Shown here: positions 1 through 64,000 of the stretch, piece after piece
Position numbering within the stretch: the stretch's first letter is position 1
Layout of the letters: every line of letters begins with the position of its first letter
Assembly (NCBI RefSeq): GCF_032854445.1
Contig: NC_088304.1
Coordinates: 24,473,513 to 24,537,512 of the forward strand
DNA length: 64,000 nt
Source: Liolophura sinensis
Taxonomy: Eukaryota > Mollusca > Polyplacophora > Chitonida > Chitonidae
Direction: 5' to 3'
Made by a program: the position numbers and the translations under genes
The notes under the pieces: generated by a model
The model's database searches: none
What the model saw: the letters and a program-made list of their open reading frames with translations, nothing else
Told to the model about the DNA's origin: nothing

Positions 1-1650
1 ATGGATTAAGATCTGACATGTTATGGGCAGTTGCACGATGCAACGGGCTCAGCCTTATTTGGAGAAAGTGTATCTAACTATCTTTTATTTTGGTCGTATC
101 GCGCATCGCACCGTATATTCATTGCCCGAATATTCTGGAGAGTGTATATGCACTCCACATCCGATGTGTTAAACGTGGCGCTTCAAGATGATATAACCAC
201 CGTGATCTGTACACGTCATTTATGCATAACATAAGTGAATAAATCATCAGTACAGCGTTAAGTTTTCAACCAAATAAGTAAATATACGTACAGACTGGGA
301 ACTGATGTGATAGTGCAATTCCTCAGACTTTAATGACAAATCAAGTCTACGTATCTTCCTTTTAGCACATGAGCCTTTTTATTTAAATGTAATCATCGTT
401 TCAACTATTGAGAAAGCACAACTTGTTCTTCTTGTAGAAGGTGATAAGCTGGTATGTTGATGGAACACTCTGGATAGCCTTTACAACATCTTGTTTCACA
501 CCTTGCTATTTGCATTGTGCAGGCCTGTCACATTCCTTCCTGTCTTCACGGCGACCTAAAATCCAGCTCCGCTGTGAAACAAAAGAAAATATTTAACTCT
601 ATTTGTAAAACGTTTCTGTATAATCTTGTAACCAAAGGCACCTTCAGTCCGAAATATCATGAAACGATTCCCATTTTCCCGTCGGGAGTTTTTTTTTGAC
701 AGATCCTTTGTCCTAGTATGCTGCAAAATTCCAGCAAGGAATGTCCCCTACTAACATGAACTTCATTAATGTGGCTAAATAACATGTTTAAACATACAAA
801 ATGTATATTAGCACCATCCATTCTTTTTATGAACTGTTTGTCTTTTCTTTTATCTGATTTGCACAGTCATTAGGTGGTCTTATTGGATAACTGTATGAAA
901 ATATATATAATCTTTATGAAAAATTATGTTCCCTTGAAAATATTTAAAGGAAAGTTAGTTTTAAAATACGTCATTATTTTTATACGTTTAAATACTTTTG
1001 TATATAAATCTATGTTACACTATTTGGAACCCTGCAAAGTTCTGAGATCTCATGGAAAATATAGTCTATCTGAAAAATGTCAAGAAGGATAGTTAACAAT
1101 TTTGACATCGTAAACTAGCCATAATTGGATAGCAATATAGTATAATTCTTTTGTGTGCAAATATGGGCAAAGTGTCCAGAATCTCTGGTACTCTGCTTCA
1201 TAATTGTGGCGAATTTCGCGTAATCCGCGGCCAAGGGCAATGTATTCATCGCGTTGAATTACATCGCCACGTTGGATATATTAACAGTTGCAATCAAAGC
1301 GTCAGGTACATGACAAGCCTAACCAAGTGAGTTAGAAACCGTATCATACAGCCTTGATGCATTGGTCAGGAGTAAATCTCGTGCATAGAAGGACACGACT
1401 ATACATGCAATCTGTGATATTAGTCTCAAAATGTACCAAAATATAAAGCTGGAGGAAACTGTGCACGGCATAGCTGGGCACTGTCCTAGATTGGTCAAAC
1501 TTTTTGTTTTTCCTACTCTTAAGATCTTTAAATATATGTTTGCTTTTCAAAAAAAGTAATAATTGTTCATAAATCACACGGCGGGCGCCAGAACATGTAA
1601 AAGGTAGAGAGCTCTGAAGATCAACATTCACTTGTTGTTTACACAAAGAC
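1..1650. other. Intergenic stretch with no recognised gene
   Basis: AT-rich sequence with short open frames on both strands but no domain, splice-consistent exon chain or tandem repeat that I can recognise. I see nothing to annotate beyond the dispersed repeat that begins near its right end. Confidence 0.5.
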
Positions 1651-1654
1651 ACAT

Positions 1655-1803
1655 AAAAGAAGACATTCATTTACCAGCCGTCAGTCAAAACAGACGTTCC
1701 AGGTCAATAATCGCAACCACATAATATCTAATAAAGTATATAAAGTGTGAAATTGAGACGCATCCATGCAAAGACGCAAGGAATGTGTCAGGCGAATGAA
1801 TGG
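1655..1803 (+). repeat. Dispersed repeat family C, copy 1 (partial)
   Basis: The segment with CAAAACAGACGTTCC, CAATAATCGCAACC and AAGGAATGTGTCAGGCGAATG matches parts of the segments at 20,348-20,920 and 23,240-23,520, and in reverse complement at 30,655-30,716 and 54,398-54,470. It has no coding capacity. The copies share a common core (GACGTTCCGGGT.AATAATCGCAA) but diverge, as expected of an old non-autonomous element. The class is unknown. Confidence 0.5.
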
Positions 1804-1810
1804 TCCCTTT

Positions 1811-2660
1811 GAATTGTTTTAATGTGATTGTAAGTTAAATGTGATGACAACACAGAATTCTGAGTAATTATAGACCAATGATGTGTAATAATTTGTAATT
1901 AACATTACTTTTTGTCTCTTTTTCTTTTTTTTTTTACCTATTTCTGCTTGAGCCATGGTGCTAGGGTGCGTGTAAATTGCTACTATTTATGTATCTAAAA
2001 GAACATAAAATCCTGACACAGGTAAACTGACAAGACGTCATATTTCACCAGTTAGGTGTGAATATTTGTCCGGCACATGTATCACACTGTCGTCGTTGAT
2101 GTGGTATTACTCTCTATGCTGTTATGTCTTTCACACTGTCATCGCTGCTCTGGTCTTACTCGCTAAGCTGTACGTCTGTCACACTGTCGTCGCTGCTCTG
2201 GTCTTACTCGCTATGCTGTACGTTTTTTACGCTGTCGTCGGTGCTCTGGTTTTACTCTCTATCCTGTACGTTTTTTACGCGGTCGTCACTACTCTGGTTT
2301 TACTCTCTATCCTGTACGTCTTTTACGCTGTCGTCGCTGCTCTGTTTTTACTCTCTATCCTGTACGTCTTTCACGCTATCGTTGCTGCTGTGGTTTTACT
2401 CTTTATGTTGTACCTCTGTCACACTGTCGTTGTTGGTCTGGTTTTACTCTCTATCCTGTACGTCTTTCACGCTGTCCTTGCTGCTGTGGTTTTACTCTCT
2501 ATGCTGTGCGTCTATCACACTACCTTTGCTGGTCTGGTTTTACTCTTTATGTTGTACCTCTGTCACACTGTCGTCGTTGGTCTGGTTTTACTCTCTATCC
2601 TGTACGTCTTATATTATACTGAACTCAATAGCCAAATCGTCCGTGCATCAGAATAGTTCG
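1811..2660 (+). mobile_element. Dispersed non-autonomous element, family D, copy 1, carrying an expanded 48-bp minisatellite
   Basis: The left part (TTAAATGTGATGACAACACA, GAGTAATT.TAGACCA, GCCATGGTG.TAGGG, CATATTTCACCAGTTA) is shared with copies near 8,109, 52,247 and 56,500. At the right end a unit containing CACTGTCGTCGCTGCTCTGG is present once in the 8.1-kb copy but about 11 times here. No coding region is recognised. It is MITE-like in size and copy structure; terminal inverted repeats were not established. Confidence 0.55.
2090..2625 (+). repeat. 48-bp minisatellite, about 11 units
   Basis: Tandem copies of a 48-bp unit (TACGTCTTTCACGCTGTCGT...TTTACTCTCTATCCTG), with the TACG start recurring every 48 bases. 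Because 48 is divisible by three, two frames stay open and spell hydrophobic 16-residue repeats. The same unit in single copy inside another family D element argues that these frames are incidental. Confidence 0.85.
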
Positions 2661-3650
2661 CCAGGTTAAATTTCAGCTATACATGCGTCTGCACCAAAGC
2701 ATGTGTTACATGGACACTCTAGTCCTCGGCCAGATAACCGTATCATGTACACATGCGTAAGCACTTTATTTAACAAGTGTAGATCCCATATGTCTCTCTA
2801 AATCAATTTATTGTTGAACCTTGTTTACGGCTTGTCTGTGTTTTGTCCGTTGTGATGTAAGGGGTGGGCTTTTTGTCCCAGGTCACACATATAGTGAAGC
2901 AATACTTCGCCAGGGTCAAATGCTACGACAGCTTTGTGAGACGGGCCTCTGTTTTTGCAGCTGTATAATAAGACTGTAGACAAAGGGAGGTAACTTCCCC
3001 AAATGGGCCTATGCTAACAAATCGTGATAATGTTTTCAAAGCTGTTGCTAAGTTTTTAAATGCACGTCGCGGTTTTAATCCTATGTGACTGATTGATTGC
3101 ATGTACCTGAACCATTTGTTCGTTTTTGCTGCATGTGTCTACCTGCTTTACCTGTCTTCTTGCATGATGATATATTTACTCTGAATATTCAATAATATTC
3201 AATAATTTGTCATATATCTATCGGCTTGCCAGTCTTATCCATACCATGTAAATGGACCTCGTTGGGGCCCCTTTGCCTATCATCATATAACGCTGACCGC
3301 CGTCGTGCTGGTGAAATATTCTTGAGTACAGCCTAAAATACGAATCAAATAATTAAATCAAATAAATGATTTCAAAAGTTTGTTTTTGTCTAAATTAGTG
3401 TTGTCTCTGATCTGTAACTTAATCCACAAATGTCTTCTTAATGAGTATATAACAAAAACTTAAGTTCTACTTCATACATCCGTGTTGAACTCCAAAATCT
3501 TAGACTACTTTTTTGTTTAATCTCAAATATGCATAGCTTAATTTGTCAACACTTTTTAAAATTATTAAATTATTAAAATACAAAGCTTACCTCCCTAAAT
3601 GGCTATTCTATAGATTTTCTAAAGCCGTAACTAATACGGTTGCATCTTAT
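2661..3650. other. Intergenic stretch with no recognised gene
   Basis: No long conserved open frame, no exon chain and no clear tandem repeat, apart from short AATATTCAATAATATTC redundancy near 3,185-3,205. Confidence 0.4.
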
Positions 3651-3651
3651 T

Positions 3652-3975
3652 TTAGGTACATGTTAAGACCAATTTTCACTGCACCGCCGCAATACCTTAA
3701 AGAAGAACATTATTTGTTATGTAGAACATTTCCACTGCACACCGGTACGCTGCAAGACGCACGCCGCAGTGTCATGAAACAGAGCATCACTCTGTTATGT
3801 AGAACATTTCCACTGCACACCCGCGAACGCCGCAGGACGCACGCCGCAGTGTCATAAAATAGAGCATTACTTGTTATGTAGAACATTTCCACTGCACGCC
3901 GCACACGCTGCAGAACGCATACCGCAATACCATAAAAATAGAACATTACCTGTATGTAGAACATTTCCTCTGTGC
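3652..3975 (+). repeat. 78-bp tandem repeat, about 4 units
   Basis: GTAGAACATTTCC recurs at 3,721, 3,799, 3,878 and 3,956 (spacings 78, 79, 78), with the GCACACCG...CGCAGTGTCAT part between. The first, more diverged unit starts near 3,652. The array abuts a SINE-A fragment. Confidence 0.85.
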
Positions 3976-4113
3976 TGCAGACCTTCCCACGTACGGCCGG
4001 AGAGGAAGCCAGCATGTGCTGGACTTGAACTCACAACGACCGCATTGAAGAAAGACTCTCGGTCATTACGTTGGGTTAGCGCGCCAACTGAGCCAGGGAG
4101 GCTCCTGGGGGAG
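3976..4113 (-). mobile_element. SINE-A fragment (tRNA-derived SINE, reverse orientation)
   Basis: Contains the reverse complement of the SINE-A head and body: CAGACCTTCCCACGTACGGC, then the inverted B-box region GGACTTGAACTC, and AACTGAGCCAGGGAGGC for the inverted A box. It is 3' truncated relative to the full copies at 20.4 and 47.3 kb. A poly-G run (about 4,111-4,139) follows. Confidence 0.8.
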
Positions 4114-4149
4114 GGGGGGTGGGGGGGGGGGGGGGGGGGTGGCGTGGTA

Positions 4150-4869
4150 AAACAGAGGCTCTGGCTGAAATTGTAGCAATGACTATGTTACAAGAAAACT
4201 GTAGAAGATAACTGCCATTGATATCCCTTTGCTCCGATCGCTACCGAAAATAATGTGTAGTTACTGAAATTAAATATCTATGGGATGCTGCCACTGGCAT
4301 TTGTTTACTTTTTACCTTATAAATATACGGTAGAAACACGACAGGTCGAATATCGGAAACGCTAAGACAGGAAAGGTCAACGTCAAAAACGCAGAAATGC
4401 GAAGGTCGAAGAACGGAAAGTGCGAGGGGAAAGCTGACATCGCCGTTTTGCCTAGTCTACCTTATAAAAAGGGCAAAACAGCAAGTGAACTTCTCAGTTT
4501 CGACGAGATAAAACTTCGAAAACTCGAAGACGAAAGGAAAAACCCCAAAATCCGACTGAAAATCCCGAAAAGCGAAATTGTACGAACTTGGTACTTTCGT
4601 GTTTTCGCCGTGCATCTCTTTGTCTCGCACTTTCGGGTTTTAAATCAGCTTTTGTGTTTCCGGCTTCATATTTGTTAAGTTGAAACCAATAATAGGCGAT
4701 TGGCCGCTGTCGGTTTCCATAAATATCTATGACAATTTCTTAAACTTTTCATTAAAAAAAAATACCTTGAGTCAGTGATAAAAACACAAGCTCTACGCTC
4801 AGATATGTTTAAAGTTCATATTATTGCAAAGAAAATGATGTTAGTAAAGCAGTCATTGATTGGGCCCCT
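4150..4869. other. Intergenic, including a cryptically simple CGAAA-rich tract
   Basis: From about 4,335 to 4,640 the + strand is dense in short purine runs of the type CGAAA, GGTCGAA and CGAAAAC, a slippage-like composition. A 93-codon open frame here is lysine-rich for that reason, and I do not call it a gene. Confidence 0.4.
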
Positions 4870-6730
4870 ACAGGTATTACATATGCTGGCAATATACAGC
4901 GGTCACTGAGTCGGTCCCTGCAACTTTTACCTATACGGACAATGTACAGCAGTCACTGACTGGGCCCCCAAAAGTTTTACATGTACGGACAATATACAGC
5001 AGTCACTGACTGGCTCCCTACACGTTTTACATATACGGACAATATACAGCAGTCACTGACTGGGTCCCTACAGATTTTACATATACGGACGATATACAGC
5101 AGTCACTGACTGGGTCCCTGCAACTTTTACCTATACAGACAATGTACAGGAGTCGCTGACTGGGCCCCCAAGAGATTAACATATACGGACAATATACAGC
5201 AGTCACTGAATGGGTACCTACAGATTTTACATATACGGACAATGTACAGCAGTCACTGACTGGGTCCCTACAAATTTTACCTATACGGACAATATACAGC
5301 AGTCACCGACTGGCCCCGTACAAGTTTTATATATACGTACAATATACAGCAGTCACTGGCTGGCCCCGTACAAGTTTTACATATACGGACAATATACAGC
5401 AGTCCCTGCTACTTTTACCTATACGGACAATGTACGGCAGTCACTGACTGGGTCCCTACAAGTTTTACATATACGGACAACATACAGCAGTGACTGAGTG
5501 GTCCCGCACAAGTTTTACATATATGGACAGTATACAGCGGTCACTGACTGGGTCCTACAGCTTTTACCTATACGGACAGTATACACTGACTGGGCCCCTG
5601 TAAGTTTTACCTATACGGACAGTATACAACGGTCACTTGACTGGGCCCCTAAAAGTTTTACCTATACGGACAATGTACAGCGGTCAATGACTGGGTCCCT
5701 ACAGCTTTAACCTGTAGAGACAGTATACAGCAGTCACTGACTAGGCCTGTACAGGTTTCACCTATACGGACAGTTACAGCGGTCTCTGTTTTACTTTTAC
5801 CGACAAAGCAGTCAGTGACTGAGTCCCTACTGGTAATGCCTATGTGGACAATACAGCGGTCACTGACGGGTCTCTAAAGGTATTACCTATACGGACAATG
5901 CGGATCGGTCACTGACGGGCCTCTAAAGGTATTACCTATACGGACAATGCAGAGCGGTCACTGACTGGGTCCCTACAGGTATTACCTATACGGACAATGC
6001 AGAGTGGTCACTGACTGGGTCCCTACAAGTATTACCTATACGGACAATGCAGAGTGGTCACTGACTGGGTCCCTACAGGCTTTACGTAAACGGACAATGC
6101 AGATTGGTCACTGACTGGGACCCTACAGGTATTACCTATATGGACAATGTACAGCAGTCACTGACTGGGCCCCTACAGGTATTACCTACACGGGCAATGC
6201 AGATTGGTCACTGACTGGGTCTCTACAGGTATTACCTATATGGACAATGTACAGCAGTCACTGACTGGGTCCCCACAGGTATTACCTATACGGACAATGC
6301 AGAGTGGTCACTGACTGGGCCCCTACAGGTATTACCTATATGGACAATGCAGCGTGGTCACTGACTGGGTCCCTACAGGTATTACCTACACGGGCAATGC
6401 AGATTGGTCACTGACTGGGTCTCTACAGGTATTACCTATATGGACAATGTACAGCAGTCACTGACTGGGCCCCTACAGGTATTACCTACACGGTCAATGC
6501 AGATTGGTCACTGACTGGGTCTCTACAGGTATTGCCTATATGGACAATGTACAGCAGTCACTGACTGGGTCCCTACAGGTATTACCTATACGGACAATGT
6601 ACAGCAGTCACTGACTGGGGCCCTGCAGGTATTACCTATTTGGACAATGCAGAGTGGTCTCTGACTGAGTCCCTACAAGTATTACCTATACGGACAATGC
6701 AGAGTGGTCACTGACTGGATCCCTGAAGGA
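4870..6730 (+). repeat. 50-bp minisatellite, about 37 units
   Basis: Unit GGTATTACCTATACGGACAA followed by TGCAGAGTGGTCACTGACTG and GGTCCCTACA, repeated every 50 bases. The left half (to about 5,700) carries the variant TTTTACATATACGGACAATA, and the right half the GGTATTACC variant, so there are two sequence subfamilies in blocks. Diverged echoes (TCACTGACTGGGC) continue to about 7,020. Confidence 0.9.
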
Positions 6731-7200
6731 AACCATATCCACTCGATGGGTCACTTATGATACTCTCTCCGTATAAGGTAGGACAGTCAGTGACTGCTTT
6801 CCAATTACTACTTGGCCTATTGTATACACAGATAAGGATTGCTGTCACTGACTAGGCCTGTTTAGATATTCCATTCTATTAAGGTAAAACTGTCACTGAC
6901 TGGGCTGATGCAGGAATTTCGTGGATATACTGACATTGTACTGCAATTGCTGACCCGCTATAGTTTACACATGCAGATATTGCGCACTGACAAAACTATA
7001 GCTGTCACTAACTGGGCCCTATACGCAGGTATTTTGTATATGATTTCAATACATAAATATAATTATAATTATATAATTATAATTAAAATTATACTGTATA
7101 CTTATACAAGGTGCTGAGACCACTGACCACTGAGACCCTACCAGCACATTTAAGTCTATATATTTTTATATAGGGACATCAAAGGCTCCATTAAAGGGTG
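6731..7200. other. Decayed edge of the 50-bp repeat plus an AT-rich stretch
   Basis: Isolated CACTGACTGGGCC remnants of the neighbouring array, then an AT-only run around 7,056-7,092 (repeated TATAATTA). No gene is recognised. Confidence 0.4.
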
Positions 7201-7224
7201 GCTCTATGTAGGTCTTTATGGCAG

Positions 7225-7450
7225 TGGTGGTTCACACGCCAGCGCGGAGCATCTCACCAATGAGATCGCTGTGAGTTCAAGTCCACCTCATGATGTCTGT
7301 GGGAAGATCTGTCAGAAACCTGCGGATGGTCATGCGTTTCTCTCGGACTATACCTGGTTTCCTCCCACCATATCGATGGCCGCCCTTGTATAAGTGAAAT
7401 ATTTTTGAGTACCGGTACTGCGTAAAACACCAATCAAATAAATAAAATGA
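7225..7450 (+). mobile_element. SINE-A copy (forward, head diverged)
   Basis: Shows CTGTGAGTTCAAGTCC (B box), CCTGCGGATGGTCATG, GGTTTCCTCCCACCAT, GTATAAGTGAAATATT, then AAAACACCAATCAAATAAAT as the 3' tail. This is the SINE-A order. The 5' head is poorly preserved. Confidence 0.8.
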
Positions 7451-7666
7451 ATTAGACTGGCTTCTCCCCACCGATTTGCTCACAGTTACGTTGACGCTTA
7501 CGGTCGTTTTTTTTTTTTTTTGTCGGTCCAACCAAAATAATGAGTTTTGCTCTTCATCACGTTACTGGTACCGTTATATACCGTGTATACGTGAAGTATT
7601 ATCGAAACAAAATAGATGGGGATCGAGTGTGAAATGGGACAGAAAAGTTGAGAACTGTAAAAGTTG

Positions 7667-7917
7667 GAAAAATTGCATTGTCTGTCTCGTATTCGTGATA
7701 TTGTTTTGCTGCAGTAAAGGTTTTTATTACATCTGTTATTGTGCTTATTTGAAAATTTATACTTACCGATAGTGACTGCATGAAGAATTGAGCAAATATT
7801 CATTGATATCAAATGGGAAGCCCAAAATTCGTCTTTTCATTCATGTTATTGTTTTATTTTTTCTATTATTGGTTTTTATCATAACCATCGTGCTGTGGCA
7901 AATGCATTCTTCTTCTT

Positions 7918-7923
<6 letters not shown>
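7667..7923 (+). repeat. Segment duplicated at 10,186-10,443 (outer copy)
   Basis: Begins AAAAATTGCATTGTCTGTCT and ends TTCTTCTTCTCATT. It matches the segment inside the 31-bp array at about 10,186-10,443 with only a handful of differences. No gene is recognised in it. Confidence 0.9.
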
Positions 7924-7952
<29 letters not shown>

Positions 7953-7995
7953 GATGATGATGATCCTCATCATCATCATCATCATCATCATTATT
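7919..7995 (+). repeat. Trinucleotide microsatellite (ATT)n-(ATG)n-(CAT)n
   Basis: About ten ATT units, then a short ATG run, then a CAT run, ending in ATTATTAC. The 257-base duplicated segment ends exactly at its left edge. Confidence 0.9.
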
Positions 7996-8108
7996 ACATA
8001 GAATTATATTACTTGTTTATAGTGTATATAAGTACTTACTAAACGGCCTTTACAAACATATATCCACACACACCAATCAGGAGACTATATGGGCCATCAT
8101 ATACTCAC

Positions 8109-8415
8109 GATAATGTGATTCTATGTTAAATGTGATGACAACACAGCATTCTGAGTAATTCTGGACCAGTGACGTAAAATAAATTGCAATTAACATCACT
8201 GCATTTTTAAAACTAATTCAACGAAGCCATGGTGATAGGGCGCGTGTAATTTGCCGATATGCATGCATTTACATGAACAGTTAGCATAAAACCTTGACTG
8301 AGTTAAATTGACATGAGGCCTTATTTCACCGGTTACCTGTGACCATTTAAGTGTCAGCTATCTCACTGTCGTCGCTGTTCTGGTTTTACTCTCTACGCTG
8401 TACATCTTAATTATA
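8109..8415 (+). mobile_element. Family D element, copy 2 (single 48-bp unit)
   Basis: Shares TTAAATGTGATGACAACACA, GAGTAATTCTGGACCAGTGA, GCCATGGTGATAGGGCG and TTATTTCACCGGTTACCTGT with the 1.8-kb copy. It ends in one CACTGTCGTCGCTGTTCTGG unit instead of an array. It lies upstream of the RLR-like gene. Confidence 0.6.
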
Positions 8416-8947
8416 CCAGTTAGCCTCTGTCTGAGCCTTACCTACAGCTTACAGGACTTGTACGTAGCTTGCGTGATAACAAAGCTACATCAGGTGAGAC
8501 AGGATAATATACGTATCTGTGGCCAAGAATAGCCCATCTTGAATTTACTGACGTCACACCAATAGCCGAGAAGACCTGACAGTGACAGGGGCCTAATGAG
8601 GGACAGGGCCCAGTCACATATCTGCCGCTAGTGGCCCCAACTTGTGTTACAGGCAGTATTTGACATGAATGACCTACTTTCGATTTCGCCGCAAATTTGG
8701 TGGTACAGCGGGCATTAGTGATAGAACTTGCGAGAATCTGACTGGGGTTGTACAATGTGGAATGGCGTGCGTTCTTAGGCAGCACTGGGGCTGTGACTGT
8801 CGTGACACTCCGGCCAAGATCCGGCCAAGACATACGATCACACACAAATCGTAGAACAGATGATGAACATCGTCACGAATAAGACCTCCTTTTCACTGGG
8901 TTACCTACGTACAATATAGGTACTACACCCACTGGACGACCTCTAAA
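8416..8947 (+). promoter_or_regulatory. 5' flank of the RLR-like gene (presumed promoter and 5'UTR)
   Basis: Sequence immediately upstream of the chosen start codon. I see no clear TATA box or full interferon-type (ISRE) element, so this assignment is positional only. Short open frames on both strands are not recognised. Confidence 0.3.
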
Positions 8948-9092
8948 ATGGCGTCGGAGAACTCGTTCATAGACTTCCAATTCAGCAAAAACGTCACAAA
9001 AAATTTTGACCAGAACAGACGCTTTTTCTTGCCCCGTCTTCGCTGCACAGATTTTCTGCCCAACATGAGAAAAGTTGAAGGATTTGATCAAG
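8948..9092 (+). CDS. RLR-like exon 1: start codon and first half of CARD1
   Basis: Starts at ATG in AAAATGGCG and codes 48 residues, including the likely first CARD helix (NFDQNRRFFLPRL) and DFLPNM. It ends CAAG|GTAAAA in phase 1, which joins exon 2 across the 9.4-kb array intron to give FDQ|DTKLKIRQ, a continuous CARD. The start is supported by context and phase only. An extra upstream coding exon is possible but not needed. Confidence 0.7.
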
Positions 9093-10181
9093 GTAAAAGT
9101 CTTTTAGTCATAGGCATTACTTCTAGAAGTAATTTAGAAGAAAGGTTTGATAAAAAGGATATGCATAAAGAGACTTGAGAAAACAGAGTGATCATGTAAG
9201 GTTGATGTGAGAGTGGACATGTACGAGTAAGGCTGATGTGAGGGTAGACATGAACAAGTAAGGTTGATGTGACAGTGGACATGTACGAGTAAGGCTGATG
9301 TGAGAGTGGACATGTACAGGTAAGGCTGATGTGAGAGTGGACATGTACAAGTAAGGCTGATGTGAGAGTGGACATGTACAAGTAAGGCTGAAGTGAAAGT
9401 GGACATGTATGAGTAGGGCTGATGTGAGAGTGGAAATGTACAAGTAAGGCTGGTGTTAGAGTAGACATGTACAAGTAAGGCTGATGTGAGAGTGGACATG
9501 TACAAGTAAGGCTGGTGTTAGAGTAGACATGTACAAGTAAGGCTGATGTGAGAGTAGACATATACAAGTAAGGCTGATGTGAGAGTGGACATGTATAAGT
9601 AAGGATGATGTGAGAGTGGACATGTACAAGTAAGGATGATGTGAGAGTGGACATGTATAAGTAAGGATGATGTGAGATTGGACATGTACAAGTAAGGCTG
9701 ATGTGAGAGTGGACATGTACAAGTAAGGCTGAAGTGAGAGTGGACATGTACAAGTAAGGCTGATGTGAGAGTGGACATGTACAAGTAAGGCTGATGTGAG
9801 AGTGGACATGTACAAGTAAGGCTGATGTGAGAGTGGAAATGTACAAGTAAGGCTGGTGTGAGAGTAGACATGTACAAGTAAAGCTGATGTGAGAGTAGAC
9901 ATGTACAAATAAGGCTGATGTGAGAGTAGACATGTACAAGTAAGGCTGATGTGAAAGTGGACATGTACAAGTAAGGCAGCTGTGAGAGTGGACATGTACA
10001 AGTAAGGCTGAAGTGAGAGAGGACATGTACAAGTAAGGCTGATGTGAGAGTGGACATGTACAAGTAAGGCTGATCTGAGAGTGGACATGTACAATTAAGG
10101 CTGATGTGAAAGTGGAAATGTACAAGTAAGGCTAATGTGAAAGTAGACAAGTACAAGTAAGGCTGAAGTGAAAGTGGAAAG

Positions 10182-10445
10182 TGAAAAATTGCATTGTCTG
10201 TCTCGTATTCGTGATATTGTTTTGCTGCGGTAAAGGTTTTTATTACATCTGTTATTGTGCTTATTTGAAAATTTATACTTACCGATAGTGACTGCATGAA
10301 GAATTGAGCAAATATTCATTGATATCAAATGGGAAGCCCAAAAGTTCGTCTTTTCATTCATGTTATTGTTTTATTTTTTCTATTATTGATTTTTATCATA
10401 ACCATCGTGCTGTGGCAAATGCATTCTTCTTCTTCTTCTCATTGA
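10182..10445 (+). repeat. Non-repeat island inside the 31-bp array, copy of 7,667-7,923
   Basis: Array units stop at GAAAGTGGAAAGTG. The sequence then runs AAAAATTGCATTGTCTGTCT through TTCTTCTTCTCATT before array units resume. It is nearly identical to the segment 2.5 kb upstream, in the same orientation. Confidence 0.92.
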
Positions 10446-12049
10446 TGTGGGGCTGATGTGAGAGTGGACATGTACAAGTACATGTAAGACTGATGTGAGA
10501 GTGGACATGTGCAAGTGAGGCTGATGTGAGAGTGGACATGTACAAGTAAGGTTGATGTGAGAGTGGAAATGTACAAGTAAGGCTGGTGTGAGAGTGGACA
10601 TGTACAAGTAAGGGAGATGTGAGAGTAGGCATGTACAAGTAAGGGAGATGTGAGAGTAGGCAAGTACAAGTAAGGCAGCTGTGAGAGTGGACATGTACAA
10701 GTAAGGCTGAAGTGAGAGTGGACATGTACAAGTAAGGCTGATGTGAGAGTGGACATGTACAAGTAAGGCTGAAGTGAAAGTGGACATGTACAAGTAAGGC
10801 TGATGTGAGAGTGGACATGTACAAGTAAGGCTGGTGTTAGAGTAGACATGTACAAGTAAGGCTGGTGTGAGAGTGGACATGTACAAGTAAGGCTGGTGTT
10901 AGAGTAGACATGTACAAGTAAGGCTGATGTGAGAGTAGCCATGTACAAGTAAGGCTGATGTGAGAGTGGACATGTATAAGTAAGGATGATGTGAGAGTGG
11001 ACATGTACAAGTAAGGATGATGTGAGAGTGGAAATGTACAAGTAAGGCTAATGTGAAAGTAGACAAGTACAAGTAAGGCTGAAGTGAAAGTGGACATGTA
11101 TGAGTAGGGCTGATGTGAGAGTGGACATGTACAAGTAAGGCTGATGTCAGAGTGGACATGTACAAGTAAGGATGATGTGAGAGTGGAAATGTACAAGTAA
11201 GGCTAATGTGAAAGTAGACAAGTACAAGTAAGGCTGAAGTGAAAGTGGACATGTATGAGTAGGGCTGATGTGACAGTAGACATGCACAAGTAAGGCTGAT
11301 GTGAGAGTGGACATGTACAAGTAAGGTTGATGTGAGAGTGGACATGTACGAGTAAGGCTGACGTGAAAGCGGGCATGTACAAGTAAGGCTGATGTGAGAG
11401 TGGACATGAACAAGTAAGGCTGAAGTGAAAGTGGACATGTACAAGTAAGGCTGACGTGAAAGTGGACATGTTCAAGTAAGGCTGGTGTCAGTGTGGAAAT
11501 GTACTAATGAGGATGGTGTTATAAGTGACATGTACAAGTACATGTAAGACTGATGTGAGAGTGGGCATGTGCAAGTGAGGCTGATGTGAGAGTAGGCATG
11601 TACAAGTAAGGGAGATGTGAGAGTAGGCATGTACAAGTAAGGGAGATGTGAGAGTAGGCAAGTACAAGTAAGGCAGCTGTGAGAGTGGACGTGTACAAGT
11701 AAGGCTGATGTGAGAGTGGACATGTACAAGTTACGCTGATATGAAAGTAGACATCTACAAGTAAGGCTGATGTGAGAGTGGACATGTACAAGTTAGGCTG
11801 ATGTATGAATAGACATGCACAAGTAAGGCTGATATAACAGTAGAAGTAAAGCTGATATGAAAGTAGAGGCTGATATATGAGTAGACATGTTCAAGTAAGC
11901 TTGATGTGATAATAGACATGTACAAGTTAGGCTGATATGAGAGTGGCCATGTACAAGTAAGGCTGATGTGAGAGTGGACATGTACAAGTAAGACAGTTGT
12001 GAGAGTAGACATGTGCAAGTAAGGCTGATGTGAGAGTGGACATGTATTA

Positions 12050-14090
12050 GTAATTTTGATGTGAGAGTAGGCATGTACAAGTAAGGCTGATGTGAGAGTG
12101 GACATGTACAAGTAAGGTTGATGTGAGAGTGGGCATGTACAAGTAAGACTGATGTGAGAGTGGACATGTACAAGTAAGGCTGATGTGAGAGTAGACATGT
12201 ACAAGTAAGGCTGATGTGAGAGTGGACATGTACAAGTGAGGGTGATGTGAGAGTGGACATGTATAAGTCAGGTTGATGTGAGAGTGGACATGTTCAAGTA
12301 AGTCTGATGTAAGACTGGACATGTTCGAGTAAGGCTGATGTGAGAGAAGACATGTACAAGTAAGGCTGATGTTAGAGCGGATGTGTACAAGTACATGTAA
12401 GACTGATGTGAGAGTGGGCATGTGCAAGTGAGGCTGATGTGAGAGTAGGCATGTACAAGTAAGGGAGATGTGAGAGTAGACATGTACAAGTAAAGCTAAT
12501 GTCAAAATTAACATGTACAAGTAAGGCTGGTGTCAGTTTGGACATGTACTAATAAGGATGATGTGAGAGTGGACATGTACAAGTAAGGCTGATGTGAAAG
12601 TGGACATGTACAAGTAAGGCTGATGTGAGAGTAGACATGTACAAGTAAGGCTGATGTCAGAGTGGACATGTACAAGTAAGGCTGATGTGAGAGTGGACAT
12701 GTACATGTAAGACTGATGTGAGAGTGGGCATGTGCAAGTGAGGCTGATGTGAGTGTAGGCATGTACAATTAAGGGAGATGTGATAATAGACATGTACAAG
12801 TTAGGCTGATATGAGAGTGGACATGTACAAGTAAGACAGTTGTGAGAGTAGACATGTGCAAGTAAGGCTGATTAGAGAGTGGACATGTATTAGTAATTTT
12901 GATGTTAGAGTAGACATGTTCAAGTAAGCCTGATGTGAGAGTAGACATGTACAAGTAAGGCACATGTGAGAGTAAACATGTACAAGTAAGGCTGATGTGA
13001 GAGTGGACATGTACAAGTAAGGCAGCTGTGAGAGTGGACATGTACAAGTAAGGCTGATGTGAGAGTGGACATGTACAAGTAAGGCTGATGTCAGAGTACA
13101 CATGTACCGCTCAGGCTGATGTGAGAGTGGACATGTACAAGTAAGGCTGATGTGAGAGTGGACATGTACAAGTAAGGTTGATGTGAGAGTGGACATGTAC
13201 ATGTAAGGGTGATGTGAGAGTGGACATGTATAAGTCAGGTTGATGTGAGAGTGGACATGTTCAAGTAAGTCTGATGTAAGACTGGACATGTTCGAGTAAG
13301 GCTGATGTGAGAGAAGACATGTACAAGTAAGGCTGATGTTAGAGCGGATGTGTACAAGTACATGTAAGACTGATGTGAGAGTGGGCATGTGCAAGTGAGG
13401 CTGATGTGAGAGTAGGCATGTACAAGTAAGGGAGATGTGAGAGTAGACATGTACAAGTAAAGCTAATGTCAAAATTAACATGTACAAGTAAGGCTGGTGT
13501 CAGTTTGGACATGTACTAATAAGGATGATGTGAGAGTGGACATGTACAAGTAAGGCTGATGTGAAAGTGGACATGTACAAGTAAGGCTGATGTGAGAGTA
13601 GACATGTACAAGTAAGGCTGATGTCAGAGTGGACATGTACAAGTAAGGCTGATGTGAGAGTGGACATGTACATGTAAGACTGATGTGAGAGTGGGCATGT
13701 GCAAGTGAGGCTGATGTGAGTGTAGGCATGTACAAGTAAGGGAGATGTGATAATAGACATGTACAAGTTAGGCTGATATGAGAGTGGACATGTACAAGTA
13801 AGACAGTTGTGAGAGTAGACATGTGCAAGTAAGGCTGATGAGAGAGTGGACATGTATTAGTAATTTTGATGTTAGAGTAGACATGTTCAAGTAAGCCTGA
13901 TGTGAGAGTAGACATGTACAAGTAAGGCACATGTAAGAGTAAACATGTACAAGTAAGGCTGATGTGAGAGTGGACATGTACAAGTAAGGCAGCTGTGAGA
14001 GTGGACATGTACAAGTAAGGCTGATGTGAGAGTGGACATGTACAAGTAAGGCTGATGTCAGAGTACACATGTACAAGTAAGGCTAATGTT
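12050..14090 (+). repeat. Higher-order duplication in the 31-bp array, 967-bp period (block 1)
   Basis: Distinctive variants such as TAAAGCTAATGTCAAAATTA (12,489 and 13,456) and TATTAGTAATTTTGATGT recur with a constant offset of 967 bases. The region around 12.3-13.1 kb is therefore repeated at about 13.25-14.1 kb with very few changes. Confidence 0.85.
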
Positions 14091-14589
14091 AGAGTAGACA
14101 TGTACAGCTCAGGCTGATGTCAGAGTAGACATGTAGAAGTAAGGCTGATGTCAGAGTGGACGTGTACAAGTACATGTAAGAGTGATGTGAGAGTGGGCAT
14201 GTGCAAGTGAGGCTGATGTGAGAGTAGGCATGTACAAATAAGGGAAATGTGAGAGTAGGCATGTACAAGTAAGGGAGATGTGAGAGTAGACATGTACAAG
14301 TAAGGCTGATGTGAGAGTGGACATGTACAAGTGAGGGCGATGTGAGAGTGGACATGCACAAGTAAGGCTGATGTGAGGGTGGAGATGTACAACTGAGGAT
14401 GGTGTTAGAGGGGACATGTACAAATAAGGCTGAGGTGAGAGTAGACATGTACAAGTAAGGCTGATGTCAGAGTGGACATGTACAAGTAAGGCTGATGTGA
14501 GAGTGGACATGTACATGTAAGACTGAGGTGAGAGTAGACATGTACAAGTAAGGCTGATGTCAGAGCTGACATGTACAAGTAAGGCTGGT

Positions 14590-16200
14590 GTTAGAGTGGG
14601 CATGTGCAAGTGAGGCTGATGTGAGAATAGGCATGTACAAGTAAGGGAGATGTATAAGTCAGGTTGATGTGAGAGTGGAAATGTTCAAGTAAGTCTGATG
14701 TAAGACTGGACATGTTCGAGTAAGGCTGATGTGAGAGTGGACATGTACAAGTAAGGCTGATGTTAGAGCGGATGTGTACAAGTAAGGCTGGTGTTAGAGT
14801 AGACATGTACAAGTAAGGCTGATGTGGGATTGGACATGTACAAGTAAGGCTGATGTGAGAGTGGACATGTACATGTAAGACTGATGTGAGAGTGGACATG
14901 TGCAAGTGAGGCTGATGAGAGAGTAGGCATGTACAAGTAAGGGAGATGTGAGTGTAGACATGTACAAGTAAGGGAGATGTGAGAGTGGACATGTAGAAGT
15001 TAGGCTGATATGAGAGTGGACATGTACAAGTAAGGCTGATGTGAGAGTAGACATGTACAAGTAAGGCTGGTGTTAGAGTAGGCATGTACAAGTAAGGCTG
15101 ATGTCAGAATGGACATGTACAAGTAAGGCTGATGTGAGAGTGGACATGTACAAGTAAGGCTGATGTGAGAGTAGACATGTATAAGTAAGGCTGGTGTTAG
15201 AGTAGACATGTACAAGTAAGGCTAATGTTAGAGTGGACATGTACAAGTAAGGCTGGTGTTAGAGTGGACATGTACAAGTAAGGCTGATGTGAGAGTGGAC
15301 ATGTACAAGTAAGGCTGATGTGAGAGTGGACATGTACAAGTAAGGCTGATGTAAGACTGGACATGTTCGAGTAAGGCTGATGTGAGAGTGGACATGTACA
15401 AGTAAGGCTGATGTTAGAGCGGATGTGTACAAGTACATGTAAGACTGATGTGAGAGTGGGCATGTGCAAGTGAGGCTGATGTGAGAGTAGGCATGTACAA
15501 GTAAGGGAGATGTGAGAGTAGACATGTAAAAGTAAAGCTAATGTCAAAGTTAACATGTACAAGTAAGGCTGGTGTCAGTTTGGACAAGTACTAATAAGGA
15601 TGATGTGAGAGTGGACATGTACAAGTAAGGCTGATGTGAGGGTGGAGATATACAACTGAGGATGGTGTTAGAGGGGACATGTACAAATAAGGCTGATGTG
15701 AGAGTAGACATGTACAAGTAAGGCTGATGTCAGAGTGGATGTCTACAAGTAAGGCTGGTGTTAGAGTAGACATGTACAAGTAAGGCTGATGTGGGATTGG
15801 ACATGTACAAGTAAGGCTGATGTGAGAGTGGACATGTACATGTAAGACTGATGTGAGAGTGGACATGTGCAAGTGAGGCTGATGAGAGAGTAGGCATGTA
15901 CAAGTAAGGGAGATGTGAGTGTAGGCATGTACAAGTAAGGGAGATGTGAGAGTGGACATGTAGAAGTTAGGCTGATATGAGAGTGGACATGTACAAGTAA
16001 GGCTGATGTGAGAGTAGACATGTACAAGTAAAGCTGGTGTTAGAGTAGGTGTGTACAAGTAAGGCTGATGTCAGAATGGACATGTACAAGTAAGGCTGAT
16101 GTGAGAGTGGACATGTACAAGTAAGGCTGATGTCAGAGTACACATGTATAAGTAAGGCTGGTGTTAGAGTAGACATGTACAAGTAAGGCTAATGTTAGAG
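14590..16200 (+). repeat. Higher-order duplication in the 31-bp array, 967-bp period (block 2)
   Basis: The variant string GATGTGGGATTGGACATG (14,820 and 15,787) and the GTAGAAGTTAGGCTGATATG variant (14,992 and 15,959) recur at an offset of 967 bases. The offset is the same as in block 1, so one unit length was used at two places. Confidence 0.8.
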
Positions 16201-18522
16201 TGGACATGTACAAGTAAGGCTGGTGTTAGAGTGGACATGTACAAGTAAGGCTGATGTGAGAGTGGACATGTACAAGTAAGGCTGATGTGAGAGTGGACAT
16301 GTACAAGTAAGGCTGATGTGAGAGTGGACATGTACAAGTAAGGCTGATGTGAGAGTGGACATGTACAAGTAAGGCTGGTGTTAGAGTAGACATGTACAAG
16401 TAAGGCTGGTGTTAGAGTAGACATGTACAAGTAAGGCTGAAGTGAGAGTGGACATGTACAAGTAAGGCAGCTGTGAGAGTGGACATGTACAAGTAAGGCT
16501 GATGTGAGAGTGGACATGTACAAGTAAGGCTGGTGTTAGAGTAGACATGTACAAGTAAGGCTGATGTGAGAGTGGACATGTACAAGTAAGGCTGATGTGA
16601 GAGTGGACATGTACAAGTAAGGCTGGTGTTAGAGTAGACATGTACAAGTAAGGCTGGTGTTAGAGTAGACATGTATAAGTAAGGCTGGTGTTAGAGTAGA
16701 CATGTACAAGTAAGGCTGATGTGAGACTGGACATGTACAAGTAAGGCAGCTGTGATAGTGGACATGTACAAGTAAGGCTGGTGTTAGAGTAGACATGTAC
16801 AAGTAAGGCTGATGTGAGAGTGGACATGTACAAGTAAGGCTGATGTGAGAGTACACATGTACAAGTAAGGCAGCTGTGAGAGTGGACATGTACAAGTAAG
16901 GCTGGTGTTATAGTAGACATGTACAAGTAAGGCTGATGTCAAAGTGGACATGTACAAGTAAGGCAGCTGTGAGAGTGGACATGTACAAGTAAGGCTGATG
17001 TGAGAGTGGACATGTACAAGTAAGGCTGGTGTTAGAGTAGACATGTACAAGTAAGGCTGGTGTTAGAGTAGACATGTACAAGTAAGGCTAATGTTAGAGT
17101 AGACATGTACAAGTAAGGCTGATGTGAGAGTGGACATGTACAAGTAAGGCAGCTGTGAGAGTGGACATGTACAAGTAAGGCAGCTGTGAGAGTGGACATG
17201 TACAAGTAAGGCTGATGTGAGAGTGGACATGTACAAGTAAGGCTGGTGTTAGAGTAGACATGTACAAGTAAGGCTGATGTTAGAGTAGATATGTACAAGT
17301 AAGGCTGATGTTAGAGTAGACATGTACAAGTAAGGCTGGTGTTAGAGTAGACATGTACAAGTAAGGCTGATGTTAGAGTGGACATGTACAAGTAAGGCTG
17401 GTGTTAGAGTAGACATGTACAAGTAAGGCTGATGTGAGATTGGACATGTACAAGTAAGGCTGATGTGAGAGTGGACATGTACATGTAAGACTGATGTGAG
17501 AGTGGACATGTGCAAGTGAGGCTGATGAGAGAGTAGGCATGTACAAGTAAGGGAGATGTGAGAGTAGGCATTTACAAGTAAGGGAGATGTGAGAGTGGAC
17601 ATGTAGAAGTTAGGCTGATATGAGAGTGGACATGTACAAGTAAGGCTGGTGTTATAGTAGACATGTACAAGTAAGGCTGATGTCAGAGTAGACATGTACA
17701 AGTAAGGCTGATGTCAGAGTAGACATGTACAGCTCAGGCTGATGTCAGAGTAGACATGTACAAGTACATGTAAGACTGATGTGAGAGTAGGCATGTGCAA
17801 GTGAGGCTGATGTGAGAGTAGGCATGTGCAAGTGAGGCGGATGTAAGAGTAGGCATGTACAAGTAAGGCTGATGTGAGAGTAGACATGTTCAAGTACAGC
17901 TGGTGTGAGGGTGAACATGTGCAAGTAAGGGAGATGTGAGAGTGGACATGTACAAGTAAGGCTGATGTGAGAGTAGACATGTACAAGTAAGGCAGATGTG
18001 AGAGTGGACATGTACCAGTAAGGCTGATGTCAGAGCTAACATGTACAAGTAAGGCTGATGTGAGAGTGGACATGTACAGGTAAGGCTGATGTGAGAGTAG
18101 CCATGTACAGGTAAGGCTGATGTGAGAGTGGACATGTATAAGTAAGGCTGATGTGAGAGTGGACATGTACAAGTAAGGCTGATGTGAGAGTGGACATGTA
18201 TAAGTAAGGCTGATGTGAGAGTGGACATGTACAAGTAAGGCTGATGTGAGAGTGGACATGTATAAGTAAGGATGATGTGAGAGTGGACATGTGCAAGTAC
18301 GGCTGATGTGAGATTAAACATTTCCAGTACAACTTCTTCAACAAAACTCTTGTCAGTAAGCTACACCTTCCACCTTAATTAACACTCCCTCCCCGTATTA
18401 ACTGTAAAGCTGTTTTAAGACACCCACAGCACTAATATTGTTTTTCTTGATTACATTTTAATTCATGAGGTTAAGGTATATAATTCGGAAGATTTATTTG
18501 TGTATCTGTTGAACTGTTGCAG

Positions 18523-18657
18523 ATACAAAACTAAAGATTCGACAGAAAGCAGACGGGTCTCTGTCACGTGAGGCAAATGAGTTATTTTTGGATACACTGA
18601 GAAACAGCAATCAACAAGGAAAATGGTTTCTATTTATAGGAACGTTGACCAAGCTCG
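18523..18657 (+). CDS. RLR-like exon 2: second half of CARD1
   Basis: Acceptor TTGCAG|ATAC, donor CTCG|GTGAGA, phase 1 on both sides. It codes 45 residues (49-93) that match the RIG-I CARD1 pattern of helix 3 to helix 5, with small residues before EANELFLDTL, then GKWFLFIGTLTKLG. It continues into exon 3 as GYELLRDIL, as in RIG-I (helix 6). Confidence 0.85.
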
Positions 18658-19181
18658 GTGAGATATATATCTGTACATGAATACTGTAATAAACTTACTG
18701 TATAATACTGTAATGATACCAATATAAATTAATAATTGTGGAGTATTGTGGTGTAAATACACCTGAGCAACCACAGCCTTCTTGTTCTGATGTTAATCAG
18801 GAGTTCTTCCGGGTTAATAGGATGAGAGATGTTAGAGAAATCGGATAAACGGTGTTGCATCACACGTGACGACCCTTGCAATGAATATGCAGGCTGTTTA
18901 CGAACAACTCCAGAATTTTGCTTTATAATTGCATCAGTTGGAATTATTACGCCATTTTACCATGATTTTTGAAAAAAATTTGAATGCCTACTTTTATGAC
19001 ATCTGTGTTTCTAAAAAGACAGCTAAATTAGTATATCTTTACTGGCTAACTAATTTGATAACTTTGATGGTGAGAGATTAACTACGGGGCATGATTCAAA
19101 GCCATACCGTCAATCTAAATGAATAGTGTCACATAAATCAATGGAATATAAAGACATGAGAACACGAATTAATGTTTCTAG

Positions 19182-19517
19182 GTTACGAGCTGCTTAGGGA
19201 CATTCTGACCTCTGAAGATCCAGACATTGCTGAAATCGAGCGCATTGAGAGATTCCTGGAATATTTAACGCCTGTGATAAAAACGAAGGTTGCTCCAATT
19301 CGACTTCTGTCTGCCCTTGTCAGAAATGGGTATTTAGATCGTCATGACAAAGAAAACATTGAGCGTGTTTGTAATAATCAAGGCGATATAGCGGGTACGG
19401 AACTATTGCTGAGTCGTGTCCAGCGATTGAAAATAGATGCGTGTTCTGGCCTTCGGGATGCCTTTCTAGAAAACAACATGGAAGGTGTTATTGAGCAGAT
19501 GAGTCAGTCCTACGCAG
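19182..19517 (+). CDS. RLR-like exon 3: end of CARD1 and all of CARD2
   Basis: Acceptor TTTCTAG|GTTACG, donor GCAG|GTTGGT, phase 1 on both sides. Residues 94-205. CARD2 shows FLEYLTPVIKTKVAP, LLSALVRNGYLDRHD, NNQGDIAGTELLLSRV and SGLRDAFLENN, a typical six-helix CARD. In RLRs the tandem CARDs recruit the MAVS adaptor by CARD-CARD contact. Whether that partner exists here cannot be told from the window. Confidence 0.9.
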
Positions 19518-19547
19518 GTTGGTGTTATTAAATACTTATGTATTAAT

Positions 19548-20055
19548 TGTCTTAATTTTCCAGGCTAGGGTTATCATGTAGATCAGTATTAATTATCTGT
19601 GAATTGTAGGTTTTCGCCACGTTTTAAGTTTCCAGGCTAGTATTATTATGTATTTCAGTATTAATTACCAGTAGACTGTATGTGTCCGCGTCGTCTTAAG
19701 TTTCCACTTTAATGCTATGGTGTTATTCAGTATCAATTACCAGTGGACTGTAGGTTTTCGCCTCGTCGTAAGTTTCCAGGCTAGTGTTATTTTGATTTAT
19801 TTATTTTATTCATTTATTTATTTATTTATTTGATCGGTGTTTTACGCCGTACTCAAGAATATTTCACTTATACGACAGCGGCCAGAATTATGGTGGTTGG
19901 AAACCGGGCAAAGCCCGGGGCAAACCCACGACCATCCGCAGAGTGTTATTTTGTAGTTCAGTACTAATTACGAGTACACTGTATGTTTTCACCTCGTCGT
20001 AAGTTTCCAGGTTAGTACTGTTGTGACCTTTAATATTAATTGCCAAGTGTAATGT
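19548..20055 (+). repeat. 72-bp tandem repeat (about 5 units) split by a SINE
   Basis: AAGTTTCC recurs at 19,626, 19,698, 19,770 and, after a SINE insertion, at 20,001. The TCAGTATTAATTACCAGT.GA and TTTTCGCCTCGTCGT parts lie between. It lies in intron 3. Confidence 0.8.
19798..19941 (-). mobile_element. SINE-A copy, truncated, with 12-bp target-site duplication
   Basis: Reverse-oriented tail and body (ATTTATTTATTTGATCGGTG, TTTTACGCCGTACTCAAGAA, ACCCACGACCATCCGCAG). It is flanked by AGTGTTATTTTG at 19,786-19,797 and 19,942-19,953, inside the 72-bp repeat. The head is missing, as in 5'-truncated reverse transcription. Confidence 0.88.
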
Positions 20056-20347
20056 TAATGAACAGTTTTCAGATATTTTTTCTGTGGCCTTTACGATTTT
20101 AATTGAAAATTTACACCTATAATTCATGTCCTGTAAAAAGTTCGAGTATGCTGATGAGCAAAGAATTTTTGTCTCAGTCATTTTTACGCAGTATGTGTAT
20201 TGCACAGTTTTTGCATTTGTAATCAACCCTCTCCTTTAAAGGAGCTCTAAATATTTTTCAGTCTTTATAAAATTTGGAATAGTCGTGGGCTTCCTTATGG
20301 CTCAGTTCGGTTTCCTCCCACCACAATGCTGGCCGCCAAAGCTAAAT

Positions 20348-20920
20348 AGTACTGAATGAATGCGTCGAAACAGACATTCGCACACCGGCCGCCTACCAAA
20401 ATGGATTTTTTGATTGATTTATTTATTTGATTGGTGTTTTACGCCGTACTCAAGGACATTTCACTTATACGACGGCGGCCAGCATTGTGGTGGGAGGAAA
20501 CAGAGCAGAACCCGGGGAAAACCCACGGCCATCCGTGGGTTGCTGACAGACCTTCCCACGTTCGGCCGGAGAGGAAGCCAGCATGAGCTGGACTTGAACT
20601 CACAGTGACCGCATTGGTGAGAGACTCTTTGGTCATTACGCTGCGCTAGCGCGCTAACCCACTGAGCCACAGAGGCCCCTACCAAAGTGGACGTTCCGGG
20701 TTAAGAATCGCAAGGCCAATTCCCAAAACGACGTTTAACACAAACTACCAAAGAACTAAGAAAGTATGTAAAATAGGACAAAAAATAGGACGGATTCATG
20801 GAAAGAGAAGCAGTCAACCGTTGTCTGTGATGTAGGAAAAATGGAAAGTATGTTCTATGCGACTGAGTGAAATCAGTATTCAAACGGTGTACCATGGTAG
20901 TATATTAGTTATGAATATTA
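20348..20920 (+). repeat. Dispersed repeat family C, copy 2, interrupted by SINE-A
   Basis: Left part GCGTCGAAACAGACATTCGC...CCGCCTACCAAAATGGA and right part GTGGACGTTCCGGGTTAAGA...CAGTATTCAAACGGTGTACC form one element once the SINE between them is removed. The right part matches copies near 1,680 and 23,330-23,510. Confidence 0.65.
20406..20677 (-). mobile_element. Full-length SINE-A with 14-bp target-site duplication
   Basis: Runs from the T/ATTTATTTGATTGGTGTTTT tail to ACTGAGCCACAGAGGC (inverted A box). The inverted B box is GGACTTGAACTC. It is flanked by CCTACCAAAATGGA (20,392-20,405) and CCTACCAAAGTGGA (20,678-20,691), which differ at one base. The tRNA-like head has the polymerase III boxes TGGCTCAGTGG and GAGTTCAAGTCC. 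Confidence 0.92.
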
Positions 20921-21362
20921 ATTATGTATTATGTATTAATTATAATAAAATATCGGTACGGCGTAAAACATCAGTCAAATAAATAAGCAGATAAATAAAA
21001 TTTGGTGGGCATCTTAGATCAGGGTTGGAAATCAGCTGGATTCGCCGATAAGTTTGTCATGTTTAATGATTTCCTTGATTCTGATTGGTCTGTGGATCCG
21101 GTTTTCTGTACTTTAGTCACATCGTCCAAACGAATTCAAGGAAAATCCTGACATTCAGACGCACCATTGAGTGTGTAATTATCAGCAAAACTCTTTTCTC
21201 TTTTTCATTTTGGGAACATTTTAAAGACAGTTTTTGACTAAACTCATTAACTTACGAAGACACACAACCAAGGAAAAACAAGTTGGAAATCTCACTAATA
21301 CCTCACTATTACTTCAAGTTCATATCAAAAGTCGCACATAAATGAGAAGTCATATTTTCGAT

Positions 21363-21553
21363 CACACCAGGCCGTGCCCGGGAAAAAATCCACGACCATC
21401 CGCAGGTTGCTGGAAGACGTTCAGACGTACTGACGGAGAGGTAGCCAGCATGAACTGGACTTGAACTCACTGTGACCGCATTGGTAGGACGCTCCTGGGT
21501 CATTGCGCCGCGCTCGCTTGCTCACCTCCTCGACCACGGAGCCCCCCCTCCCC
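21363..21553 (-). mobile_element. SINE-A copy (partial, reverse)
   Basis: Carries CCACGACCATCCGCAGGTTG, GAGAGGTAGCCAGCATGAAC, the inverted B box GGACTTGAACTC and a decayed A-box end (CCTCGACCACGGAGCC). The tail half is missing. It lies in intron 3. Confidence 0.8.
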
Positions 21554-21650
21554 CTAAATATATTGGTTTGAGGAGTACCACTTAAGTTGTCCTCTACACC
21601 TGAAGACTCACTGATTGTGGACTAGCGCCATTTTCTTTTGTTGAACACAG

Positions 21651-21794
21651 AATTTCTGGAGCAAGAACAAGGTGATGGGGTTTCAGCTTTGTCTACATCA
21701 TTTAGCAGATTGGGTCTTGCTGGCTCATTCAGAAGGCGATCTGGCCTTGGGAGCGGCGAACTATCTGATGAGGAGGAAGCCGCATCACCACCAG
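21651..21794 (+). CDS. RLR-like exon 4: CARD-helicase linker
   Basis: Acceptor AACACAG|AATTTC, donor CCAG|GTCTGC, phase 1 on both sides. It codes residues 206-253, rich in Ser, Gly, Arg and Glu (SRLGLAGSFRRRSGLGSGEL, then SDEEEA). Low complexity and charge fit the flexible linker between CARD2 and Hel1 in RLRs. No fold is recognised. Confidence 0.75.
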
Positions 21795-23825
21795 GTCTGC
21801 ACCCATTACATCAGGCGATGTAGGAGTTTGTCTAGTTAATTGCTTATGAGATAGTTTAGAACATATTTACCATTGCCATGTCCACCATTTTTACACTGGC
21901 GTTATATGTAGACTTTACCAAAAGCAATTGTTAAACTCAAATCTGACGTGACAATCATACAGTAAGATATCTGTGTAGTGTCGAATCTGAAAAATATTTA
22001 TGTCTACCAGTATTAATTATAAAGATGACGGGAGTGGCGTGGTGTATTTCTTAGATAAATATCGCTTGTTAATATGTAGTGATTAACTTAAGTAAATTAG
22101 CTTTATTTAAAAGATTGTAGTCCGTCGACCATTGATCGTGTTGCGTGAGAGACATATCAGCTGGTCTTACGCGCTTTTCTTCAAGGAAAAGAAAACAGTC
22201 GCAACCAGGAACCTTACCTGTGTCGAAAATATTTGTCCATAAAATAAGGTCGTTTTTTAATGTTACAAGCGAGTTAAAGACTATCTGACTCTGTCAGTGA
22301 AAGAAGAACAGCTGCTAATAGACAAACGTAATTTTGCCTCCGATGATGGTTGAGACCACTTCAGCATTCAATTAATACGTCACTTATCCTCCTACAAAGG
22401 ATACACGCTAAAAACAAGTGTTTAGTTCATAAACATATTTCTGGTGTTTATTCATAAAGATAATGTGTAGCAAGTAAAGAGATGTATTTATTATAGCAAA
22501 CTTGCGATATATCTGATTACTTATTAGTGGCATTGACACTTTCAATAAACCAACGTCGTAAAACACCAAATGTGACATTTGCTATGTAAACACGTGGCAT
22601 TTGCTGTGTAAGCATAATAAACCCATCACTGTAACTGCGAAACATAATATTCATGAATAAAAACCAGAACGGTTTTGTAAACTGTAACAGGAATATGTTT
22701 ATGAGCCAAACAAATACAGTGTGTACTGTTTCTGTAGTCGAACGGAAAGTCCGTGATCGGAAACTATTTTGGATGATGGAGGTTGGTCTAGTATCTCCTT
22801 ATGGTTTAAATGACAATGTCACCTGCATATGTATTGGCAGTGTCACATCCAGTAAATAGCACTATTCCAGCAGAATACAACTGTTGAAATGCACGCCACG
22901 ATGTCAGTGCGTCCATGGCAGATGGAAGTTTCATAAAGCCACAACCTACAGCAACGTAACTGTGATGGGCTTGCTAGATTCGTCTCAAGCAACAAATAGC
23001 ATTTATTTTCTACTGTTTTTGATTTTATCGACCCGTCAGAACAGTTCAAACGGCTCAAAATAGACTGTTCCTAAAACTGATGTACCATCACATGTGTGTT
23101 GAGCTGCTACCAATTTTTAAAACGATCCAGAAGTTTGCCATGCCGTGCCGAATTATTTTAACATACAACATACACTTTTTGGATTTACCAAAAAGCAAAA
23201 ATCCCCATGCCATGTATGCTTTATTGTGAGATCAAGAGAATGTAAGGTTGTAACTAATCTCTGTGTCGAAACACACATTCCCATACCTGCCGTCAACCAA
23301 AATGCACCCTCTGCTTCAAAAATCACAGTGTCATTTCCCAAAACGAGTTTTAGCAGAAATCACCCAAGAATTAAGACAGTACATAAAGTGTCAAATTAGG
23401 AAGGAATCGTGCACAGAAAAGCAGCCAACAATATTCAGGAATACCGAAAAGACGTAAGGAATGTTCAAGGCGAATGAGTGAAATTAGTATTCGAATCATG
23501 TACCATGCCAGTATATAAGTTGTTGATAATGAAAATGTGTATCCCAGTTGCGGTTTGATTGCAAATGGTCATATATCCAATATAGCAATCAAATGCAACA
23601 CGATGAACACGTTGCCTCTAGCCTTGGGTTGGCGGAATTTGACACTGTTATGAAGCACAACTGTGAACGCTCTGTCCATATTTGCTTAGGAAATTTAGAG
23701 TGGAAATTATTTCAAAAGTTGATTTTGACTTTATCACTGTTCTTGTGAAGACACCAAATAATATGGTCTTTAGTAATATAAAGACGAAATTATAGAGTCG
23801 TCTTTTCCTTTACACTGATTTACAG
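21795..23825 (+). other. Intron 4 of the RLR-like gene
   Basis: Holds a family C repeat at about 23,240-23,520 and otherwise AT-rich sequence with no recognised feature. Confidence 0.6.
23240..23520 (+). repeat. Dispersed repeat family C, copy 3
   Basis: GTGTCGAAACACACATTCCC, GCCGTCAACCAAAATGCACC, ATAAAGTGTCAAATTAGGAA and GGCGAATGAGTGAAATTAGT align with copies 1 and 2 in the same order. Confidence 0.6.
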
Positions 23826-23980
23826 AAAGATCTCGGTCACCAACGCTGTGCGAAGCAAAGAATCTGACGCTAATCGATTACCAACAAGAACTGTATTCTG
23901 TCGTGCCAAGAGACAAGAACACGGTGATTCTGTGTCCAGCGAAAAGCGGAAAACGTTTTGTGGCTCTGAAAGCCATCAAG
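23826..23980 (+). CDS. RLR-like exon 5: Q motif and degenerate Walker A
   Basis: Acceptor TTACAG|AAAG (phase 1), donor ATCAAG|GTGAGC (phase 0). Residues 254-305. LIDYQQELY matches the helicase Q motif (Gln273). Motif I, normally PTGSGKT, reads CPAKSGKR: the phosphate-binding Lys (296) is present, but Thr/Ser, which coordinates magnesium, is Arg297, and the first Gly is Lys. Confidence 0.88.
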
Positions 23981-24224
23981 GTGAGCCACTGGGGAATTGA
24001 GCACGGCTGTCGCCTTGTAAGATTCGTCGTCTCAGGACACATCTATAGTTTTTGCCACTCACCCCACTTTGTTCAAAAGGTACTGTTCATGAACATTGAA
24101 TATGAAGTCAACAGGAGAATTTCACGTTTATCTGCATATTTCTTTGGTCTTGAAATCAGAAATTATTGTTTTAATAAATGAATTCACGAGGTCTTTTTTC
24201 TTTCATTCTCTTTTTAGTTTTTTC

Positions 24225-24258
<34 letters not shown>

Positions 24259-24306
24259 TCTATGAATAATATCCGTCTTTCTTTTTGCTTTGCTTGTTTC
24301 ATAAAG

Positions 24307-24675
24307 GAACATTTATCCCTAGCCGGCAACCCGGATGGAAAGGTTGCATATCTGGTGACAAGGTCATTCTTGGCGGAGAAAGTTTTCCGAAGATGTCAAG
24401 TCTTTCTCAGCGACATTCCTTCTGCTAAAATGGCAACACTTTCGCCTGGTGACCGTTCATCCAAATCTTTTAAAGAAAAAAGCGTACTGATCGCTAAGGC
24501 GAAACGGTTTGAAAATGAGCTGAATGAAGAGTTGGTTAAATGGACAGATTTCTCCTTAGTGATTTTGGAATTAGGAGTCGACTACTACGAAAAACGAAAC
24601 CACGTATATAAGGAAATCATGAAAAAGTATCACCAGCTGAGACAGTCCTTACAGCAAGCCCAACATTTGCCTCAG
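24307..24675 (+). CDS. RLR-like exon 6: Hel1 core with the DECH box replaced
   Basis: Acceptor CATAAAG|GAAC, donor CCTCAG|GTATTT, phase 0 on both sides. Residues 306-428. GKVAYLVTRSFLAEKVFRR matches motif Ia of RLRs. WTDFSLVIL is followed by ELGVDYYEK, where active RLRs have DECHH, and VYKEIMKKY then matches the conserved helix after motif II. The flanking match shows that the box itself was lost while the fold remained. Confidence 0.9.
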
Positions 24676-25053
24676 GTATTTTGTGCTGACAATAGCTCGG
24701 TTGGCAGGATAAAAAAAGAACAAGAAGAAACCACATTAAAAGTCTTTCCGCATCTTTTTCCCAATTCCTTTATTCTTGAGACAAGGAAAACCTACGGTAG
24801 CTTATGTGGCCCAGAAATCTCCTACCTTAAATACTGCAGCACTATTTGCGCGTGTGAAAATAACAGATAGTGATTTGCAGGCATTTCAATACAGACGTTG
24901 AGAAATGTGGTTGAAGTTTCGGTGGTGGTATCACCAGAGTTTCCAGCGTGTAAAACAGTAGATTTTTAGTAAATACTTTTCTCTTCTGTGTTCTTTCCTG
25001 ATATGACATCTTTTTCTCTAATGTTGTAAATTATTCTTGCTGTATTTGGAAAG

Positions 25054-25210
25054 ATACTCGTATTGTCGACGTCAATCTGTGGGGAATCCTTTTTGGAGGA
25101 CCTCTTTCGTACAGCAATGGAAACCTGTGCAACCTTCGATATTCATGCTGTTGCTCTGGTTCGAAAGTGCGTAAATTCTTTACGACAGCAAGTCTCCATT
25201 CCCCTTATGG
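25054..25210 (+). CDS. RLR-like exon 7: motif III region
   Basis: Acceptor GGAAAG|ATACTC (phase 0), donor ATGG|GTAAGT (phase 1). Residues 429-480. The junction reads LPQ|ILVLSTSICG, equivalent to LPQILGLTASPG, so motif III is altered. CATFDIHAVALV and LRQQVSIPL follow as in the LC..LD and ...V..P stretch of RLRs. Confidence 0.85.
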
Positions 25211-25440
25211 GTAAGTCATCAGATACAAAGAGCTATGTTAGAGAATGTCAAGGTCAGGGAATTAGTTTGGTGGTTTGTGGTTTTATATAAAGGTTAAACA
25301 CCATCAGTGGCTTAAATGAACGACATAGGGTGACTATACATGTCCTAAGAACACATGTAAGCCATTTTAAGTGAAAAGCCGACGTTTTTCTATCCAGTCG
25401 AAGTGAGGGTATATATATTATGTATTTATTTTTTCTCTAG

Positions 25441-25545
25441 AAAGTACAAGAGCACCGCAAAAACAGGACCGCGGTTTTGACAGCCTGATTCACGAGCTTA
25501 TCTCTCGTGTAGAAGGGGACATGAAGAAAGTCTATCAGTCCAACA
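25441..25545 (+). CDS. RLR-like exon 8: start of Hel2i
   Basis: Acceptor TTCTCTAG|AAAG, donor AACA|GTAAGT, phase 1 on both sides. Residues 481-515. FDSLIHELISRVEGDMKKV fits the first helix of the RLR insertion domain (F...I..LM..I). Confidence 0.8.
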
Positions 25546-26190
25546 GTAAGTTATCGAAATATTACTGTAATCAAGTGCTAATTCCAAAACGAGGCTGTAA
25601 TAACCTAGCTGGTCACAGAATGCAGCCTTGAAGATGCATTGTGAGAAGTATGACGTCACAAATCATGATATCGTCTGACAGCTTAGCCCTACAAATGAAT
25701 GAATGACCGTAGTGCCGAAGGTGTAAAGGACTTACCTTTAACAAAGTACTGACGTCACCAAGGTCCACAAGCGGCAAAATGCAGAGAAAAGTTAATAAAT
25801 TTTACATACAGCTTACTCTGTTACTGCTGCCGCTTGATTAAGAGATTTCTTAGGTATCTGGTATAGGACGGTAGTTTTGCTCCGGCCACTCCGGTTTTCT
25901 ACTAAACATAAGCCTCTCCGTCGTTAAATATAAGGAGACCATTTCTGAAAAGAAAAAAATATAAATACATACGTACCGGTAATATACCAGCAAAAGATCG
26001 TTAGTATATCTACCGGTTTCACAGCCACTAACGATATGTGGAATTAAGTAGTTGGTGAATGCAGAATTGCTGTGGCAATTTCATTAAACCGAAAGTTTCT
26101 TCACAGCTTGAACAATTGGAGAAAATGCCCACTTTATGTCACGCTGTCACGCATGTCACATTCTTAGCTCTGCTCATCTGTCTCTTGTAG

Positions 26191-26375
26191 AAATGCCTGC
26201 TGGTCCAGACCATTCCGGAACCAGAATGGCTGAACTGATATCTCCTCCCACAGGTAGAACCTCGGTGAAGTACATGACATGGCTGAAAACGAACAAATCA
26301 ACACTTGGATATGCATCAAAGGCAAAAGGCTGTAAACACGCTGGATTCTTTTTGAACTGTTTGAAACTAGCCACG
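26191..26375 (+). CDS. RLR-like exon 9: Hel2i
   Basis: Acceptor TCTTGTAG|AAATG (phase 1), donor GCCACG|GTATTT (phase 0). Residues 516-577. GRTSVKYMTWLKTN corresponds to the G...Y..W helix of RLR Hel2i, and HAGFFLNCLKLAT leads into exon 10. An internal GT in CACAG|GTAGAA could allow an alternative donor. Confidence 0.78.
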
Positions 26376-26758
26376 GTATTTATTTAGCTATACAAATGCA
26401 TGTTCGTAGAAAGATAATCACATGTACACTGTAATCTTATGACTCTTTTTTTAGCTCACCTGTACAAAGTACAGGCGTAGCTTATGCCCTAACTCGAGCG
26501 TCGACGTCGGTGTAGGTGTCCAATAACAGTGGAAACAATTAGTAAAGGTGTCGCAGAGGTGTCACTATCGCAGAGGTGTCACCATCGCAGAGGTAAAACT
26601 GTAAAGAAATGGCTTGTTCAACTCCCAACGGTGAGTGTTGTAAAAGTACAACATATATACAGTATACAAAACAATGCAAATAACAAAATACAGTATATAG
26701 TTTCTCACGGAGCTCAGCGCGCGCACACGGAGTTTTAATGAATTCCTCAAATGAAAGG

Positions 26759-27029
26759 ACCGGGCCCCGACAGCACAGTTGCTAGAGCGTCCGCTTCAGG
26801 AGCAGTAGATCCAGGATCAATACTGGGTCGAGTCACACCTAAAACTAAAAGAGGAACTTGTAACTTCCTCGCTTGGTGCTCAGCACGAAGGGGATAATGC
26901 AACGACTTACCTTTGGTATGTCGTCTCAGTGAAGCAGCACTAGATAAAAGTGCGGTGGAAATTCGCCCTGCAACAAGGAAGCGCATTATATGACTGACGT
27001 TAAACCCCAAGCACTCAGTCACTCACTCA
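26759..27029 (+). mobile_element. SINE-B copy (second tRNA-derived family) with 13-bp target-site duplication
   Basis: The head CACAGTTGCTAGAGCG...GGGTCGAGTCACACC resembles tRNA A and B boxes, and the 3' end is a CACTCACTCACTC tail. It is flanked by CTCAAATGAAAGG at 26,746-26,758 and 27,030-27,042 (first CTCA shared with the tail). The body contains TGTCGTCTCAGTGAAGCAGC and AAATTCGCCCTGCAACAAGG. Confidence 0.85.
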
Positions 27030-27243
27030 CTCAAATGAAAGGTAATAATGGTATCCAGGTGACAACCTGTCGTACTCTAATGCACACCGACGATGGTTTG
27101 TATCAAACCTCACTGCAAGCCACACTCTTCCTTTCAAAACTGGTTAGGTAAACCCACAAGTCTATGCCGGGCATTAAGAGTTTAGTCCTTGGGTCTTAAC
27201 ACACAGTGTATTTCAAGGCAACGTCACCTCCAAGTGGAAATGG

Positions 27244-27510
27244 GGCCTCTGTCGGTCAGTTGGATAGCTAGCGCGGCGTAATGACCCAGGAGCCTCTCAC
27301 CCATGCGGTCACTCTGAGTTCAAGTCCTGCCCATGCTAGCTCCCTCCCCAGCAGTACGTGCAAAGGTCTATCAGTAACCTGCGGATGGTCGTGGGTTTCC
27401 CCAGGGCTCTGCCCGGCTTCCTCCCACCATAATGCTGGCCGCCGTCGTATGTGAAATATTCTTGAGTACGGCGTAGAACACCAATCAAAAAAATAAATAA
27501 ATAAATCCAG
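27244..27510 (+). mobile_element. SINE-A copy (forward)
   Basis: GCCTCTGTCGGTCAGTTGGA head, GAGTTCAAGTCC B box, GGATGGTCGTGGGTTTCCCC, ACCATAATGCTGGCCGCCGT and an AAATAAATAAATAAA tail. Nearly full length. Confidence 0.88.
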
Positions 27511-28292
27511 TGGAACTTGAATAAAAGCACGTCACAGTACGAAGAGCCGATGAATAATATAAGCTCAGGACAGAAGTTACAAACACAAGAATAGTAGGCG
27601 ACGAAACAGATGACTTAAAGGCTTAACTAGCATTCGGTTACAAAATCCCTTCTTTCAAACTGGACTTTTCCGATGGGCGAAACTACCGTTGTAAACTTCT
27701 CACTACAGGCAGTTTACTTATGGACTGCAAACTAACCCTTGCGAGCTGGGCTTTATATACTCTCGAACAACATACTAGAATCCATGAACATAAACAATAA
27801 ATGTAATGAGAGCAATTTATAGCTGATTCTCAAATGACTACATATTTACTGTACCGCGAAAGCACATATATATTGACAGTGAGAATACAGAAAGATCGCA
27901 TGGGTTAAATACACGCTAACAAAGGACCGGCTTTCCCATGTAAACATCTCCGGTCTGAGTCACTTGCTGACCCGGTTAGCATCAATCCCCGACATTAACA
28001 ATGAAATGAAGAGGATGTATTATATATGAAGTCACAACAAATGTTCAACAAAATGTTAGGGGTTGTATCTTAAAAAGTACTGCATGCATTGAGCTCAGGT
28101 TTTACACAAATGTAGAACAAGGTAACACGAGGGGGATATCCCATCCTTGATTCGCTATGTGCATATTAAATACCGAAAAATACAAAATTCATGACTTCAG
28201 TCCTTTATGTATTGAGCTGAAGTTTTGCATTCGTGTTTCTCCTGCAAGCGAATGTATTGGGTATTAGAATTGGTGTTAAAGTAAATATCAGT

Positions 28293-28456
28293 GAGTGAGT
28301 GAGTGCTTGGGGTTTAACGTCGTACTCAACAGTTTTTCAGTCATATGACGACGAAGGAATCATTAGGGTGCATGTACGTATAATGTGCCTCCTTGTTGCA
28401 GGACGGATTTCCACCGCTCTTTTATTTAGTGCTGCTTCACTGAGACGACTTACCGA
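28293..28456 (-). mobile_element. SINE-B copy (reverse, truncated)
   Basis: Starts with the inverted tail GTGAGTGAGTGAGTGCTTGG, then GGTTTAACGTCGTACTCAAC, TGTTGCAGGACGGATTTCCA and GTGCTGCTTCACTGAGACGA. The tRNA-like head is missing. Confidence 0.8.
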
Positions 28457-28747
28457 GTAAATATCAGTGGCGATGTCTCACAACGTACTACATATATTCA
28501 CATGAAGTTTTACATGCATACAAAGCACAATGACACAAGGGGAACATTCCATCGCTGATGCTCTGTGTACATATTGAAAACCGCAAATTACAAAATTCAC
28601 GACTTCAGTCTTTTATGTATTGAGCTGAAGTTGTGCATTCGTGTTTCTCCTGCAAGCGAGCCCTTTGGTAGCCATGCTATTAAATCTAAGTTTGTGACAG
28701 GGTCGGGGTACATTTTGCACATAACGCCTTATGACGAGAAAATTTGA

Positions 28748-28832
28748 TTTGATTGGTATTTTTTTACGCCGTACTGACGAATATTTCACTTACACGACGG
28801 CAGACCTTCCCACGTACGGTCGGAGAGGAAGC
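28748..28832 (-). mobile_element. SINE-A remnant with internal deletion (reverse)
   Basis: Tail segment TTTTACGCCGTACTGACGAA...TACACGACGG joins directly to CAGACCTTCCCACGTACGGT. The middle part of SINE-A is missing. Confidence 0.75.
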
Positions 28833-28946
28833 GACGGAGATAAGTCCTATTTCGTTTATTAATTTTTCCAGTTTACAGGAACGCTGTATAATTAATCCCA
28901 GTCAAATATGGTCATGATTAGCATTATACAACCGGGAAACGGGGGC

Positions 28947-29183
28947 GGGGGGGCTCCGTGCCTCAGTTGGTTAGCGCACTAGCGTAGCGTAATGACCCAG
29001 AAGCCTCTCACCAACGTGAGATCCCTGTGAGTTCAACTCATGCTGGCTTCCTCTCCGATCGTAAGTTGGAAGGTCTGTCAGCAACCTGTGGATGGTCGTG
29101 GGTTTCCCCCGGGAAACGCCGTCGTATAAGTGAAATATTCTTGAGTACGTCGTAAAACACCAATCAAATAAATAAATAAATCT
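28947..29183 (+). mobile_element. SINE-A copy (forward)
   Basis: GGGGGGCTCCGTGCCTCAGT head, GTGAGTTCAACTCA B box, GGATGGTCGTGGGTTTCCCC, a short deletion, GTATAAGTGAAATATTCTTG and an AAATAAATAAATAAA tail. Confidence 0.88.
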
Positions 29184-29456
29184 CAATTCAACGGGATAAG
29201 AACATAAAACTGTGGACTAGCCAAGGCCTTTCCTAGATTCTTAGCTGGCGCCCCGAGACTGGCTGGGGTGGCACATCTGGGGTCTTAAGTCAGACAGCGC
29301 TATAGACATTGCCCTGAACGCACTGTCTGGAATATACATATATCGAAATAGGTTAGTCAATCTTACCTTTCCTGATATCATACCTGTTATACTATGGTGC
29401 AGAAATAAATAGTAAACTTTAACACATGATAGTAATACCAAAAACATTTCGTTCAG

Positions 29457-29601
29457 ATTTATCAGGCTGGCTTGTTCATCAACGCTGAGTGTCGGAGGTT
29501 CGATGCTTTGAATTATATGAGGAAAAAATTGAAGCAGTTAGAGGAGAATGTTGCTGATTCTAAAGACAGGATTTTGATTGGTTTATTTCGGGACTTCTAC
29601 G
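29457..29601 (+). CDS. RLR-like exon 10: end of Hel2i, approach to Hel2
   Basis: Acceptor CGTTCAG|ATTTAT (phase 0), donor TACG|GTAAGA (phase 1). Residues 578-625. AGLFINAECRRFDALNYM matches the RLR helix A.LIN...R..DA...L. The charged stretch RKKLKQLEENVADSKDR and LIGLFRDFY follow. Confidence 0.85.
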
Positions 29602-30255
29602 GTAAGATAGTCTGTTGTCTACAAATATCCAATTCAGAGAAATAAAATTTTGCTCCAAATAGATCCGGTGAAAAATTCAAGTTTATATGTATAGTTATTG
29701 AATGTTTTTTTTATAGTATTTCATAAACTCTATTATCTTCGCACGCATGAAATCACTATTTGAGCTATCTGACAAATTCATTAAAATATAGCATATTGTA
29801 TTATTATATACAATTTAAGTTCACCTATTTGTGATCTATATTAAGTTTGTGTTTGGAGAATAAAATCACGTTGATTTTTTAACGCGACATCAAACAATAA
29901 TATTGCCTTTTTAACAGTGTGCATAGGTGGAGTAAACCACCGTCCAATGATAAGTAACTGACCAGCCTTTCCACGTGTAATTCAAACACTGTCGTCCACA
30001 GAACCAGTTAATTGTGTATATCATCATACTGGGTCGGCCACCTTCAAAGCTAGCGTTCGCGTATACCGGTATACTTAAAAATGTACATGCCCCCAAGCAC
30101 CATGGCACAAGTAGAATTGGGTAAGAAATACAGCGGTGTTAGCAGAATTTAGTTACGCCTTACTGGTCTATAAATAGAAATACAGGCATCTTAACCTCTA
30201 TTTAGGTAATCATGCGATTATTACTGCTGATGTTATTACTTTTTAATTGTTGCAG

Positions 30256-30471
30256 ACAAAGAGAAGCGTCTCAAACGCATCTGCTCACCAAATGAGGAAG
30301 ATACTACTGCATTTGCTGTGAAGACCAAACTAGCAGCAATATACCAAGGGAATCACAGGTACAAAGCGGCAGTTCTGGTGAAGCGCGCGGAGGTGACTTT
30401 GTACATCATGTTCTACTTGAGGAAAAAACTGCCACACGTCAAGTTCGAGTGTGTTGTAGGGCATCATCAGG
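30256..30471 (+). CDS. RLR-like exon 11: Hel2 motif IV region
   Basis: Acceptor TTGCAG|ACAAAG, donor CATCAGG|GTATGC, phase 1 on both sides. Residues 626-697. Matches the start of Hel2 in RLRs: a basic helix, then KAAVLVKRAEVTLYIMFYL where RLRs have ILFVKTR..V..L..W, then VKFECVVGHHQ in the place of the LTGHG strand. Confidence 0.85.
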
Positions 30472-30516
30472 GTATGCATCGTTTTGTTCATCTATTTATG
30501 TAGTAATCTCTAATTA

Positions 30517-30650
30517 TTTGTTTGCTATTTTACGCCCCACTCGAAAAATTTCACTTACATGACGGCGACCAACATTACAGTGGGAGGAAACCGGGTCCAC
30601 CCGGGGGAAACCAACGACTATCCGTAGGTTGTTGGTAGACCCTCCCATCG
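30517..30650 (-). mobile_element. SINE-A fragment (reverse)
   Basis: TGCTATTTTACGCCCCACTC, CACTTACATGACGGCGACCA, GTGGGAGGAAACCGGGTCCA and ACGACTATCCGTAGGTTGTT, the SINE-A tail half. It is followed by a family C fragment (30,655-30,716, CATTGACCCGGGACGTCCAT). Confidence 0.75.
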
Positions 30651-32751
30651 TTTTAGGAACTGCAGTCATTGACCCGGGACGTCCATTTCGGTTGATGGCT
30701 TATATACGGCCCAGGTGAATCAAATAAGCAATGAAAGGCTATCTAGACGAAGTGGAGGGAGGATTCGTAACTGTGTAGTAGTTGTGTAGAAAAACACGAT
30801 GAAGTCTTTGTTTCAGGGCCCGTTTGTTCCAATGTGTGTTAGCTAATATTTTTATTATGTCACAGTATATATTTAACATTTCAGTGAAACTTAACCATTC
30901 GAGTTATAGAAAAGCCAAACCACACAGCAGAAGACTTAGGTCATATTGAATATACTGTTATGTAGTTATTTGGGGGGGCAAAGTACAAAATTTAAAACTC
31001 GGCTTAAAGTTTAAGCTGGTAATGTGTTTGAGGACAATTTTTGAAGAACCGGACCAAGATTCCTGAACGATGTCCCTTGCCGCTGAACGCAGATCTAGTA
31101 CACGATCATAGAATCAATTAGGGTTATCACCTGAGCTTGAGGCGTTTGATCACGGTTTAACACCTGGTATTCGATTACATAATAGACCGAGAGCTTTAGC
31201 CCGAGGTCTGTTATGTTACCTCTTACCAGGCCTACAAACCAAGATGAAACATGTCAAGCAAATGACCCTAAATTTGTTCGACGGCGAGTGCTTAATTTTG
31301 TGTATTGTCCAGTCGTGTTGTCCATCAGAAACAATCTTGTTTTACAGGTAGTTTTGTTTTCGTCAGGTGTGTACAGTACTGATGCATGTAAGGCGACACC
31401 AAATTCCAAACCTTTGTGGAATATGAATAAATTGGCATTATTCATGTCGATTCGGAGCTTAGGGGAAAAACACGGTGTTCGAAACTATCAGTTTAAATCG
31501 GACCCAATAACATGTGAAATTATGATTAAGATATCTGGATTTCACTCTATCTTTGTGCCTATTTGACACAGGACAACAACCAACCCATTAAAATGACCCT
31601 CAAAGCACATGTGATGTACCAAGCATAATCATAACTACAAAATTATTAAATCCTTAGACATTTTATGTTATTTTCTTGCAGAACAATGGCATTGGGTATA
31701 AAATGCAGAACTTTTTAAAATCTCCCACTTGTCGACACAGATTAAGACACAATACAAGCTTTTTGTATCCATAAGAAACATTTTGAACTGTTCTTTAAAA
31801 TTAGTGTCCAATTCATTACGTATGTCAAATGGAGTACCAAAGATGCACACGGGACAGTTCTAAGTGATAAGTCTTACATGTCAGAATAAGAAAGAAAATT
31901 GCACTCTTGCCTTTTCTAATTTCTTAGCACATATCGCCTAAATATGGCTGAGATATTGCCGACGGGACCTTCAGCCATACTCGTTAATTCTTAGCAAATA
32001 ATTAGGTCATGTGTATTGCGTATATTTGCTTATTGTGAACGTTTCACACAGGTATGATAGGGTACAAAGTTTTAGATATGTGACGTGAGGAAACGCTTAA
32101 ATACGTTGATTCTCTGAGAGAGAGAGAGTGAATGAAGGAATTTGGGGATTTGGCTTTTATTCCTATTTCCTGTAGGCTGCAGGGTAATATGCAAATTTGC
32201 AGAGTCTGTGAGTCGGGAAATGGCCTTGTCTGTTCTGTATAAAAGGGGAAGGAATAGTCCTGCTGGTGGTAGACGCCAGTAATTTAAGCTCTCTCTCTCT
32301 CTCTCCCTCTGCTACTACTATTTACTTTGGCAGTACGTAACAGAAAACACGGGATTCAAGTCTAAAAGGTATGTTGTGGACTTAATTAAAACCGAGAGTG
32401 ATAAGTGGTGTATTCAGGTCTCCTGTCAGTGATACTGGGCAATACACAAAGTAAAACGCTCGCGAGCAACAATATCCCCAGTGTATAATACTTGGTTACG
32501 ACGTCCGTGTGCACATGTGAGAGACGACGGTAATGCTAAAATTACCATATCTAGATGGAAATATGGACGGCGTTTGCGCCGTACTCTGGAATATCTCCCT
32601 TCTAAAATGCACCAGCTAGATTCAAGAATTCTGGAAACAGCTGAGGTATCATACCTGAATTAGGTCCTTTGCCGGCTCAGTGATACATTTAGGTATAGTA
32701 CAAGATCCCATTTTTCAGAACTAAGGGGCTAATGGCCAGTGAAGGGAAACC

Positions 32752-32902
32752 GGTTTAATAAGTGGGAAGGTCTGCGGATGGTCGTGGGTTTCCCCCGGGC
32801 TCTGTTCGGTTTCCTCCCACCACAATGCTGGCCGCCGTCATATAAGTGAAATATCATTGAGTGCAGCGTAAAACACCAATCAAATAAATAAATAAATAAA
32901 CG
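32752..32902 (+). mobile_element. SINE-A fragment (forward, head missing)
   Basis: GGAAGGTCTGCGGATGGTCG, GGTTTCCTCCCACCACAATG, CATATAAGTGAAATATCATT and CCAATCAAATAAATAAATAA. The tRNA-like head is absent. Confidence 0.82.
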
Positions 32903-32947
32903 ACGCCACATCACGAAGAAGTCTTCTTGTAGCATTCCTATAGTGCA

Positions 32948-33155
32948 GCCTCAATGGGACATCATGCCAAAGACACCAGATACGACACCTCGCCCAGTCA
33001 CATTATTCTGACACAAGACACAACGCCCCGCCCAGTCACATTATACTGACACCCATCCGACCATGCAGTGCTTGGCTTATTTCTGTGATGCCGAGCGCCA
33101 AGGTCATGACGGTAAGGCCGAGATTACCGATTCGGGATCGAACGAGGGCATCTTC
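32948..33155 (-). mobile_element. SINE-B-related fragment (reverse)
   Basis: ACATCATGCCAAAGACACCA and CGCCCAGTCACATTATACTG are shared with the element at about 40,993-41,275. A part around CGCCCAGTCACATTAT is duplicated in tandem here (about 50-base spacing). Confidence 0.6.
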
Positions 33156-33237
33156 GAGAATGTTTTTGTGAGTTAACAATTCTTTAACAAGACAGTTCCT
33201 AGACTACACACTTAAAGGTAACAAATCCATGTTACAG

Positions 33238-33399
33238 AATACTCTGTGGAGATTGAGCGGCTTTCTAAGACGGGGTTCCATGTGTTGATTACTACCTGGC
33301 CAATCCTCGCCTTTCACCTTGGTAAAGAGACGGGCACCTGGGACTATATAATAAGGACGGACTGTCCGGGCCATGACGTAATCACATGGACACATCAAG
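33238..33399 (+). CDS. RLR-like exon 12: Hel2 with motifs V and VI lost
   Basis: Acceptor GTTACAG|AATACT, donor CATCAAG|GTAACG, phase 1 on both sides. Residues 698-751. YSVEIERLSKTGFHVLITT matches the helix and strand leading to motif V, but the next residues are WPILAFHLG where active RLRs have VAEEGLDI. DYIIRTDCPGHDVITWTHQ then occupies the IRY...QARGRAR region with no arginine pair. Confidence 0.85.
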
Positions 33400-33498
33400 G
33401 TAACGCAGGCTACATTTTGGCGTGGGAATTATAATCCATTAAGCTAGGAACACAGTAGACGGCTTTTGTTTAGCTTATAGGGTCAAACTTCTGCGCCG

Positions 33499-33976
33499 AT
33501 GAAATAGACTGGTGATATTAGCAGGTAGTTAGAGACACGCCAGCGAATTAGACTGGTGATATAAGCAGGTAGTCACAGACACGCCGGCGAATTAGACTGG
33601 TGATATTAGCAGGTAGTCACAGACACGCCGGCGAATTAGACTGGTGATATTAGCAGGTAGTCACAGACACGCCGGCGAATTAGACTGGTGTTATTAGCAG
33701 GTAGTCACAGACACGCCAGCGAATTGGACTGGTGATATTAGCAGGTAGTCACAGACACGCCAGCGAATTAGACTGGTGATATTCACAGGTAGTCACAGAC
33801 ACGCCGGCGAATTAGACTGGTGATATTAGCAGGTAGTCACAGACACGCCAGCGAATTCGACTGGTGATATTCACAGGTAGTCACAGACACGCCGGCGAAT
33901 TAGACTGGTGATATTCGTGGGTAGTTGCTGACACGCCGGCGAATTAGACTGGTGATATTCGTGGGTAGTTGCTGAC
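33499..33976 (+). repeat. 44-bp minisatellite, about 11 units
   Basis: Unit GAATTAGACTGGTGATATTA followed by GCAGGTAGTCACAGACACGC and CGGC (44 bases), with INS-like variants TTCACAGG and TTCGTGGG in the last units. It lies in intron 12 of the RLR-like gene. Confidence 0.92.
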
Positions 33977-34035
33977 ACTCTAGGCTGTTTTTTTCTTTTA
34001 TCCTAAGGAGATTAATCAGTCCATTTACGCTATGG

Positions 34036-34235
34036 TTCTTTTGTTTATTTATTTTATTGGTGTCGCACTCATGGATATTTCACATACGACGGCGGCCAGT
34101 ATCATGATGGGAAGAAAAAGGGCAGAACCCACGACCATCCGCAGGTTGGTGGAAGACTTTCCCACTTACGGCTGGAGAGAGAAGCAGCATTGGTGAGAGA
34201 CTCCCGGGTCTTTTCGCCGTGCAGGCGGGTTAACC
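34036..34235 (-). mobile_element. SINE-A copy (reverse, decayed)
   Basis: GTCGCACTCATGGATATTTC, ACGGCGGCCAGTATCATGAT, ACCCACGACCATCCGCAGGT and ACTCCCGGGTCTTTTCGCCG. It has several deletions. It lies in intron 12. Confidence 0.75.
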
Positions 34236-34942
34236 ACCTAGAACAAAAAGGACCCTCTACGTTTGTAGGGACGTAGTGTGTTCTCGGGTTACGTGTTCTG
34301 AATAATCCACGTTGGGTGGGGGATAATGCACATTTAGCAGATTTGACGCATGTTGATTATCCCTTAACGAACTAATTCTGTACAACAACTTGTACAATAA
34401 CTCCACACTGGACTATTGGCGAAATTATCCTGAAAGCAGGCGTGTTTTTTTATCAACATGGCAATAATCTTTATTTGTAGTGAGTGTCGGACTGACGTGG
34501 CGGTATATTCGTGTGAGTAGCTGGTTAATGAAAGAGTTAGAGGAAACATAAAACGATGTCAAAATGAGAAGAAAACTGATTTCCAAATAAGTTCTTTTTT
34601 CGATTTTTTTTTCTTCCACGAGAAAAGGGTATTTGACAATATTTTTGTATGGTGAGGTATGTGGGACCACTTGTAGGTAAGAAAGAAATATTGAAGACCA
34701 CATTTAACGAACTCTTTCTCACTTTTTCATGTAGACTTTATACAATTTTTATGTTTTCTCCTCATTTAAGTGCTATCAGTTTATTTATTTTCGCAAATGT
34801 CTAAGCATGAATACGATGAGAAATGTTGTCAGTTGATATTACTGGACTGTGCGTCGCACTGGGACGGGTATGATCGACAATCTAATACGTTAACCTTTTA
34901 TTGATTGTCTAAAAGTTCTTTAAATGTATTATTTACTTTCAG

Positions 34943-35619
34943 TGCCATCTGATGAAAGACAGCCAGTGAGTCGGTTTGCTTTTCCTGATACAGAATCACA
35001 GAGTCCAGTGGATCTGCTGATGGAGTCATCCATCGAGAAAGTTACTCTGGAAATAGCACAACAGCAGAAAGATTTCAGCGAGCTCTACCAGGGCCTCCTG
35101 AATGACGTCCGAATTGCTTCATCGGAACGGGAGTTATGGAGTCGCTCTACGCGCAGCTTTACGAAGTTGTGTGACGAAATGGTGGGTGAATTCTTCTGCA
35201 CTGGCTGCGGCGCCTTTGTCTGTAACAGAGGGTATGTGCGAAATTTGGATGACCTCTGGTTAGGCTTAGATCCGGGCCTCATCCACAGGCTTAGCACAGT
35301 AAGACATCCCTTACAAATTGTTTTCAGCAATGGTTACGCCAAACTTGGCCGGTTCGTTTGCAAAGATTGTGGGCAGAAATGGGGTATCATCGCACACGTG
35401 CTGGGAAAGCCGCATCTGGCCTTTGCAAAAGAGGGCCTTGACTATCTCATTGATGGTCGCTACCAGAAGTACAGCTGGAAATGGAAATACGCCAATATTA
35501 GTGTGGAGGAATTCAAATATAACCGGGACTTAGGACGTTGTTTGCCGTCCTCTTTTTGTGTTGAAGGCGAAACTATCACTCAGCTTCAAATGCGATTGCC
35601 AGAACCTGACGAGGAATAA
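34943..35619 (+). CDS. RLR-like exon 13: pincer and zinc-binding C-terminal domain, stop codon
   Basis: Acceptor CTTTCAG|TGCCAT (phase 1), stop TAA at 35,617-35,619. Residues 752-976. The first part is helical and charged, as in the RLR pincer. The C-terminal domain shows FFCTGCGAFVC, then GRFVCKDCGQKWGI, matching the zinc site and the CxxxDWGI strand of the RIG-I regulatory domain that binds RNA ends. All four cysteines (837, 840, 891, 894) are present. The second pair is spaced C-x2-C, shorter than the C-x4-C of human RIG-I. The tail after SWKWKY is longer than usual. Confidence 0.93.
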
Positions 35620-36480
35620 ACAGTACAGCAAAGGAAGCAGCCAGCCGATGCTTGACTATTCTTGAAAGAAGTTAGTCTCCATTTCGTGATTGTTTTTTTT
35701 TTTCCAGAAATTTCTAATGCCTTCAACTTCATGGCAGAACAGAAAACCTCTGTGATTCGTTACCATGACCACGATATCCACGATATTCCGGGGTTTTTTT
35801 GTGTCAAATGAAGTGTAACAAACATTTGACACTTTTAAACAGATAGCAGCCTCTCCTTAAATAATTCCGCCTGTATACATGTACAGGAATGGCATGTGTG
35901 AAATGTCACTATTTTTTTGGCTTGATTGTGAATACAGGATTACTGTATTACTTATTTATAATTACATAACCCTTTATATACTGTTACACTGAGATAATAC
36001 AACTGTGAGAGAAAAAACGTGCACAAAAATTTGAAAAATATAATACTCCAGAGTCAACAGTCACTAAACTCCGCCAAAATACGTCATACATGAGCAGCCT
36101 TTATCCGCTGACACAGCTTCACTGTTTGGTTTAGTAACAGAAAATCCACCAAAGTGACAACTATCTGGAATTTCTTCAGGAAAAGGTTTATTGCTCGATT
36201 GTGAGAACAGATCAGCGATGAACCCTGGTGCTCTTTTCTTCACGTTTCCAGAACATTTGTTGGCTCATGAAGGCGTGGATTCACAGTAATACAGGGAAGG
36301 GTTTGGTAACAAAGGAGGCCTAATCCAGCTATTCTCGGCGTTTGATTACCGTCGAAGGGTGCTCTCTCTCCAAAGTTCGGTTCTCATAAGGAAAAGAGAA
36401 AGAAATCCCCAGTTTGCCCGCGACCAAATCAGCCATGTAGCGACATGACTTAATATAACAGTATACAAAGTCAGAGGGAG
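35620..36480 (+). other. Presumed 3'UTR of the RLR-like gene and flank
   Basis: AT-rich, without a recognised gene. An AATAAA overlaps the stop codon itself (35,615-35,620), which is too early to be the obvious polyadenylation signal. I see no other clear one, so the transcript end is unknown. Confidence 0.35.
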
Positions 36481-36481
36481 G

Positions 36482-36692
36482 GGCCTCCTCCATGGCTCAG
36501 TGGGTTAGCGCGCTAGCGCAGCGTAATGACCCAGGAGCCTCTCACCAAGGCGGTCGCTGTGAGTTCAAGTCTAGCTCATGCTGGCTTCCTCTCCGGCCGT
36601 ACGTGGGAAGGTCTGCCAGCAATCTGCGGATGGTCGTGGGTTTCCCCCGTGCTCTGCCTGGTTTCCACCCACCATAACGCTGGCCGCCGTTA
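36482..36692 (+). mobile_element. SINE-A copy (forward, tail replaced by minisatellite)
   Basis: GGCCTCCTCCATGGCTCAGT head with A box, GTGAGTTCAAGTCTAGCTCA B box, and body to ACGCTGGCCGCCGTTA. The sequence then passes straight into the 46-bp array, so the SINE tail is missing. Confidence 0.9.
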
Positions 36693-36699
36693 GTCATTT

Positions 36700-39108
36700 A
36701 GGTTATGGCTCGGTAATTCAACCACTTGTAGGTTCGTAGTCATCCAGGTTATCATCGTTCGGCATTTCGACTATAGGTAGGGTGTGTAGTCATTCGGGTT
36801 ATCGCTCGGCATTTCGAGTACAGGTAGGTGTGTAGTCATTCAGGTTATCGCTCGGCATTTCGACTACAGGTAGGTGTGTAGTCATTCAGGTTATCTCTCG
36901 GTATTTCGGCTACAGGTAGGTGTGTAGTCATTCAGGTTATCGCTCGGCATTTCGAGTACAGGTAGGTGTGTAGTCATTCAGGTTATCGCTCGGTATCTCG
37001 ACTACAGGTAGGTGTGTAGTCATTCAGGTTATCGCTCGGCATTTCGACTACAGGTAGGTGTGTAGTCATTCAGGTTATGGCTCGGTATTTCGACTACAGG
37101 AAGGTTTATAGTCATTCAGGTTATGGCTCGGCATTTCAGCTACAGGAAGGTTTATAGTCATTCAGGTTATGGCTCGGCATTTCAGCTACAGGAAAGTTTA
37201 TAGTCATTCAGGTTATGGCTCGGCATTTCAGCTACAGGAAGGTTTATAGTCATTCAGGTTATGGCTCGGCATTTCAGCTACAGGAAGGTTTATAGTCATT
37301 CAGGTTATGGGTCGGCATTTCAGCTACAGAAAGGTTTATAGTCATTCAGGTTATGGCTCGGTATTTCAGCTACAGGAAGGTTTAAAGTCATTCAGGTTAT
37401 GGCTCGGCATTTCAGCTACAGGACGGTTTATAGTCATTTAGGCTATCGATCGGCATTTCAGCTACAGGAAGGTTTATAGTCATTCAGGTTTTGGCTCGGC
37501 ATTTCAGCCACAGGACGGTTTATAGTCATTCAGGTTATGGCTCGGCATTTCAGCTACAGGAAGGTTTATAGTCATTCAGGTTATGGGTCGGCATTTCAGC
37601 TACAGAAAGGTTTATAGTCATTCAGGTTATGGCTCGGCATTTCAGCTACAGGAAGGTTTATAGTCATTCAGGTTATGGCTCGGCATTTCAGCTACAGGAC
37701 GGTTTATAGTCATTCAGGTTATGGCTCGGCATTTCAGCTACAGGAAGGTTTATAGTCATTCAGGTTATCGATCGACATTTCAGCTACAGGAAGGTTTATA
37801 GTCATTCAGGTTATGGCTCGGCATTTCAGCTACAGGAAGGTTTGTAGTCATTCAGGTTATGGCTCGGCATTTAAGCTACAGGAAGGTTTATAGTCATTCA
37901 GGTTATGGCTCGGCATGTCAGCTACAGGACGGTTTATAGTCATTCAGGCTATCGATCGGCATTTCAGCTACAGGACGGTTTGTAGTCATTCAGGTTTGGC
38001 TCGGCATTTCAGCACAGGAAGGTTTATAGTCATTCAGGTTATGGCTCGGTATTTCAGCTACAGGAAGGTTTGTAGTCATTCAGGTTATGGCTTGGCATTT
38101 CAGCTACAGGAAGGTTTATAGTCATTCAGGTTATGGGTCGGCATTTCAGCTACAGGAAGGTTTGTAGTCATTCAGGCTATCGATCGGCATTTCAGCTACA
38201 GGAAGGTTTGTAGTCATTCAGGTTATGGCTCGGCATTTCAGCCACACGAAGGTTTAAAGTCATTCAGGTTATGGCTCGGTATTTCAGCTACAGGAAGGTT
38301 TGTATTCATTCAGGTTTTGGCTTGGCATTTACAGCTACAGGAAGGTTTATAGTCCATTCAGGTTATCGATCGGTATTTCAGCTACAGAAAGGTTTGTAGT
38401 CATTCAGGTTATGGCTCGGTATTTCAGCTACAGGAAGGTTTAGAGTCATTTAGGTTATGGCTCGGCATTTCAGCTACAGGAAGGTTTAGAGTCATTCAGG
38501 TTATGGCTCGGCATTTTCAGCTACAGGACGGTTTAGAGTCATTCAGGTTATGGCTCGGCATTTCAGCTACAGGAAGGTTTATAGTCATTCAGGTTATGGC
38601 TCGGCATTTCAGCTACAGGAAGGTTTAAAGTCATTCAGGTTATCGATCGGCATTTCAGCTACAGGAAGGTTTGTATTCATTCAGGTTATGGCTCGGCATT
38701 TCAGCTACAGGAAGGTTTATAGTCATTCAGGTTATGGCTCGCATTTCAGCTACAGGAAGGTTTGTAGTCATTCAGGTTATGGCTCGGCATTTCAGCTACA
38801 GGAAGGTTTATAGTCATTCAGGTATGGCTCGGCATTTCAGCTACAGGAAGGTTTGTAGTCATTCAGGTATGGCTCGGTATTTCAGCTACAGGAAGGTTTG
38901 TAGTCATTCAGGTTATGGGTCGGTATTTCAGCTACAGGAAGGTTTATAGTCATTCAGGTTATGGCTCGGCATTTCAGCTACAGGAAGGTTTTATAGTCAT
39001 TCAGGTTATCGCTCGGCATTTCTCTTACAGGAAGGTTTAAAGTCATGCAGGTTATGGCTCGGTATTTCAGCTACAGGAAGGTTTAATGGTCATTCAGGTT
39101 ATCAACGC
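36700..39108 (+). repeat. 46-bp minisatellite, about 52 units
   Basis: Unit GGTTATGGCTCGGCATTTCA followed by GCTACAGGAAGGTTTATAGT and CATTCA (46 bases). The first eight or so units are a distinct subfamily (ATCGCTCGGCATTTCGACTA, GGTAGGTGTGTAGTC). It starts at the broken end of a SINE-A copy. Confidence 0.95.
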
Positions 39109-40240
39109 TGTGAAAATGTCACTTTGAATGGTTTTTAAGCTAGTAAACTTACCTAATCTTCGTGTTGGATAAAAAAAACAAGCGAGATTGTTTGACATTA
39201 GTGTGTGGGTGCTTGGCTATAGAACATAAGTCACAAATGTTATCGCCGAAGGAGTTAACAAATATTGGACCGTTGGTAATTCCAGTAGCATTACTAGGCA
39301 TTGCCAGTGCGGCTAAAAATGCCTTAGAAACAGTCATCAAATTCATCCTCTAAAATTTCAGATCCCGAAGTCTGGTTAAAACTGTCAGCGGCTTTAATGG
39401 GAACTTTAATGTCATTCGCTATTGATTCAAAGTAATACGACAGTCTATTTGTTTTTTGAATGGCTAGAATCTATCAGGATATGTACATTCTTCACTTAGG
39501 AATTATAAAGTCAAGGTAAAACCTAACCTGTGATGGCTGTCAGCCGTGGCCTACATCACAGTGGCTGGTTGGAGATCGCACATGTAGTAAATGTAAGTTT
39601 TACTGGACTTAGCTCATTATGTGCCCTGTCTCAGGAGCCTTTTGTTAATTATATCAATTGCCAAGAAATCGGCCATGGACTCTTAATATTGGCAAGGTCT
39701 AGTTCGTAGCCGAGAGGACGTACACAGTAAAAGTTATGTATTGTAGCAGAGCCTCTTGACGAGCAAGTCGGTGGAACGAAAATACTAACATACAAAAGCC
39801 GGGTGAAAATACATTTGCCGGGGGCTTCACGGTGTTCTGGTCAGTTTTTATCTCATTCATGAAGTAGTCGAGTGGTAATTCCATGATATCTTGGTTGCTC
39901 AAAACAGACCTTTTCTCCAAGTTTGACTTGATTTCTGAAGAATTATAGAACATTTAGAGGTCGGTACCAATGGTTGCAAAACGTCCGTAAATATGACCTG
40001 GCCATGTATTGATAAGATTTAGGTATTTAAGCCAAGGATGTCAGTGATCTGCGCTTATCACATAAATATAGGCCATCCTTGGACCGGATGCTCGGGCAAA
40101 TTAACAGCAGTTTATGCTCAGTCGGGTTCCTTTGGGACTTTATCAGGTCATGAGATGAGGGGAGATAACCACCTTGATCTTCCTTCAGACTGGGTTTTAA
40201 CCACTGATCAGTTGGATGCTACGTAGGCTACCTTACTAGT
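39109..40240. other. Intergenic between the two genes, no recognised gene
   Basis: Open frames overlap on both strands around 39,149-39,353 (63-65 codons each), with no recognised domain. Possibly a transposon fragment, but I cannot support that. Nothing else is seen. Confidence 0.35.
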
Positions 40241-40244
40241 ATGC

Positions 40245-40836
40245 TGAATATGATAGCCGGCGTATGCTACGCATGCTACCTTACCAGTAGTCGCACCCAC
40301 GTATGCTACCTAACCAGTAGTCTCACTCACGTATGCTACCTAACCAGTAGTCCTCACCCACGTATGCTACCTTACCAGTAGCCTCACCCAAGTATGCCAC
40401 CTTACCAGTAGTCTCACCCACGTATGCTACCTTACCAGTAGTCTCACCCACGTACGCTACCTTACCAGTAGTCTCACCCACATACGCTACCTTACCAGTA
40501 GTCTCACCCACGTATGCTACCTAACCAGCTGTCTCACTCACGTATGCTACTTTACCAGTAGTCTCACTCACGTATGCTACCTAACCAGTAGTCTCACCCA
40601 CGTATGCTACCTAACCAGTAGTCTCACCCACGAATGCTACCTTACCAGTAGTCTCACCCACGTATGCTACCTTACCATTAGTCTCACCCACGTATGCTAC
40701 CTTGCCAGTAGTCTCACCCACGTATGCAACCTTACAGCAGTCTCATCCACGTATGCTACCTTACCAGCAGTCTCATCCACGTATGCTACCTTACCAGTAG
40801 TCTCATCCACGTATGATATCTTACCAGTAGTCTGAC
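40245..40836 (+). repeat. 30-bp minisatellite, about 19 units
   Basis: Unit CGTATGCTACCTTACCAGTA followed by GTCTCACCCA, exactly 30 bases, hence open in frame on the minus strand with a ten-residue period (GETTGKVAYV). Not a gene. Confidence 0.95.
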
Positions 40837-40992
40837 GGACATGTTTTTGAATGAGTCAACAAGATAACGTGGGTGGTATATACATTTGTGACCGAAGTAG
40901 TTAAAGCCTTTCAATGACCCAAAATGTTGGGTTAGGTAGATGTTAATGTGACATTATATACTGGATATTTTTTAAGCATGTATGTTTTGAGT

Positions 40993-41275
40993 TGTTGTTG
41001 GGGTGTAACATCGCTCTTAATGTTTCAGTCATATGACTACGAGGACTTATTTGGGGTGTGTATAAATATGCGGTATCTTTTTGTGAAGGGCGATTCAATA
41101 CCGCCAAAGGGTTGCCGCTACTGAAGTATCATGCCAAAGACACCAGGCATGGCAATCCACCCAGTCACATTATACTAACGCCGGGCTCTAACCTGAACCG
41201 TACTCAGCGCTAAACGCCAAGCGATCCCAACTTCGAGGCGGACGTTATAACCATTAGGCCACCGAGGCAGTCCAC
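40993..41275 (-). mobile_element. SINE-B-related copy (reverse)
   Basis: GGGGTGTAACATCGCTCTTA, CAGTCATATGACTACGAGGA, GGCGATTCAATACCGCCAAA, ATGCCAAAGACACCAGGCAT and a tRNA-like end GACGTTATAACCATTAGGCC with an inverted B/A-box layout. Confidence 0.65.
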
Positions 41276-42594
41276 CTACAACTGGTATCCATTACACACA
41301 AGGCCCAGACATCTACAAAAGGCGAAGGTATTCATAGACACTGGCCAAGCCAGACGAGCCTACGGAGGGCACGTTATCATGAGTATTCATAGACATTGGC
41401 CAAGCCAGACGAGCCTACCGGAGGGCACGTTCTCATGACACGAATTACAGGATTGAGTTATGCAACATCATATATAGCCTCAATTAAGGCCATACAGGCT
41501 ATTTCAATTAATGTACAGTTCTCTGTCAGTCATGTCAGTCTGTCTGGAAAAGAAATGTACACTGCCGAAATGAAAGTATTTCTCTCCTGCCCATGGAATG
41601 CACAATAGGCTCCGTCTCGCAGTATAAGAGCATAGGAGTAATTTTACTGCATTTAAAATAAAATATATAAATTTGCTACTTGTATAGAAAAAAAAGAGAA
41701 CTAAATTGGTACCGGTATTCAAACGATCAGCTCCTTGTCATCAGCCCTGATACCATGTTTATCTCTGAAGTGTTACACTGAAGTGTTCCACCGAAGTGTT
41801 CCAAAATGCACACCTTTCTCGTTTAAGCATATACTTTTAAAATGTTCCATAAAGATTAAATTTACCATGTACAGTGCCAATAACACGCACGTTTATTTAG
41901 CGACCATTTGGGGGGGGACAAGAGTTCGCTTTCACCCGATTTCTGCAGAAAGATAGACCGAAGACATCTTTTCAGCCTTGAGTGTCTGTCCAAAATATTA
42001 AAGTGCTTAAAACAAATAATTTCGGAGACGAAATGTACGTTACAACCAAGTCTTCTTCTGGTTACAGATATATTGTAGACCTTATAAAGCAGTGAAAGTC
42101 TTTGAGCCCTCGTGTAAGCCATATACGGTCAATCGGTCAAAGGATCGGGATTGGTCAGCGCAAACACCTTTCTCAAACGGATTGAAGTAACTCACAGGAG
42201 AGAGTCACATTTGTGGAAAATATATTTTCTTGAAAGCCAGTCCTTCAATAAAAAGGAATGTCGTAGATATTTTTGTCATAGAAATTGTGCAACCTTACGA
42301 CAGGTATGAGTTTTATGGATGGAAGTTGGAAATTCCCGGGTGTACAAAATGCCAGAAAATGAGGCGGTCCTTAGCTTGCCGAGAATCCATCACAGCTGCT
42401 AGCATAAAAAGGCCTCGATTTTCAAGATCAACATATTAGGGTTTACACTTATCCATTCAACATTTTGAGGGTCGAGTTCCGAAGTGGAAAAACTTCAAAA
42501 TCTGTATAAAAAAGACTAACTTTGCCGGCTCAAATATCCGCGCCATGTTAAACTTCATACTTAGGGTACTAACGTTGAAAATACATATAAAACT
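41276..42594. other. Intergenic, with a 55-bp tandem duplication
   Basis: TATTCATAGACA.TGGCCAAG through GGGCACGTT.TCATGA occurs twice in a row (about 41,329-41,439). No gene is recognised. It ends where the minus-strand receptor gene is likely to terminate. Confidence 0.4.
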
Positions 42595-42599
42595 TTAGT

Positions 42600-43935
42600 C
42601 GAATGTTAATGTTTTATTACAAATGTACAAAATATAAAATGACGCCAAGACCAGCTATAGGTCAGTGCTAAACACGGCGTTTTGAATTTATGTATAAATC
42701 AATTATTAACTGTAACCGTGTATAAGGTAGCTTCACACTACAGCGTGACTAACGTAAGATTCCTTATACTTATTAGGGACATGATGCCAAAAACAATTAT
42801 ATACAAACGATTACAATAAAGCTTAACAGGTTCAAAAGCGTTATTTATGAAGCCAAATGAGCTTTATACAATTCACAAAATTACAGAGATATACTAAAAA
42901 TGTACTTATAAAATAAAATTTTTAATAAGGTTGATATTTCGTCCATTCATACATTTAAATGTAAATATAATCGTAATTTCAATCTAAGTCCAAAGAATTT
43001 TACACATTATAAAAATACGTTTTGATTTAAAGCTTGACTGATTTTCAATCCTGGAATAACAGTTTAACTACATTTATACATAGGGGGGAGGGGGTGACAA
43101 ACACAAGAGAGGGGAGAATACTGATTCTTCAGTCTGGGAGAGAAAACCATTTCTTTAACGTTAGTTCAGAATAGTCAAATTGTAATTTTTTTTCTTACCT
43201 TATGTTCGTCTAGATCGAACAAATCGAATAACTTATCCGGTAAACTCTTTATACTTATACATTTCTATGAAACAAACTTCACAAAAATGAAATATAGTTT
43301 AAAATATTTGTACACAATTTCAAGCAAATTATGATCTCGTAGCCGTGCGTAAAATTTGCTCTATCTTCAAAAGACAGTACAAAGAAAAACAGTAGGATAA
43401 CATTTTACCAGTTTTGACGAATTTTTTTTTAACTTTTCATGCGTTTTTATACGTGGTTTTATACCAAAAGTCCACTCCAAGATAAGTACGCTAGTTTCAA
43501 CGTAAAACTACACAGCTCGTGAAACAGTGTAGCAAAACTCAGACACATATACAAGCACACAGCACAATATTTATATGTAAAATGTTTAGTCATTGGCACT
43601 AGATGACTCAATAAGCGAGAGATACATCGGGGCCTATTCCACTACTTTTAACTCTATTTAGACGCTTATTTCTGGACCCAACCTGTTCTGTTCTATTATG
43701 TGTATGTATCACAATTTAAACCGTGAACTGTGGAACACGTTAAAATCTCACTCAATTCCAACCATAGTTTTGTGAAATAAGCTGCTGTGATTCTTACAGA
43801 AGAAGTTAAAATATCACAATTACTCGACTTAACACAACCATTGCGCATAATTAGAATCTGACTGCCAATGTTCAGTGTTGATCTCCGTGATATGGGAAAA
43901 GCTTCTAGCATTTTAAGGTTATATACAGCTGATAT
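42600..43935 (-). other. Presumed 3'UTR of the receptor gene
   Basis: About 1.3 kb of AT-rich sequence after the stop codon, free of the minisatellites and SINEs that fill the neighbouring regions, ending at a candidate AATAAA. No other gene is seen. Confidence 0.45.
42613..42618 (-). promoter_or_regulatory. Candidate polyadenylation signal of the receptor gene
   Basis: TTTATT on the + strand, AATAAA on the minus strand, about 1.3 kb after the receptor stop codon and just before repeat-poor UTR-like sequence ends. Position-based. Confidence 0.4.
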
Positions 43936-44187
43936 TCAGTCTAGTGTTGTTACAGTCACCTCCTCCTCTCTAGTGACTTCGTAAGATCTGGTGAGAACTC
44001 GTCTATGGGGGTGGCCGGAGTCAGATTCGGCTATTTGGCCATCTTCTGTTATCTCCCATGGAATGCGCTCTTCTTCTTGACTGTCAGTGAAGTCACCAGT
44101 GTCGGAATCCGAGTCTGACCCCATCTCACTTCCGGACGACACTGGTTCGGTGATAATGACAGGATCGGGTATTTCATCCTTAGGAGG
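43936..44187 (-). CDS. Receptor exon, last: acidic C-terminal tail and stop
   Basis: Acceptor GTTTCAG|CCTCCT, phase 0, stop at 43,936-43,938. Codes 83 residues, strongly acidic and Ser-rich (GSEMGSDSDSDTGDFTDSQE) with a hydroxyl-rich end (EVTVTTLD). Cytosolic by position. Ser-Asp runs of this kind are common casein kinase 2 sites (family knowledge; not shown here). It joins the 49,122 exon as AIE|PPKDEIP. Confidence 0.75.
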   Translation of the reverse strand, partial: PPKDEIPDPVIITEPVSSGSEMGSDSDSDTGDFTDSQEEERIPWEITEDGQIAESDSGHPHRRVLTRSYEVTREEEVTVTTLD

Positions 44188-44387
44188 CTGAAACAGTTAG
44201 TTGACAGGTTTAAGCATAACAACCAAATAAATAACAACCAAATAAATAACAATCCAAACTCGAATACACCCTCTATACCAGAAGTAATATGAAGATAGTT
44301 TTTTCGCATCGTGTCTTAATGACTTAATCCTGAACTGATGAAAAAAGATGTTCCCGGGCCTATTGTTTCAAACAATGAAAACTACAG

Positions 44388-47135
44388 TCTTCTGGTATGT
44401 AAGGGAAACAGCGCATGTATGTCCTTATTTGATCTGTAATGCACTCGATGTACACTGAACATAGCTGGTTGGTCACGTCTAAGTCCATGTATCTGGTCTG
44501 TAAAAGCAGTCAGTATACACTGAACATAGCTGGTTGGTCACGTCTAAGTCCATGTATCTGGTCTGTAAAAGCAGTCAGTATACACTGAACATAGCTGGTT
44601 GGTCACGTCTAGGTCCATGTATCTGGTCTGTAAAAACAGTCAGCATACACTGAACATAGCTGGTTGGTCACGTCTAGGTCCATGTATCTGGTCTGTAAAA
44701 ACAGTCAGCATACACTGAACATAGCTGGTTGGCCATGTGTAAGTTCATTTATCTGGTCTGTAAAAGCAGTCAGTATACACTGAACATAGCTGGTTGGTCA
44801 CGTCTAAGTCCATGTATCTGGTCTGTAAAAGCAGTCAGTATACACTGAACATAGCTGGTTGGTCACGTCTAGGTCCATGTATCTGGTCTGTAAAAACAGT
44901 CAGTATACACTGAACATAGCTGGTTGGTCACGTCTAGGTCCATGTATCTGGTCTGTAAAAGCAGTCAGTATACACTGAACATAGCTGGTTGGTCACGTCT
45001 AGGTCCATGTATCTGGTCTGTAAAAACAGTCAGTATACACTGAACATAGCTGGTTGGCCATGTGTAAGTTCATTTATCTGGTCTGTAAAAGCAGTCAGTA
45101 TACACTGAACATAGCTGGTTGGTCACGTCTAAGTCCATGTATCTGGTCTGTAAAAGCAGTCAGTATACACTGAACATTGCTGGTTGGTCATGTGTAAGTT
45201 CATTTATCTGGTCTGTAAAAGCAGTCAGTATACACTGAACATAGCTGGTTGGTCACGTCTAGGTCCATGTATCTGGTCTGTAAAAGCAGTCAGTATACAC
45301 TGAACATAGCTGGTTGGTCACGTCTAGGTCCATGTATCTGGTCTGTAAAAGCAGTCAGTATACACTGAACATAGCTTGTTGGTCACGTCTAGGTCCATCT
45401 ATCTGGTCTGTAAAAGCAGTCAGCATACACTGAACATAGCTGGTTGGTCACGTCTAGGTCCATGTATCTGGTCTGTAAAAGAAGTCAGTATACACTGAAC
45501 ATAGCTTGTTGGTCACGTCTAGGTCCATGTATCTGGTCTGTAAAAGCAGTCAGTATACACTGAACATAGCTGGTTGGTCACGTCTAGGTCCATCTATCTT
45601 GTCTGTAAAAGCAGTCAGTATACACTGAACATAGCTGGTTGGTCACGTCTAGGTCCATCTATCTGGTCTGTAAAAGCAGTCAGTATACACTGAACATAGC
45701 TGATTGGTCACGTCTAGGTCCATCTATCTGGTCTGTAAAAGCAGTCAGCATACACTGAACATAGCTGGTTGGTCACGTCTAGGTCCATGTATCTGGTCTG
45801 TAAAAGAAGTCAGTATACACTGAACACAGCTTGTTGGTCACGTCTAGGTCCATCTATCTGGTCTGTAAAAGAAGTCAGTATACACTGAACATAGCTGGTT
45901 GGTCACTTCTGGGTTCATTTATCTGGTCTGTAAAAGCAGTCAGTATACACTGAACATAGCTGGTTGGTCCACGTCTAGGTCCATGTATCTGGTCTGTAAA
46001 AACAGTCAGTATACACTGAACATAGCTGGTTGGTCACGTCTAGGTCCATGTATCTGGTCTGTAAAAGCAGTCAGTATACACTGAACATAGCTGGTTGGTC
46101 ACGTCTAGGTCCATGTATCTGGTCTGTAAAAACAGTCAGTATACACTGAACATAGCTGGTTGGCCATGTGTAAGTTCATTTATCTGGTCTGTAAAAGCAG
46201 TCAGTATACACTGAACATAGCTGGTTGGTCACGTCTAAGTCCATGTATCTGGTCTGTAAAAGCAGTCAGTATACACTGAACATTGCTGGTTGGTCATGTG
46301 TAAGTTCATTTATCTGATCTGTAAAAACAGTCAGTATACACTGAACATAGCTGGTTGGTCACGTCTAGGTCCATGTATCTGGTCTGTAAAAGCAGTCAGT
46401 ATACACTGAACATAGCTGGTTGGTCACGTCTAGGTCCATGTATCTGGTCTGTAAAAGCAGTCAGTATACACTGAACATAGTCTTCTGGTATGTAAGGGAA
46501 ACAGCGCATGTATGTCCTTATTTGATCTGTAATGCACTCGATGTACACTGAACATAGCTGGTTGGTCACGTCTAAGTCCATGTATCTCGTCTGTAAAAGC
46601 AGTCAGTATACACTGAACATAGCTGGTTGGTCACGTGTAGGTTCATCTATCTGGTCTGTAAAAGCAGTCAGTATACACTTAACATAGCTGGTTGGTCACG
46701 TCTAGGTTCATGTATCTGGTCTGTAAAAGCAGTCAGTATACACTGAACATAGCTGGTTGGTCACGTCTAGGTTCATCTATCTGGTCTGTAAAAGAAGTCA
46801 GCATACACTGAACATAGCTAGTTGGTCACGTGTAGGTTCATCTATCTGGTCTGTAAAAGCAGTCAGTATACACTGAACATAGCTGGTTGGTCACGTGTAG
46901 GTTCATCTATCTGGTCTGTAAAAGCAGTCAGTATACACTGAACATAGCTGGTTGGTCACGTGTAGGTCCATGTACCTGGCCGTAAAATCAGTCAGTATAC
47001 ACTGAATATAGCTGGTTGGTCACGTCTAGGTTCATCTATCTGGTCTGTAAAAGCAGTCAGTATACACTGAATATAGCTGGTTGGCCATGTCTAGGTTCAT
47101 CTATCTGGTCTGTAAAAGCAGTCAGTATACACTGT
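44388..47135 (+). repeat. 65-bp minisatellite, about 41 units, with a recopied flank
   Basis: Unit GCTGGTTGGTCACGTCTAGG followed by TCCATGTATCTGGTCTGTAA, AAGCAGTCAGTATACACTGA and ACATA (65 bases). A minor variant (GGCCATGTGTAAGTTCATTT) is spread through it. The edge sequence TCTTCTGGTATGTAAGGGAA at 44,388 recurs inside the array at 46,481, a 2,093-base offset. Confidence 0.95.
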
Positions 47136-47323
47136 TACGGTCAGCAACATTATCCTCGCAAATAAGCGATATTAACAAATATGTGATTTCTAATACTTCA
47201 TACTTATTTCTTACATTAGAAACAAAAGGCTGGCTTGCTGGGTGTTCTTGATGGCTTTTCATGTTCATTATTTAGTACATTACATTCACTGTTAGACGCA
47301 TGCAAAATTTCTTTTTAATTAGA

Positions 47324-47594
47324 TTTATTTATTTATTTATTTGATTCGTGTTTTACGCCGCACTCAATAATATTTCACTTATACGACGGCGGCCAGCATT
47401 ATGGTGGGTAGAAACCGGGCAGAGCCCGGGGAAACCCACGACCATCCGCAGGTTGCTGGCAGACCTTCCCACTTACGGCCGGAGAGGAAGCCAGCATGAG
47501 CTAGACTTGAGCTCACAGCGACCGCATTGGTGAGAGGCCCCTGGGTCATTACGCTGCGCTAGCGCGCTAACCAACTGAGCCACGGACGCCCCCC
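47324..47594 (-). mobile_element. Full-length SINE-A with 11-bp target-site duplication
   Basis: TTTATTTATTTATTTGATTC tail through AACTGAGCCACGGACGCCCC head (reverse orientation). It is flanked by TTTTAATTAGA at 47,313-47,323 and 47,595-47,605. With the 20.4-kb copy it defines the element as about 270 bases. Confidence 0.92.
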
Positions 47595-49121
47595 TTTTAA
47601 TTAGAAAACTAAACCTTAATGAAATGGGGGAGAAAGGAAAACATGAGGTAATTAAAGCAGATAATAATCGTTCTAGGAGTGGGGTGCCGACTTCCAGCTC
47701 TTACGATTAAGAAGAAACATCTATTGTAAACAGAAATGACTGTCTAAAATACCAGACACGAAATAAGTCGTCCATTTACCCACTTCTAGCACATTATATT
47801 ATATTGCTTAATAAAGCAAAACAAAGCGTATATAAAGTCACTGCAATGTGGGAGATAAAGATGACAATCTAGCAACTAAACTAATAGTGAGAAAAGGCAA
47901 GAAAAAATCTTGGATGTCTCCAGGCATGTCTGAATGAATATTAGATTCATAAATGTTTCTATTCAATTTGGCATGTCCCACTGCTGCCACCAAGATTTTG
48001 TGCAAAGCAAATGTGACAAATATGTGTAAGAGATGAAAAGAATTAAGTTAATACATACTACAACCAGGTGCTATACATATTGCGAGGAGAACACGAGTAC
48101 TTAAAGCCTATCGCTTATCACTATCGCCTATGCCGAGTAGAGTTCAAGAAAAACGGTTTTCCTGATCAGATAGAAAGAGTGTACATATTCTACAACTTTG
48201 CAATTTGCCAGATCAGTTATTTTGTCTAGACAGTTAACGTTTCCAAATAAAAGTTTTAATATTTTAATACACCTTTTTGCTACAACCTACAAAATGCATA
48301 CCGCGCAGAATCTTCAATACTACTCTAAGCTGTCGTATTCTAAATCTACGAACCTATGTGATAGTATGCAAGCATGCAAAGCGATATTGGTCAAAAGCAC
48401 TGTGGAGAAGATATATATCTAATACAAAAAAAGCAAATTTGAGCAGATTTATATGAAAGCCAAAGAACAAATAATGTTGTAGACTTTCCCTATCAAGCAA
48501 TGTTAGATCACTTTCACGTTTGGTACTCTTCTTTACATATACGACGTCGGTCAGTTTAAAGGGTGGAGAAAACGGGAGGAACCGGAGAAAACCGGAGAAA
48601 ACCGGAGGAACCCGAATACATGGACCAACTTTGCTAGGTGTTACTCACCCAAACAAAGTACTCGAGGTGAATACCAGATCGTTGGGAGGCAAATGATCTC
48701 ACAACAAAAAAAAACTAGCTTTAACTCGATAGTTTAAATTACACAGGATCCTCAGCATGGAATAACAACAGTTACAGAACGATTAATTCTACATATACAA
48801 CAAATGGTCTATGTGCAAAACGTTTAAATTTATCAAAATTGTTCTTTTTCAAATAAAACGACAATTATGTGCTTCTACAAACATTAGCGGGTGTTAGAAC
48901 AGAAAATTGATCAAACATCAGTTTTTGATCAAGATCTGCCGAGGCTGTCAACTACGTGCTACTGTGAATTTGTGAATCAGTGAATTTAAATGCAAATATA
49001 CCCATAAAATCTAGCCTTTAAAATTTAGCGAGGTTAATTAAAGCCAGGTTTGTAATTGCAGACAAAAGCATTCACTAATTCTTCTTGCGGGCACTCAGAT
49101 TTAACAAATCTGCTTGTTCAC

Positions 49122-49171
49122 CTCAATGGCAACCTCAGCTTCATAGTCAGTATTGTAGGTCACATATTCCT
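49122..49171 (-). CDS. Receptor exon: short tail segment, with possible alternative C-terminus
   Basis: Acceptor TTATCTAG|AGGAAT (phase 1), codes EEYVTYNTDYEAEVAIE, then donor GAG|GTGAAC (phase 0) into the last exon. If that donor is not used, the frame continues VNKQIC and stops at 49,101-49,103, giving a shorter tail. The tyrosines (YVTYNTDY) lie in a cytosolic region. Confidence 0.6.
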
Positions 49172-50189
49172 CTAGATAAAAAGAAATGAACACAAAACTC
49201 TCACATTTCCATATGTAAAATCACATAAGATATCGACATACATTATCAAGCACGAGAGGTTTCGCTACAAAAATAAAACTAAGATCAGCGAAGAAACATG
49301 TGTGGTAAGTTCTGCATTCCTAACTGCAGTCTTGACAACAGAAATCAGCTGACAGCTGTATGACTATGGCGTTATTAAATCGCTGGCAAAGCAGGCGTAA
49401 TATGAATTACGAATCAGACAAGAAATTATCAAGTCGTGCCTTAGTCTGGTACACAAAACAGTAACGTGTGTAAGGCTGATACAGTAACGATGTGCGAGAT
49501 GAGACAGAGCAGCAGAACAGCAACAATTATGAAAATGACAACCCACATGTTTGGAGCAGGTTTTCTAGGTTCAATTCAGATTCGAAGTTACATACGAATG
49601 TACCAATTCTGACATTGTTAAAGATGCTTATTTTAACTTAATTTTGCTACAAAATTATCTCAACTCGAACCATGCGAATGCTAGAAATTAAATGGCAGAC
49701 TGCATTTCCTGAGTTTATGTTAGCTAGTGATTTCGACAAAACGTTCGATGTGAATAAGTTTCACACAATTGTTGTTGAAAACGACCAATCATATTTTGTC
49801 CTAAATATGTACGTCAGTAATTATGGTAAATTCTAATATGTCGTTCATATTCATTGAAGGTTTTTTATTTGAAGGTAGAATTAACTTCATGAATTTAGTT
49901 CATCGTGCTTTCGTGCTTATCAAATTCATATCTGTGTATCTTGTAACGACCAAGGTGTGGTACACTGTAATATACAAACTTATGGAAACTTATTCCATTC
50001 CTAAGCTTGAAGGGCTCCGAAAGCCTAGACATTTCAATAATAATGTACAATGCTATATTACGCTTAGCAAAACCACTACACTGTAAGATATTTGAACACA
50101 AATCTGTCTATCAGCGTGGATAGCCCTTTAACAGTTCCAAAAGTGAAATATGAATTTCAAAACGGCCTCTCTCTCAAATGAGAGCTTAC

Positions 50190-50585
50190 CTTGCTTATAG
50201 CTGGACTTTATCTCCACATGTGTGCTGGTTTCTACCTCATCTCCGCCAAGTCTGGCCACTGCCACATCTTGTCCCTCCATCGTGGGGGCCTCCGCTGCTA
50301 CAGCTGCGGACCCGCTGCTTTCAACGACGATTGGTGATGTAACCATATCCTCCTCTCCAATCAACATGGAGGCCGTCTGCTCACCGGTCTCCCTCTGCCT
50401 CAAGTCGGTGACATCCGTGTCGTGAACTGTATTGTCCGCTTCCGGAGCTCTCTTGAGCACCACCTGGCCATCCTGGGTGCTGTAAACGGCCGACTTGTCC
50501 GTCATGGAGTACATGCTCTTAGAGTTGTACTGGTAATCGTCAACATCGAAGGTGGTGTTGACGAATTCTGTGCTGTAGCCGTTTA
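50190..50585 (-). CDS. Receptor exon: cytosolic tail
   Basis: Acceptor TCATGTAG|TAAACG, donor AGCAAG|GTAAGC, phase 1 on both sides. Codes 132 residues rich in Thr, Ser, Val, Asp and Tyr (DVDDYQYNSKSMYSM; later SSGSAAVAAEAP). No catalytic domain; likely a signalling or trafficking tail. Its phase links it to the seven-helix exon and to the 49-kb exon. Confidence 0.75.
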
Positions 50586-51099
50586 CTACATGAAAATAAA
50601 GACTTGTGGATTTAGCAACATATACACAACGGCTTCTACAGGAAAAACAAATCAAATCGGTTACATTGAATATTATACATTGTCAAATATTTACAGAAAA
50701 AAACAAATGAAAACAGGATAAAGAATTTGTAATCTCCAAACGTCTTTTGTTTTAGCTAATACATAAAGCAAAGAAAAATTTTGAATGTAACTAAACTGTA
50801 AATCTTTCCCTGCAAGTCGTGAATCCGTCATTTTCGTTATATAAATCTACCAATGATGACCACCAGAGGCTTGTTATTTACCCCCAATGCATTAACAAGC
50901 CAATACGTATAAAAAATCAAAATGTATAAAACTAATGACGCATCAGCTAAACTTGTGAGTGCTTCAGAGATTCCGTGGAAGCGTTGGTAGCTGTGTACAC
51001 TAACAACACCGTTGCCTGAGGTGAAGGTGTTCCTCAGCTACAACTTCCATCATTCATCTCCAAATTACTGACACTGCGTAATCTTCAGTCGATACTCAC
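50586..51099 (-). other. Receptor intron between membrane domain and tail
   Basis: AT-rich, with no recognised repeat or RNA feature. Confidence 0.5.
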
Positions 51100-52138
51100 T
51101 CTTACTATCTTTTTCAGACATATCATCTTCACTTCCGTTTCGTAAAATTCGGAACAGGAGGAAAGTTTTCCTCAAAGGCAGGCAAATGAGGAGGAGCGTG
51201 GCGTTGACCCAGTTCCCCACGGCGACGGCAGCGTCTCTGTAAGGTACAGCCGCCATTGTCGACACGATCATCCAGACCATGAGGATACCAGCCGTTGAGA
51301 TGGACACTCCAAGGATCCAGCGAGACTCGTAATAGTTGTTTTGATTGAACCAAGCCAAAACTGCAAAGATGATTGTTAGGATAACTAGGATCATAACATA
51401 GATGAAGGACAAGACCAGCGCCAGATCGTAAAACGGAGGAGGTCCGCACCACCAATAATCATGAGGAATGACGCTGTCGCTGAGAAGGAAGGCTGCAGGT
51501 TCATCTACCGTAAGCCACATGATTGGTATTATCACTTGGATGAAAATTAGGAACAGGGCGATGAGAAGAAGACCAATGGCGCTTGTTATGCCTTTGTATT
51601 TCTTTGGTGCGGTATCAAATTCCCCATAACGCCAGTTGTCGGCAGCCTTGACCAGAAGGGCTGCAAAACATATGGCGTAGACGATGCCCATTACGAATCG
51701 TCGAGCTCCGCAGGTGACAACACTCGCCGGAAGGAAGAAAGCAAAGTTTATAGCGTAGATTCCTATGATACCGACGAGGAGCAAGAAGCCCAAAATTGTA
51801 GTGCCAGTCTTGATGGGATAGCAAGCAAGCAGTATCACAAACAGAAACAGGCAAACCAAAATTCCCAAGGATGTGAGAATTCCCAAAACAATTGCCCAAA
51901 TGGGCCAATCAAATCGTCTCCTGTACCCTACGGTCCCGTTGCTGTAGACGGTCGTCTCAATGTCATAGTAGTTTCTGGGAAGGTCGCCTAACCCTTCATA
52001 GCCACTGGCACCTGTCAAGGCTCCAGTTGTGGGACCAAATACGGTGCAAGAGCACTTATTCTTCAATAGACACACCGATCTTATGTCATCATAATGGGAC
52101 AGATCGCCCATCACCAGTGTTGACGTCCAATTCCCAAC
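51100..52138 (-). CDS. Receptor exon: class C seven-transmembrane domain (GPRC5/BOSS-like)
   Basis: Acceptor TTTTCAG|GTTGGG (phase 0), donor GTAAGA|GTGAGT (phase 1). 346 codons. Residues 1-77 are the junction and a short linker with three cysteines (VCLLKNKCSC) and no nine-cysteine domain. Helices: TM1 79-106, TM2 113-136, TM3 145-166, TM4 183-210, TM5 237-263, TM6 273-297, TM7 303-329. Cys143 before TM3 and Cys231 in loop 2 can form the conserved disulfide. TM3 CGARRFVMGIVYAICFAALL and TM4 QVIIPIMWL resemble GPRC5 and BOSS. Intracellular loops are short, as in that group. The start is a splice acceptor, not an ATG. Confidence 0.92.
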
Positions 52139-52246
52139 CTGAAAAAATCAAGAAGAAAACGTAAATGGTACATTTCATTCAGTTTGATATTTTGTCTGTA
52201 TCATTTGTCTCACTGCATGGCATTAATGCATTTGCTTGTCCCTCTG

Positions 52247-52455
52247 CATTATTTTAATGTTACTGTATGTTAAATGTGATACCAATGTACCATGTTGAGT
52301 AATTCTAGACCAGTGACCTCTGGTACATTGTAATTTAAGAATCACTACCATATAACAATCACTACATTTTTCACCTAATTATTTTTAAACTGTCATAAGG
52401 CCATATTTCACCAGTTATGTGTGACCAATTTGCCAGCTATCACGCGGTAAAATTC
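52247..52455 (+). mobile_element. Family D element, copy 3 (in receptor intron)
   Basis: TATGTTAAATGTGATACCAA, TTGAGTAATTCTAGACCAGT, CATAAGGCCATATTTCACCA and CCAGTTATGTGTGACCAATT align in order with copies 1 and 2. The 48-bp unit is missing or decayed. Confidence 0.55.
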
Positions 52456-52513
52456 CAATGAAATAAATAAAAAAAAACAGCAGCTAACATTTGTAAAATC
52501 GACTTTTACTCAC

Positions 52514-54046
52514 CTTCTGGTACTCAAGGCGTCCCATATCCCCATACTGCACGGAGTTAACTGTATACCCAGTGTTGCCGTAGCGCATTTTGTTGAAGGT
52601 AAAATTAAAGTTCTTCACAGAGTCCGTGTTAACTTTAGAGTCAACCGCGCTCCACATTAATCCGTGTGTTGTGGTAAAGATACGAGAGCGGAAGGCATAC
52701 CCACCAGCTCGCATACATTCCTCCAATGTAGCATTGATACATTCTTTTGCAGCATCACTTAGTCCCGCTGCAATGGAATATGTGGAGAGTATGGTGTGGA
52801 ACACGTTGGCGTCGTGGTGGATGGCCGTAGCATTCAATATCAGGTTTCCCTGGCATGGCAGTGGGTACTTATCACGTAGAGAGATTATGGTGCTGCCATC
52901 CGCCAGGTGGCACTTGTGGGCATGCTGGTACCACTCTTCATACCAATCTCTGGGGAGGAGTTTTTGGTCCCCTTTGTTCATGTTTTCGGCAAAGTACTCC
53001 TTGAACTTTTGAACCTGAGGCTTGATTTTTGTCAGAGTGATGGTTCCTTCCAGGAAAGTCTCTTGGTTGCGAAGGAGTTCAGCATCAACAGACCAGGCAT
53101 CGGTTCCGATCAGGATGAACTTCGTTGTTGGACGTGCAGATTTGATTGCTCTTATCATACGACTGGTTGCTTGTTTGGTTGTGAAGAGCACAACTGCTCG
53201 CGCGCCCTTCTTACCATTTTCATCAAGTTCCTGTACGACAGACTGGTAGATGTCTGCTGAAGCCTCTTCTGGGACCGATAATGAGAGACCCAAGCAAACT
53301 GGTGAGACTCCATCCACCGCAGCATACTTCCTAAACGTTGAATACAGGCTGGTGCCAAACCCATTATCAGTGTACACCACAGAGACGTAGTCCCATCCGT
53401 GTTTCCGGAGAATAGCCAAGATGGCCATGGCTTGTTCTGTGCTAGGTGGGCTGGCTCGCAAGAGATAATCATACCGCTCAGTATTCCGGAGTAACAATGA
53501 GCTAGCGTCTGGGCTGATCATACCGATGGCTAATGGGGACAAGACTCTGTTTGCTGCAAAAGTGTTGTCTTCGCCTAAAGTCAGAACGCCCGCTATGTTA
53601 GACATGCCAAGTTTCTGGGACAAGTCAGTGTCGGTGTGACATAGGCCCTTTCCCGATAAGAGTCCGTACAAGTCTGAGTCCACTCGGATGTTACTGGAGC
53701 AAGTATCTATCGCGAGACCATTGATTTTTACCTTAGAGCTAAACCCAGGCTGATTGTTGATCAGTTTTTCTATTGTGTAGAAGAACGCCATAATGTTATA
53801 GAACACGGTGTCATAGTTCATCTCTCCACAGAGGAACTCGTCGTAGGACCGGGATCTGTGAAGGTCAAAGACTCCAATTATTGTAGCCGTGATGACATCA
53901 TTGCCTGGCGGACCCTCCACGTACCTGGTGACAGAATCACGTAACCCCGGACATTCAGTGCACACACTTGGTCGGTCGCAACTGCCTTCCCAATCAGATT
54001 CGTACGTTTCCATTTCTAGCCCACTTTGGTTACTATAAGTTCCAAT
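52514..54046 (-). CDS. Receptor exon: Venus-flytrap domain D5 (next to the membrane)
   Basis: Acceptor TTTACAG|ATTGGA, donor CCAGAAG|GTGAGT, phase 0 on both sides. 511 codons, one uninterrupted exon. It begins IGTYSNQSGLE, the usual closing strand of the preceding VFT, then CDRPSVCTECPGL, then IIGVFDLH starts the lobe. GLAIDTCSS, GMISPDASSLLL, HGWDYVSVVYTDNGFG and RAVVLFTTKQAT match VFT landmarks. It ends MGRLEYQK, which continues VGNW in the membrane exon, as in class C receptors. Confidence 0.92.
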
Positions 54047-54963
54047 CTGTAAAAATCAGAAAGAAAAACATATGCCAGTTCAACTTTAAGCGATAGGATT
54101 GGTGGATATGATTAGTGTTTTAACATCGTGCACCAGAACTTTCCAGCTTGGGCTGCCGTCAGCTTTACGGGGAGGAAACTGGTTTCCGGAGTAATTTGCC
54201 AGGTGAACAAAACACCTGGCAACGTCGTGAACAAAATACCTGACAACGTCGTGAACAAAATACCTGACAACGTCGTGAACAAAACACCTGACAAACCTCT
54301 TAACATCAAGCCGCAGCCCACAATCTCAGAGATGGTATCATCGGCGATACAATGGTATCACCGGCGATACAAGCTATTACGACAAAAACTAGTGTGTCGA
54401 TTATTGACCCGGAACGTCCGTTTTGGTTGACGGCTGGTATACGAATGTCCACATCGACGCATATATTCTAGTATATCCATCAAAATAAAAAAAAAATCTC
54501 AACTTCCTTTTTTCTTTACATTTTACAATTTAACAAGGCCCGCCCTTTTCAAGAAGTAAATGTGAACGAATTTTCCAAAATCTGACGCTATTTGATGACT
54601 GTTTTATAACCTCTTATATACATCGGGTTGATTTACCAGGAAATTCTTTTCATTGTAAACCTTGGAACACCAGTTTTTGCAGTAATTCCACTTATGCTAG
54701 CTCATCACTACCTATGAACTAGCCTAGTACTATACTTGGATACTCAGTGAAATTATTCGCCTAGAACATGCCTTGTGTCTTCGGCCATCATCAATAAATT
54801 CTGACTGCTTTTTTTGTGCGTGAGTTCGTTCTACTTTCTAACTTGGGATGCTGAGATACGAATGTCTATATCGACATCTAGATTAGCAAATTTTAATGTC
54901 TTCTCCACATGTGATTCCACATAGGCAAAAAACATTTAACAGATTATCAAGATCTCCACTCAC
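54047..54963 (-). other. Receptor intron between D4 and D5
   Basis: Holds a 24-bp tandem repeat and a family C fragment (about 54,398-54,470, reverse: GACCCGGAACGTCCGTTTTG). No coding sequence is recognised. Confidence 0.6.
54205..54300 (+). repeat. 24-bp tandem repeat, about 4 units
   Basis: Unit GTGAACAAAATACCTGACAA followed by CGTC, four times, with CACCTGG and CACCTGA end variants. Confidence 0.9.
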
Positions 54964-56291
54964 CGAATTATAGACGTAACCATTTGAATTAGTTGTGGAT
55001 TCTTCGATACTGTACAGCGTGTAGCCTTTGTTTCCATCCCTACGGTTGGTAAATTCGAAATTAGCGCCAGTGTCGTCCTTGAAGCGAGCCATTTCGATTC
55101 CCTTGAATATGAGCTCATTTGTCGATGGAGAAGATCTGAATAGTTCGCAAACACCCGTGTAGTTGGACCCACAATGCTGTGTTAAGGCATAGTGTATTCC
55201 GTGGGCGGAGGCGTACACAGCGTTAACAACGTGCAGAACACCTGGGTCTTGTATGTATCTTGATGCACTCACAATTGAGCTGAACTCCGTCCCACAGGAC
55301 GGTTTGTTTCGGAAAAACTCCCCCAAAGGATTACGTAAATAGCAGTTACGGATTTCCTCGTAGTATTCATCAAACCATGGATTGTCTAGGTAGTTAGCAG
55401 GAGTTTTATCCTTTAAATAATCGTCAAAGGCTTTCATGTCTTTAGATTCCAGGTTAAGAGTGACAGCACCCAAAGTTGTTTCTACAACGGATGGATCCAT
55501 TTGGAAGTTTAGGGACCACATGATGGAGCCCACAAACCGGAATTTCTTGTTGGCTTGGACGTTTTTCTTCACGGCCATCAGAAACTCATTCAGGTACCCA
55601 GTATCTGCAAAGATAACTACAATGTTGGCCAGGGGTTTGTCCAGCATTGTGGTCACTGCATCACTAGCACTCTCTCTTGTAACGGTACCGTTGTCAGGAA
55701 ACACCACGCTCTGGGCGACGCAGATGCGGTGCCTTTCAGCTCTCTCAATGAACGCCTTCGATCCCAGTCTGCCGTAGTCGGTCGGCGAACTCAGGATCTG
55801 GACATAACGCATATTCTTCTTGTTGAGGAAAGCTAAAACGGCATCCGCCTGATGATCGTCTGAGGGAACAGTGCGGATAAAGAAAGGGTACCTATCTTTG
55901 TCACTGAGTTCAATGCTGGTGGCCCCGTAGCTAACCTGTGGTATTTCAAGAGAGCCTAAGATCCGGGCCAGGTATTTTGTGCGGTCACTTTCATAGGCTG
56001 CCACGTACGCCTTTATTTCAGACGGATCTACTTCATATCCATTTTTCTTCACAGAAAACATTCCGTTGTGAATATTGGACACTTGGTAACCTGTTCTGAC
56101 TGCACTTTCACAGGAGTCCATGCCGATTGCCCCTAAAGTAACTCCTTTCAGCTTGTCAGAAAATGACCCCATTTTATTGTTCACCCTATCAACGGCGAAT
56201 TGAAATGCCTCAAGAAGTTGGAATCCATGAAGAGTCTTCACTTTACCACACGTGAACGGGCTGATGGACCGAGTGTGTACGTCAAACATGC
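54964..56291 (-). CDS. Receptor exon: Venus-flytrap domain D4, main part
   Basis: Acceptor GTTGTAG|GCATG (phase 1), donor AATTCG|GTGAGT (phase 0). Joins the 57-kb exon as DIYLGG|MFDVH. SYGATSIELSDKDRYPFF and TDYGRLG are close to the amino-acid-binding pattern of glutamate-type VFTs (S..TS..LSD.. and DYG), the best preserved of the five. IGMDSCESA, VVIFADTGY and YSIEESTTN are further VFT landmarks. Confidence 0.92.
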
Positions 56292-56499
56292 CTACAACAC
56301 AAACCAAGAATTGCACGGTTTAACACTACTTAATAAGCGTTCTAGTGAAAACAAAAACTAAAGCAAAAAAAGCTAAACCAAAGAGATATCTAGTAACAGT
56401 CTTTGGTATTATAATACAGTGTACTTGTATATACACCCTGATACTGCGGGTGTATTAAAGTTTCCGAGGCCTGATCCCTTTGCAGTGTTCTCAAGTAAA

Positions 56500-56745
56500 T
56501 CTTTATTCAGTATGATGACCATATCATATTGAATAATTCTATACCAGTGACGTTTACCGGATTCTACTTAAGCAACGGTGCTCGAGTGAGTATAAGTTGC
56601 TATGTTTTAAGCACCTAAATGAACAGTTCGAATAAAACCCTGAAGAGTATTGACAAGAGGCAGTATTTCACGTATTACCTGCAATCATGTGCCAACCCTC
56701 ACGCTGCCGTCGCTATTCACGTTTCAGTTTTCATGCTGTAGTCTG
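56500..56745 (+). mobile_element. Family D element, copy 4 (in receptor intron, diverged)
   Basis: TTGAATAATTCTATACCAGT, TAAGCAACGGTGCTCGAGTG, GGCAGTATTTCACGTATTAC and CACGCTGCCGTCGCTATTCA follow the family D order, ending in one decayed 48-bp-type unit. Confidence 0.5.
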
Positions 56746-56982
56746 TTTTATTGGAAACATAAACATGGCGATGTGTCACCTAACACTGGCCAGCATGTAA
56801 GAATATCGTGACACGACTTTGTCGTTGGTGTTTCCCTCAACGTTTTTGTACAAATTCGATGCATAGTGCACAGGCGCAAAAACGGGCAAGATATTTATTG
56901 CTAGATTGAATACATATATAGCACAAACGCAAATTTATATTCAGTAATTATGATAGAGTGCTAAAATAATGCCAGCACTTAC

Positions 56983-57151
56983 CACCAAGATAGATATCCC
57001 CAGGGATGAAGGTAAAATTTAACGATTTCTCGATGCACCTTTCACAGGGACTGATACAGGTAGAGTTAATATTCGCAGCATTCTGCAACAGCGCCCTCTT
57101 CTGAGGACTGGAGTCCATCAAAGTTAGATAACCACTACTGAAAGATCCAAC
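56983..57151 (-). CDS. Receptor exon: start of Venus-flytrap domain D4
   Basis: Acceptor TTTACAG|GTTGGA (phase 0), donor TTGGTG|GTAAGT (phase 1). 56 codons: VGSFSSGYL closes D3, then the cysteine motif CISPCERC and DIYLGG, the first strand of D4. Confidence 0.85.
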
Positions 57152-57488
57152 CTGTAAAGAGTGAGAAAAAATGCTAACTATGTAAAAACTTCGTTGTCGC
57201 TGGGTAGTTCAAATATTGTAAATAATCCTTTGCAGCTTACCTGAAGATCATTTGCATACATTTTCAGAATTCACTTCATAAAGCATTCCAGCAAAGTTTA
57301 CTCTATTTACTATATTTTTACTATATTGTAGTCGTCTCGACTGCAGGCAATTTAGTTTGGATTTACTCTCTATGTTATAGTCTTTTAGACAATTTATTCC
57401 TGGCAATGTACTCACAAATACATTGGCTCTCCAAACTTCATGGTAACCGAACTAAGAGGACTTATCAGACGTGAGCAGATTGCTTTAC

Positions 57489-58856
57489 CTTTGTGTAATC
57501 ATTGCCAGACTTCTGAAGGACTTTCATGTTTCGAGGAGACATTCTGTTTTGAAATAATCTCTTCCCGTCGAAGGACACACTGTCAAGCTTCTGTAAAATT
57601 TTACTGTTTGTATCCATGGAGACCTCAAATTTGGAGCAAACCTCGTCATAGTTTACTCCACACATCTCCTGAAGGGTTCTGTGGATGGCATCTGCCAAAG
57701 CCTCAACGGCGTCGATTGTGGCTAGTACATTAGCATCTGTAGCAGAGCTGAGAATGGTACTTGTAACGGAGCCTGGACACGTGGCCTGGTAAGGACTATA
57801 AAAGGCACCCGGTAGTTTGCACTGGAACCGCTCCTGGAAGTACCTGATAAAGAAATGACCTCCCTGCGTAGCGAGGAAGTTGGAAAAATCTGGAATGGGA
57901 GGTTCTTCCAGTACCACGCTGATCTCGACTTGAGCAGCTGTAAGTTTCATGGGTTGGCTTGTTATAAAGAGGTATTTATTTGGATTCAAGGCTGATGCCA
58001 ACTTGTTTAGTTCTGCACTGTAGTAGCTATGCTCCGCAATTACAACAACAACATTCGTTTGTCCTTCTTTCAGGGAATTTAGGATATGGCTGTTGTTTCC
58101 ATAGCCCAGCTCATAAGTACTGACAACACAAATGCCTTCTGGTTTGGATACTTGTTCCAGTTCCTCCATCCCAGATTTCCCATAAGCTGTTGGAGAGTAG
58201 ACTAGCTGGATGTAAGAAAAACCCAGGGCCCTGACCACCTGTACCAATGCAGACACCATACTATCTATTCGAGGGACAGTCAAATACAGAGAAGGAAAGT
58301 CATTTCTGTCCCGAAGTTCGAGAGCAGAGGCAAAGGGGCTGATAACAGGTACTCCGAGATTTCCCAGGAATTTTCCACTCCCTATTGTGCTATCAGAGGA
58401 ATAGGTCAGCCAACCCCTGAAGTTGTCTAAGTCAATTCCGTCAGGTCGGAAAGTGTCAGTGTAAAGCCCTCCGAGGATGTTATGCGCCCTGTCAGCGCTA
58501 TCACAGTCATCTATGATTAAGGTGCCCAGACGAACGTTGTTCAACTTAACCCGGGACATATTAGAGTTGATCTGGTTGATGGCGTACTGGATGGCTGCTG
58601 CATACTGGAACCCATCTTCAGCCTTTGCCGTTTGGCACACAAACGGGTTAGTGTCTTTCTTGGACATTCCAACCAGCGCTCCAATCATTATGTCACCTCG
58701 TTTCATGATGTATGGCTGCTTTGCCACTAAGTAAGAGCATTGCTGGCAGAAACCTGTGCACCTGCTGGCCATGTTGTGGACAGATTGGTTGTTCGGGAAC
58801 ACAAGACTGTTCGAACCTAAAGACGTCACTCGATCAGCTGGATCATAACTGGCAAC
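57489..58856 (-). CDS. Receptor exon: Venus-flytrap domain D3
   Basis: Acceptor TTTACAG|GTTGCC, donor ACAAAG|GTAAAG, phase 0 on both sides, 456 codons in one exon. It has the CTGFCQQC motif near its start, then GDIMIGALV, IIDDCDSA, VISPFASALELRDRNDFP and FSYIQLVYSPTAYGKSG. The pocket differs from D4 (SPFAS for SYGAT, TAYG for TDYG), so a glutamate-like ligand is doubtful. Confidence 0.92.
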
Positions 58857-58899
58857 CTGTAAAAATAAAAAAAAAGAAACATGTCAGTCTGAAAGAAAA

Positions 58900-59056
58900 A
58901 TTTGATTGGTGTTTTACGCCGTACTCAAGAATATTTCACTTATACGAGGGCGGCCAGCACTGCGGTGGGAGAAAACCGGGCACAGTCAAAATCAAAATAC
59001 CGTTCCAAGGTCGCTGCAAGACCTTCCCATGTACAGCCGGAGAGGAAGCCAACATG
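58900..59056 (-). mobile_element. SINE-A fragment (reverse, in receptor intron)
   Basis: TTTGATTGGTGTTTTACGCC, ACTTATACGAGGGCGGCCAG, GCAAGACCTTCCCATGTACA and GGAGAGGAAGCCAACATGA, with a replaced middle part. Confidence 0.8.
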
Positions 59057-59201
59057 ATGAATGAAAAAGTATCTCACACATTAAGGAATACGGTTAATTT
59101 CCTTCAGCAGTCGTCGTCTTTTTTATAAGCACGTGAATATACCTCCATGCAGCTCAATCATCATGCTTTCAGTTTATCACATTAACCTTTAAAATACTCA
59201 C

Positions 59202-60626
59202 CGGAACAAACTTCTGTCCTTGCTTCGGCCTGTAGTTCAAAACTTGGTAGGTATAGGAGACCGGGGAAGTAGGTTTGATTGCCTTAATATTTTCCATTAT
59301 TCTTTGACGGGCATCTGGCAAGTCATAGAAAGCCGAACAGGGATTTTTGGAGGCACACACATCTTGCACGACTGCTGCAATGGCTTGAGCAACCATATCT
59401 ACAGCTTGGATCGTAAACTGTGCCGTGGTCTGGTGGACTCGGGTGAAAGCTTTAGGATTGTTGTTCAGCTTCTGGGTGCGGTCACATTCAGATGGATACC
59501 CCCTCATATACTGTGGATCCAAAGAGCACGAAAAGGCTTCTTCGTACAAGTTGGAATAAAACGGAACTCCTGTCGATCCTACATTCAAGCTTTGGAGATA
59601 CGATGTGAATCCTGCAAGTGGAGATGTTTGCAAAGAAAGGGTGAAACTACCGGTTGCCACATCATCCAGCTCAACAGGCAGTGGGGTTTCTCCCCATCCA
59701 GCACTAGCAAAGACAACAAAATCCCCTTCAGATCCAGTTCGTTGCATAGCTTCAAAAATCTCCCGGACATCAGAACCATACCCAAAGACAACAAGAGTCT
59801 TGGCAGATGGATTCTGTTGGATCATGTTCATTATGTCATCAGCATCGTTTTCTCTCCCAAGCTCATAAGATCCTGCAATGCAGAGAGAATGTGTGTCGGC
59901 GACCATCTTGAAGTCCATTTGTCCCTGGCGGCCGTACTCATCGGCACGGTACACAGTTTGTATGTAACTGAATCCTGCCAATGAGAGAAAATGCACCATA
60001 GCTCTTGCCTGTTCAGTGTCAGGGGGCACAGTACTCCTGTAAAAAGGAAATTCCATAGAGTCCTGTAGGTGGCTGACTGTAGCCATAGATCCTACATCTG
60101 GCACGTGTAGAGAATTTAAGGTTAATGCAACTGGAAATGCAGATTTGGACGAAGATCCATCAACATATCCAAGGACCCGTCCAGGGTTAATTCTTCTCCC
60201 CTTCTGATCCATTGCTGGATGTATGTTACTCATGAAACTGTTCAACACGCCCGCCACATATTCTCCCCGATTACAGGAGTCGATGAACAGCCCTTCGAGA
60301 TTTAGTTCCGGGTATTTCTGCTTAGCTCGATCAAGGGCGTAAAAGTATGGCAGTGCATGCATAGCGCCACTAACGTCAAATTGATCACAGGTGTAGCCCA
60401 ACGGGTCTGAGGTGTGAATGGAAAATATGCCTCCAATAAACAATCCACTGTTAGCCGGGTAGGTAGAGAAATGCACTCGTGATGGTGGTAGAGTACAGTA
60501 ACTGCAATTGTGTGAAGTGCATTCCGACGGAGGAATGGAGGCAAGGGGAGTAACTCTGTCCATGTCATACATTGTGACAGCCGCAGTGTTCAGACTTAAA
60601 CCAGAAGGACGAGTGTAGGAGCCAAT
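59202..60626 (-). CDS. Receptor exon: Venus-flytrap domain D2
   Basis: Acceptor CTTCAG|ATTGGC, donor GTTCCG|GTGAGT, phase 0 on both sides, 475 codons in one exon. IGSYTRPSG closes D1. Cysteine motif CTSHNCSYC, then GLFIGGIFSIH, LFIDSCNRG, SMATVSHLQDSMEFPF, FSYIQTVYRADEYGRQG and KTLVVFGYGSDV. The serine/threonine pair typical of amino-acid binding is only partly recognisable (TVS). Confidence 0.92.
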
Positions 60627-61774
60627 CTGAAGCAGAAAAAGAACTCTAGTTGATAATCACGAACATCTACAACTTTGCCGTCTTGCTAGCCTTTCTTCAA
60701 CCATCGCACCTTTTCTTTAAATAGTTACATTAGGTTTAGAAACAAGCATTATCTTGTGTATAATCATTGCAGGAAATCGTACAGACAGGATATAATACAG
60801 AAAATACCAGAAAGAAATATATTTACTGTAAGTTATGAAAGTTATACTTTCAAATCAGCGGATCTAATTTACACCTTTTCTGCTTTCATCTTTTCATCTT
60901 TCTTTGTCAATTAACAGAATATAATTAACACCTACATAATTAATACTTATTTATTTACTAGAGACGTTTAGTTAGCAGTTAGAAGTTAAAACTTGTAACT
61001 TGAAATTAGAGTAGATAACTAATTCTGATTTAAAGTTACAAGCTCGTACTTGGTCCCCAGCGGTCTCAAGTGTCTGTATTTTAGTATTATCCTGTTTTGC
61101 TCAGATGGAAGCGGGTTGTGTCCGTCAATCACTAGGCCTCACGGGGCGTGGGTTCAATACCGGACAAGCGGCTATTAAGATGCCTAAGATAAGCACCCGG
61201 CCAGTCTCCCTCGTGTGGTCTTACATGGAGCTCACTGGAGACCACTTGCCTTCCACCAATAATAACACGTTGAAACGCGTGCCACTATTACTTGCCAAAC
61301 AACAGTCGCTTACATCTGACACTCTGGTTTCCTCGATCTACAATACACTGGCCTCCATCATACATGGGAAAAACTTTTCAAAACAATTTGTTTTGCTAAA
61401 CTCCAAGTAATGAAATAAAAAAAATGGCCAATTTGGTTTCCTCTGGACGACTGTTGTTTAATGCCATACGTAAGAAAAAAGGAAGTAGCCAAATACTTGT
61501 AATGCCACCCAAGCTAGGTGTTCACCACCCAGCGACAACCCTCTCCGCTCTGGCAGACACCTAACTTTAGACACAAGTGAAGAAACGATAAATATTTATT
61601 TATTTATACATTTCATTGGCGTATTAAGCCGCACTTAAGAATATTTCGCTTACACGACTGCAAGCACCGTTATGATCCGAGAAAACCAGGCTGACCTATC
61701 AGGCTTCTGGCTGACCTCACTTTAACCACTGAGGAAGCCAGTATGAACTGAACTTAAAAAAAGATATGACTTAC
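60627..61774 (-). other. Receptor intron between D1 and D2
   Basis: AT-rich, with one SINE-A fragment near its right end. A 101-codon + strand open frame (61,105-61,410) lies here but has no recognised domain. The stretch GATGGAAGCGGGTTGTGTCC...GTGGGTTCAATACCGGACAA resembles a tRNA-derived retroposon head (B box GGGTTCAATACC). Confidence 0.5.
61593..61748 (-). mobile_element. SINE-A fragment (reverse, decayed)
   Basis: AAATATTTATTTATTTATAC, GCACTTAAGAATATTTCGCT and TTATGATCCGAGAAAACCAG, then GAGGAAGCCAGTATGAACTG directly before the D1 exon donor. Confidence 0.7.
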
Positions 61775-62653
61775 TGACTGAAATTGAAAACCAGTACCAG
61801 ATCTGTTGTTGAAGTTGTACACATCAAATCCAGCAAAAGTGGCCAAGTCCAAGTTATCGTCAAACAAAACACTTGTCCCCGACAAGCTAGGGAGATTTTC
61901 AGCAGCTGAGAAAGTAAAACCTGTTTTCATATAACCTAAGAATTCCGCTGGAGTCATCTGAGCAAAACTGGTGCAGAAGGTTTGCACAGACCCTAGACAT
62001 TTGTCATTCCTGGCACGGCGTAGGGCGTTGGCAAAAAGGTACACAGCTTTGATAACCTGCTCGACGGACTCATCCTGGGTAAACGCCGCCCTGCGTTCTG
62101 TTGATGTTGGTACAATGCAGGGGCTGTAACTCTGGACTAGTGGATTGGTTGCGTTGTTAAATTTGCACTTATTTGTGAACATATACCACTCCTGGAACCA
62201 GGGATTCTGAACCTGCGGGCTCTGTGGGTTTATGGAAGTGAAATAATCTGCAAATTCGGAGATGAACTTTGACTTTGTGGCCACAGACAAAGATCCTCGA
62301 AACAAGGGAGAATTGAAGGGTTTCGAAAACTTTGACCAAGGAAACACCCACTGCAGCCGGTTGACTCTGCTCTGATCTAACTTTCCTAGAGCTTGGAATA
62401 ATTCTGGAACGTTCATTTCCGATCCTGCGTAGACAACACCGATTACGTCATTCTCTATCACGGGCCGCAATCTGTCAGCCATGATGTTTACAGCTGTACC
62501 TGTATCTGGCATGGCAATTACATGTGGAACACAAATACCACGGCTGTAGGTCTCTCGCAGAACTAAGTCCTTCATGCTACGCCCGAAATTGTCATCAGTG
62601 AAAACCATACCAATGTAATTCCACTGTAGATTATCCAACAATATAGCTATGGC
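61775..62653 (-). CDS. Receptor exon: Venus-flytrap domain D1, second lobe
   Basis: Acceptor CTTTCAG|GCCATA, donor CAGTCA|GTAAGT, phase 0 on both sides, 293 codons. AIAILLDNLQWNYIGMVFTD followed by DNFGRS, then VIGVVYAGSEMNV and VNRLQWVFPWSKF, are VFT core strands. It ends FQFQS, joining IGSYTR in D2. Confidence 0.9.
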
Positions 62654-62943
62654 CTGAAAGACACAAAACAAAAACAACCTTTTGATATAACAATCTATGA
62701 TTCGAACATCAAAGATTGCTCGCTAAACATTTCATTTATTCACAAAATTAACATTCTACATTATTTAAATGGAGTTTAAAATATTGGACAACCAGACATT
62801 AAATGGGGTTTATGGGTCGAGGCCATGTCAACACATTAGTCAACGTGGGTTTTTTTTAATTCATTGCCACCTTCAGGCCTTAGAAGAGTGAGGTTGTTGG
62901 TTCTAATCCAAGTCTTCATTTCGCTGCTGCGACTTTTGTTCAT

Positions 62944-63060
62944 TTATTTATCCACTGGTGTTTTATGCCACACTCAAGAATATTTCATACAACAGCAGCA
63001 AGCATAAAGGTGGGAGAAAACCTTGAACTCACAGCAACCGCAATGGTGAGAGACTCCGCC
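62944..63060 (-). mobile_element. SINE-A fragment (reverse)
   Basis: TGGTGTTTTATGCCACACTC, AAGAATATTTCATACAACAG, AGGTGGGAGAAAACC and TTGAACTCACAGCAACCGCA (inverted B-box region). It ends close to the next exon. Confidence 0.75.
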
Positions 63061-63117
63061 TGTCATACCCTTTACCCACATCCCTGCCCTACCCCCGAGA
63101 CTGCACTACACACTCAC

Positions 63118-63284
63118 CTCAGCCACAGCCCTGGGTGGAGCATCTGTCCGCAGCAGGTTAGGGTAGTGGAACACATCGCTGAACTCTGACAGACGGGATG
63201 AATATGCCACCTGGGCGACATCAAAACCCTGAAGGAATGAAGCCACAGACTTGGTCACTTCACCAAAATGGCCTCCAATGATCC
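63118..63284 (-). CDS. Receptor exon: Venus-flytrap domain D1, first-lobe strand and hinge
   Basis: Acceptor TTGCAG|GGATCA (phase 1), donor GCTGAG|GTGAGT (phase 0). 56 codons: GIIGGHFGEVTKSVASFL, then VAQVAYSSRLSEFSD and LLRTDAPPRAVAE. It matches the signature VIG..SS.V...VA.LL and QVSY.S...LSD.. of class C VFTs. Confidence 0.9.
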
Positions 63285-63916
63285 CTGCAAAAACATATTG
63301 TACAAATTATTTAGCACATTTTGAAACCAACACAGATAATAAAATTCTACATATTTTTTTTTTATTTCTTTAAGTCAGTAAATGTAAAAAAAAGAGAGAA
63401 AAAAAGAACTTTTCTAATAAATCACATGCTTCAATGGCTCTGTACATCTTTTACAAAAAAAGTTACAAGAAAACAGGACATCCTAAGTTTTGGTGAAATT
63501 TTGCCCCACATCTCTTTTAAACATCCTTTTGACGACAATTTTTTTTGGGTGTTTTTTTTTTTTAAAGCAACACTTCCTAAAAGTGCATGGGTGCTTTCAT
63601 CATGCATTATTTTCAGAAAACACAATTTATAAGTCCATGCTTGTATTTATGATCAGCAATTGTTCCATTACAATGTAAAGTATCTGTAAATGCCACGAAT
63701 AAAATGTGACAACTACATTCACTGGTGGCAATGGTAAAACTTTGTTCTCAAAATACAAATTAGCGAAGTACTAAATATTTATCAGCGACATTTGTTCTTA
63801 TTTGGCTTTCTCACATTACAACAAGAATATATGGACTGCTCTTTACTTTAGGTTCTGCACTTTTCTTTCCTTTCCAAGATACATGTAACCATGACAACTG
63901 TGACAGTTATCCTTAC
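63285..63916 (-). other. Receptor intron within D1
   Basis: AT-rich with poly-T and poly-A runs. No repeat family or exon is recognised. Confidence 0.5.
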
Positions 63917-64000
63917 CTGGTACAAGTTTTGGTGGTGCTACAGCTACTGTACACTGTGATGATGAGGAGGTCAGGTGAGGCAGGAACTCAGACACAGCCC
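63917..64000 (-). CDS. Receptor exon (partial, continues past the window): Venus-flytrap domain D1
   Basis: Donor CCAG|GTAAGG in phase 1 at 63,916. The only open frame reads AVSEFLPHLTSSSSQCTVAV then APPKLVP and joins the next exon as PG|IIGG, the usual strand before the first VFT helix. The upstream acceptor lies outside the window. Confidence 0.75.

Follow-up and report, generated by a model that had tools for sequence, protein, structure and literature searches.

A plus-strand gene in the Liolophura sinensis window, the 64-kb stretch of DNA analysed here, encodes a RIG-I-like receptor (RLR) that carries CARDs and in which the catalytic motifs of the helicase are replaced. We favour, by a modest measure, the reading that this gene, A, belongs to an RLR pseudohelicase subfamily together with two paralogues, B and C, and is kept as an ATP-independent regulator of canonical RLRs. 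This reading is built on the observed gene structure, motif loss, replacement motifs shared between paralogues, constraint and three canonical paralogues in the same genome. The genes of this small family keep the alarm and scaffold parts of the receptor, with the engine residues replaced by another conserved set, which suggests that they now regulate or sense otherwise.

Gene structure and domains

Gene A comprises 13 plus-strand exons at 8948-35619. All of its introns are GT-AG (12/12), and the joined exons form one frame, a CDS of 2931 nt encoding 976 amino acids with 0 internal stops; about 56 stops would be expected from base composition, a figure that is not a fair probability because the exons were picked as open. 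The initial annotation had described 13 exons that join without a stop or frameshift, which we confirm, and its coordinates, 23826..33399, take in exons 5-12 but not the whole gene. The encoded domain order is CARD, CARD, Hel1, Hel2i, a divergent Hel2 and a zinc CTD, laid out as follows.

Exon 1, 8948..9092, plus strand: start codon and first half of CARD1; 52% identity with the exon of paralogue B; the CARD1 portion matches CARD_2 at E 0.0037
31-bp satellite array, 9196..18313, no strand: within intron 1 of A
Exon 2, 18523..18657, plus strand: second half of CARD1; frameshift in the B copy
Exon 3, 19182..19517, plus strand: CARD2; CARD_2 E 8.7e-11; dN/dS to B 0.31 (0.17-0.55), two pieces
Exon 4, 21651..21794, plus strand: linker; 64% identity with B
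Exon 5, 23826..23980, plus strand: Hel1, motif I replaced (CPAKSGKR)
Exon 6, 24307..24675, plus strand: Hel1, motifs Ia, Ib and II changed (ELG.DY at the DECH site)
Exon 7, 25054..25210, plus strand: Hel1, motif III changed (LSTSIC)
Exon 8, 25441..25545, plus strand: Hel2i; RIG-I_C E 3.3e-10 across exons 8-10
Exon 9, 26191..26375, plus strand: Hel2i; RIG-I_C
Exon 10, 29457..29601, plus strand: end of Hel2i; RIG-I_C
Exon 11, 30256..30471, plus strand: Hel2 core, first half, around motif IV; 43% identical in the B copy (E 3.3e-10); the canonical genes have an exon in this position too
Exon 12, 33238..33399, plus strand: Hel2 motifs IVa-VI, carrying ITTWPILAFHLG and ITWTHQ; B copy 71% identity, E 1.6e-23; phases equal to those of the canonical motif V-VI exon in 3/3 genes
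Exon 13, 34943..35619, plus strand: end of Hel2, pincer, zinc CTD and stop codon; RIG-I_C-RD E 1e-8; dN/dS to B 0.16

Skipped forms of A are possible, the frame being kept without exon 11, exon 12 or both. Single-sequence models reached a mean pLDDT of 77 for exon 11 (two helices and two short strands) and 38 for exon 13. Neither Rfam at its gathering thresholds nor a tRNA scan returned a match in the window.

On the A protein, Pfam recognises CARD_2 (2.5e-13), DEAD (1.4e-6, above its cut-off), RIG-I_C (PF18119, E 2.1e-9, above cut-off), which identifies an RLR-type Hel2i insertion, and RIG-I_C-RD (PF11648, E 1.1e-7, above cut-off); the only NCBIfam match is weak and far under its cut-off. The best-matching solved structure is a RIG-I (E 5.8e-18), and the match begins inside CARD1, at residue 45. 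When each CARD is scored alone, CARD2 lies above the Pfam cut-off and CARD1 is weak and under it, such that the claim that both CARDs are kept holds strongly for CARD2 and weakly for CARD1, whose exon 1 is the one 52% identical in B. In the CTD, all four zinc cysteines are kept (4/4), as had been proposed, as are the columns of K858, K861 (as R), K907 and W908. Two columns are lost: that of RIG-I H830, which is invariant in the five references, and that of K888, a lysine in 4/5 of them. What had been called an RNA-end domain thus retains its zinc site and core but not these two columns, and because of their loss RNA-end sensing by A is not assured.

Replaced helicase motifs and their paralogues

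Hel1 of A has replaced motifs I, Ib and II and a changed motif III; a lysine takes the place of the motif Ib threonine, and the P-loop SGK is retained. The catalytic motifs I (TGxGKT), II (DECH) and VI (QxRGR) are absent, with neither the motif II acid pair nor the motif VI arginines kept, and the strings reported initially at the motif sites (CPAKSGKR, ELGV, LSTSIC, WPILAFHLG and ITWTHQ) are present as written. No canonical helicase motif pattern occurs in the six frames of the 64-kb window, which contains no N. The initial proposal that the ATPase motifs are gone from a whole CARD-bearing RLR gene is supported. Canonical RLR pairs share 66-81% identity at Hel1 motif columns versus 28-37% in the scaffold; between A and canonical RLRs, the corresponding values are 28-41% and 23-31%. 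The conserved excess at motif columns is therefore gone in A, and scaffold conservation is about that among RIG-I, LGP2 and MDA5, although the difference between invariant motif columns and invariant scaffold columns kept in A (7/21 versus 20/36) is not significant (p 0.17).

The initial annotation had suggested looking for orthologues with the same motif losses. In the same genome, the paralogues B and C carry A's replacement motifs, with KSGK, LELG.DY, LS.S.C, LITTWP.L..HL and TW.H common to all three, and these three genes group together with support of 100/99 (CTD) and 100/100 (Hel1). Single scans of viral_contigs and of genome_contigs returned no relative. The same genome encodes three canonical RLRs, K1-K3, with intact TGSGKT, DECH, LTAS and AEEGLDI. 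Pfam recognises no Helicase_C in A and neither Helicase_C nor DEAD in B; as the same library finds both in canonical K2 (Helicase_C 1.5e-20, DEAD 4.1e-22), these absences are not an effect of the method. Paralogue C retains SGKT and SAS, and its Hel1 matches DEAD at 6.8e-10. Given these features and the SGK of A, residual nucleotide binding is possible, most of all in C.

The assignment of exons 11 and 12 to Hel2 required other evidence. Compared with vertebrate Hel2, they show no detectable similarity in a shuffle test (z -1.3 and -0.9) and are not among the matches listed for the profile HMM. When candidate exons were ranked, exon 12 led the 60 open stretches of its own strand, but in a tie at 20.8, and rivals scored as high as 24.5 on the opposite strand and 22.8 in control DNA; exon 11 ranked eighth of 26. 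Chance open reading frames were considered and overturned by the paralogues, since sequence similarity to B confirms both as real exons. Their assignment to Hel2 draws on exon place and phase and on a profile match that is weak but correctly registered (probability 2.5%, E 0.019, score reached by 3/200 shuffles). In the phase tests, exons 5, 6, 7 and 12 agree with the canonical genes in 12/12 cases and exon 11 in 0/3. The initial motif V/VI assignment is right by exon position, which the window alone could not have shown. That the canonical motifs lie on true exons elsewhere, A being a gene-model or assembly artefact, drew on the fact that exons 11 and 12 had little support beyond splice fit before the genome was searched. 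The six-frame scan, the lack of N in the window and the recurrence of these exons and motifs in B and C largely refute this for the motifs, and we give it almost no credence.

Selection and rival explanations

Between A and B, dN/dS is 0.26 (0.21-0.33) at a dS of 0.74 and below 1 in each part measured (Hel1 0.24, Hel2i 0.36, Hel2 0.39, CTD exon 0.16). This ratio and the shared replacement motifs indicate that the motor was lost before the A/B split and that the protein was then under purifying selection and not in neutral decay. No dN/dS was drawn for A-C, K1-K2 or A-K2 because dS is saturated. The family nonetheless appears to decay as well: the CARD exons of B hold two frameshifts, exon 9 is broken in the C10 copy of C, which also contains a run of N, and the C13 relic has six stops. 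These lesions, like the C-C473 comparison below, count against the regulator reading, and those of B and C13 favour the alternative that A is a decaying or unexpressed duplicate still open by chance, as do the comparison of C with C473, in which few changes yield a dN/dS of 1.57 (interval 0-8.2) and no visible constraint, and the codon fit of A to the neighbouring gene (0.01 bits a codon versus 0.10-0.17 for that gene itself, which is the training set). Stops mark the C13 relic as a pseudogene, and frameshifts in the B CARD exons and the state of the C10 copy do so in part, but A has no stops, no frameshifts and no dN/dS near 1. Simulated neutral drift argues against decay too: at each of six depths, 0/400 runs kept 7/21 or fewer sites with no stop, and at the depth leaving 7/21 sites the 704 codons hold 25.5 stops on average and at least 14. 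Codon usage scores +7.8 bits in frame, against -68 and -52 for the two alternative frames, although the in-frame score leads in only 9/13 exons. Decay is thus improbable.

The initial annotation had suggested that A might be constitutively gated, a decoy or an ATP-independent sensor. Somewhat unlikely, in our judgement, is that A is an active sensor in which a ligand on the CTD and Hel2i frees the CARDs to signal without ATP, possibly in response to other ligands. RIG-I is reported to be activated by RNA alone in FRET experiments, with ATP analogues having little effect on CARD ejection (PMC6774723), and the CARD2, Hel2i and CTD of A are recognised above Pfam cut-offs, CARD2 being constrained. 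Set against this are the lost H830 and K888 columns, the motif Ib lysine and a report on human RIG-I, in which the ATP-binding-deficient mutant K270I retains RNA binding yet fails to signal (PMC4733034). That result, with the block of signalling by T347A described in the same report, speaks for the regulator reading. A new active site, or one that binds a different nucleotide or form of RNA, would fit the retained SGK (SGKT in C) and the conservation of replacement residues, which is no lower than in the rest of Hel1: A and B agree at 24/29 changed invariant Hel1 columns (one shared gap) versus 139/198 elsewhere in Hel1 (p 0.19). With the acid pair and arginines gone and no other nucleotide-binding family above cut-off in A or B, it is very improbable.

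For the regulator reading, we envisage a CARD-CARD-Hel1-Hel2i-Hel2-CTD ancestor in which ATP hydrolysis would have been lost before A, B and C diverged, very probably along with ATP binding and the RNA contacts of the helicase. Purifying selection then maintained A, whose former motif sites carry conserved residues peculiar to the family. A would presumably fold, would most likely neither translocate nor proofread, and might bind partner proteins and perhaps, weakly through its CTD, RNA ends. It could hold its own CARDs against Hel2i and, by analogy, may act as a decoy that dampens or tunes CARD signalling. We also propose, tentatively, that KSGK, LELG.DY, LITTWP and TW.H at the former catalytic sites are the signature of a CARD-bearing subfamily that runs the RLR scaffold without ATP, selection keeping a dedicated ATP-free sensor or switch beside the three canonical RLRs.

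Relation to known systems

As long as the receptor is catalytic, it is difficult to tell whether ATP serves RLR activation or only proofreading. In a natural motor-less CARD-bearing family that has persisted under purifying selection beside catalytic paralogues, domain swaps could address this, and such a family would add RNA sensing to the range of pseudoenzymes. Among the open-access titles and abstracts listed, a scope that leaves most subscription papers outside, none dealt with an ATPase-dead CARD-bearing RLR family. The DEAD match, the RIG-I structure match and the exon phases place the helicase domain of A within SF2 by descent, and its vestigial motifs in a helicase sequence retained under constraint are those of a pseudohelicase.

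A resembles RIG-I and MDA5 in its CARD-CARD-Hel1-Hel2i-Hel2-CTD order and zinc CTD, and shares exon phases with its own genome's canonical genes, but differs in its replaced ATP-site and RNA-contact motifs and in a Hel2 unrecognised by Pfam. LGP2 shares with A an RLR helicase scaffold, a CTD and a possible regulatory role. It is an active ATPase, and A is its reverse, with CARDs kept and ATPase motifs absent. LGP2 is described as lacking CARDs (PMC5557890). Utp25 and Deinococcus PriA are reported as pseudohelicases that, like A, are helicase-like with vestigial or variant catalytic motifs (PMC9539457). Unlike A, they are not immune receptors, and neither is known to have a CARD or a RIG-I CTD. 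Like A, Nematostella RLRa is an RLR paralogue that bears CARDs and whose helicase domain is altered; dsRNA binding was reportedly not detected and a possibly regulatory role was proposed, in line with the regulator reading of A, but the alteration reported is a short truncation, and motif replacement does not figure in that account (PMC8476169). In the lophotrochozoan RLR expansions (Clusters I and II), novelty is placed in the N-terminal domains and the account drawn on here does not mention lost ATPase motifs, but these expansions resemble the A family in their multiple copies, tandem arrays and divergent clusters (PMC8998645).

Gene structure, domains and paralogues

We rebuilt A, the putative RLR pseudohelicase gene, from the raw sequence of the window. 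As the initial annotation had proposed, 13 exons join without a stop on the + strand: all 12 introns are GT-AG, and the resulting 2931 nt encode 976 amino acids with no internal stops, where base composition predicts approximately 56, a figure to be read with the caveat that openness was a selection criterion for the exons.

Exons of gene A in the rebuilt model (positions in the window)
8948-9092, +, exon 1
18523-18657, +, exon 2
19182-19517, +, exon 3
21651-21794, +, exon 4
23826-23980, +, exon 5
24307-24675, +, exon 6
25054-25210, +, exon 7
25441-25545, +, exon 8
26191-26375, +, exon 9
29457-29601, +, exon 10
30256-30471, +, exon 11
33238-33399, +, exon 12
34943-35619, +, exon 13

The A protein has Pfam matches to CARD_2, DEAD, RIG-I_C (Hel2i) and RIG-I_C-RD and none to Helicase_C, and its closest solved structure is duck RIG-I 4a2w (E 5.8e-18). 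Of the two CARDs said to be kept, CARD2 is recognized by itself (8.7e-11), whereas CARD1 gives only a weak match (0.0037). No second copy of the protein was found within the window by tblastn. Intron 1 holds a strongly GC-skewed satellite array of 9.1 kb with a 31-bp unit (9196-18313) and, by eye, a dispersed repeat occurs in both orientations in the introns of A (approximately 19840-20680, 27240-27510, 28930-29190, 32750-32900 and 34040-34250).

Elsewhere in the same genome are two paralogues of A, termed B and C, and three canonical RLR genes, K1-K3.

Relatives of A (C10 and C6 are contigs)
C10, 32051913-32093700, +, paralogue B, with matches to A exons 11 and 12
C10, 32027223-32050187, -, paralogue C, with the same motifs as A
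C6, 33316877-33371169, tandem, canonical RLRs K1-K3

When B is modelled on the phases of A, exons 1 and 4-13 are open, and 9 of these 11 have exactly the length found in A. A lies on the same contig, approximately 7.5 Mb from B and C, which are arranged head to head (32050187-32051913) with starts approximately 1.7 kb apart and perhaps share a promoter region. K1-K3 carry TGSGKT, DECH, LTAS and AEEGLDI, and two of them are 93% identical across exons 5-13.

Loss and common replacement of the helicase motifs

A six-frame scan of the window found no canonical pattern of motifs I, II, III, V or VI. Aligned with RIG-I, LGP2 and MDA5, whose Hel1 has 57 invariant columns in the scored stretch, A keeps 7/21 of these within motifs and 20/36 outside them, a difference that is not significant alone (p 0.17). 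Pairwise identities give a clearer contrast: within canonical pairs, identity is 66-81% for motif columns against 28-37% for the scaffold (p at most 6.4e-5), whereas between A and each canonical row it is 28-41% for motif columns and 23-31% for the scaffold (p 0.19-0.84). The conserved excess of the motif columns is gone in A and its scaffold is near the usual level. In the CTD, 9 of the 12 columns invariant in five references are kept, compared to the 7/21 of the Hel1 motifs (p 0.03), and these include the K and W at RIG-I 907-908 and the four zinc cysteines that had been reported as retained. Missing are the lysine at RIG-I 888 and the histidine at RIG-I 830.

The erased motifs described initially are borne out not only by this missing excess but also by the paralogues, which carry common replacement strings. 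For A, B and C, respectively, the sites read CPAKSGKR, CPAKSGKR and GPRKSGKT (motif I); LELGVDYY, LELGADYY and LELGEDYF (motif II); LSTSIC, LSTSLC and LSASFC (motif III); LITTWPILAFHL, LITTWPILAFHL and LITTWPLLVYHL (motif V); and TWTHQ, TWTHP and TWEHQ (motif VI). C, which keeps SGKT and SAS, is the least changed member: of the 51 Hel1 columns that do not vary among six canonical RLRs, A, B and C keep 22, 22 and 25, and of the 30 such Hel2 columns among seven, in an uncertain alignment, 2, 4 and 5. The DEAD score of Hel1 is 6.8e-10 in C and 1.4e-6 in A, and B has no DEAD match at E 1 or below. Among the 29 changed Hel1 columns, A agrees with B in 24 (counting one gap that both share) and with C in 12; in the remaining Hel1 columns the figures are 139/198 and 71/198, so that the replacement residues show roughly the same conservation as other parts of Hel1 and do not drift faster. 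In unrooted trees A, B and C cluster on a long branch with support of 100/99 (CTD, 12 rows) and 100/100 (Hel1, 9 rows).

From the window alone, the claims for motifs V and VI would be unproven. Exons 11-12 align with vertebrate Hel2 no better than shuffles and are not placed among the matches listed for a Hel2 profile. Exon 12 ranks 1/60 among open stretches on its own strand, but tied at 20.8, with scores elsewhere of up to 24.5, and its codon usage is poor (-6.2 bits in frame, +5.3 in another); exon 11 ranks 8/26. Vertebrate similarity thus does not bear these claims out, and support comes instead from matching exons in B, which a search of the 609-Mb genome found for exon 12 (71%, E 1.6e-23) and exon 11 (43%, E 3.3e-10), and from the phase of exon 12. 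Modelled on MDA5 templates with no phase imposed, exons 5, 6, 7 and 12 of K1-K3 have the phases of A in 12/12 cases (two near-ties) and exon 11 in 0/3, the donor phase agreeing and the acceptor differing. When A, B, C and C473, a partial copy of C, are combined into one profile, it aligns with the canonical Hel2 profile in the right register with a probability of only 2.5% (E 0.019), a score reached in 3/200 column shuffles.

Constraint and decay within the subfamily

Nei-Gojobori estimates from our own script, the dN/dS check here being run on paralogues, gave a ratio of 0.26 (0.21-0.33) for A and B across exons 4-13 (755 codons, with dS 0.74 and dN 0.19). By part, exon 2 being left out, the ratio is 0.24 in Hel1, 0.36 in Hel2i, 0.39 in Hel2, 0.16 in the CTD exon, 0.34 in the linker, 0.39 (0.16-0.95) in exon 1 and 0.31 (0.17-0.55) in CARD2, taken in two pieces. 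K2-K3 gave 0.61 (0.42-0.85) and C-C473, with few changes, 1.57 (0-8.2); dS is saturated for A-C, K1-K2 and A-K2. In simulated neutral drift, 0/400 runs at each of six depths kept 7/21 sites or fewer with no stop, and the depth leaving 7 sites brought a mean of 25.5 stops in 704 codons (eight homology-supported exons). Codon usage, trained on a neighbouring GPCR gene, totals +7.8 bits in frame for A vs -68 and -52 in the two alternative frames and is best in frame in 9/13 exons; at 0.01 bits per codon, A scores above intron windows (-0.14) and below the training gene (0.10-0.17). A class C GPCR-like locus (50131-62722, minus strand) has five consecutive open stretches, each with a Venus-flytrap (ANF_receptor) domain, upstream of one 7tm_3 stretch, a multi-ligand-domain layout that is unusual if this is one gene.

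B has one frameshift each in exons 2 and 3, the CARD exons (C10:32067609-32069226); its CARDs look lost with exons 4-13 still open, and the frameshifts could be assembly errors. On C10, C has a 5-kb run of N, from a gap or from withheld sequence, at the expected site of exons 3-4, a broken exon 9 and nothing convincing for exons 8 and 10, and in C473 exons 8-13 are open. A CTD-exon copy of the subfamily on another contig (C13:10142060-10142710) has six stops and is a dead relative. Some members therefore lose their CARDs or die, and A is whole.

Possible function and relation to known receptors

Our data establish the gene, its losses, its constraint and the replacements common to its subfamily. 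A would not hydrolyse ATP because the motif II acid pair and the motif VI arginines are not kept, ATP binding is unlikely despite the remaining SGK, and Hel1 RNA contacts are probably lost because the motif Ib threonine, presumably the RIG-I T347 position, is a lysine in A. Because an ATP-binding-deficient mutant of human RIG-I retains RNA binding and does not signal (PMC4733034, in part), A would most likely be a silent regulator or decoy. The same paper assigns K858 and K888 roles in triphosphate binding and describes hydrolysis-defective E373Q, which signals in uninfected cells and requires the T347 contact and the CTD. An ATP-free sensor is less likely but possible in view of FRET data in which RIG-I needs nothing but RNA to be activated and the CARDs respond little to ATP analogues (PMC6774723, in part).

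Among the titles and abstracts listed in searches of an open-access collection, which lacks most subscription papers, we found no report of a CARD-bearing RLR family with lost ATPase motifs, and the available parts of PMC8998645 and PMC5557890 make no mention of such losses. As far as their accessible text goes, the former describes lophotrochozoan RLRs as expanded and divergent, with novelty located in N-terminal domains, and the latter a RIG-I/MAVS pathway in oyster. Pseudohelicases exist outside RLRs (PMC9539457, in part), and a silent regulator would have a possible counterpart in a CARD-bearing RLR of Nematostella, for which no dsRNA binding was detected and a possibly regulatory role has been proposed (PMC8476169, in part).

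Follow-up and report, generated by a model that had tools for sequence, protein, structure and literature searches.

Class C GPCRs normally carry one Venus-flytrap (VFT) domain per protomer, and they are activated by closure of this domain within a dimer. Bacterial sensors of the EvgS/BvgS type carry two tandem VFTs. Venus kinase receptors combine a VFT module with a tyrosine kinase. For GABA-B receptors, PMC12716839 describes a VFT that joins the seven-helix domain (7TM) without an NCD3G domain, and for the metazoan glutamate-family ectodomains it describes VFT-NCD3G, VFT alone and Cache-EGF. Among the literature matches listed, none describes a class C GPCR family in which a 7TM is combined with several VFTs, and none describes a class C receptor with five.

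The gene analyzed here, gene A of Liolophura sinensis, encodes a signal-peptide-like start (judged by eye) and then five mGluR-like VFT domains, which are followed by a class C domain of seven helices and, at the end, by a tail. It is located on the minus strand and consists of 13 coding exons that form a single frame of 2,925 amino acids (AA), and all of its 12 introns are GT-AG and phase-compatible. In the following, plain numbers are positions in the window, i.e. the whole stretch of 64,000 nucleotides that was analyzed, and numbers with the prefix C10 are contig positions.

C10:24540826-24541012, minus strand, outside the window: exon 1, signal-peptide-like start
C10:24538873-24538959, minus strand, outside the window: exon 2
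63917..64000 in the window (whole exon C10:24537429-24537557), minus strand: exon 3, lobe 1 of VFT1
63118..63284, minus strand: exon 4, VFT1
61775..62653, minus strand: exon 5, rest of VFT1 (whole VFT1 at 109.4 bits to ANF_receptor)
59202..60626, minus strand: exon 6, linker CTSHNCSYC followed by VFT2, phase 0-0
57489..58856, minus strand: exon 7, linker CTGFCQQC followed by VFT3, phase 0-0
56983..57151, minus strand: exon 8, linker CISPCERC ahead of VFT4
54964..56291, minus strand: exon 9 with VFT4, the most strongly conserved VFT, which matches the mGluR7 VFT with 171 bits
52514..54046, minus strand: exon 10, linker CDRPSVCTEC followed by VFT5, phase 0-0
51100..52138, minus strand: exon 11, linker CLLKNKCSC, stalk and seven-helix class C domain
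50190..50585, minus strand: exon 12, cytoplasmic tail, placed by splice sites and open frame only
49100..49171, minus strand: exon 13, end of the tail and stop codon, placed by splice sites and open frame only

The original prediction was confirmed: the minus strand contains, in a single reading frame and with compatible phases, the five VFT units and the exon with the seven helices. Its 2,895 residues beginning before the window edge were right about the crossing of the edge, since the start codon lies 3.5 kb outside, and the total is corrected to 2,925. The rightward extension that had been proposed for counting the VFTs yielded the remaining exons of VFT1 and the signal-peptide-like start at C10:24537429-24541012. 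Past this start, the next VFT match (C10:24553718) is on the opposite strand. The count is therefore five; more than five VFTs are ruled out, and of the predicted "five or more" only the five stands. Between 49,100 and 64,000, the minus strand contains six open frames of at least 300 AA, the longest with 523 AA, and none of 100 simulations with a first-order Markov model gave a frame longer than 225 AA. For the tail exons 12 and 13, alignments with the paralogues B and C described below gave no usable support.

In gene A, the Pfam cut-offs of 25.4 bits for ANF_receptor (PF01094) and 33.5 bits for 7tm_3 are exceeded by each of the five VFTs, whose scores range from 96 to 157 bits, and by the 7TM. 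The largest exon of VFT1 alone reaches 48.4 bits, rising to the value listed above once the upstream exons are joined, and VFT2 to VFT5 score 108.3, 108.6, 156.6 and 96.4 bits, respectively; the 7tm_3 match has 97.1 bits. NCBIfam profiles searched against four of the exons gave nothing above the cut-off. The predicted model of VFT3, a divergent unit, shows a VFT fold (pLDDT 77) with mGluR5 and mGluR3 as the best Foldseek matches at E-values of about 1e-26. The model of the 7TM has low confidence (pLDDT 60) and shows seven long helices, again with mGluRs as the best Foldseek matches. The residues of motifs typical of class C, i.e. the pair of a TM3 lysine and an ICL3 glutamate and the disulfide between TM3 and ECL2, are kept in genes A, B and C. 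The PKxY of mGluR TM7 is not kept in any of the three; gene A has LRKxx in its place. The TM6 tryptophan is not aligned in gene A in one alignment, where a tryptophan follows three residues on, and this residue is aligned in another. With a seven-helix 7tm_3 domain, N-terminal VFTs and the TM3, ICL3 and ECL2 motifs, the predicted product would belong to class C.

Gene A has relatives in the same cluster, which are located as follows.

C10:24576039-24592425: paralogue B, 39 % identical to A (1,047 of 2,697 aligned residues)
C10:24601458-24621926: paralogue C, 33 % identical to A (894 of 2,716 aligned residues)
C10:24553718-24565414: locus D, fragments of VFT and of 7TM distributed over several frames
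C10:24642399-24646317: gene E, a single-VFT class C receptor

The neighbouring paralogues B and C each have five VFTs and a 7TM. Nine of their exons for VFT and 7TM were searched with Pfam and all scored above the cut-offs, ten of their 11 PF01094 matches are free of internal stops, and their start exons are also signal-peptide-like by eye. B shares intron phases and several exon lengths with A; the exon model of C is untidy at VFT3-VFT4 and VFT5-7TM, and the spliced aligner used for both models avoids stops by construction and splits some open exons with false micro-introns. The presence of the same array in both neighbours suggests a genuine receptor architecture that has been passed on by inheritance. 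Locus D may be a pseudogene or an intron-rich gene.

The history of the array was addressed with a VFT tree of 30 rows, in which VFT1 of C and the first VFT of each two-VFT protein of this genome were represented without their upstream exons. Supported clades were obtained for positions 1, 3, 4 and 5, each with the topology ((A,B),C), which is repeated in the 7TM tree. VFT2 of C falls outside VFT2 of A and B (92/90 for A and B), although a single VFT2 clade is not rejected (p-AU of 0.295), and VFT2 to VFT5 of all three genes may form one clade (62/86). These position-wise clades indicate that the array is older than the gene duplications. A single origin for the five VFTs of A, and thus a recent amplification inside this gene alone, is rejected with a p-AU of 8e-117. 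A collapsed or mis-assembled tandem array is ruled out by the low identity between the units (17-27 % in all ten pairs) and by their order, which is repeated in the paralogues. Together with the lack of an in-frame ATG upstream of the inner VFT exons, this upholds the prediction of one class C receptor gene model instead of a collapsed array. Gene A very likely encodes a single receptor polypeptide, for which the exons would have to be joined in one mRNA and the protein would have to reach the membrane, as we infer from the sequence.

Such a chain of five VFTs in three paralogues raises several questions: by which route the closure of a distant trap is passed to the helices, whether a single GPCR could sense more than one ligand, and for what reason a mollusc has such a receptor. 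The 12 matches listed, of 74, for literature on chitons and chemoreception contained nothing relevant. Ligand binding was assessed with the glutamate contacts of mGluR1, namely R78 for the side chain and S165, T188, D208, Y236 and D318 for the backbone. The contact residues were read from alignments of divergent loops, on which the ligand inferences rest, and by this reading VFT1 to VFT5 of gene A keep 0, 4, 2, 4 and 1 of the five backbone contacts, respectively. Across the three arrays, four of five are kept by gene A in VFT2 and VFT4, by gene B in VFT4 and by gene C in VFT2, VFT4 and VFT5; VFT1 of C keeps three, the other eight VFTs keep at most two, and none keeps all five. The side-chain arginine is absent in all 14 readable VFTs of the 15, the column being unreadable in VFT1 of C. 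Of the mGluR-like reference rows from this genome, m7 has the arginine and all five backbone contacts, and m12 has four contacts and no arginine; the contact residues therefore do not split the arrays sharply from mGluR-like receptors. The predicted reading of several ligands is thus only partly compatible with these residues, being favored by VFT2 and VFT4 and not by VFT1, VFT3 and VFT5. As also predicted, the array might bridge cells and, in this mollusc genome, might represent a spiralian innovation.

The favored explanation, which we consider fairly probable, is a multi-trap class C receptor: ligand would be bound by a few of its traps, and the others would bind something else or transmit. 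VFT4, and perhaps VFT2, would be functional and capture an amino acid or an amino-acid-like molecule, probably not glutamate, and the case for at least one trap of gene A binding an amino-acid-like ligand is evenly balanced. VFT1, VFT3 and VFT5, with most amino-acid contacts lost, could be traps for other ligands, spacers, or modules for dimerization or transmission. Trap closure would travel along the chain to VFT5 and from there through a short stalk to the helices, with no mGluR-type cysteine-rich domain, as in GABA-B receptors. The receptor is likely to signal through G proteins. More tentatively, the three genes may represent a polyvalent class C lineage, with five VFTs whose preservation as ligand traps differs between the paralogues and through which several ligands would be integrated by a single seven-helix domain. 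Two-VFT single-pass proteins that share the first VFT may act as partners in this.

Alternatively, the array of one transcript could mainly provide long reach, as a stalk of five globules for contact from cell to cell or to matrix, in which ligand binding is secondary. The few contacts kept in VFT1, VFT3 and VFT5 of A would fit this, and the two-VFT relatives, apparently single-pass proteins without a 7TM, could be the partners. Nevertheless, this is unlikely given the six VFTs with four backbone contacts and the conservation of VFT4, which is the highest of all VFTs with 50 % identity between A and B and would be needless for a spacer. Still less probable is that the array allows alternative receptors to be made, with a number of traps that varies from one to five. 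VFT2, VFT3 and VFT5 are single exons between phase 0 introns, and VFT4 with its linker exon is a 0-0 pair, so that these exons could be skipped in frame; however, exon duplication by itself also yields symmetric exons. That the array is a reading artefact of several adjacent genes, with soluble or single-VFT proteins beside a one-VFT receptor of VFT5 and 7TM, is very improbable despite the presence of E in the cluster and of AATAAA on the coding strand in three of the six introns from VFT1 to the 7TM exon, which may permit internal polyadenylation, because the inner VFT exons open at splice acceptors with a linker and, in contrast to the VFT exon of E, have no signal-peptide-like start, the introns between units measure 337-1,148 bp with two of only 337 and 345 bp, and two paralogues repeat the order.

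The putative multi-trap receptor can be compared with known systems. It resembles mGluRs in VFT sequence and fold, as seen for VFT4 and for the model of VFT3, in its 7TM, for which mGluR2 is the closest of the solved structures (43.5 bits), and in the class C motif residues shared by A, B and C. It differs in having five VFTs instead of one, in 7TMs that form a separate clade, and in lacking R78 in the 14 of 15 array VFTs with a filled column, a feature also seen in the mGluR-like m12. In place of NCD3G, a three-cysteine motif stands behind each VFT, and the 2,925 AA contain five matches to its pattern C-x(2-8)-C-x(1-2)-C, one after each VFT. An NCD3G profile search of the genome, which can miss weak matches, listed eight matches and none in the cluster at C10:24.52-24.65 Mb. 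A canonical mGluR is rejected on the absence of NCD3G and on the ligand residues. The transition from VFT to 7TM without NCD3G is shared with GABA-B receptors, from which the array differs by its five VFTs; none of the 55 solved sequences matching the 7TM exon of A (E-value up to 0.01) is a GABA-B chain, all being mGluR or CaSR.

Within the same genome, the 7TMs of the class C receptors E, L029, X and Y form a clade (97/97) next to that of A, B and C (97/95), and both together have a support of 100/100 in a 13-row tree with midpoint rooting only. E, X and Y differ from the arrays by the one VFT found for each in the stretches examined. In the two-VFT proteins (C7a, C7b, C7c, C3 and C4), the first VFT clusters with the VFT1 clade (98/96), and an intron at about profile position 198 and the three-cysteine linker are shared with the arrays. 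They differ in having two VFTs and, in four of five cases, a single hydrophobic helix in a downstream exon (none was found for C4), and no 7tm_3 match was detected at these five loci. Venus kinase receptors and EvgS/BvgS-type sensors share VFT-based sensing with the arrays, but are kinases and not GPCRs. A receptor with five VFTs would also enlarge the set of metazoan glutamate-family ectodomains as given in PMC12716839.

The minus-strand gene A is predicted to encode a class C receptor with five Venus-flytrap domains (VFTs; Pfam ANF_receptor, PF01094), numbered VFT1 to VFT5 from the N-terminus, and one seven-helix domain (7TM; 7tm_3). From exon 4 to the stop, it reads as a single frame of 2,790 aa with zero internal stops, and three extra exons past the window edge finish VFT1, with a start that by eye resembles a signal peptide (MKILLCLVVMMTTVHC). 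The complete model, which ends at window position 49100 and leaves out the exon proposed earlier near 44 kb, comprises 2,925 aa from 13 coding exons with the intron phases 1,1,1,0,0,0,0,1,0,0,1,1. Its open frames are far beyond chance, since the longest has 523 aa and 100 first-order simulations reached 225 aa at most. The model is least secure at its two tail exons. The original prediction of five VFTs and one 7TM is borne out and made exact, with 13 exons, one 2,925-aa frame and Pfam scores of 109.4, 108.3, 108.6, 156.6 and 96.4 bits for VFT1 to VFT5 and 97.1 bits for 7tm_3.

Among solved structures, mGluRs have the closest sequences to VFT3, VFT4, VFT5 and the 7TM exon, the four that were searched. 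The structure model of VFT3, a divergent unit, reached a pLDDT of 77.4 with a 15-sequence alignment and resembles the VFTs of mGluR5 and mGluR3 in structure comparison. The model of the 7TM exon is poor (pLDDT 60.2, five-sequence alignment) but still shows seven long helices and resembles mGluR helices. The mGluR cysteine-rich domain, NCD3G, was found by a profile search at eight sites genome-wide and at none inside the cluster of A. Its place behind each VFT of A is occupied by a linker that starts with [IV][GA]x[YWF] and contains C-x(2-8)-C-x(1-2)-C, a motif with five occurrences in the protein (residues 519, 991, 1446, 1936 and 2447). We infer that this three-cysteine linker is a shortened relative of NCD3G.

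The inner VFT exons of A open at splice acceptors that are not preceded by an in-frame ATG, unlike the single-VFT class C receptor gene E of the same genome, which has its start inside the VFT exon. The units are separated by introns of 1,148, 345, 337, 917 and 375 bp, and an intron of 691 bp lies within the unit of VFT4. Polyadenylation within the gene is possible, as AATAAA is present on the coding strand in the introns of 1,148, 337 and 691 bp. In addition, the phase 0-0 symmetry of whole units would allow in-frame exon skipping. The intron separating VFT4 and VFT5 carries a 24-bp repeat with 3.8 copies (window 54203-54294), and three minisatellites lie downstream of A:
window 44451-47134, minisatellite, 65 bp x 41 copies
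window 40269-40833, minisatellite, 30 bp x 19 copies
window 36691-39102, minisatellite, 46 bp x 52 copies

The genome of 609,464,459 bases in 632 contigs (GCA_032854445.1, named Liolophura japonica when published and L. sinensis after correction; PMC12441733 and the available part of PMC11068029) was searched with 7tm_3 and ANF_receptor, and a profile built from the five units was run against stretches fetched from it. The window spans C10:24473513-24537512 of this genome. Two additional five-VFT arrays, B and C, were found inside about 100 kb, with a further class C locus (L002-L003) between A and B:
C10:24553718-24565414, plus strand, L002-L003 locus
C10:24576039-24592425, minus strand, array B
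C10:24601458-24621926, plus strand, array C

In spliced alignments, whose aligner sidesteps stops by construction, 1,047 of 2,697 residues of B and 894 of 2,716 residues of C are identical to A; in the genome search, B and C gave 11 PF01094 matches, 10 of them stop-free. Per-unit identity to A, from VFT1 to VFT5 and then 7TM, is 0.36, 0.26, 0.35, 0.50, 0.38 and 0.51 for B, and 0.35, 0.25, 0.33, 0.37, 0.31 and 0.37 for C. From B and C, nine VFT and 7TM exons were submitted to Pfam, and all nine passed the cut-offs; VFT1 of both and VFT2 of C lay outside this set and were detected by the genome and five-unit profile searches. The L002-L003 locus shows pieces of two or more VFTs and of a 7TM spread over several frames, and may be either a pseudogene or an intron-rich gene.

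Five loci (L011-L017) encode two VFTs:
C7:41603384-41611196, two-VFT locus
C7:53450312-53456566, two-VFT locus
C7:58880207-58889253, two-VFT locus
C3:12429335-12435020, two-VFT locus
C4:10573100-10579145, two-VFT locus

Four of them have a downstream exon with the three-cysteine linker and one hydrophobic helix, and from their sequences these loci apparently encode single-pass receptors without a 7TM. In a tree built from 30 VFT rows, all from this genome, their first VFT joins the arrays' VFT1 (98/96); it is also interrupted near the same profile position as that VFT1, 198.

In the same tree, A, B and C form clades by position for VFT1 (98/94), VFT3 (100/99), VFT4 (97/94) and VFT5 (100/100), with the identical inner order ((A,B),C). 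For VFT2, A and B group together at 92/90 and C has no supported place; a single VFT2 clade was not rejected (p-AU 0.295). Grouping all five VFTs of A, or VFT2-5 of A, was rejected (p-AU 8e-117 and 2e-6). The order ((A,B),C) recurs at 97/95 in the 13-row 7TM tree, which has a midpoint root and one long branch (L028). There, the 7TMs of A, B and C adjoin those of E, L029, X and Y, receptors that lack NCD3G, jointly at 100/100 and apart from the mGluR-like rows. Among these neighbours are class C receptors at C10:24642399-24646504 (E), 4699201-4703702 and 4014067-4022780, in which a single VFT was found and NCD3G was unmatched. On this tree evidence, the position-wise clades and the shared order show the five-unit array to be older than both gene duplications, strictly for four of the five positions. 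An assembly artefact or separate genes would be hard to reconcile with this age.

Ligand columns were read for all array units and two mGluR-like VFTs of the same genome, m7 and m12, at positions that we take to follow mGluR1 residue numbering; these readings rest on aligned divergent loops. The glutamate side-chain arginine is missing in all 14 array VFTs with a filled column. Four of the five contacts to the amino-acid backbone are kept in VFT2 and VFT4 of A, in VFT4 of B, and in VFT2, VFT4 and VFT5 of C. The other VFTs of A have two (VFT3), one (VFT5) and none (VFT1), those of B have 0-2, and those of C have three (VFT1) and two (VFT3). All residues are present in m7. A sharp ligand reading is weakened because m12 likewise lacks the arginine and keeps 4/5 backbone residues. 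Which traps work may vary from paralogue to paralogue, and the membrane-adjoining VFT5, degenerate in A and B, may serve there as a transmission module.

Literature searches, which in the capped cases covered 30 of 48, 30 of 544 and 15 of 25 matches, listed no multi-VFT class C receptor, and the available portions of PMC4302439, PMC6307864, PMC9138782 and PMC6408891 do not mention a receptor of the five-VFT type. Since these searches lacked most subscription papers and animal protein databases were outside their scope, unnamed relatives may well exist in other molluscs. Judged from its sequence, A, whose mode of working is only proposed, is a class C GPCR with an architecture that appears new beside the metazoan architectures in the available part of PMC12716839, namely VFT-NCD3G, VFT alone and Cache-EGF.
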